From: a virus
DNA length: 34,037 nt
Virus record (IMG/VR): IMGVR_UViG_3300027747_003667
Coordinates: 1-34,037 of that record
Strand: one strand, 5' to 3'
The notes under the pieces were generated by a model, which was not told where the DNA came from, did no database searches, and worked only from the letters and a program-made list of their open reading frames with translations. Every line of letters starts with the position of its first letter. Positions within the stretch are counted from its first letter, which is position 1. Made by a program: the position numbers and the translations under genes. This document shows, piece after piece, positions 1-34,037 of this stretch.

Positions 1-987
1 AACAGAATTATCAAATTGTCCATTTTCAAGATTAACCAATCCCTCAGTTACAATTTGATCCACGCTACTGAATAGACCATCTGGACTTTCATCCACAGTG
101 CCTTCCAAATTGGTTTTATCCTGTATCAAACTAATTTCACGTATATCATACTTTTCTGTGAATTCTTCTTTGATAAAATTAGCTTCTTCAAAGGTAATGT
201 CAATATCCAAATTTACTCTCAAATGCATTTTTGATTTCATCAATGCATCTTTTTCATCAATCAACCTGCTCAACGGCAGTGTTCTATATTTTGGACAATC
301 AGGCCAATTAATATATGTGGGTTCACCTCCCCATTCCAATACCATCATGCCTCGGTCATCATCCCACGAGTCGGCAAAATTATGAGGAAATGCATTACCA
401 ATGTAGTGTACCTTACTTCTACTTTGACGTTTATGGAAATGTCCGCTGAACACATAGTCTTGATGATAGAAGTGATCCACCTGCAATTCTCCGTGATCTG
501 GCATTTGTACCATAGCATTCATATAGAATAATGGCAACTCAAAGTGTCCAAACATATATTTGCTTTTAATTTGACTAATGGTTTTCCATTCATCGCCAAC
601 TAACCACGGGACTAGGGTGACATCATCAAGAGTTGTAACACTATCTACAACAGTGACTCCTGGAATGTGCCGACCAAAAGCACTGGAATGAATGTCACGC
701 TTGTCTTTGTAAAATAAATCGTGGTTGCCTGGAAACCAAAAAAACTGATCAAAAGCTGCACCTAACTTTTCCAATAGTATTATGGAGGTGTTAAGGGTAA
801 AAAGATTCAAACTATTTCTGTTGTGACTCCAGTCTCCCATGAAGATGCCAGTATCACAACCTGATTCTTTGGCTTGACTGATAAACCAATCCACAAATTC
901 TTCACAATCTCTTAAATGTGTAGTAGAGTTAGACTTTAGCCCAACATGAAGATCTGTGAATACTGCTACTTTTTTAAATAAGCTCAT
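1..987 (-). CDS. 47: gp47-like recombination nuclease subunit (SbcD/Mre11 family), C-terminus cut by window edge
   Basis: Calcineurin-like metallophosphoesterase that, by family, pairs with gp46 (SbcC/Rad50-like) to resect DNA ends in recombination-dependent replication and host DNA breakdown. The translation starts MSLFKKVAVFTDLHVG and shows the family metal-binding motifs in order: D12-L-H14, a GDWSHN block near residue 50, a GNHD block near residue 88, and a late GHFH block. The frame is open to base 1 (329 codons seen, no stop), so the C-terminal part lies outside. The start at 987 is preceded by AAGGA at about 10 nt and by a good sigma70-like promoter at 1008-1036. The gene follows the late sigma factor gene on the same strand, a neighbourhood usual in T4-like phages, where gene 46 comes next. 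Family assignment is firm; the exact T4 orthology rests on motifs and context. Confidence 0.88.
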   Translation of the reverse strand, partial: MSLFKKVAVFTDLHVGLKSNSTTHLRDCEEFVDWFISQAKESGCDTGIFMGDWSHNRNSLNLFTLNTSIILLEKLGAAFDQFFWFPGNHDLFYKDKRDIHSSAFGRHIPGVTVVDSVTTLDDVTLVPWLVGDEWKTISQIKSKYMFGHFELPLFYMNAMVQMPDHGELQVDHFYHQDYVFSGHFHKRQSRSKVHYIGNAFPHNFADSWDDDRGMMVLEWGGEPTYINWPDCPKYRTLPLSRLIDEKDALMKSKMHLRVNLDIDITFEEANFIKEEFTEKYDIREISLIQDKTNLEGTVDESPDGLFSSVDQIVTEGLVNLENGQFDNSV

Positions 988-1007
988 GCCAATAATCCTT
1001 ATTTTAA

Positions 1008-1036
1008 AGCATAGCAGATATTGTGACCAAAGTCAA
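1008..1036 (-). promoter_or_regulatory. sigma70-like promoter for gp47
   Basis: On the minus strand TTGACT (1031-1036) and TATGCT (1008-1013) are separated by exactly 17 bp. The -35 box begins 2 nt after the gp55 stop codon, and transcription would start near 1001, leaving a leader of about 14 nt that holds AAGGA. Seen directly; use by host polymerase is inferred. Confidence 0.65.
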
Positions 1037-1037
1037 A

Positions 1038-1952
1038 TTAAATATTTTCAGAACCTTCTTCCTCTACGAGATCTTCGTCACTTTTTGGCATGCGCATGTT
1101 TTTGTATAGTTCTGCCTGTCTAGCAATTTCTTCCGCATATTCTTGACTGTTTTGTCGTGTCATACTGGGAGTCAAACCTGCCTCTTCCAAAAGATCATCG
1201 CGAATATTTTGATTTTTCTTTTCCATGTTCAATATTCTAGTGAAAGAATTGGTCACCGCAGCAGTGTAATAGGCAAAGGGATTTTCACTTTTGCTTTCAT
1301 CAAATTGAAGACCAATTTGGCTCAATTGCAAGATAGCCTGCCCCTTCATTTCTTCAATATAGGTATAGCCCCGCCAGTTGCTGCGTTGAGCATATCTTTC
1401 GCTGAGTTTGATAAACATCTTGCCAAGATTTTCTGTGATCCTACCATGGTCCTTGCTGAATTTCCCGCTTTTGATTGGGCCTATCCAGTGGCTTTTACCC
1501 ACGCATATCAATTGATCTTGATCGTTGAATTTCCAGTGTTGAAATGGAGGAAAGTTCAGTTTTTCGTGATTGTCTGCGGTACTTTTTAATGTTTTTTTTC
1601 TACCAGGAGCAAGTGGTATATGTTCATAAGTCATCAATCTAAACACAAGATGTGGTTGATCTATGGTATCAATATGGGGTATACATTCAGATAACTTTAT
1701 TTTTTTATCCCCGTTTTTTCTAGCCAATCCAAATATTTCCAAACCCAACCGCTTTGCTCTTTGTGTTTTTGCCTTGATTATGGCTTCGTCGTCAATTTCG
1801 CTCAAGTTGTTTATGATCAAATCATGCTGATGATAGCTTGAGTTTAAAAAACTGGAGTAGGAGCGTTTGCTGTGATGAATTTCTGATAATAAATCTTTGT
1901 TGTTGAGATATTTTACTTTTCTACCACTAGTGGATACGTATGCAGCTGTCAT
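1038..1952 (-). CDS. 55: gp55-like late transcription sigma factor with a large internal insertion
   Basis: Alternative sigma factor that, by family, directs host RNA polymerase to TATAAATA late promoters, with the gp45 sliding clamp as activator. Residues 13-24 (VKYLNNKDLLSE) match the T4 gp55 N-terminus. Residues about 170-260 match its core: ENLGKMFIKLSERYAQR, then NWRGYTYIEEM, then LQFDESKSENPFAYYTAAVTNSF. T4 gp55 is about 185 residues but this protein is 304; most of the excess is one block at about residues 30-165 between the two matching parts. The C-terminus is acidic (EDLVEEEGSENI) but lacks the aromatic DFLYE-type clamp-binding tail of T4 gp55, so clamp contact may differ. The start at 1952 has AAGGAA 12 nt upstream. 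The TATAAATA boxes at 9267 and 24966 are its expected targets. Confidence 0.88.
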   Translation of the reverse strand: MTAAYVSTSGRKVKYLNNKDLLSEIHHSKRSYSSFLNSSYHQHDLIINNLSEIDDEAIIKAKTQRAKRLGLEIFGLARKNGDKKIKLSECIPHIDTIDQPHLVFRLMTYEHIPLAPGRKKTLKSTADNHEKLNFPPFQHWKFNDQDQLICVGKSHWIGPIKSGKFSKDHGRITENLGKMFIKLSERYAQRSNWRGYTYIEEMKGQAILQLSQIGLQFDESKSENPFAYYTAAVTNSFTRILNMEKKNQNIRDDLLEEAGLTPSMTRQNSQEYAEEIARQAELYKNMRMPKSDEDLVEEEGSENI

Positions 1953-1977
1953 ATAATTATTATTTTCCTTATGTAGT

Positions 1978-2005
1978 AGTGTAACATAGGCATGATTAAT
2001 GTCAA
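1978..2005 (-). promoter_or_regulatory. probable sigma70-like promoter for gp55
   Basis: Minus strand TTGACA (2000-2005) and TACACT (1978-1983) with a 16-bp spacer. The -10 box matches TATAAT at four of six positions. Transcription would start near 1971, directly at the AAGGAA ribosome-binding sequence (1965-1970), which is a short leader, so this call is weaker than the other three promoters of this type. Confidence 0.4.
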
Positions 2006-2037
2006 CTATTTTATTATATTAGCAGTTTATTTATCAA

Positions 2038-2045
2038 GTTAAATA
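2038..2045 (+). promoter_or_regulatory. probable late promoter box (GTTAAATA) for the virion block
   Basis: GTTAAATA differs from TATAAATA at the first two positions. It ends 21 nt before the start codon at 2067, close to the spacing of the two exact TATAAATA boxes in this window (19 and 20 nt). It precedes the first gene of a long same-strand virion block, where a late promoter is expected. Without the conserved spacing it would not stand out from AT-rich background. Confidence 0.35.
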
Positions 2046-2066
2046 GCATATAAGGAAAAAATATTT

Positions 2067-2855
2067 ATGTCAAAAACCGACATTGTTGGGCCCACATCTA
2101 CAGCAGGAGCAGGTCAATCAACCAGCAACTTTGCTGCCACTGATCCTAGGAGATTGGACGCAAAAGTTGGCAGTACTAGACCTGCTCAAAATTTGAACGG
2201 TGGTGATAGAAAATCCTATCCCGCCATTGATGTCAACAGCATCAAGAGAAATGGTCAAAAGGATTTGAGAACCAAAATCCTAGTACCACAGTCCTACTTT
2301 TCTCAATTGACATCTGGCTACAACTCTGCTTTATCAAATCTAAGAGGCATAATTTTTCCCTATACACCCCAAATACAATTTAATCATAAAGCAGACTATA
2401 ACACACAATCGCCACTGCATAGCAACTATGCAATTAGTTTTTACAAGTACAGTGCTGTCAGTGACATCAGTATAACCGGCGTGTTTACTGTGCAATCTGT
2501 AGCAGATGCTGTGAACTACCTTGCAACAGTTCACTTGCTACGAGGTTTGACCAAAGGTAGATTTGGAGCCAGTGATCCCTTGAGGGGCAGTCCGCCACCT
2601 GTTTGTAGACTGTTTGCATATGGCACTTTCATGTTTGAAAATGTGCCTGTGGCTGTGACCACTTTTAAAAATGATCTAGGTTCAGAAACTGATTATTTTT
2701 ATCTTAAAGATTCTTTTTATGGTGAAGCTGCGGTACCAGTCAAATCAACTATTGTTTTGGAATGCAAGCCCATGTACAGCAGGCAGGAAATGCTAGATGC
2801 TACAGTGCCAGATTGGATCAAAAACAAAACACAAAGAAGTTCAGGGTTACTATAA
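2067..2855 (+). CDS. tail tube-baseplate junction protein, gp48/gp54-like
   Basis: A 262-residue virion protein of a type common in T4-like phages outside the T4 species group. It is probably at the centre of the baseplate, where the tail tube is initiated or capped. The features I use are FPYTPQIQ at residues 97-104, an ISITGVFTVQS stretch, a GSPPPVCRLFAYGTFMF block near residue 174, and a C-terminal VPVKSTIVLECKPMYSR segment; together these are the signature of this family as I recall it. The first 60 residues are Gly/Ser/Thr-rich and probably flexible. AAGGA lies 10 nt upstream of the start. Its stop overlaps the next start by 1 nt (TAATG), tying it to the gp53-like gene. The gp48 versus gp54 role cannot be separated from sequence alone. 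Confidence 0.65.
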   Translation: MSKTDIVGPTSTAGAGQSTSNFAATDPRRLDAKVGSTRPAQNLNGGDRKSYPAIDVNSIKRNGQKDLRTKILVPQSYFSQLTSGYNSALSNLRGIIFPYTPQIQFNHKADYNTQSPLHSNYAISFYKYSAVSDISITGVFTVQSVADAVNYLATVHLLRGLTKGRFGASDPLRGSPPPVCRLFAYGTFMFENVPVAVTTFKNDLGSETDYFYLKDSFYGEAAVPVKSTIVLECKPMYSRQEMLDATVPDWIKNKTQRSSGLL

Positions 2856-3154
2856 TGGCCAATTACTCAAATCTCAGTCCTTATTTTACCACCAATCAAA
2901 CATATGGTCATTTGGATGTGATCAATTTTAGATCAATAACAGCACATGCTGACGATATACTTTACACCATAGTCAAAACATATGAACACAGACCTGATCT
3001 ACTGTCATATGATCTTTATCAAACTGTGGAACTGTGGTGGGTGTTTGCTGCGAGAAATCCGGCAGTGATACAGGATCCAGTATACGACATGAAGGCAGGT
3101 GTAAAAATATATTTGCCCAAGTTGAGTTCTATCAAAACTGATTTGGGAGTTTAA
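2855..3154 (+). CDS. 53: gp53/LysM-like baseplate wedge protein
   Basis: A 99-residue protein starting MANYSNLSPYFTTN. An upstream in-frame ATG at 2762 lies inside the previous gene, so the start at 2855, sharing its A with the preceding TAA stop, is preferred. The core YEHRPDLLSYDLYQTVELWW, followed by FAARNPAVIQDPVYDMKAGVK and YLP, is the LysM-like fold of gp53-type wedge proteins: a WW-containing helix, then a G-x-x-I-Y-L-P strand. In T4, gp53 clamps neighbouring wedges around the hub. T4 gp53 is about twice as long, so this is a minimal version. Position next to the hub and gp5 genes supports the role. Confidence 0.6.
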   Translation: MANYSNLSPYFTTNQTYGHLDVINFRSITAHADDILYTIVKTYEHRPDLLSYDLYQTVELWWVFAARNPAVIQDPVYDMKAGVKIYLPKLSSIKTDLGV

Positions 3155-3155
3155 T

Positions 3156-6100
3156 ATGGCAGGGGAAACAATTGCACCCAAGCGCAGTCCCTTTAGCGGG
3201 ATTAGGCCCAATCTTCAGTATACAGAAGTTGACAGCGACAGTTCTGCTCAAAGAAAAACCAAAATTAACAATACTGAGCAAGGCAATTCCAATGTGAGCA
3301 ACGACTTTGTCAATCAGGTAGACGTCAATGTTTTAAACAGTTATAGATCAATAACTTACAATTTTACCTTGGCAGCAGTGACTCAACAACAGTCTAACCA
3401 ACCTGAACTGTTTGATGCTAGAAACCCCAAATACGTCGTAGCATCCAGTAAGGGAAAGCCTGTAATGCCCACTAGTAATTTGAGTAATGAATCCAATCAA
3501 AGATCTGTGGATTCAACCAAGGAAAATAGTGCCAAAAAAACACAGAAAAGCAACCAACAAAGATCCAGCACCTATGTTAAAGACACTGTTACAGGATTCA
3601 ACAAGAATAGTCCTGGCAGATTTGATTTGTTCATAGACAACGTTATGATTGATACTGTAATGGCCTTCAAGGATGGTGTAGCATCTCTTCCCGTAAACAT
3701 TGCATTTGATGTCATAGAGCCTTATAGTTTGAATGGATTCATAGAAGCACTCCAAGTGGCAGCATTGTCTACCGGCTTCAATGACTACATTGCCGCAGAT
3801 TATGTGTTAATTTTGGATTTCATGGGATATCCTGACAAGGGCTCTACTCCGTTGCCTGAACCTATACCCATGTCTTCAAGAGTGTTTTACATGAGGATTA
3901 CTGGCATCCAAGTGTCTGTGACTGAAGAAGGAACTCTATACAAGGTATTAGCCTGCCCGGTCAGCGATAGGGCTGCGAGCTCATCAGTGGCTACTATCAA
4001 GACCAAAATGTCTGGTTCAGGAAACACTGTCAAACAGTTTTTGCAAAATTTTATCAAGGGGCTGAACGATCAAGCTGCAGAAGATGCAAAGGCATCATCA
4101 AACAATGCCAATCAAAATTTTGACAGTTACGCTATATTGTTTCCAAAATATGACAAAAATGGTGTTATCATACCCAATGATGATAACGAAATAGCTTCGG
4201 CCAAATTCTGGGATGATTCTGATTCAGCCAATGTCAATGCCAAAATGAGAGATGTTGGCAACAGTCCAAACAATTTTTATAATAGCTATTATGATGAATA
4301 TCCATCTTCAAGCACAAGCAGCTACGAACATACTGCCAATTTTGATACCAACCAGTCAATAACGGACATTATTCAAACTGTGATACGTGACAGCAACTAT
4401 TTGAAGAAAATTATAAAATCTCTACAGGATGGCAACGCAGGAGCCGATCAGGTAGTGGATGCCAACGGGTTCATAAATCATTTTGTAATAACACCCAAAG
4501 TGCTGATCAAAGAAGGCACCATGAATGTTGATACCAACCGTCCCTATTGCATATATGTGTACTTAGTTGAACCCTACAAAGTACTTTACAACTCGGCAAT
4601 ACCAGGTGCTTCCAATCAAATCATTGATACCAACAAATTACAAAAACTGGCTCTACGCAAGTATAGATATTTTTATACAGGATTAAATGTTGATATTTTG
4701 GATTTCAAAATTAATCTCAACAATTTGTTTTTTGAAGAAGTACCCAAAGCTTTGGGCAATAATCAAGTTGACCCCAGTGCATCAGCTGCCAAAGCAGGTG
4801 GCACCAACAACATAATTAAAACTGATAAAAACGACTCCAAAGCTGATAGGAACACTGTAGGCATAACACCAATTTATGCAACTGCCAACGCGGGATCAGC
4901 CAAACCCAACGACACCATCAACAGTGCAGTGCCAGATTCTCAACCATGGACCAGCATGGTCAAACTGATGCATGAAAAAATCACAAATTCAGTTGGACTC
5001 ATATCTGGAGATTTAAATATTTTGGGAGATCCATATTACGTGACAGCAGCAGGGTCAGGTAACAGTTTGAACAAAGGCAGCAAAATAGGTCAACTGGCCA
5101 ATGATGGTGAAGCGTCTTTGAGGGCAGGAAGGTTATTGATATCTTTGGCATTTAACAATCCATCAGACATTGACAAATCTGGGTTCATGGCCTTTAGCAA
5201 CAGTCCCATCCCAATAAGTGGACTGTATCAAGTGATAGAATGCAAAAGCTCCTTCAGAGATGGCTTGTTCAAACAAACTTTGAAAATTCTTAGAGTTCCT
5301 GGCCAAGCATTGGATAGCAGTCAAGTACCTGATCTGCCGTCAGCTATCTATGGCTCCTATCCCAAACCAGAAGATGTAGTTTCAGTCAGTTCGGGCCCGC
5401 CACCTGCAAATCAGTTGATCACAACTAATGATGGATCACAAGGGGTTAGAGCCACATCACTGAACCTGTCCAATGTGATATCAAATGCAGGCACAGAAAA
5501 TCTAGGGGGACTGGGTGGCAACAACAATCAAGTGTTGGGTGCCGTGAATCCTGCAGCCAATCTGCCAACCGCAGTGTATGGCATAATACCCAATGGAGCA
5601 AATCAACTGGCATCAGGCATCAGAGCGTCTGCTGCTGGTCTAGTGCAATCACAAACAAAAAATTTATCACAGGCAGCATTGGTCGAGAGCGCCGCGGTGT
5701 CCTTGAACTCTGTTTATCCAAATTCCAATTCCATCCTCAAGTCCATGACTGGCAATTTGATCAACAATCAATATGATTTAAAAAATGTTTTGAATGCAAA
5801 TTCTTTGAACAATGCTGCACAATCCGGCGTTGCCAATTTGTTAGGCAATATTGGTGATAAAATCAATCAAACCATACATGGCAACTTGTCATTGTCTTCT
5901 CTTTTTGGGGTAAGACCATCTCAAATCAGTAAACTTTCTGGCGGTGTAGACAGTACAGTATTGTCCAAACTTAACGGGTTGTCAGAAGTAATTCCGCCAA
6001 ATGTAAATTTAAAAACTGCCTCCAATCAAGGTGTAAGTTTAGACGGACTCACTGCAGACGGATTGTCCAAATTGCCGCCTATTCCGCAACCAGCAACTGG

Positions 6101-6371
6101 TATAAGAAATCCTGGGTTCAACAATGTGTTGGTTGATACCAATAATGCACAGCCGCAATTTCCTCAAATTGACAATTATATCAGAGCATCCAAAGAAATA
6201 TCCTCATTTGATCTTTATGGTAAAATTTCTGGAAATGCCCTGTCAGTTGAAGGACAAAATAAAATATCAGACAACAATTTGACAAAATCAGTAATCAATC
6301 AATACGGCAGCAAGTCTGTAAATGAAATCAGTCCGCTGTTGAATGCCTTAAATAACAATAACTACAGTTGA
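3156..6371 (+). CDS. large baseplate hub protein (gp27-like role) with a long Asn/Ser-rich tail
   Basis: A 1071-residue virion protein located immediately before the spike gene, where a hub protein is expected. It has a folded-looking N-terminal half: an FDLFIDNVMIDTVMAF segment near residue 150, YFYTGLNVDILDFKINLNN near 505-525, and ISGLYQVIECKSSFRDGLF then KQTLKILRVPG near 687-715. That last block resembles the closing domain of phage hub proteins. From about residue 745 to the end it is dominated by Asn, Ser, Gly, Ala and Leu with no recognisable domain. T4 gp27 is about 390 residues, so this is far larger, and hub function is inferred mainly from position and from similar proteins in marine T4-like phages. 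GGGAG lies about 7 nt before the start; 1 nt separates it from the gp53-like stop. Confidence 0.55.
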   Translation: MAGETIAPKRSPFSGIRPNLQYTEVDSDSSAQRKTKINNTEQGNSNVSNDFVNQVDVNVLNSYRSITYNFTLAAVTQQQSNQPELFDARNPKYVVASSKGKPVMPTSNLSNESNQRSVDSTKENSAKKTQKSNQQRSSTYVKDTVTGFNKNSPGRFDLFIDNVMIDTVMAFKDGVASLPVNIAFDVIEPYSLNGFIEALQVAALSTGFNDYIAADYVLILDFMGYPDKGSTPLPEPIPMSSRVFYMRITGIQVSVTEEGTLYKVLACPVSDRAASSSVATIKTKMSGSGNTVKQFLQNFIKGLNDQAAEDAKASSNNANQNFDSYAILFPKYDKNGVIIPNDDNEIASAKFWDDSDSANVNAKMRDVGNSPNNFYNSYYDEYPSSSTSSYEHTANFDTNQSITDIIQTVIRDSNYLKKIIKSLQDGNAGADQVVDANGFINHFVITPKVLIKEGTMNVDTNRPYCIYVYLVEPYKVLYNSAIPGASNQIIDTNKLQKLALRKYRYFYTGLNVDILDFKINLNNLFFEEVPKALGNNQVDPSASAAKAGGTNNIIKTDKNDSKADRNTVGITPIYATANAGSAKPNDTINSAVPDSQPWTSMVKLMHEKITNSVGLISGDLNILGDPYYVTAAGSGNSLNKGSKIGQLANDGEASLRAGRLLISLAFNNPSDIDKSGFMAFSNSPIPISGLYQVIECKSSFRDGLFKQTLKILRVPGQALDSSQVPDLPSAIYGSYPKPEDVVSVSSGPPPANQLITTNDGSQGVRATSLNLSNVISNAGTENLGGLGGNNNQVLGAVNPAANLPTAVYGIIPNGANQLASGIRASAAGLVQSQTKNLSQAALVESAAVSLNSVYPNSNSILKSMTGNLINNQYDLKNVLNANSLNNAAQSGVANLLGNIGDKINQTIHGNLSLSSLFGVRPSQISKLSGGVDSTVLSKLNGLSEVIPPNVNLKTASNQGVSLDGLTADGLSKLPPIPQPATGIRNPGFNNVLVDTNNAQPQFPQIDNYIRASKEISSFDLYGKISGNALSVEGQNKISDNNLTKSVINQYGSKSVNEISPLLNALNNNNYS

Positions 6372-6380
6372 AAGAGTCGC

Positions 6381-8795
6381 ATGCCATTTGATCACAGAGC
6401 CCCCAAATCCAAACCCACAGGCACTGGACCATATATAGCCGAAATAACCAATCATTTAGATCCTTTGAAAATGGGTCGACTGGAAGTGGTTGTGGTTGAT
6501 GGTTTGATGAATTCCAGAACCAATCAAAATGAAACTTATATAGCCAACTATATCAGTCCTTTTCAAGGAGCCACATCTGTAAGATTTGAAGGAACCAACC
6601 CGTCCAGCTTCAATGATGTGCAAAAAAGTTATGGTTTTTGGATGATCCCGCCTGATATAGGCTGTAGGGTATTGATCATATTTGTCAACCAAGATCCCAA
6701 CCAATGCTATTGGATTGGCTGCGTGGGTGACACTTATCAAAATCACATGGTACCAGGCATTGCAGCCAGTTTGGATTCCAGTATGACATCCGCTCAATTG
6801 AAAAAATACGGACAGTCCACTTATTTGCCAGTAGCAGAATACAACAAATCAACTGTGGAAAGAACAAACAGTAGAAATCCCAACATTGATAAAAAATTAA
6901 AGCCCGTGCATCCTTTTGCAGATAGACTTTTAGAGCAAGGTCTATTAATGGACACTATACGCGGGGTCACCTCCAGCAGTGCTAGGCGTGAAACTCCCAG
7001 TTCAGTGTTTGGTATAAGTACACCTGGACCTTTGGATCCCAACGGACCCAAAAAGGCAATCAGCAAAACAAGGAAAGATTTTTTAGCGCCTGTAAGTAGA
7101 TTAGGTGGCAGCACTTTTGTAATGGACGATGGTGATATTAACGGTCAAAATGAGTTAGTTAGAATAAGAACAAGAACAGGGCATCAGATACTGTTGCACA
7201 ATTCAGCTGATTTGATTTACATAGCCAATTCTGCAGGCACATCATGGATAGAGTTGACCAGCATGGGCAAGGTGGACATTTATGCAGCAGACTCGGTGAG
7301 CATTCATACTCAAGGGGACTTCAATCTTAGAGCTGATAGAGATTTCAATCTGGAAGCAGGTAGGAAATTCAATATAGCTACTGGTTCTGGAGATGTCAAC
7401 GTTAATGCAGGGAAAAATTTCAATTTGCTGGCAGATGGAATAAAAGTAAGATCTTTCAAAGATATCAATTTTACATCAGATACAGAAACCAAGATTGCAG
7501 TGGGGGAAAATTTTGGTGTGGCTGTAACTGGCGATTCCAATATTTTGATTGGCGGCACAGCTAACATCAGTTCAATAGACCAATTAAATGTTATTTCTGA
7601 AAATAGAGTGGCAATAAAATCAAATACTGATTTGGCTTTGAGTGCCGGCGAATCTATAACTGCATCGTCTACCATCATTGACATGAATGGAACCCCTGCA
7701 ACTAGTCCGTCAACTGCAATACCATTTACAGTTGACACCCCAGCGCCTTTAAATTTTTTCTCTGTACCTCAAAATTCGCCAGGTGAGTGGAATAATAATT
7801 TTTATTCAGCACCTAATCTCACATCTATAATGTCAAGGATTCCCAGTCATGAGCCTTGGGCACAACACGAAAATGTTAACCCTGATCAATTCAATCTAGC
7901 GAATACAGATGCTACTATTGGTACTACTATACCAGGAAATATTGGAGAACCAAAATCAGTGTTTAGTAGCACTCCAAAATATGTAGTTGCAGGCACTGGG
8001 TCTTCCCCAACATTTGCTGGACAGTCTGCTAACACTACTCCTTCAAGTAGTTTCTTGCCCAGTGTTAGCGAGCAGGACAAGATCAAAGCCGAACAAGCTG
8101 CCCAATCTGGCATCAAAGGTCAAGCGGCACTCAAAAAAGCAGCTGAACAGTTGGGCATGACTGAAATCAACGCTATTGCCAGCTTGTTGGGTATTACTGG
8201 TGGTGAAAGTTTGTGGAGAATTGAAACTGAAAACTTTAATTATAAAGCAGATAGATTGATTCAAGTATTCCCGTCAATATTTAAAGATAATCCCACCTTG
8301 GCCCAACAGTATGCTGGAAATCCAAATAATTCATTACCAGAGCTTTTATATGGATATCAAAGCCCTATTGGAAAACGACTTGGTAATACACAGCCAGGTG
8401 ATGGATCTAAATATGTTGGAAGAGGATTTATTCAATTAACAGGACGTAGCAATTATGCTCGATATAGTCAGCTTATGTACGCCAACGGGTTTGTTCCTAA
8501 GCCCACTACATTATTAGATGAACCGGACGCTTTGAATACTCTGATCGTGGCTGCCCAAGTCAGCGTGATATACTTGTTGGATAGGGTCAAAATCTCTCAA
8601 GCAGATGATGGATACTTTTCATCATCACTGAAAGCAGTAGGATACAATACTCCTGACATATTGGCTAAAAAGACCAGTTTCTATGAATACTTTTTGGAAC
8701 AATTAAAGCCGCAACAGGATGTTTTGAGATCAGGGTCTGGGCAAATAATAAAAGATTCTCAAGGCAACCCAATAAGAACAGGTAGGATAGACTGA
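6381..8795 (+). CDS. 5: gp5-like central spike with beta-helix and C-terminal GH19 lysozyme domain
   Basis: An 804-residue baseplate spike. Residues about 15-130 look like the OB-fold of gp5/VgrG proteins (GPYIAEITNHLDPLKMGRLE at the start, and IPPDIGCRVLIIFVNQDPN later). Residues about 255-450 form short repeats of the VgrG/gp5 beta-helix type, alternating hydrophobic and polar residues (for example SIHTQGDFNLRADRDFNLEA). Residues about 570-790 are a glycoside hydrolase family 19 domain: the proposed catalytic Glu609 in GITGGES, NFNYKADRL, then the GRGFIQLTGRSNYARY signature near 680. It should pierce the outer membrane and cut peptidoglycan during injection. In T4 the lysozyme sits between OB-fold and beta-helix and is of the T4-lysozyme type; here it follows the helix. 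GAAAGAG precedes the start. Confidence 0.85.
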   Translation: MPFDHRAPKSKPTGTGPYIAEITNHLDPLKMGRLEVVVVDGLMNSRTNQNETYIANYISPFQGATSVRFEGTNPSSFNDVQKSYGFWMIPPDIGCRVLIIFVNQDPNQCYWIGCVGDTYQNHMVPGIAASLDSSMTSAQLKKYGQSTYLPVAEYNKSTVERTNSRNPNIDKKLKPVHPFADRLLEQGLLMDTIRGVTSSSARRETPSSVFGISTPGPLDPNGPKKAISKTRKDFLAPVSRLGGSTFVMDDGDINGQNELVRIRTRTGHQILLHNSADLIYIANSAGTSWIELTSMGKVDIYAADSVSIHTQGDFNLRADRDFNLEAGRKFNIATGSGDVNVNAGKNFNLLADGIKVRSFKDINFTSDTETKIAVGENFGVAVTGDSNILIGGTANISSIDQLNVISENRVAIKSNTDLALSAGESITASSTIIDMNGTPATSPSTAIPFTVDTPAPLNFFSVPQNSPGEWNNNFYSAPNLTSIMSRIPSHEPWAQHENVNPDQFNLANTDATIGTTIPGNIGEPKSVFSSTPKYVVAGTGSSPTFAGQSANTTPSSSFLPSVSEQDKIKAEQAAQSGIKGQAALKKAAEQLGMTEINAIASLLGITGGESLWRIETENFNYKADRLIQVFPSIFKDNPTLAQQYAGNPNNSLPELLYGYQSPIGKRLGNTQPGDGSKYVGRGFIQLTGRSNYARYSQLMYANGFVPKPTTLLDEPDALNTLIVAAQVSVIYLLDRVKISQADDGYFSSSLKAVGYNTPDILAKKTSFYEYFLEQLKPQQDVLRSGSGQIIKDSQGNPIRTGRID

Positions 8796-8808
8796 TAAAT
8801 ATATCACT

Positions 8809-9246
8809 ATGCCATACAAAACTTTAGAAATTTCCAACGCTGCATCAGTTTATGAGCAAAATCCCAAAACCAGTCAATTTTACAAGGGATTTTCTAGCGT
8901 TGATATATCCAACATCAACAGCAAATTGTATGATATAGATATTATTAGACAAGATTTGATCAATCAATTTAGGATTCGAAAAGGTGAAAGATTGATGAAT
9001 CCCACATTTGGCACAATTATTTGGGATATCATTATGGAACCAATGACCGATGAAGTCTATGAATTACTATCACAGGATATATCATCAATATGCAACAGTG
9101 ATCCAAGAATAGTCCCAATACAAATAAACATCAATGAAGATCAAGGGGGATATTTGATCGAGATCACAGTGCAGGTAGTGGATACAGATCAAACGGCCAC
9201 TTTGAAATTGAGTTTCAATCAAGAATCAGGATTGATTGTACAATAA
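8809..9246 (+). CDS. 25: gp25-like baseplate wedge protein
   Basis: A 145-residue protein of the gp25 family, the wedge component at the sheath-baseplate contact in contractile tails and type VI secretion (TssE). The hallmark is residues 57-78, RKGERLMNP then TFGTIIWDIIMEP, including the EPR-like loop region of this family. Length is close to the usual 130-150 residues. It sits 13 nt after the spike gene, and the order spike, gp25, gp6 is usual in marine T4-like phages. No strong ribosome-binding sequence is visible, so translation may depend on that of the gene before it. Confidence 0.9.
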   Translation: MPYKTLEISNAASVYEQNPKTSQFYKGFSSVDISNINSKLYDIDIIRQDLINQFRIRKGERLMNPTFGTIIWDIIMEPMTDEVYELLSQDISSICNSDPRIVPIQININEDQGGYLIEITVQVVDTDQTATLKLSFNQESGLIVQ

Positions 9247-9266
9247 TATACCCAGTTTACCTCTGC

Positions 9267-9274
9267 TATAAATA
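9267..9274 (+). promoter_or_regulatory. T4-type late promoter box TATAAATA upstream of gp6
   Basis: An exact TATAAATA in the gap between gp25 and gp6, ending 19 nt before the gp6 start. T4 late transcription starts about 6 nt after the box, so the leader would be about 13 nt. It lies outside any gene on the virion strand, and this phage encodes a gp55-like factor that should read it. Confidence 0.75.
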
Positions 9275-9293
9275 CGACATACAATGAAAACCT

Positions 9294-12200
9294 ATGTCTA
9301 TACCAGCCACTAATTCAAAATTACTTGTTACCGAAGATTGGAAAAAAATATATCAGTCTTATCAAAACGCCGAATTTCAAAGCTATGACTTTGATACACT
9401 GCGTAGGATACTTATTTCGTATCTTCAAGAAAATTATCCTGAAGATTTCAACGATTTTATTGAAAGCAGCGAATACATTGCATTGGTGGATTTGATTGCT
9501 TATGTAGGTCAAAATTTAAGTTTCCGTATTGATCTAAATGCTAGAGAAAATTTTTTAGAAACTGCACAGCGTAGAGACAGCATTTTGAGATTGGCACAGC
9601 TAGTCAGCTATGTGCCCAAACGCAATGTCCCTGCCAGTGGACTTTTGAAATTATCAGCAGTAAGCACAACTGCCAATGTTTATGATCAAACAGGCAACAA
9701 TTTGTCAGGAAGCACAATTGTTTGGAATGATTCAACTAATATCAATTGGTACACACAATTTATCAGTATTATAGACAATGCCATGTCAGGTGACTTGTCG
9801 TTTGGAATGCCTTACGACAGCGATGTTTTGAATGGGGTTGAAACTCAACAATATATAATTAATAGTTCAAATGTGGATGTGCCAGTCTATGCCTTTGATC
9901 AAAATATCAATGGTACTAGCATGCATTTTGAAATAGTATCTTCCACATTTTCAGGAAAAAATTATATCTATGAAGATCCTCCAAAACCAGGAAATGCTTT
10001 CAAAATACTGTACCAAAATGACAATCAAGGATCAGGCAGTGCAGGCACAGGATTTTTTACCCTTTTCAAACAAGGTACTCTTGGTATCAGCAATTTTGGA
10101 ATAGTCAATCCTGTACCTAATGAAATTATAGGAATCAATGTCAACAATATCAACAATTCTGACAGTTGGTTGTGGGAGTTGGATACTTCTGGAAACTATA
10201 CATCTTTGTGGGATCAGGTGCCTGCAACCAGCGGCAATAATGTTATATACAACAGTTTGAACAAGTCTCGCCGAAATATCTACAGCATCAGCACCAGAGA
10301 CAGGGATCAAATTGATTTGAATTTTTCTGATGGGGTATTTGGCAAACTGCCCAACGGCCAATTTCAATTGTTTTATCGTCAAAGCAACGGATTGTCATAC
10401 AATATATCTCCAGATCAAATGTCTGGAATATCAGTAGCAGTTCCTTATATTGATAAGTCGGGAATCAGTCAAATTTTGACCATGATTTTGAGTTTGGAAT
10501 ACACAGTGACCAACAGTGCTGCATCTGAGTCAAACACATCAATTCAAAAAAATGCTCCGCAGGCCTTTTATACTCAAAATAGAATGATCACAGCTGAAGA
10601 TTACAGCATTGCACCTTTGACATATACCACCAACGTGCTCAAGATCAAGAGTGTGAACAGGGTGAGTAGCGGCATCAGCAAATACTTTGAGCTCAGCGAT
10701 GTCAGTGGAAAATATAGCAAAACTAATATTTTTTGTGATGATGGCATTATTGCCAAGTCCGCATCCAGTGCGGATTATACCTTTAGTTTTTATAATCAAA
10801 ATAACATTTGGGAAATGATAAAAACTTACCTATTGCCCAAGGTACTGTCCTCCCCAGAAATTCAATCTTTTTACTTGGACAATTATAGAACTTATAGACC
10901 TATATTGGTAGAGCCAGACAGTGCAAAAATAACCTGGGTACAGGTGGGTAGTCCTGTTGTGGGACAAAGTAGAGGATATTTTCAAGCACCATTATTGAAT
11001 CCAAATTCACAAGATTATTATCTTAGACCTATTGGTGTTCGACAAGAACCTGCCGATTTGGTAAACAACCCCTTGTATTATGTACAAGCTGGATCTTTGA
11101 TAAAATTCAAAGCACCCAAAGATGCCTTTGGCAGGGATCAATATTTTTTGCCTGACGGAACACTGACGCTGTCATCTTTGAATGCCAGTTTATACTTTTG
11201 GTCTAACGTGCAACAGGTGATTGGTACTGGTGATAATAACGGAACTGGTGCTTTGGATGATGGAACTGGCCCCATAATACTCACTAACACTATTCCAGAT
11301 AGATCAGCAATAGTTGAAATAGTTCCGCCATTTGTCACTACTCTTGATTACAATTTTCAATCCAACATAATAAATTTATGTTTGAGCTATCAGTCTTTTG
11401 GGTTGAGATTTGATTCAACACTGAGAAGCTGGAAAATAATTTTTAGTGGAAATTTGAATAAAAATTTTGATTTATCCAATGTGGGGCTATCAGTCATGTT
11501 GGATTACGAAGGTGACAACTCCAATGCCAACAAAGATTCTAGCTGGCTGGTGTTATTTGATTTTCAAGGTGAAAAAACATACAAAGTCACTAATAAACTG
11601 ACACAATATGTGTTTAAAAGTGAAAAGCAAACTGGTTTTTATTTAGATGATACAAATAACAACTACGATTATGTAACCAATACCATAGTCAAAGATAAAA
11701 TATCAGTGCTATCCATCAATGCCAAACCAAATTCTAACTATCCCCTACAAAGAGACTATGTTTGGCAAATCACCGGTACATCCACTCAGTCAGATGGTTA
11801 TGTGGATCCGTCTTTGATTTTTGTGGGATTTTATTCTAATAATTCAATAGTGGGAAATCAAAAAATCACCATTGATCCTGAATCCTTTGACAACATCGTG
11901 GGAACCAATCCTACCGTTATTGATATAAATGGCAAATCTTATGTAGGTAGATCTGGATTGAAGTTTCAATATGAGCATAATCCTTCTGGTAACACTAGAA
12001 TAGACCCTGCCAAAAGCAACATCATTGACATATATGTTTTGACCAAAGATTACGATTTAAAATTTAGAAATTGGTTGTTGACTGGAAGTGGTAGCAAACC
12101 CTTGCCCCCCACTACTCAAAGTTTGGAAAACACTTATAGTGCAGATTTGGATGCTATAAAAGCAATCAGTGATCAAATCATATATCAGCCTGCATCTTAT

Positions 12201-12569
12201 AAGATACTATTTGGCGAATATGCTGACCCAAATTTACAAGCCACTTTCAAAGTGGTCAGAAGTCCTACCAGTACTATTAGTGACAATGCAATCAAATCCA
12301 AAGTACTGGATGCAATAAATCAATTTTTTGCTTTGGAAAACTGGGATTTTGGACAATTCTTTCACTTCAGCGAGCTATCCGCCTACATTATGAATTTATT
12401 GACACCAGATATCACCAATTTCCTATTGGTACCTTTATCCACAAATTTTGGAAATTTACAAGAAGTAGCATGCCAATCAACTGAAATTTTTATCAGCGGC
12501 GCAACTACTAACAACATCAAAGTAATTTCTGCTGTTACGCCGGCCCAACTGGAAATGGGAACATACTAA
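9294..12569 (+). CDS. 6: gp6-like baseplate wedge protein
   Basis: A 1091-residue wedge protein. The N-terminal 110 residues are typical of gp6: a KIYQSYQNAEFQSYDFDTLR segment, then LISYLQENYPEDFNDFIESS, then EYIALVDLIAYVGQNLSFR and LNARENFLETAQRRDSILRL. The C-terminal segment (SKVLDAINQFFALENWDFGQ, then FHFSELSAYI) fits the baseplate-J/gp6 iris-forming domain. In T4, gp6 dimers form the inner ring of the baseplate that opens at contraction. T4 gp6 is 660 residues; the extra length lies in the middle (about residues 130-900). A small out-of-frame ATG occurs at 9284; the start at 9294 is preferred because it gives the conserved N-terminus. It is followed with no gap by the giant gene. Confidence 0.85.
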   Translation: MSIPATNSKLLVTEDWKKIYQSYQNAEFQSYDFDTLRRILISYLQENYPEDFNDFIESSEYIALVDLIAYVGQNLSFRIDLNARENFLETAQRRDSILRLAQLVSYVPKRNVPASGLLKLSAVSTTANVYDQTGNNLSGSTIVWNDSTNINWYTQFISIIDNAMSGDLSFGMPYDSDVLNGVETQQYIINSSNVDVPVYAFDQNINGTSMHFEIVSSTFSGKNYIYEDPPKPGNAFKILYQNDNQGSGSAGTGFFTLFKQGTLGISNFGIVNPVPNEIIGINVNNINNSDSWLWELDTSGNYTSLWDQVPATSGNNVIYNSLNKSRRNIYSISTRDRDQIDLNFSDGVFGKLPNGQFQLFYRQSNGLSYNISPDQMSGISVAVPYIDKSGISQILTMILSLEYTVTNSAASESNTSIQKNAPQAFYTQNRMITAEDYSIAPLTYTTNVLKIKSVNRVSSGISKYFELSDVSGKYSKTNIFCDDGIIAKSASSADYTFSFYNQNNIWEMIKTYLLPKVLSSPEIQSFYLDNYRTYRPILVEPDSAKITWVQVGSPVVGQSRGYFQAPLLNPNSQDYYLRPIGVRQEPADLVNNPLYYVQAGSLIKFKAPKDAFGRDQYFLPDGTLTLSSLNASLYFWSNVQQVIGTGDNNGTGALDDGTGPIILTNTIPDRSAIVEIVPPFVTTLDYNFQSNIINLCLSYQSFGLRFDSTLRSWKIIFSGNLNKNFDLSNVGLSVMLDYEGDNSNANKDSSWLVLFDFQGEKTYKVTNKLTQYVFKSEKQTGFYLDDTNNNYDYVTNTIVKDKISVLSINAKPNSNYPLQRDYVWQITGTSTQSDGYVDPSLIFVGFYSNNSIVGNQKITIDPESFDNIVGTNPTVIDINGKSYVGRSGLKFQYEHNPSGNTRIDPAKSNIIDIYVLTKDYDLKFRNWLLTGSGSKPLPPTTQSLENTYSADLDAIKAISDQIIYQPASYKILFGEYADPNLQATFKVVRSPTSTISDNAIKSKVLDAINQFFALENWDFGQFFHFSELSAYIMNLLTPDITNFLLVPLSTNFGNLQEVACQSTEIFISGATTNNIKVISAVTPAQLEMGTY

Positions 12570-15500
12570 ATGTCAACTTCAACAATTCAATCAGTCAATC
12601 TATTACCAGTTTATTTTCAAACTGATAAAAATTCCAAATTTTTATCAAGCACTATAGATCAATTGATTCAGCCCACACAAATATCACGGATCAATGCCTA
12701 TATTGGGTCGACATCCACACCTAACTATTCATCTGATGACTTGTACGTTGTGGAGCCCACTGTTCTAAGACAAGCATATCAATTGGAGCCAGCTTTGGTG
12801 ACTTATGATATAGCAGATACAATACAAACAGTGACCACAATTGATGATTTGTTCAATGAATTATCAAACAATGGCAGTGACACTGTCAATGTTGATAGAC
12901 TGTTTAGAAGCACAGTGTACAGCTACTACCCACACATTGATTTAGACAAATTCAACAATTACCAAAATTACTATTGGTTACCAGATGGATCGTTTTTGGT
13001 GGACATTGATCAAGTTGATTTGGATATTGACACAAGTATTGTGGGACAGTCCGCAGCAACTGTCACTGTGAACTCACAGACAGTCACACTATTAAATGGC
13101 ATGCTGGTCACATTTTCAGGATTGGGTATTGATGACAAATATAAGTTTAAAGAATTTTTTGTAGAGGGTACTGGTACTTCAATATCATTGGTGCCACTAA
13201 ATGATCTTTTGACTCCAGAAGATATAGCCACCCCAACTGTTGATTTTTATGACTCAACAGCATATGACAGTGTGGGATTTGATGCTGTCAGCAATTATCC
13301 AAAAATTCCTGAATACATCACTATTAATAGAGCCAGTAAAGATCGCAATCCTTGGTCTAGATACAATAGATGGGTCAGTTTGGACACCATTATTGTCAGC
13401 TCCAAATTGAACAACAAAGAAGTTATTACTCCTATTTCCAATCGCGCCAATAGACCCATCATTGAATTTAACGCCAATATCAAATTGTATAATTTTGGAT
13501 CTGAGGCAGTACCGGCTGTTGATCTAATAGACTTTAGAATAACAGATGTGTTCAGCGTTTTACAAACTGTTGAAGGTCTTGATGTGACTTTGAGAACATT
13601 TGCTCAAAGTGAGCTGTTGATTGACGGCGTCAAATTGGAATACGGTAATAGAGTAATTTTTGCCGCTGACCCCAATCCTGAGATAAGAAATAAAATATAC
13701 ACCGTGTACCTATATCAATTGGGAGGTAGCACTACTACTAATGTGACTTTGATTCATCAAATTGCAGAGAAAAATCAATCTGTTTTGATCAAAAGAGGTG
13801 TTGAATATGGCGGTACCAGTTGGTATTTTAATGGTGATAATTGGGAGTATGCTCAACAGCATAAAACAATCAATGAGGGACCGTTATTTGATCTATTTGA
13901 CCGTGATGGCATCAGTTACAATGATAGGAAACATTATCTATCAGACTTCAAAGGCAGTAAGATTTTTGGATACAGTCTTAGCAATACCAATCCTATAGAT
14001 AAAATCTTGGGATTGAGATTGAACTATCTCAACAACAATGTTTATGCCAGTATTTTATTTGAAAATTATTATGCCAATTCTACTATCAATGTAGCAACAA
14101 TGGGAAACACCAGCTATTCAATAAATTCCAATCAAACTTATCTCAAAATAGATGGCACGTTGTTTAATATTTGGCAGACACCGAGAACCTATGAGGTAAA
14201 TTTCAACGACGCATTTGGCTACTATGATGTTCCTATAAGTTTGACCAATAATCCTTTAAACAAAGATTTTGATATTCTAGTGGCAGGAGATTTAAAAGAT
14301 CAAAAAACACCATTTGGAACCAGATTGGTAGCCAATGATAATCCAATCAGCTTTGCCATGATGTTTTTGGGCAAAAAGCAGCACAGTGTCGTTGATGCAA
14401 TGACCAAACTATCAGTTGATTATGATTATTTCAAATTGAGTCTAATAAACAATATAATCTTGACCACAAAGCCCAATGACCCAGCATTGGCATTGGATCA
14501 AATCATAAAAAAAATTAATTTAGGTAAAAACACAAAAAATTCATATTATCTATCTGACATGGTGCCTCATGGTGATAATAAAATCACCATTGACCACACT
14601 GTTACTAACATCGACAATCTGTTATATTCCATACCTAAAGAATTTTCTTTAAAAGTTTATTCCACAAACAGTGTTTTGGTTTATCTAAATGGTAAACAGA
14701 TGGTGCATGAAATTGATTATAAATTTGACGATATTGAGCCTTATGTTTTGTTTTTGCGACCCTTGGCTGTTGCAGATAAAATAAAAATCAATTATTACAA
14801 TGATACTAAACGCAGTTATATTCCATCAACTCCTACAAAATTGGGGCTGTATCCCAGTTTTTTACCAAAAATTTATATTGATGATTCATATGTTAATCCA
14901 ACTGCTGTGATACAAGGTCATGATGGCAGCATCACTGTTGCTTTCAACGATTTTCGAGATGAAATTATTTTGGAATATGAATTAAGAATTTATAACAATT
15001 TAAAAACTTTTTATCAAGATGATTTATTTGATATTCATGCAGTTGACCCTAATTATGATAGAGATTTATCAAATACTAGTGAGTATTCTTATTCTGAAAT
15101 CACAGCTATTTTGGAAAAAGATTTTATCAAATGGGCTATAAATTATGGCATTGATTACACAACAAATGACGTCTATGACGAAACTGACCCATTCACTTGG
15201 AAATATGCTGTAATAGACAATACCAGTATCACCGGCTCCTGGAGAGCAATTTACAAGTATGTTTATGGCACAGATAGACCACATACTGATCCTTGGGAAA
15301 TGCTGGGATTAACCATGAAACCATCTTGGTGGGATTCTCAATATGGCGTAGCTCCTTATACCTACGGCAATAGTTTGTTATGGTCTGATCTAGCACAGGG
15401 AAAAGTGAATGATCCAATTAATGGACCAAAGATTCGTGAATTGTATGTTAGGTCGTCTCTAGTCAGTTACATCCCAGTGGATGACTATGGCAATTTGCTT

Positions 15501-18500
15501 GATCCTGAAACATTGGGCATAGCAGTCAATCTTGGCAAACAATCAAGTTGGGCAGTTGGCGAACAGGGCCCTGCTGAAACAGCTTGGCGGCGCAGCAGCA
15601 ATTGGGCATTTTCTGTACAAAAAATGCTGGCCGTAACCAAACCAGCTACTTATGCCTCTAGAATGTACGACCCAGCCAACATGTATCAAAACATTCTTGG
15701 TCAGTGGCTATATAAACCCAATGAGGCATTTTTGCAATTGAACAATGTACCTATACATGGCAAAAATGAAATAGCAAATATCAGTGGATACAGTGTGGCA
15801 GTGAGTGAAATAGGGCAGCAAAGAGATCTAAATTATCTTGAAAATCTAAAAAACGACTTAACATATTGCAGTTTCAATCTGTTTTACAAAGTGGGCGGTT
15901 TCTTGAATAAAAATAATATACAAATTGTTATAGATGCTTACGAACCCACCACCAATGCCCCGGGTGCATCATTGCCTGACGATGATTACAGGTTGATACT
16001 AAAAGTCAGTAACCCAATAAAAAGCGTGGGTATCTCGGGGTTAATCATACAAAAAGATGGCAGCAGGTACATTGTCAAAGGATATGATAGAGACAATCCA
16101 TATTTTACATATTACCCTGCAGTTAGAAATTCATCAACGCCCTCCATTACTATTGGGGGGGTAAGCAGTGAATATGTTGATTGGGCACCATCTCAGTCGG
16201 CAACTTCAACTAAAAATTTAAAATCTATAGATTTGACCACTGCTCAAGCTGCACCATCTGGTGTATTTTATAAAAAAGATCAAATAGTTTACTATTCTGG
16301 AAATTTTTATAGAGTAAAAAATTCCCATCAGTCAGGATCAACTTTTGATCAAACCATGTATGTTAAATTGTCTGCACTGCCCACAGTTGGTGGTGCAACA
16401 GTTTATCAAGTTGCAAGTTTTGAACCCACTGCTTACCAAGTGCCCTATGGTCATGCTTTTGACAGCGTGCAGGAAATTTATGATTTGATAATTGGTTATG
16501 GCAAATGGTTGACTGATCAAGGATTTGTTTTCAATCAGTTCAATTCTGATTTGCAACAGGTGGTAGATTGGAATTTGACGGCCAAAGAATTTTTATTTTG
16601 GACCACCCAAAATTGGATCAATGACAGTATAATTACTCTAAGCCCTTTTGCAGATCAACTCAGTTATCAATTTTTTGAATCCATAGTAGATAACATTTAT
16701 AATGGTTTTTATGATTACAGTTTGACCAAAGCAGACGGAACGCCTTTTAACAAAAACAATTTGTTCATAACAAGACAAAATGGAATTTTTAACGTAAAAA
16801 CTATAAACACTGATGATGGTATCTATTTTGCTAGACTGAATTCCATACAAAAAGAGCACGGTATTGTGTTTAAAAATAAAACAATTTTTGGAGACATTGT
16901 ATATGATGTAAAAACTGGTGATAGACAAAATCGCATGAAGTTGGTGGGATTCAAAACAGCCAACTGGGATGGAAATGTATTTTCTCCAGGATTTGTTTAT
17001 GATGCTGCCAAAACTGTTGAATGGGCACCCAATAACACATATCTTGCCAGCAGCATTGTCATTTACAATAATTTGTATTACAGTGCAATTAGAAATATCA
17101 GCAGATCATCCACGTTTGATTTTACCAAATGGAAAAAATTAAATAAAAAACCCACCTCGGGGCTTTTACCAAATTTTGATTATAAAATAACTCAATTCAA
17201 TGATTTTTACAGTTTGGACATTGACAACTTTGATTCGGGTCAGCAAAAATCAGCACAGAATTTGACTGGATATGCTAAAAGAAAGTATTTCAGCAATATT
17301 ATTCCCAACCCTATATCTCAATATAAATTTTATCAAGGCTATATCAAGGAAAAAGGCACATTTAATGCAGTGAGGAAATTGTCAAAGGCCTTTGCAAGAA
17401 ATTCTATTGGTGATATTGAATTGTATGAGGATTGGGCGTTGAGAGTGGGTCAGTATGGTGGATTTACATCTTTGGAGGAATATGAATTTCCGTTATTGGA
17501 AGGTGCTTTATTAAATAATCCGCAAATTTTGACTTTTTCTTCTGAATTCAGCAATGTAAAAAATACCACAGTTTATTATATTGACAGCAAAAAATTAACT
17601 CTAAGTCCAAAAATAGGAGATATCCCTGTTTTAAGCACTACAACATCAACAAATATATTTCAATTGATTAGCGCTGGCTATGTGAGGCTGGACGATGTTG
17701 ACGCTACTGCTTACAATCAAAACAGTTTGTTGGATATTGCAAATAATAGTAACTTGCTGCAAGGAACCACAATCTGGTTAGGATTCAAGCCCAATGGGGA
17801 TTGGGATGTGTTACGCTACTATTTGATCAGTGCTGACATTGTTGATGTTACGGCAGACATCGTGTTCAGTAGTCTAACAGTTAGTACAACCAGGCCTCAT
17901 GGGTTGATTACTGGGCAAATTATTTCTATAACAGGCATAAGTGATTTGATAAACGGAGTATACGTGATACAATCAATAGTTTCTTCCAATCAGTTCACTA
18001 TTGACAACAGCAAATTGTTTACCAATTCTCAAGATGTAAATTATCCTGGATTTTTATTTGCATTTCAATCCATGCGATTTTTAAACTTTGACTCCATGCC
18101 ATCAGACAATGAATTGTATTCTTATGATGTTGGCACCTTGATTTGGGCAGACTCGGGAAATGACACTGATAACAATGGTTGGGCAGTGTACAAGAAAGTT
18201 TTAAATTATTCCAATCAAATTATTGTTGGAACACACTCTGCTCTATCAGAAGGCCACGGATATAGCATTAGTGCAAGAAAAGGCAGCGACATTTTGGCAG
18301 TGGGTAGTCCTCTATATACCAGTAGCGGACAATCTGGGGGTCTGTTTGTATATAGAAGCTCAACTTTGGAAGAAATTATTTTTTACTCCATGCCAAATAC
18401 AGCAGGCAATGATAATAGATTGGGTAGTTCCATAATCTATGATGATACCCCATACCCAACTCAATCTAATTTTGGACTAGTGTTTGCTGGTGCTCCGGGA

Positions 18501-21500
18501 TCTTATTCCCAAGACGGTAGTGTTTTGATCATCAGCATCAATAATGCCTATCAAGCAACTGTTGAAAGCACTATTAACAATCCAGTTGGCGGAGCATCCA
18601 ATCAGTTTGGGTCTAGTATCTTTGTTCAAAGAAACACAAACACCAAAAAAGTCATCGTGGGAGCTCCTGTAAATAATGCCGCATATTCTTATATTGTAAC
18701 AGCAAATCAAGTGAGTGGTGTTACTGTGAGTCAGCCCATAGCGGTTAATTCGGTAGAGTCTCTAAGTGCCAATGCCAATTGGGGTTATGCGATTGTGGGA
18801 TCAGATGATGCAACCCACATAGCCATTAGTGCTCCTTATAACAATTTAAAAAATATAAATTTTGTAGTAGCCAATAGTGCTACATCATTCGCATATGATA
18901 TTGGTCATGTTGCTGCGCTGTATACAGTGTCAGGGTCAACAGTGGCTCAAACTATATACAGTCCATTTGGGGACAATGGGCATTTTGGTTTGGCTATGGC
19001 CATGAGTTCAGATGCATCATATCTAGCCATTGCTGCACCTAACACATTGAATCCAAATAATAGTAGAGGTGCGGTGGCAATTTATACCATTACCAACAAC
19101 TTGTATGTATTGAATCAAATATTGTCCAATGTGGTGACTGATAGCAAAATGTATTTTGGTATGGCGTTGGATATAAACACATTATCAAACAAACTGATAG
19201 TTTCGTCGTTGGGCACAAATACTACAGTGCTGACAACCTTTGATACAATAACAACATTTGACTTGGATTCAACAAGATTTTTTGAATCTGAAGATTATTC
19301 AGGAACTACATACCTATACACAAGAAAAAATTCAAGATTTGTGTTTAGTCAAGAAGTCAATGAATTGACTGAATCTATTTCATCATTGACCAATTTTGGT
19401 GCTGCGGTGTCAATTGATGAAACGGTTATATTTGTTGGCGCTCCAAGTACAGTGAATCAAAGCACTGGCAGTGTCTATAAATTTTCTCAAATTGATAAAA
19501 GCACAAATGGTTGGCAAAAACATAGAACGCAGGAAAACTTGGTAGATGCATCTTCTGTAAAACAGATAAAATTGATTGATACATCTCGCGATAGCATACT
19601 GACCTACTATGATTATGTTGATCCAATAAAGGGCAAGATTCTAGGAATTGCAGATGAAGAGTTGGCATACAAAACAGCCAGTGACCCAGCTATATACAGC
19701 ATAGGTGGCATGGGGGTCAATGTTGATACCAATAACAGTTGGATTGATCAACAAGTGGGACAGCTGTGGTGGGATTTGAGTAACGCCAAATATATTTGGT
19801 ATGAGCAGGGAGAACTGGAATATAGAAAAAATAATTGGGGCAAACTATTTCCAGGAGCAGGCATAGATGTGTACGAATGGGTAGGTACCAGTTTATTACC
19901 CAGCGAATGGAGTGTGCAAGCAGATACTCCTGCAGGTTTGTCAAAGGGTGTGAGTGGTCAGCCCAAGTATGTAGATAACAGTACTATATCAGTTAAACAA
20001 ATATACGACAATATAACCAACAGCTTTAGTAATCTTTATTACTACTGGGTAAAAAATAAAGTCACACTGCCCAACATCAACAGCAGAAAAATCAGCGCAT
20101 TTTCTGTGGCCAGTTATATAGCCAACCCCACATTGGCAGGTATACAGCATGTTGCTTTTATATCTACCAGCTCTCTAACCATATCCAATTTTGCTGATAG
20201 GTTGCGAGAAGATCAAATCAGTTTAAATCTAACAATTGATAAATCAAATAATAAAACTCCATTGCATGTGCAATGGCAGCTGGTGGCCGAAGGATCTGAC
20301 AAAAGCACAATCCCGGCACTGATAGAAAAAAAATTAATTGATAGTCTCATTGGACATGATGAGCTGGGCAATCCTGTACCCGATACATCTCTATCTGATA
20401 GATCAAAATTTGGGATTGGCATTAGACCACAACAAACATTATTTTCTAATCGATCTGCAGCTCTTCGAAATGCCATAGAGTTTGTCAACACAGTGCTGAT
20501 AGATCATCAAATTGTTGGCAATTATAACTTTTCCAATTTGCAAACACAAGAGCTTCCACCTCAACCCACAACATCGTCTTGGATAATTATAGAAGATGAT
20601 ACATTGATTGTAAAAATTGATGTCAATCAAACAACCACTGCAACAGTGCTGGTTGATTCTAGTTCAAATAATGGCTGGGCAGTGTATCAGTATGATGGCA
20701 CCGTATGGAACAAAATTCAAACTCAGAGTTTCAATACCAATCTTTATTGGACATATGTTGATTGGGAATCGCCATTATACAACAAGTACAAAGAAATAAA
20801 CTTTATTGTCAACGATGTCTACGAGATTTCAGAGCTAGTCGTGAGTTTTGGTCAATATGTAAAAATTAGAAATAGAGGAGATGGTAATTATATTATATTA
20901 ACTCCCACCAGCAATGGCGGTATTGGTACTTTTGGCAATAGCTATGATGTGTTATACATACAAAACGGCACCATACAGTTCAAAGATAGTTTATGGGATC
21001 TTCCATACGGTTGGGATAAGAATGCAGCCTTTAATCAATTATTATTTGATCAAAGCCCCGGCATAGAAATTGCCTACATACTCAAAGCGTTAAAGAACGA
21101 TATTTTCATAAATGATTTAAAAATCAATTGGAATTTGTTATTTTTTAAATCTATCAAATATGCACTTTCGGAACAAAAATTTGTGGATTGGGCGTTCAAA
21201 ACTTCTTTGGTAGATGTGGTCAATTTTATAGGAACATTGACACAAACACCCATTTACAAATTGCAAGACACTGCATATTATGAAAATTACATCAATGAAG
21301 TTAAACCATACCATACTCAAGTGAGAAGATTTTCAGCTGCATTTAAAAATGATGAAAATTCTAATACCACAATATTAGATTTTGATCATCCTTTTGTTTA
21401 TAGCACAACCAGCAGTCAATTTGTACCAACTCCTATTCCACTTAGTGAATTTGTGTATCCCGAGGCTTACGTGCCTGACACTGGCCAAATAATCACTGCA

Positions 21501-24500
21501 GGGTTAGGATTACCTCCCAAAATCAAGTTGATAACTGTGCCTTGGAGATCAGTTACTAGTTCAATTAAATTTGACAGGATTTCAACAAGAGATGATATTG
21601 GCAGTCTAACAGTGACTGACAACTTTGTTGGAACCGCCAATTTGAATAGCTATCAACTCAGTTGGTTGGCTCAACCTGATAAATCAAAAATTTCTGTCAC
21701 AATTGATGATATTCCAGTATTTCAATCATTATATACCATATCATATGACAGTAAATCTTACAATGGCTATACAAAAAAATACAGTTATCTTAAATTGTTG
21801 TTGGGATCTACTCCCAACAATTTGGCACCAAATATAAAATTCAATATCAGTATTACCTATCAAAAAAGCACAGAATTAATGTCAGCAGTGGAAAGGATAA
21901 AGAATTTTTATCACCCATTTGAAGGCATGCCAAACAAAATACTTTCTCAACTCATGTCTGGCACCGCAGAGTCAAGAAAAATTATAGGTGGACAGTATGA
22001 AGGTCTAGGATTTGGAAATGTGAATTCTGGTATTTTAGCAGATAGCATCTTTAATCCAAGTGACTCTGATTACCCCACATGGAATGGTAGTGGTTTGATA
22101 AATGCTCTTGGTGCAAGCCCTAATGATATAGTAATTGGTGGTGGCAACATTTCTGAAAACTCCAAAATACCCAAATCTCTATTGGGCAAAGTAACCAATT
22201 ATGGAGCATGGGATGCATCCACAAACACACCTCCTCTTCAATATGATCAAGGCAGTTTGGGTGATCTCTATGTGGTAGAAAAAGCAGGCAATTTTGCACT
22301 TGGTACATTTGCCAATAGATTTGTTTCAGGGGATCAAATTATATTTGATGGATCAAATTGGAAAATTTTGCCGGCTACGCCCAGTCAATCTTTGGAAGAA
22401 CAGGTGCCAGGGTTCTCAGCTGATTCCATAGCCATAAATGTGTACACCAAAGCAGCATATCAAACTCCGTCAATCTTTAACTCCAGTGCGAATATAGCCA
22501 AATCAACACAAACTCAAGTATTGAGTTTATCAGTAATGCCACCGACCATTGACAGCATGATAGTCTCACTTAACGGACGCTTGCTTGACTATGTTTATTC
22601 AGACAAGTATTTTACCACATCAACGCAGTTTTCCATTAACTGGCCCAATGAGACTCTGCTCATTCCTGCTCAGAAAACAGATGGGATATTGGGCTACTCA
22701 ATCATTGGAGTTGGGGATTCAGACAAGACTGGTTTGGGAATACTTGACACAGAAATATTACCTGTATTGGTCACTGCCACCAACACATCCACTAGATTGA
22801 TAGGTATGGTCAACTTTAATGCAGTAAACAGTGCCTATGTGACAGTGGATGGTACTCCAATCAATACCACAACTTCTTTGACATCTACTTTTTATAATTT
22901 AAACACTGTCAGTAGTAGAGACAGTAGAGTTGCAGTGGATGTATACAATTTGACCACAGGAACACATTTGATTCAATCTTGGTTTTTTAATTCAAGTAAC
23001 CCCAATTTCAATAAAATTGTTGAACAAAATTATAAAGCAGGCAACACTCCTAGTTTTGTGAACAATGCAAATGGTTTTGCTACTGGCATTGGTTTGGTCA
23101 ACCATCCCCTAAATGATGTTCCTTTTAGTTCACAGGTTGTAGTTGAATTGATACCAGACAGGGGAAATCCCGTAAGACTTAGACCCCCCTATTCAACGTA
23201 CTACTCAGTGACTAACAGTGATTATAATGCTGCCACATATTTGATAGTGGGTTCCACTTCATCCTTTGTGGTGGATACAGTACTGGCATCGAATATACAA
23301 GTTTATCTAAACAACGTGCCGTTGGATTTTGGTATTGATCAAGATTATATTATAACCAACAATGCAGTTCAGTTAACATCAAGGCAAACGACATTTGGCA
23401 ATGCCCCAGTAATTGGCAGCAAAATAGTTATTGAAACTTTCTATTATAATCATGTGGGAAGATCAGTGTCTATTATAGATGGTTCTGTAAAGTACGACTA
23501 TGATTTCATGATCACCCCCGATGGCAACACACTTTTATTAACGCCCAATTACAGCTATCTCACATCAGCCACGATAAAGATAACCACATTCGCAATACAG
23601 GACAGTTTGGGCATAGTATTAAAGAGGTTTGTGGGAAATCCCAATAGGACCTACAAATTGGATGCTCCTATTTTGAATTCAAAGTATCTTTGGGTAGAAA
23701 TCAATACCACATCAACTGGTTTGATATCTTTGATCAATGGTATAGATTATCAAATACTGCCTGATCAGTTGACTGTGTTGCTTAGTAATGCATTTTATCT
23801 AACTAACCAAGATACTGTTTTTATAGAAAGTTTTGCTGATCCAGGAAAATCAGCAAAAACTTTGGGTTATCGAATCAGCAAAGATTTTCTCGGAAAACAT
23901 CATTTTACTAGACTGAGCAATGATGACTCCACATACTTGACAAAACCGTTGTCAGTGTACGATACAGAAATATATGTGGCTGACGGCAGTGTATTAAGCC
24001 CGTTTGATCCCGCGACCAATAGTCCTGGTGTAGTATTAATAGAGGGTGAAAGAATAGAATTTTTTAAAAATATTGACAATGTACTGGGACAATTACGTAG
24101 GGGCACTTGGGGGACCAGCCCAGCTGAATATTCAGACGTTGGTACTACTGTTCTAGATCAAGGGGTCAATCAAATAATTTCATCTGCCCCTGCCACACCA
24201 TATTCTGATATAACACTGATTCAAAACACATACACTAGTATTAATTTAGAAAATTCTTATGCAATCAGCACCACCACCATATACAATTGGATCAATCCAA
24301 TAACCTCTTCAACTGTGAGATGTGATGGTATCAAATTAATGACCACAGTTTCTACACTACCCTATGACCCCTATACTGGGATAGCAACATATACTGGAAG
24401 AGCTTATTCTGTATCCACTTCCAGTATCAATGCTAGCGATCAATTGGAAATCTATTACGGTGGCAGGTTGTTGAATAAAAATCAATATTTTTATCATGAT

Positions 24501-24965
24501 GCCTCCACGTCCTACGATGGTATATTAGTGAGTCAAATAAAAGGATCAGTTTCAAATGTGTCTTATTTGTCCACATTGACACAGTCAGTAGGAGATGCTT
24601 ATATTTGTGAAGATTCTAATGAAGTTTGGGTATGCACTGAGAATCAATATAATATAGCATCTGTGCCGTTTTATGTTTATTCAGGACTAAAGAGATCGCT
24701 GCCCGACTTTGCAATAACCACTGCCAGTCAAAATTTGATTTTGAACACAGCAACAGTAAAAATTAATTCTGGAACACAGTTGACTATAGTCAAGAGACAG
24801 TTAGGGTCTTCATGGAATGACATCATTTCAATAAATTCCACTACATCCCTGTTGAACAGCACCAGCACCATTGCAACTTTCTTGAAGTCTGGTCCGGCTG
24901 TTCTTCCTTCCAATTACTTTTATGGTTCTGCATCAACAATAGCCAAACCAGGCGGTGGACTATGA
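12570..24965 (+). CDS. giant multidomain baseplate/tail structural protein (4131 aa)
   Basis: One uninterrupted frame of 4131 codons, starting directly after the gp6 stop in the place where T4 has genes 7 and 8. The N-terminus (VNLLPVYFQTDKNSKFLSST, YPHIDLDKFNNYQNYYWLPDG) resembles large virion proteins of marine and other T4-like phages that I recall as a family without assigned function. Inside are two gapless chitin-binding-like modules (residues 1232-1267 and 1489-1524), an FG-GAP-like propeller of seven repeats (about 1889-2307), a DPIKGKILGIADEELAYKT segment after it, an EVKPYHTQVRRF segment near 2910, and several short modules with a V-x-L-N-G core (for example near 690 and in the last 900 residues). 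Most likely a wedge or peripheral baseplate protein that also carries adhesive modules. Function is inferred from position and domains. Confidence 0.7.
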   Translation: MSTSTIQSVNLLPVYFQTDKNSKFLSSTIDQLIQPTQISRINAYIGSTSTPNYSSDDLYVVEPTVLRQAYQLEPALVTYDIADTIQTVTTIDDLFNELSNNGSDTVNVDRLFRSTVYSYYPHIDLDKFNNYQNYYWLPDGSFLVDIDQVDLDIDTSIVGQSAATVTVNSQTVTLLNGMLVTFSGLGIDDKYKFKEFFVEGTGTSISLVPLNDLLTPEDIATPTVDFYDSTAYDSVGFDAVSNYPKIPEYITINRASKDRNPWSRYNRWVSLDTIIVSSKLNNKEVITPISNRANRPIIEFNANIKLYNFGSEAVPAVDLIDFRITDVFSVLQTVEGLDVTLRTFAQSELLIDGVKLEYGNRVIFAADPNPEIRNKIYTVYLYQLGGSTTTNVTLIHQIAEKNQSVLIKRGVEYGGTSWYFNGDNWEYAQQHKTINEGPLFDLFDRDGISYNDRKHYLSDFKGSKIFGYSLSNTNPIDKILGLRLNYLNNNVYASILFENYYANSTINVATMGNTSYSINSNQTYLKIDGTLFNIWQTPRTYEVNFNDAFGYYDVPISLTNNPLNKDFDILVAGDLKDQKTPFGTRLVANDNPISFAMMFLGKKQHSVVDAMTKLSVDYDYFKLSLINNIILTTKPNDPALALDQIIKKINLGKNTKNSYYLSDMVPHGDNKITIDHTVTNIDNLLYSIPKEFSLKVYSTNSVLVYLNGKQMVHEIDYKFDDIEPYVLFLRPLAVADKIKINYYNDTKRSYIPSTPTKLGLYPSFLPKIYIDDSYVNPTAVIQGHDGSITVAFNDFRDEIILEYELRIYNNLKTFYQDDLFDIHAVDPNYDRDLSNTSEYSYSEITAILEKDFIKWAINYGIDYTTNDVYDETDPFTWKYAVIDNTSITGSWRAIYKYVYGTDRPHTDPWEMLGLTMKPSWWDSQYGVAPYTYGNSLLWSDLAQGKVNDPINGPKIRELYVRSSLVSYIPVDDYGNLLDPETLGIAVNLGKQSSWAVGEQGPAETAWRRSSNWAFSVQKMLAVTKPATYASRMYDPANMYQNILGQWLYKPNEAFLQLNNVPIHGKNEIANISGYSVAVSEIGQQRDLNYLENLKNDLTYCSFNLFYKVGGFLNKNNIQIVIDAYEPTTNAPGASLPDDDYRLILKVSNPIKSVGISGLIIQKDGSRYIVKGYDRDNPYFTYYPAVRNSSTPSITIGGVSSEYVDWAPSQSATSTKNLKSIDLTTAQAAPSGVFYKKDQIVYYSGNFYRVKNSHQSGSTFDQTMYVKLSALPTVGGATVYQVASFEPTAYQVPYGHAFDSVQEIYDLIIGYGKWLTDQGFVFNQFNSDLQQVVDWNLTAKEFLFWTTQNWINDSIITLSPFADQLSYQFFESIVDNIYNGFYDYSLTKADGTPFNKNNLFITRQNGIFNVKTINTDDGIYFARLNSIQKEHGIVFKNKTIFGDIVYDVKTGDRQNRMKLVGFKTANWDGNVFSPGFVYDAAKTVEWAPNNTYLASSIVIYNNLYYSAIRNISRSSTFDFTKWKKLNKKPTSGLLPNFDYKITQFNDFYSLDIDNFDSGQQKSAQNLTGYAKRKYFSNIIPNPISQYKFYQGYIKEKGTFNAVRKLSKAFARNSIGDIELYEDWALRVGQYGGFTSLEEYEFPLLEGALLNNPQILTFSSEFSNVKNTTVYYIDSKKLTLSPKIGDIPVLSTTTSTNIFQLISAGYVRLDDVDATAYNQNSLLDIANNSNLLQGTTIWLGFKPNGDWDVLRYYLISADIVDVTADIVFSSLTVSTTRPHGLITGQIISITGISDLINGVYVIQSIVSSNQFTIDNSKLFTNSQDVNYPGFLFAFQSMRFLNFDSMPSDNELYSYDVGTLIWADSGNDTDNNGWAVYKKVLNYSNQIIVGTHSALSEGHGYSISARKGSDILAVGSPLYTSSGQSGGLFVYRSSTLEEIIFYSMPNTAGNDNRLGSSIIYDDTPYPTQSNFGLVFAGAPGSYSQDGSVLIISINNAYQATVESTINNPVGGASNQFGSSIFVQRNTNTKKVIVGAPVNNAAYSYIVTANQVSGVTVSQPIAVNSVESLSANANWGYAIVGSDDATHIAISAPYNNLKNINFVVANSATSFAYDIGHVAALYTVSGSTVAQTIYSPFGDNGHFGLAMAMSSDASYLAIAAPNTLNPNNSRGAVAIYTITNNLYVLNQILSNVVTDSKMYFGMALDINTLSNKLIVSSLGTNTTVLTTFDTITTFDLDSTRFFESEDYSGTTYLYTRKNSRFVFSQEVNELTESISSLTNFGAAVSIDETVIFVGAPSTVNQSTGSVYKFSQIDKSTNGWQKHRTQENLVDASSVKQIKLIDTSRDSILTYYDYVDPIKGKILGIADEELAYKTASDPAIYSIGGMGVNVDTNNSWIDQQVGQLWWDLSNAKYIWYEQGELEYRKNNWGKLFPGAGIDVYEWVGTSLLPSEWSVQADTPAGLSKGVSGQPKYVDNSTISVKQIYDNITNSFSNLYYYWVKNKVTLPNINSRKISAFSVASYIANPTLAGIQHVAFISTSSLTISNFADRLREDQISLNLTIDKSNNKTPLHVQWQLVAEGSDKSTIPALIEKKLIDSLIGHDELGNPVPDTSLSDRSKFGIGIRPQQTLFSNRSAALRNAIEFVNTVLIDHQIVGNYNFSNLQTQELPPQPTTSSWIIIEDDTLIVKIDVNQTTTATVLVDSSSNNGWAVYQYDGTVWNKIQTQSFNTNLYWTYVDWESPLYNKYKEINFIVNDVYEISELVVSFGQYVKIRNRGDGNYIILTPTSNGGIGTFGNSYDVLYIQNGTIQFKDSLWDLPYGWDKNAAFNQLLFDQSPGIEIAYILKALKNDIFINDLKINWNLLFFKSIKYALSEQKFVDWAFKTSLVDVVNFIGTLTQTPIYKLQDTAYYENYINEVKPYHTQVRRFSAAFKNDENSNTTILDFDHPFVYSTTSSQFVPTPIPLSEFVYPEAYVPDTGQIITAGLGLPPKIKLITVPWRSVTSSIKFDRISTRDDIGSLTVTDNFVGTANLNSYQLSWLAQPDKSKISVTIDDIPVFQSLYTISYDSKSYNGYTKKYSYLKLLLGSTPNNLAPNIKFNISITYQKSTELMSAVERIKNFYHPFEGMPNKILSQLMSGTAESRKIIGGQYEGLGFGNVNSGILADSIFNPSDSDYPTWNGSGLINALGASPNDIVIGGGNISENSKIPKSLLGKVTNYGAWDASTNTPPLQYDQGSLGDLYVVEKAGNFALGTFANRFVSGDQIIFDGSNWKILPATPSQSLEEQVPGFSADSIAINVYTKAAYQTPSIFNSSANIAKSTQTQVLSLSVMPPTIDSMIVSLNGRLLDYVYSDKYFTTSTQFSINWPNETLLIPAQKTDGILGYSIIGVGDSDKTGLGILDTEILPVLVTATNTSTRLIGMVNFNAVNSAYVTVDGTPINTTTSLTSTFYNLNTVSSRDSRVAVDVYNLTTGTHLIQSWFFNSSNPNFNKIVEQNYKAGNTPSFVNNANGFATGIGLVNHPLNDVPFSSQVVVELIPDRGNPVRLRPPYSTYYSVTNSDYNAATYLIVGSTSSFVVDTVLASNIQVYLNNVPLDFGIDQDYIITNNAVQLTSRQTTFGNAPVIGSKIVIETFYYNHVGRSVSIIDGSVKYDYDFMITPDGNTLLLTPNYSYLTSATIKITTFAIQDSLGIVLKRFVGNPNRTYKLDAPILNSKYLWVEINTTSTGLISLINGIDYQILPDQLTVLLSNAFYLTNQDTVFIESFADPGKSAKTLGYRISKDFLGKHHFTRLSNDDSTYLTKPLSVYDTEIYVADGSVLSPFDPATNSPGVVLIEGERIEFFKNIDNVLGQLRRGTWGTSPAEYSDVGTTVLDQGVNQIISSAPATPYSDITLIQNTYTSINLENSYAISTTTIYNWINPITSSTVRCDGIKLMTTVSTLPYDPYTGIATYTGRAYSVSTSSINASDQLEIYYGGRLLNKNQYFYHDASTSYDGILVSQIKGSVSNVSYLSTLTQSVGDAYICEDSNEVWVCTENQYNIASVPFYVYSGLKRSLPDFAITTASQNLILNTATVKINSGTQLTIVKRQLGSSWNDIISINSTTSLLNSTSTIATFLKSGPAVLPSNYFYGSASTIAKPGGGL
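16263..16370 (+). repeat. chitin-binding-like module 1 in the giant protein
   Basis: Encodes residues 1232-1267. The pattern Y-x-x-x-x-IV-x-Y-x-x-x-x-Y, later STFD and a final KL, aligns without gaps over 36 residues with the segment at 17034-17141. The layout resembles CBM5/12 carbohydrate-binding modules, but the key aromatics are only partly present. Confidence 0.4.
17034..17141 (+). repeat. chitin-binding-like module 2 in the giant protein
   Basis: Encodes residues 1489-1524, the second copy of the 36-residue module. It is preceded by WAP, giving the W-x(n)-Y-x-x-x-x-V-x-Y order seen in CBM5/12-type modules. The copies are diverged at DNA level and so are old. Confidence 0.45.
18235..19491 (+). 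repeat. seven FG-GAP-like repeats (predicted beta-propeller) inside the giant protein
   Basis: Encodes residues about 1889-2307. Seven units of the form FG-x-S/A ... (I/L)-x-(V/A)-GAP ... G-x-(V/A)-x-x-Y begin near 18250, 18420, 18598, 18777, 18976, 19150 and 19393. Clear examples are FGSSIFVQ then KKVIVGAP, FGLAMAMSSDASYLAIAAP, and FGAAVSI then FVGAP. Seven blades is the count of integrin-type propellers, which bind proteins or sugars. Unit six is the most degenerate. Spacing is about 57-80 residues. Confidence 0.7.
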
Positions 24966-24973
24966 TATAAATA
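24966..24973 (+). promoter_or_regulatory. T4-type late promoter box TATAAATA upstream of the 214-aa structural gene
   Basis: An exact TATAAATA beginning on the base after the giant gene's stop codon and ending 20 nt before the preferred start at 24994. Expected transcription start is near 24980, which favours 24994 over the upstream in-frame ATGs at 24955 and 24979. Confidence 0.75.
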
Positions 24974-24993
24974 ATACTATGGAAAGATCAAAA

Positions 24994-25638
24994 ATGATAA
25001 ACACACATGAAGAAAAACCCAATGAGTTATGCTCCCTTTTTGTCAAAGGACACATCAAAATTTATGATCCCGTATCAAATGAAGTATTTAGGGATCAGCC
25101 CAACGCTATCAATTATGAAAATTTTAGCATTGCCATGGCTCAAAGCCTAAGCAATCAAAACATTGGCATGATTGAGGGGATGGCATTTGGCAATGGCGGC
25201 AGTCGAGTAGATGCCACAGGAATTGTTACCTATCTAACACCAAATGTGACTGGTATTGAAGCAGGATTGTACAATCAAACATATTTCAAAGTGGTTGATG
25301 CGATTGGAGTGAATGGTTTAGCCAGCGGAAATATTGATCCAGCAAGGAATTTTATTCAATATAGGCATTTGCCAGGTGCATACTACAGCGATATTTTGAT
25401 AAGCTGTTTATTAGATTTTGGTGAGCCTTCGGGGCAGCAGGCATTTGATAATTCAGTCAATAGCGATGGATCATTTGTTTTTGATGAAATTGGCATCAAA
25501 GCCTACGGTTCACAGGGCCAAGGATCAGGAGCCTTTTTGACACATGTGATTTTTCACCCTATTCAAAAGTCTTTGAATCGTTTGTTGCAAATTGATTATA
25601 CCATAAGAGTGCAAAGTTTGAGCACAACAGGGACCTAA
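24994..25638 (+). CDS. virion structural protein of a marine T4-like phage family (214 aa)
   Basis: No biochemical function recognised. The protein has SLFVKGHIKIYDP near the start, then MAFGNGGSRVD, LYNQTYFKVVD, a CLLDFGEPSGQQAFDN block, FDEIGIKAY and a final THVIFHPIQKSLNRLLQIDY. I recall this arrangement from conserved structural proteins of marine T4-like phages, placed between wedge and fibre genes as here. Start: ATG at 24994 has GGAAAG 7 nt upstream and lies at the right distance from a late promoter. An ATG at 24955 would overlap the giant gene by 11 nt and lies upstream of the promoter box, so it is less likely. It is followed after 3 nt by the first fibre-like gene. Confidence 0.65.
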   Translation: MINTHEEKPNELCSLFVKGHIKIYDPVSNEVFRDQPNAINYENFSIAMAQSLSNQNIGMIEGMAFGNGGSRVDATGIVTYLTPNVTGIEAGLYNQTYFKVVDAIGVNGLASGNIDPARNFIQYRHLPGAYYSDILISCLLDFGEPSGQQAFDNSVNSDGSFVFDEIGIKAYGSQGQGSGAFLTHVIFHPIQKSLNRLLQIDYTIRVQSLSTTGT

Positions 25639-25641
25639 ATA

Positions 25642-26424
25642 ATGGCATATGCTATAACATATAGAAACGGCAGTACACTAACTCTATTGGCAGATAACAG
25701 TGTTGATACCACTCGTAGTGTAACCTTCATAGGTAAAGATTACAAGGGCTATGGCATTTATCAAAATCAAAATTTAGTTACACTGCTGACCAATTCTGCT
25801 AGTCCAGATTATTCTAGACCCAGTAATCCTTTACTGGGAGAATTGTGGTATGATACCACAAATAAAAGATTAAATATTTTTGACCCCAGTTATGAATCCA
25901 ACAGTGGGTGGTTACATGCAGGCGGAGCTTCTGTGAGTCTAGGGCTACCAGGGGGTATTGCTGTTGGTGATTGGTGGTATGATCTTTCCAAAAATGTGCT
26001 CAATCTTTATCTAAAATCAGGTTTGGTGTCGGTACCAACTTATCCTCGCTTGACTCCGACTGGATGGATAACTCCGACAAATACTGTACTGGACAATAAT
26101 AGCCCGGGGCAGCCTCAGCAGGTCACACTGCTGCAAAACTATGGTAGTGTGGTTGGTGCTTTGAGCAACACTTCTTTTATAGCCAGCTCAAATGATAGTG
26201 CTTACACATTCCCCTTGGCCAACTCTGTTGCCTATCCCATACTGCAAGGTTTGAATATTATTGGATATGTTCAGGCCACTGGTGGAATAGTGGCAAACTC
26301 AGTAGCTGACAGTTTCCCTTCTAATTCTTTGGGGATTCCTGGACAATTGGCTGCCAGCCCAAGCTATTTGTTTGTTTGCACAGGCAACAGCGTTTGGAAG
26401 AGAATCACTTTAACATCTTATTAA
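25642..26424 (+). CDS. fibre-like virion protein, short paralogue (260 aa)
   Basis: The first about 80 residues follow a pattern shared with the next gene: M-x-Y, then NGSTLTLLADNSVDTTRSVT, FIGKDYKGYG, N-x-x-x-LL, then PSNPLLGELWYDTTNKRLNI. This N-terminal domain recurs in structural or tail-fibre-like proteins of marine T4-like phages and may be an attachment or assembly domain. The rest (residues about 90-260) contains a second LPGGIAVGDWWYDLSKNVLN unit, so the LWYDT/WWYD motif occurs twice. No enzymatic motif is seen. It lies 3 nt after the previous stop and 2 nt before the next start. Fibre role is inferred from neighbours and family. Confidence 0.6.
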   Translation: MAYAITYRNGSTLTLLADNSVDTTRSVTFIGKDYKGYGIYQNQNLVTLLTNSASPDYSRPSNPLLGELWYDTTNKRLNIFDPSYESNSGWLHAGGASVSLGLPGGIAVGDWWYDLSKNVLNLYLKSGLVSVPTYPRLTPTGWITPTNTVLDNNSPGQPQQVTLLQNYGSVVGALSNTSFIASSNDSAYTFPLANSVAYPILQGLNIIGYVQATGGIVANSVADSFPSNSLGIPGQLAASPSYLFVCTGNSVWKRITLTSY

Positions 26425-26426
26425 TC

Positions 26427-27653
26427 ATGCCTTATATCTTAAATTTAACCACCGGCAGTCAACTTCTCACAGTGGCAGATGGGACCATTGATAATAGCAC
26501 CAGTCTCACGTTTATTGGGCGTAATTTTTCTGGGTATGGAGAATCCCTAGAAGAAAATTTTATCAAGTTATTGGAAAATTTTTCTTCCCCAGGAAATGGT
26601 AATGTACCATCAAACACCGTGCTTGCCAATGCGTTGCGTGGGCAGCTGTGGTTCAACAGTCAAAAAAATCAACTGTATGTGAACTATGATGGGCAAAATT
26701 TCAAAGGAATTGGCAGTATCACAGTGGGATCCACTTCAACAGTGAGTAATCCATCTGATGGTGACATGTTTTGGGATAACGGAATACTATATGCCTATCA
26801 AGAATCTGCAGGATCATATGTAATTATTGGCCCAGCCAATGGCAGCCAATTCAGCTCATGGACTTTTGGCAGGACATCGTCCTCAGTTGATAATTTTTTA
26901 CATCCTTCCATAGTATCAATAGTAGGAACACTGCCAACTGCTGTGTTTTCTTTTGAAACATATGTTCCCACTAATCCTAATTTGATTACAGGTAACACTC
27001 TTAACACATTTACCACTATCCATCAAGGTATCACCCTGCCCAATGCTGACACAGTGACTGGAGTATCAGCTGTAACCACTAATTCTGGGTATTTGCTCTG
27101 GGGCACAGCAGCGGATACAATAAATGCTAGAAATGTGTCAGTTGCCAATCCAAATTTATCAAATATCAATTATTATATACCTCTATCAAACATTACCACC
27201 GGCAGCGTGGCACTGGTAACCAGTTCATCCTTTTATTACACTAACGGTGTATTAAATGTCACTGCTGCTTCTGCATTTTATGCGGATTTGGCAGAAAGGT
27301 ATGCAGCAGATGCTGCATACGATGAAGGTACTGTGCTGGTGATAGGTGGTGAAAAAGAAGTCACTGTGACCACACAATTTGCAGATACTAGAGTAGCAGG
27401 TGTAGTAAGTAAAAATCCTGCTTACTTGATGAACAAAGATGCTGGAAATAATGAAACCCATCCTGCAATAGCATTAAAGGGTCGTGTACCGTGCAAAGTT
27501 GTTGGCTATGTCAAGAAGGGTGATTTGATTGTGACCAGTTCAACACCTGGATATGGAACTGCTGCTGCTAGTGTTGTTGCTGGAGCTGTAATAGGAAAAG
27601 CCCTCGGAACACAGTCAGAAGGCTTTGGAATTATTGAAATTTTGATAGTTTAA
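26427..27653 (+). CDS. fibre-like virion protein, long paralogue (408 aa)
   Basis: Begins MPYILNLTTGSQLLTVADGT and shares the FIGRNFSGYG, LLENF and GQLWFNS pattern with the preceding 260-residue protein. An ATG at 26376 is in frame but lies inside that gene, so 26427 is the start. The C-terminal 120 residues (from about 286: YADLAERYAADAAYDEGTVL, then VAGVVSKNPAYLMN, ALKGRVPCKVVGYVKKGDLI) form a domain I know as a common ending of phage fibre and tail-spike proteins, often linked to trimer formation or chaperone-like folding. It is the last virion gene of the block, typical for a host-contact protein. Its stop overlaps the thyA stop on the other strand. Confidence 0.65.
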   Translation: MPYILNLTTGSQLLTVADGTIDNSTSLTFIGRNFSGYGESLEENFIKLLENFSSPGNGNVPSNTVLANALRGQLWFNSQKNQLYVNYDGQNFKGIGSITVGSTSTVSNPSDGDMFWDNGILYAYQESAGSYVIIGPANGSQFSSWTFGRTSSSVDNFLHPSIVSIVGTLPTAVFSFETYVPTNPNLITGNTLNTFTTIHQGITLPNADTVTGVSAVTTNSGYLLWGTAADTINARNVSVANPNLSNINYYIPLSNITTGSVALVTSSSFYYTNGVLNVTAASAFYADLAERYAADAAYDEGTVLVIGGEKEVTVTTQFADTRVAGVVSKNPAYLMNKDAGNNETHPAIALKGRVPCKVVGYVKKGDLIVTSSTPGYGTAAASVVAGAVIGKALGTQSEGFGIIEILIV

Positions 27654-27655
27654 AC
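27648..27655. other. convergent stop codons in a GTTTAAAC palindrome
   Basis: The plus-strand fibre gene ends with TAA at 27651-27653 and thyA ends on the minus strand with TAA at 27650-27652, inside an 8-bp palindrome. No hairpin terminator is visible at this junction, so the opposing transcripts may overlap. Confidence 0.9.
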
Positions 27656-28534
27656 AGCCATGGGTGCTGGAATAGCCTCGTAGTGCTGATAATCAACCAA
27701 TTCAATATCTTCCATTTCAAAGTCAGTAACAACTTGTATGGAAGGATTCAACTGTAGCTGTGGCAAAGACATTGGTTTTCTTTTAAGTTGTTCACGAACT
27801 TGATCAAAATGAGTATTGTAAATGTGAGCATCACCAAAACTTATGATCAAATCTCCAACTTCTAAATTGCAAACTTGTGCTATCATATGAGTGAATAATG
27901 CATAGCTGGCAATATTAAATGGCACACCTAAAAACATATCCGCACTTCGCTGATACATGTGGCAACTTAATTTACCATTACCAACATAAAATTGACTCAT
28001 GATATGACAAGGGGGTAGTGCCATTAGTTCAAGTTCACCAGGATTCCATGCTGAAATAATATGCCTGCGTCCGTATGGATCGTCCTTGATACCTGTAATC
28101 AATTCAATCAATTGATCGTGATTTTGCAAAACAACCTTGTTGATACGTATCAAGGGCTTGCGCCAACGACGCCATTGTACACCGTAAATTCGACCCAAGT
28201 CACCTGCACTGCGTTTTGTTTTCTTTTTAACCCAATAATCAGCATCAGCATTATCGGTCCAAATGGTGGTCTTTGTGCTATCACGGCTACCATGGAGGAT
28301 TTCTCTTAACCGTCGTTCGTCGTTGCTGCCTTCAATAAACCAAAGTAGTTCACTGACAACTGATCGCCAAGCTAGTTTTTTTGTAGTGACGGCAGGGAAC
28401 CCTGCTGTTAAATCAAATCGCATCTGTAAGCCAAATATACTTCGAGTTCCAACACCAGTACGATCTGGGCGATCGTCACCGTTTTCTAAAACATTTCGAA
28501 GAGCATCCAAGTAGACTTGTTCGGAATTATTCAT
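27650..28534 (-). CDS. thyA: thymidylate synthase
   Basis: Makes dTMP from dUMP with methylenetetrahydrofolate. The full-length 294-residue protein has all hallmarks in order: DRTGVGTRSIFG (residues 24-35), TTKKLAWRSVVSELLWFIEG (50-69), LGRIYGVQWRRW (113-124), DPYGRRHIISAWNP (152-165), the nucleophile Cys176 in MALPPCH, QRSADMFLGVPFNIASY (195-211), GDAHIYNTHFDQ (234-245) and a C-terminal APMAV. This is the ThyA type, not flavin-dependent ThyX. No intron is present, unlike T4 td. Its start overlaps the upstream stop as ATGA, so translation is probably coupled. It likely supports phage DNA synthesis as the last gene of an operon from the promoter at 30980-31008. Confidence 0.97.
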   Translation of the reverse strand: MNNSEQVYLDALRNVLENGDDRPDRTGVGTRSIFGLQMRFDLTAGFPAVTTKKLAWRSVVSELLWFIEGSNDERRLREILHGSRDSTKTTIWTDNADADYWVKKKTKRSAGDLGRIYGVQWRRWRKPLIRINKVVLQNHDQLIELITGIKDDPYGRRHIISAWNPGELELMALPPCHIMSQFYVGNGKLSCHMYQRSADMFLGVPFNIASYALFTHMIAQVCNLEVGDLIISFGDAHIYNTHFDQVREQLKRKPMSLPQLQLNPSIQVVTDFEMEDIELVDYQHYEAIPAPMAV

Positions 28535-29169
28535 GCATTATCCGTAACTACTTCTTTGATCTTTTTACTTTTGGGAGGATCAATAATATCTGCTTGTTTT
28601 CTCAAAGACTGTGCTTCTTTAAACAGTTTATCAGCTTTTGAACGCATTTGGGTAGGACTCAATTCCTCGGTGACCAATACTGGATCATCTTTAACAGGTT
28701 CTGCAAAAACTTCCTCTACTGTATTTACACTAGAACTGGATGTCTTTGTTGGGTCATCTTTGGGCATAGATTTTTTATCTAATCTTTTTCCGTCAGTGAC
28801 TGCCAATTGATCCACTGAGACACCTTTTTGTTTAGCAATCAATTCGTTCAATTCGTCCAAAGCAATGGATGCATTAGGCCCTGGGGTCATTATTACTCCG
28901 CTGGTTGGAACTTTTTTTAATCGTCCGCCAACGTGCAGTGCTTCCAGCATGTTTTGCCCATCAGGAAATTTTCTCACAGCCAAAACATCTGCCAGTTCGT
29001 TGGCATCTTGCCCGCTGACATCTTGCAACAAAGACATCAAAGAATCATGCCACGAATCTTGTAAATTGCCTGTTCCTAATACTAGAGCGCTTTTGGGATC
29101 TCCAGGCAGTGTTCTATATACAACAACAATTTTGGCATTGTTGTTTTTCATTTTTCCTATATGTTTCAT
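28531..29169 (-). CDS. conserved phage protein of unknown function (212 aa)
   Basis: Function not recognised. The first 130 residues look folded (IVVVYRTLPGDPKSALVLGT, then NLQDSWHDSLMSLLQD, AVRKFPDGQNMLEALH, LDELNELIAKQKGV). They match a hypothetical protein I recall from marine T4-like phages. Residues about 130-170 are a Ser/Thr/Lys-rich linker, and 175-212 are a charged helix. The start MKHIGKMK at 29169 is chosen because the family begins there; a second ATG seven codons in has AGGA close upstream and remains possible. The stop overlaps the thyA start by 4 nt (ATGA). The position suggests a nucleic-acid or nucleotide role but nothing in the sequence proves it. Confidence 0.65.
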   Translation of the reverse strand: MKHIGKMKNNNAKIVVVYRTLPGDPKSALVLGTGNLQDSWHDSLMSLLQDVSGQDANELADVLAVRKFPDGQNMLEALHVGGRLKKVPTSGVIMTPGPNASIALDELNELIAKQKGVSVDQLAVTDGKRLDKKSMPKDDPTKTSSSSVNTVEEVFAEPVKDDPVLVTEELSPTQMRSKADKLFKEAQSLRKQADIIDPPKSKKIKEVVTDNA

Positions 29170-29178
29170 GACAGTGCC

Positions 29179-29391
29179 TTATTGTTGCGCAGGCTGATTG
29201 TCCGCCGGAACCACTGCAATTAGGAAACTGTTGAGTCGATCATAAGCTTGACCAACTGAACTGACTTCTGATGCACCAAAGGCTCCGCGACGTACAGCAA
29301 GATCAATAATGGTACGAAGATTTTGTAGATCTTGAATACTGAGTTGAGGCGCAGTATTTTCTGGTGTGTTTTCTGTTGTATTTTCGTTCAT
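29179..29391 (-). CDS. small conserved phage protein of unknown function (70 aa)
   Basis: A short Asn/Thr/Glu-rich N-terminus is followed by LSIQDLQNLRTIIDLAVRRG, AFGASEVSSVGQAYDRLNSF and a Pro/Gln tail. The middle looks like two amphipathic helices and resembles small proteins seen next to the 212-residue family in marine T4-like phages. AAAGGA lies about 8 nt before the start. Nine bases separate it from the next gene in the operon. No function can be given. Confidence 0.65.
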   Translation of the reverse strand: MNENTTENTPENTAPQLSIQDLQNLRTIIDLAVRRGAFGASEVSSVGQAYDRLNSFLIAVVPADNQPAQQ

Positions 29392-29401
29392 TTTTTTTCC
29401 T

Positions 29402-29683
29402 TTATATTTTGTGTAATTGAGGGCATCCCAAAATTAACATAGCAATTTCGGAAGGATCTTCCATTCCAATTTCTAATGCCTGGACTGTGTAGTTGGTACT
29501 ACTGTCCAATGCATAAGTTTTTTTAATTGCATACCTACTATTTAAGTTATAGTTAATCCACTGGTTCAATATTTTGATATCAAGATTTTTTATCGTAATT
29601 TTTGAGAAATGCTCAGGAATGAACGTTAGTCGTCTCATTCCCAAAATCCCCAACGGAGTCAATTCACCTCTATTCAAAGACAT
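29402..29683 (-). CDS. small phage protein of unknown function (93 aa)
   Basis: Begins MSLNRGELTPLGILGMRRLT, then FIPEHF, WINYNLNSRYAIKK and a final EIGMEDPSEIAMLILGCPQL. No domain recognised. No transmembrane segment or signal peptide is apparent. It lies 11 nt after the VWA gene and 10 nt before the 70-residue gene on the same strand, so it belongs to the same transcript. Its retention in a tight operon supports it being a real gene. Confidence 0.6.
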   Translation of the reverse strand: MSLNRGELTPLGILGMRRLTFIPEHFSKITIKNLDIKILNQWINYNLNSRYAIKKTYALDSSTNYTVQALEIGMEDPSEIAMLILGCPQLHKI

Positions 29684-29694
29684 CTACTGCCCAC

Positions 29695-30957
29695 TTATTT
29701 GTAATGAATAGTTTGTCCAAACGGAGCTATGATTGAATCATTACCGTGAATAATAAACAATGTATCACAATATTCTTCATCGCCCCAACTACCAAATGGA
29801 TAACCATCTGTAAACATAATAAACTTTTTGGGTTGAATATCATGATCTTTCATAAATCTCCAATTTGCGTCAAAGTCGGTACCTCCACCGCCCATACATT
29901 CATAATATAGAATATCATCAGAGTTATCACCAGTAAATTTATTGTGATTATAAATGTCTGTATCAAAGCACCAAAGATTGATTGCAAAATCAGTATATTC
30001 ATCCATGATTCCTTTAACTTCACTGATAAAGTCTCTGGCTTGAGTATTGGAAATACTACCGCTCATATCAATACCAATTGCAACATCAATAGTCTCTTCA
30101 TTCATCATTCCAGGTAATATAGCACCGCAATGTTGACTTTTTCGATTAGGACGACTGAAACTAAAATTGCTTTTGATAATACTTTGGATATTCATACGTA
30201 ATACTTGACGCCAATCCATTTTTGGCTCAGTAAACTCGTTGATTAATCTTTTAATGCCTTCTGGAATTTTTCCTGCACCAGAAGCTTGAGCTGCCGAAAC
30301 CATTGCTTCTTTGATTTCGTCTCGAATTTGTTTTTTTTCTTCAGCAGTTAATTTGGGACGACCTTTGCCTTCTTTGTCTTCGCTATCCTGATCACCACTT
30401 TCTTCTCCGTCACCTTCTCCGTCCAAATGTTCGTCCAATAATTCGCCTAGCGAACTAATATCAATTTTGTCGGCCTTTTCATAAAGATCGGCATAAATTT
30501 CTTCGTAGCTTTTGCCTCGATATTTGTCATTTTGGAAAATTTTAATGAAGCTGGGTACCTCGCCAATTTTTTCATCTTTAAGAATTTGATTAACTGCGTA
30601 GTCGGCTGCAATGTTACTTAATTCTGGAATTCGTCCATTTCGTCGATACATATGTTCAAAAACATTATGTAATACTTCATGGGCGAAACCAAATTCACAT
30701 TGCTTGGGTGTAAGTTCGCTAACAAAGTCGTTGCTGTAATAAAAATTACGTCCGTCAGTGGCTAGTGTACTACACCAATCACTGGCATCAATCAATTTCA
30801 TTCGAGTGGCCATATTACCAAAAAATGGATGACGTAGGAGTAAACCAACACGAGCTGTGATCAATTTTTCAATAATTTTATTTTTTTGATCTTGAGTAAA
30901 CTGTTTTTTCTTTGTGAAATCAATTTTTTTATTAGCGGTGGATGTTTTGGATGTCAT
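29695..30957 (-). CDS. VWA-like protein with metallopeptidase-like N-terminal domain (DUF2201 type)
   Basis: A 420-residue protein with two parts. The N-terminal part (about 25-165) has H93-E94-V-L-H97 in FAHEVLHNVFEH, an HExxH zinc motif, followed by NIAADYAVN with D119, as in the putative metallopeptidase domain paired with VWA in this family. Residues 175-200 are a strongly acidic linker. The C-terminal VWA-like part (about 288-420) has the metal-dependent adhesion motif: D297-M-S299-G-S301, T360 in GGGGTDFD, and D384 in FTDGYP. Such proteins are the usual partners of MoxR AAA+ ATPases, and the MoxR gene is immediately upstream here. The pair may act as a metal-dependent remodelling chaperone on phage or host complexes. 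Its start has AGGAG upstream and its own strong promoter. Peptidase activity is not certain. Confidence 0.85.
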   Translation of the reverse strand: MTSKTSTANKKIDFTKKKQFTQDQKNKIIEKLITARVGLLLRHPFFGNMATRMKLIDASDWCSTLATDGRNFYYSNDFVSELTPKQCEFGFAHEVLHNVFEHMYRRNGRIPELSNIAADYAVNQILKDEKIGEVPSFIKIFQNDKYRGKSYEEIYADLYEKADKIDISSLGELLDEHLDGEGDGEESGDQDSEDKEGKGRPKLTAEEKKQIRDEIKEAMVSAAQASGAGKIPEGIKRLINEFTEPKMDWRQVLRMNIQSIIKSNFSFSRPNRKSQHCGAILPGMMNEETIDVAIGIDMSGSISNTQARDFISEVKGIMDEYTDFAINLWCFDTDIYNHNKFTGDNSDDILYYECMGGGGTDFDANWRFMKDHDIQPKKFIMFTDGYPFGSWGDEEYCDTLFIIHGNDSIIAPFGQTIHYK

Positions 30958-30979
30958 TCCTACTCCTAGTTAAAAACAT

Positions 30980-31008
30980 ATTATACACGAATTTATGCCT
31001 GAGGTCAA
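30980..31008 (-). promoter_or_regulatory. strong sigma70-like promoter for the VWA-to-thyA operon
   Basis: Minus strand TTGACC (31003-31008) and an exact TATAAT (30980-30985) with a 17-bp spacer. The -35 box overlaps the last 2 bases of the upstream terminator stem. Transcription should start near 30973, leaving a leader of about 16 nt that includes AGGAG. Confidence 0.8.
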
Positions 31009-31036
31009 TGAAAAAGGGCCTAAGCCCTTTTTCATT
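31007..31036 (-). terminator. intrinsic terminator after the MoxR gene
   Basis: A perfect 13-bp inverted repeat (arms 31007-31019 and 31024-31036, 4-nt loop) with core AAAAAGGGC/GCCCTTTTT. Read on the minus strand it begins inside the last codons of MoxR and ends in a T run, as a rho-independent terminator. It is symmetrical and would also work on the plus strand. Confidence 0.85.
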
Positions 31037-32111
31037 CCATGGCCTGTATAATTAGTTTACCATATTTTTCGTAAAATTGATCAAAATTCTTCAATTTAGT
31101 TGTATCAAATGGTAATTGATAATTGGTCATTGCCACTTTGGCACCCATAACTACTAGTTCAGTGGGGAAATTCTCCATCATAAACTTAAAGAAGTTATCA
31201 GCCTGTTCGTCCCAATTTTTTATTTTCTTTTGATCAGCTGATTGCAACTCATAGCACAATGACACAGTCAAAGAATACATGGCAGATATTTCTTTGATAT
31301 TACACTTACTTACTTTACCACTCAAAATATCTTCTGGATTAGGCATTTGTTTGGCAACCTTACGATGTGCCATAAATTTAACTGCAAGGCCTTCACCAAC
31401 TGCACCAGCAACCAAATCAGTGAGTGTGTTTTCATTGAGATCGTCATCCTGAAGAAGTTCAGATACAAAACTCCAGCTACGTGGTGTAGCAAATGCACGA
31501 CTAGAACTCTTGGGGTCAAAATCATATAGATCCTGTTTGGCAAATCCCACATACCCTACAACCTGTTCATGTATCCTATTATTGGTTGCCCATTGTAACC
31601 AATCTTCATAATCTGTTTTAAGTTCAATATGAACAAAACGATTGGCCAACGGAGCAGGCATTCGGAATGTCACACCCTTGTCAGTTTCGCGATTACCTGC
31701 GGCAACAATACTAACACCTTTTGGCAATACATAAGTACCAACACGACGGTTTAAAACCAGTTGATAAGCCGCTGCCTGTGTTGCCGGAGCAGCCGAATTT
31801 AACTCATCTAAAAATATAATAGCAGTAGAATTAACATCAGTTGGCAATTCTGCAGGAGGAGCCCATGTCATTGTATTTTCTGAAGAATTGTAATAAGGGA
31901 TGCCCTTGATATCAGTAGGCTCCCACAAGCTCAATCGAATATCAATAACATCACGATCTGTTTCATCGCCAATTTGCTTGACAATATCAGATTTACCAAT
32001 TCCTGGTGGACCCCACATAAAAACAGGACGTTGAATTTTGATACATTTACGAATGCTACGTTTTGCTTCGTTAGGAGTGACTGTGCGATTAGTGCTAATT
32101 TGTTCTGCCAT
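31032..32111 (-). CDS. MoxR-type AAA+ ATPase
   Basis: A 359-residue AAA+ protein. It has Walker A GPPGIGKS (34-41), Walker B IIFLDEL (98-104, with D102 and E103), sensor-1 Asn140 in VAAGN, and PAPLANRF (152-159) with Arg158 as a candidate arginine finger. The insertion PTDIKGIPYY (65-74) is as in MoxR/RavA-type ATPases. Family members act as ATP-driven chaperones together with VWA proteins, activating or remodelling large complexes; the VWA partner is the next gene downstream. The gene has its own consensus promoter and a leader of about 48 nt holding an inverted repeat. Its stop lies inside a terminator, so it can be expressed separately from its partner. The actual substrate in phage infection is unknown. 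Confidence 0.9.
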   Translation of the reverse strand: MAEQISTNRTVTPNEAKRSIRKCIKIQRPVFMWGPPGIGKSDIVKQIGDETDRDVIDIRLSLWEPTDIKGIPYYNSSENTMTWAPPAELPTDVNSTAIIFLDELNSAAPATQAAAYQLVLNRRVGTYVLPKGVSIVAAGNRETDKGVTFRMPAPLANRFVHIELKTDYEDWLQWATNNRIHEQVVGYVGFAKQDLYDFDPKSSSRAFATPRSWSFVSELLQDDDLNENTLTDLVAGAVGEGLAVKFMAHRKVAKQMPNPEDILSGKVSKCNIKEISAMYSLTVSLCYELQSADQKKIKNWDEQADNFFKFMMENFPTELVVMGAKVAMTNYQLPFDTTKLKNFDQFYEKYGKLIIQAME

Positions 32112-32133
32112 TTCCGCTCTTTCTTAAAAGTTG

Positions 32134-32159
32134 TATTGTAGGCCCATTGCTTTACAATA
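32134..32159 (-). promoter_or_regulatory. inverted repeat in the MoxR leader
   Basis: TATTGTA (32134-32140) and TACAATA (32153-32159) form a 7-bp inverted repeat with a 12-nt loop, right at the predicted transcript start. It could be a 5' stabilising hairpin or an operator. It is AT-rich and may be chance. Confidence 0.3.
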
Positions 32160-32166
32160 TGTATAA

Positions 32167-32195
32167 ATTATACAGCAGATTTTTAATATTGTCAA
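32167..32195 (-). promoter_or_regulatory. consensus sigma70 promoter for the MoxR gene
   Basis: Minus strand TTGACA (32190-32195) and TATAAT (32167-32172), both exact, with a 17-bp spacer. The -35 box contains the TGA stop codon of the preceding gene. Predicted start is near 32160. This is the best promoter match in the window. Confidence 0.88.
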
Positions 32196-32560
32196 CTTGC
32201 GGATGCTTTAATTTCAGTATACCTGGCAATGTTGCCAGAAAACAACACCAATTGTACAGCTATTTTTTCATGTAACACATACACTTCTTTGTTAGTAACA
32301 TACCATGGACTGTCAATGTATTTGTCCAACCAAATTATTACTTTGTTGGTATATGGTATTGGTTGGTCAATGGCCACACGATAAACTTTGATGTATTTGG
32401 AAATTTGAGAAAATCCTTCATCTGTGAGTCTTAGACCGCCAGACAGTTTTTTCCTTGGATTGAACCACCATTTTACGATCAAATTTTTAATGTATTCTTC
32501 GTCAGTTGGTAAATTGCACTGTTCTGCTATGTATTTGGTCAAATCAAGTTTTTGATTCAT
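32192..32560 (-). CDS. conserved phage protein of unknown function (122 aa)
   Basis: Function not recognised. Notable segments are KNLIVKWWFNPRKKLSGGLR, LTDEGFSQISKYIKVYRV, WLDKYIDSPWYVTNKEVYV and EKIAVQLVLFSGNIARY. The alternation of basic and aromatic residues would suit a small winged-helix-like or RNA/DNA-binding fold, but that is only an impression. The start overlaps the previous gene by 17 nt, with GGTGA about 11 nt upstream. The stop codon lies within the -35 box of the MoxR promoter. Similar proteins occur in marine T4-like phages as far as I recall. Confidence 0.65.
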   Translation of the reverse strand: MNQKLDLTKYIAEQCNLPTDEEYIKNLIVKWWFNPRKKLSGGLRLTDEGFSQISKYIKVYRVAIDQPIPYTNKVIIWLDKYIDSPWYVTNKEVYVLHEKIAVQLVLFSGNIARYTEIKASAS

Positions 32561-32843
32561 TTGTTAGTTTTTCACCAGTGGTCAGCTTGTACACAGAAAA
32601 CTCGGAACTATTGAACAGCCGGTTGAGTTTTTCAGCCAAATTGAATGCATGCCCTGGGTTACTAAAACTGATTTTTTTGTATTTTGGACCTACCTTTTGA
32701 GCCACAAAACTATTGGTTTTGAGATTGATGGGATTATCCTGATAAAATACAGCCCAAATGGCCTCAGCGTTCAAAATCTGTTCTGTTTTGTAGGTTTTTT
32801 TATTGGTTATTTCTAACAAGACTTTGGGTTTTGGCCTAGACAT
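32544..32843 (-). CDS. conserved phage protein of unknown function (99 aa)
   Basis: Starts MSRPKPKVLLEITNKKTYKT and contains NAEAIWAVFYQDNPINLK, VGPKYKKISFSNPGHAFNLA and EFSVYKLTTGE. It is basic and has no recognised domain. Longer in-frame starts at 32864 and 32852 exist, but AAGGAG lies 10 nt before the ATG at 32843, and similar phage proteins begin MSRPKP as I recall, so this start is chosen. The ribosome-binding sequence sits in the loop of a hairpin (32847-32868). The gene overlaps the next by 17 nt. Confidence 0.65.
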   Translation of the reverse strand: MSRPKPKVLLEITNKKTYKTEQILNAEAIWAVFYQDNPINLKTNSFVAQKVGPKYKKISFSNPGHAFNLAEKLNRLFNSSEFSVYKLTTGEKLTNESKT

Positions 32844-32846
32844 TAG

Positions 32847-32868
32847 ATACATGCTCCTTAGCATGTAT
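32847..32868 (-). promoter_or_regulatory. hairpin presenting the ribosome-binding site of the 99-aa gene
   Basis: A perfect 8-bp inverted repeat (ATACATGC / GCATGTAT) with a 6-nt loop, which reads TAAGGA on the coding strand, so most of the AAGGAG ribosome-binding sequence is in the loop. It ends 4 nt before the start codon. Confidence 0.55.
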
Positions 32869-32873
32869 TTATT
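32866..32873 (-). promoter_or_regulatory. possible late promoter box AATAAATA before the 99-aa gene
   Basis: Minus strand AATAAATA, one base from TATAAATA, ending 22 nt before the start at 32843; the other late boxes end 19-21 nt before theirs. It lies in the short gap after the 71-residue gene. If used, transcription would begin inside the hairpin at 32847-32868 and remove its 5' arm. Confidence 0.3.
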
Positions 32874-32881
32874 TCTAGTTT

Positions 32882-33097
32882 TTAAAAAGTGCCGCCTGTC
32901 ATTTTGATCTGTATGGGGTCTTCAGTATCTGGAGACTGTGTCAATTCACCGCTCAATCTAGTCATAATAGTGGCAAGACTATCATACAGCTCATTGTATT
33001 CTTTGACAGATAATGTTATGGAATTTTGATTGCTTTTTCTAGCAATTCTAGCCTTGTCTAAAAAAGTTTCAATGGGTATAGTGTTTAGTTGTCGCAT
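32882..33097 (-). CDS. small conserved phage protein of unknown function (71 aa)
   Basis: Sequence MRQLNTIPIETFLDKARIAR, then SNQNSITLSVKEYNELYDSL and IMTRLSGEL. It probably forms two helices with a short strand and an acidic tail. It overlaps the preceding gene by 13 nt in another frame, and AAAGG lies about 10 nt before the start. Gene overlap and coding-like composition support it. I recall similar short proteins in marine T4-like phages but know no function. Confidence 0.65.
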   Translation of the reverse strand: MRQLNTIPIETFLDKARIARKSNQNSITLSVKEYNELYDSLATIMTRLSGELTQSPDTEDPIQIKMTGGTF

Positions 33098-33570
33098 GAG
33101 TGATTGGCCTTTCTCAATGCCTGTTTGGATTCTTCTTCAGTTTTCCAAGGACCCTGAAATGGATATCTTTCCAGTGTAATCAGTTTGGGACTAAAACTTT
33201 TAACCCAACCCTTTCTAAATTTGATGATATAGTGTCCTGCACAGTGTTGACTTTTGCTTTTGGATCGTTTGGTATACAGGGGTAGTTTTTTTTGTACATT
33301 GTACAGTGGTTCGTGTGGTTTGGATTTGCAGGGAAATCCATAGATGCTGTAAGTATCAGGTTCTTCTTTTTTGAGATGTTTGATACTTTCTTCAAAAAAA
33401 GCTATTCCCACAGCAGATTTTATTTCAGCTAGATTCTTGAAAGGTATGCGTAAACCTTTACACATCACTAGATAACCTTTTTTCTCTTTGGAAATGGCGG
33501 CAATTTTTTTAGCACCATCCTTGATGATCCATTCCTTATCTGGAATCAGCACTTTGGCAGTTGCATTCAT
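33085..33570 (-). CDS. conserved phage protein of unknown function (161 aa)
   Basis: A basic protein with VLIPDKEWIIKDGAKKIAAI, KKGYLVMCKGLRIPFKNLAE and YSIYGFPCKSKPHEPLYNVQ. It ends with KSKSQHCAGHYIIKFRKGWV and TLERYPFQGPWKTEEESKQA. The many Lys, Arg and aromatic residues suggest nucleic-acid contact, and two Cys and two His in the second half could bind a metal, though no standard zinc-finger spacing is evident. It overlaps the RNase H-like gene by 4 nt (ATGA), so the two are probably co-translated, which hints at a role in DNA replication or repair. No function is assigned. Confidence 0.65.
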   Translation of the reverse strand: MNATAKVLIPDKEWIIKDGAKKIAAISKEKKGYLVMCKGLRIPFKNLAEIKSAVGIAFFEESIKHLKKEEPDTYSIYGFPCKSKPHEPLYNVQKKLPLYTKRSKSKSQHCAGHYIIKFRKGWVKSFSPKLITLERYPFQGPWKTEEESKQALRKANHSCDN

Positions 33571-34037
33571 TCTTTAATATACCTCGCATTCAATGGTTCC
33601 ACATAGCTAGTGGCCTGTTCGTTGATTTTCTGCAAGTCATATTCTGCACAGAACTTCAATAATCTAACGCCAACTTGTGGAATGTTTTTTTCTAGATCAA
33701 TAGCATCATTAATTGTTTTAAAAATAATTTGTTTAATTTCTTCTGGTTGAGCAGACAGATCGCATAATTGCACATTTCGAAGGTAATCATCTAATACTCT
33801 GTGTTCGACACCTTCATGATCAGACCAACGTTGTAACATCATATTATTCCAAGAGTAGCCTTTGGCGTCTCGATCAGCAAATGCTTCTCTCAAACCCACT
33901 TTATTTTTTGTGCCCTTTTCACGAACTCCTGGATAAGCAGAAAAGACATTATCACTGGTATCGCCACGCATACACTTTTCAAATAGCAACCACTGCGGGT
34001 CGGGTGGTGCTTTTACTTCGTTGGTTTTTTTATCTTT
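33567..34037 (-). CDS. rnh: T4 RNase H-like 5'-3' nuclease, N-terminus cut by window edge
   Basis: The C-terminal 156 residues of a FEN-type 5' nuclease, open to the window edge. KCMRGDTSDNVFSAYPGVRE contains the GD-x-x-DN pair of aspartates of the second metal site. The following stretch, GTKNKVGLREAFADRDAKGY, is the helix-three-turn-helix region that binds DNA in this family. T4 RNase H removes RNA primers and flaps during lagging-strand synthesis. The first metal-site half lies outside the window, so the catalytic domain cannot be fully checked. The ATG at 33971 is not a start, since the conserved frame continues upstream of it to base 34037. The stop overlaps the next gene as ATGA. Confidence 0.82.
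   Translation of the reverse strand, partial: KDKKTNEVKAPPDPQWLLFEKCMRGDTSDNVFSAYPGVREKGTKNKVGLREAFADRDAKGYSWNNMMLQRWSDHEGVEHRVLDDYLRNVQLCDLSAQPEEIKQIIFKTINDAIDLEKNIPQVGVRLLKFCAEYDLQKINEQATSYVEPLNARYIKE

Follow-up and report, generated by a model that had tools for sequence, protein, structure and literature searches.

A predicted seven-bladed integrin-alpha-type propeller within a giant baseplate protein of a freshwater jumbo myophage

The computational analyses showed that residues 1878–2318 (positions 18201..19523, plus strand) of a giant virion protein are predicted to fold into a beta-propeller of the integrin-alpha/FG-GAP_2 kind, with seven blades and a closed ring, as judged from an AlphaFold2 model, its superposition on integrin chains and a profile search of the PDB. 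The protein, 4131 amino acids long (12570..24965, plus strand), is encoded in the window, i.e., the whole 34-kb stretch of DNA analyzed (34,037 nucleotides, an IMG/VR record), which covers part of the genome of a jumbo myophage, a freshwater bacterial virus of the RaK2/Atu_ph07/PA5oct kind. We consider it fairly probable that the propeller acts as a surface-binding module of the baseplate, the most likely of the roles weighed below.

The giant gene is preceded by a set of plus-strand baseplate genes. They encode a gp5-like baseplate hub subunit and tail lysozyme (6381..8795; phrog_13211, E 3.5e-50, and endolysin families), a baseplate wedge subunit likened to gp25 by size and position (8809..9246; phrog_43 and phrog_261, baseplate wedge subunit) and a gp6-like baseplate wedge subunit (9294..12569; phrog_10646, E 2e-264, and phrog_219). 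The giant gene, directly downstream of the last of these, thus takes the position of T4 gp7, and its product scored 1020 bits against phrog_10938 ("virion structural protein"), the profile running over the scaffold. Fibre-like genes (24955–27653) follow directly. Homologues of the giant protein were found in RaK2, 121Q, PA5oct, Atu_ph07, Phosso, and SCTP-2, and tblastn gave matches in 60 and 63 phage records; for the PA5oct homologue, the annotation states detection by ESI-MS/MS. The same order, a gp6-like gene and then the giant-protein homologue, was seen in RaK2, 121Q, XaC1, PA5oct, Atu_ph07, and Phosso. In T4, gp6 is followed by gp7 as the next wedge protein, a monomer of which six lie at the baseplate periphery (PMC3004832). 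No solved gp7 chain was matched by a 12-sequence profile built from residues 1–1500 of the giant protein, so the placement in the wedge follows from gene order only. Gene order and homology agree with the location in a baseplate protein proposed in the initial annotation and support the view that the 4131-residue product is probably such a protein. A type 5/12 carbohydrate-binding (CBM_5_12-like) stretch was also detected at residues 1484–1506 (17019..17087, plus strand; Pfam 27.2 bits, cut-off 26.2), with weaker matches in the Atu_ph07, Phosso, SCTP-2, and PA5oct homologues.

The seven FG...GAP-like units had been placed at 18235–19491. The repeats do lie there, but the frame is one base late; the reading from that first base is full of stops and was rejected as a coding frame. 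In the correct frame, 18234–19490, which corresponds to residues 1889–2307 of the ORF 12570–24965, all seven cores are present: GYSI..VGSP, LGSSI..AGAP, FGSSI..VGAP, WGYAI..ISAP, FGLAM..IAAP, FGMAL..SSLG, and FGAAV..VGAP. The FG pair (strand A) and GAP (strand B) thus occur in all seven repeats in degenerate form, blade 6 having lost the GAP proline and carrying SLG instead. The limits drawn by structure are slightly wider than this span.

The repeats were re-examined by a leave-one-out approach, in which HMMs trained on six blades of the relatives, with the window excluded, were run on the window. The left-out blades 1–7 were recovered at 13.2, 4.5, 10.3, 5.2, 19.5, 8.0, and 21.1 bits, respectively. 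The best scores in 50 shuffled 4131-residue sequences ranged from 2.0 to 6.0 bits; six of the seven blades exceeded the best decoy, the exception being blade 2 (4.5 vs. 6.0 bits), and over the rest of the giant protein the blade HMMs never rose above −2.8 bits. Pfam FG-GAP_2 (PF14312) matched the 419-residue piece with 28.5 bits (cut-off 23) in the last blade only and stayed under the cut-off when the whole protein or a 590-residue piece was scanned; PF01839 gave no match in the window. A relative of 61% identity passed both cut-offs (37.3 bits for FG-GAP_2, 24.3 bits for PF01839), and FG-GAP_2 was found in 63 of 75 relatives scanned singly at E ≤ 0.01 (best 2.8e-14). When the 75-sequence profile was searched against all PDB sequences, integrin alpha4 came out at the top (4.5e-13), followed by alphaM, alphaIIb, alphaV, alphaL, and alphaE. 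The profile checks against FG-GAP and integrin-alpha models suggested in the initial annotation therefore both gave matches.

The AlphaFold2 model built on the 75-sequence alignment (pLDDT 80, pTM 0.81) had propeller blocks mostly above 90 and two weak loops, at about 2094–2112 and 2221–2236. Foldseek placed integrin alpha chains at the top of the PDB matches (7.9e-14), and VIA-align 2 superposed the propeller on the whole integrin alphaM propeller with a Z of 39.3 (2.9 Å, 355 residues, 18% identity), model residues 48–488 being protein residues 1878–2318. Superpositions on the whole alpha propeller (chains 1..452) gave Z values of 35–39; this whole-domain fit suggests that the ring is closed. 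When 900 residues, including more of the scaffold, were modelled, the strand pattern of the propeller was the same, and in both models DSSP assigned an N-terminal strand to residues 1880–1886 (18207..18227, plus strand), which, from the strand order, would close blade 7. The initial annotation had looked to a predicted structure for a seven-bladed ring, and a full integrin-alpha-type propeller is what the model and the superposition indicate.

From the model, the loop analysis and the blade HMMs, the core (A–C strands) of blade 1 was assigned to residues 1896–1929 (18255..18356). The cores of the other blades, likewise on the plus strand, follow at residues 1950–1990 (blade 2; 18417..18539), 2011–2046 (blade 3; 18600..18707), 2070–2119 (blade 4; 18777..18926), 2138–2175 (blade 5; 18981..19094), 2195–2252 (blade 6; 19152..19325), and 2275–2307 (blade 7; 19392..19490). 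The BC loop of blade 2 spans 3–37 residues among relatives, that of blade 4 is long (25 residues vs. a median of 9), and blade 6, in which SLG replaces GAP, has TFD motifs in a BC loop that is likewise long. Blade 7 is the one blade of the window matched by FG-GAP_2.

The propeller interrupts a beta hairpin of the scaffold at its turn. The split hairpin consists of the upstream strand WAVYKK (residues 1871–1876; 18180..18197) and the downstream strand WQKHRTQENLVD (residues 2315–2326; 19512..19547), both on the plus strand. In PA5oct and SCTP-2, the counterparts of NGWAVYKK and NGWQKHRTQENLVD, which flank the propeller on its upstream and downstream side, respectively, form one continuous hairpin (NDWAVAVVSGSTITNIRSRQNLVD in PA5oct, NRWAVYYFNSGKWNLDYKEQDVID in SCTP-2), and the window sequence minus the propeller aligns to both. 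Since the two ends of the propeller meet in one blade, insertion into a hairpin turn would be possible without disturbing the scaffold; the ends appear to fit that geometry.

The likeness to integrins has its limits. Besides the fold and FG-GAP, two features define integrin propellers, a calcium-binding DxDxDG loop joining strands A and B (in blades 4/5–7) and the Cage motif (PMC8023676, PMC3192720). The calcium loop was present in none of the 75 propellers; a DxDxDG-type motif occurred in two of the 75 sequences, both times in the linker before the propeller, and the AB loops had median lengths of 3–5 residues in six of the seven blades. The strict Cage motif (aromatic-aromatic-G-aromatic, then P, then G) was missing from all seven blades of the window, and a looser G..P..G form was partial, occurring in most relatives with the exception of blade 6. 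Hence, of the proposed integrin-type propeller, the fold and the number of blades hold whereas the calcium sites are missing, and the domain, integrin-like in fold, is better filed under FG-GAP_2-type propellers. It shares with the integrin alphaM propeller (9t3y/7p2d) seven blades, FG...GAP cores, the superposition and a variable upper face; unlike integrin alpha, it lies inside a phage baseplate protein and has neither a transmembrane part nor a beta partner.

Several phage proteins offer further parallels. For gp213 of Sinorhizobium phage AP-J-162, modelling gave a similarity to human integrin 3VI3 (PMC11242549), the 393-residue "hemagglutinin" of Atu_ph07 (A0A2L0UZX4) has an integrin-like propeller fold, and Phosso gp129/gp130 are two tandem genes with FG-GAP_2. 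All come from jumbo phages with a homologous scaffold, but these propellers are separate genes of ~375–395 amino acids, outside the giant wedge-like protein. The seven-bladed propeller of phiKZ gp131C lies at the baseplate periphery and has been proposed as a receptor-binding or degrading domain (PMC4901313). By its description it is likewise a propeller of a jumbo myophage baseplate, yet it is a C-terminal domain of another protein, and it was absent among the fold-search matches listed. The phi11 receptor-binding protein Gp45 also has a propeller in a host-recognition device, with a proposed GlcNAc cavity (PMC4901313); it differs in having five blades and in being a trimeric tail-tip protein with no wedge-scaffold insert. 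The baseplate wedge protein Gp119 of Vp4, with carbohydrate-binding folds, was shown to bind bacterial cells (PMC11406892). As a wedge protein with surface-binding modules it resembles the arrangement proposed here, but it has no propeller and belongs to a phage of a Gram-positive host.

The scaffold search of IMG/VR yielded at least 587 confirmed relatives; the 80 closest were retained, and 80 more came from a second search. In the kept loci, 157 ORFs had both flanking anchors and all 157 carried the propeller. Propeller-bearing relatives distinct at 90% identity numbered 99, all on viral contigs and all with the propeller at the same site; the sample consists of the closest relatives and is thus biased towards the clade of the window. 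Among isolates, the insertion site spans ~18 residues in RaK2, 121Q, and XaC1 vs. ~490 in the window, is occupied by short unrelated stretches in PA5oct, SCTP-2, and Vibrio 2.275, and holds about 1300 residues of other sequence in Atu_ph07 and Phosso. The common baseplate therefore does not need the propeller. At E ≤ 1, the propeller HMM had no match in nine isolate homologues (the eight just named and RAS14), and it matched two more distant marine contigs. A loose alignment had pointed to a propeller within the Atu_ph07 and Phosso scaffolds; it was rejected by the HMM and Pfam. Against isolated phages, tblastn gave no match with the window propeller and a single weak one, the stand-alone Phosso gene, with the family consensus. 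A peptide-pattern search found only two relatives; the scaffold search showed this apparent rarity to be a limit of the method. The genome search for a host returned only two marine MAG contigs looking like binned phage DNA.

Within the sampled relatives, the blade cores are intact and the bottom loops nearly constant. The top-face loops (BC, DA) of 75 relatives varied in length far more than the AB and CD loops (mean SD 6.6 vs. 1.8; p = 0.0017), with the caveat that the motif anchoring this alignment sits on the A and B strands. The BC/DA face is the ligand side in integrins. The propeller also diverges faster than its flanks, with a mean identity of 0.39 where the flanks have 0.60–0.65. No sign of cassette swapping was seen among close relatives, in which the propeller and its flanks diverge together.

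As related viruses have nothing or other modules at this site, the propeller probably serves to grip the surface of the host cell. The wedge scaffold beside gp6 would hold it at the baseplate rim or underside, with six copies probable by analogy with T4 gp7, and the variable upper face, formed by the BC and DA loops, would touch a surface structure of the host, a glycan or a protein, during adsorption; the propeller may thus act alongside the tail fibres. The fold, the sequence kinship with integrins, the baseplate setting, the insertion point, the top-face variation, the faster divergence, the CBM_5_12-like stretch, the dispensability to the scaffold and the phi11, phiKZ, and Vp4 precedents were counted for adhesion. 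Counted against it were the general tendency that propeller top loops may have to vary, the lack of cassette swapping, the placement in the wedge from gene order and the separate fibre-like genes, which could encode the real receptor binders.

Docking with a variable partner would also produce loop variation on one face. The main rival to adhesion is a docking or assembly platform, whose variable face holds a sequence-variable fibre, spike or wedge neighbour with no contact with the host. Structural phage propellers do exist: the seven-bladed ones of SU10 and of the T7 nozzle serve as structural, fibre-docking parts (PMC9509320), and in A-1(L) it is a domain inserted in a wedge protein by which the long tail fibre is held (PMC10966104). 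The fibre-like genes coming directly next to the giant gene and the retention of the propeller, never swapped, across the whole sampled clade fit this picture too. The RaK2, 121Q, and XaC1 scaffolds do without a propeller, however, and other homologues have unrelated inserts at this site, which speaks against a need for it in assembly; we regard docking as possible, if rather unlikely. An enzymatic domain that breaks down a surface polymer, a role suggested but not demonstrated for phiKZ gp131C, would accord with the many glycan-active beta-propellers and with the closest folds of the phi11 propeller, mostly carbohydrate-degrading enzymes (PMC4901313). The nearest sequence and fold matches here are non-catalytic integrin and FG-GAP propellers, though, and the invariant consensus residues in the blade segments are for the most part G, P, W, and F in structural roles, making catalysis very improbable. 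Fast divergence and absence from the isolate homologues might instead mark a relict, at present only filling space; all sampled relatives nevertheless keep the propeller with its intact cores and near-constant bottom loops, and hardly any weight is left for such an explanation.

Altogether, the observation of the repeats in the initial annotation was confirmed and its structural reading is supported; the role in recognition or binding is what we infer. The kind of module is already known, jumbo phages having been noted earlier to encode integrin-like propellers in genes of their own; its place and constancy are what is new, and no description of a propeller insertion in a wedge-like scaffold was found in the literature searched. 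On a broader and more tentative view, to which we give somewhat less than an even chance, a hairpin of the jumbo-myophage wedge scaffold would offer a fixed slot for lineage-specific, mutually unrelated surface-binding modules, and in the abundant freshwater clade the integrin-like propeller free of calcium sites would be a receptor-binding domain separate from the fibres. With this finding, a fold of the integrin-alpha type, known from an animal adhesion head, turns up in the organelle by which abundant uncultured phages attach. It also provides a domain with known limits, suited to expression and testing. The giant baseplate protein has one site at which whole modules distinguish the lineages, and host-range determinants besides the tail fibres could be sought at such a site.

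Blade 1 of the seven-bladed propeller carried by the giant protein was matched by the Pfam family HisK_sensor (PF18698) at positions 18276-18359 of the window. The same match was returned by the Pfam scan in 10 of the 75 relatives, the aligned homologues from viral contigs that carry the propeller, and it probably reflects the resemblance of one propeller-like blade.

In Atu_ph07 and Phosso, the insertion site in the giant gene (loci L003 and L004) was occupied by approximately 1300 residues with glycine-rich repeats of the type GGxGYTSxPxVxVxGGxGxGA, for which Pfam gave no convincing family. The giant protein of SCTP-2 (L007) had its insert at the same place (residues about 2120-2360), and this insert, judged by eye, looks like a LamG-type jelly roll.

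Phosso additionally encodes gp129 and gp130 (L172:5125-7530), a stand-alone tandem pair with strong FG-GAP_2 repeats (3.3e-28 and 2.3e-17 in Pfam). Beside the pair lie four genes that are comparable in size but gave no match in Pfam. A related scaffold was also found in the marine MAG contig L174, labelled Euryarchaeota, the long ORF of which contained FG-GAP repeats in two separate clusters (residues 244-357 and 889-1251).

The baseplate gene block of the window is flanked by genes for the SbcD-like nuclease subunit, the late sigma factor, and thymidylate synthase, located on the minus strand (1-1952 and 27650-28534). Two overlapping genes (25642-26424 and 26376-27653) had matches to phrog_15511 and phrog_14394 in common, with an additional tail-fibre match in the second one, and are possibly paralogous fibre-like genes.
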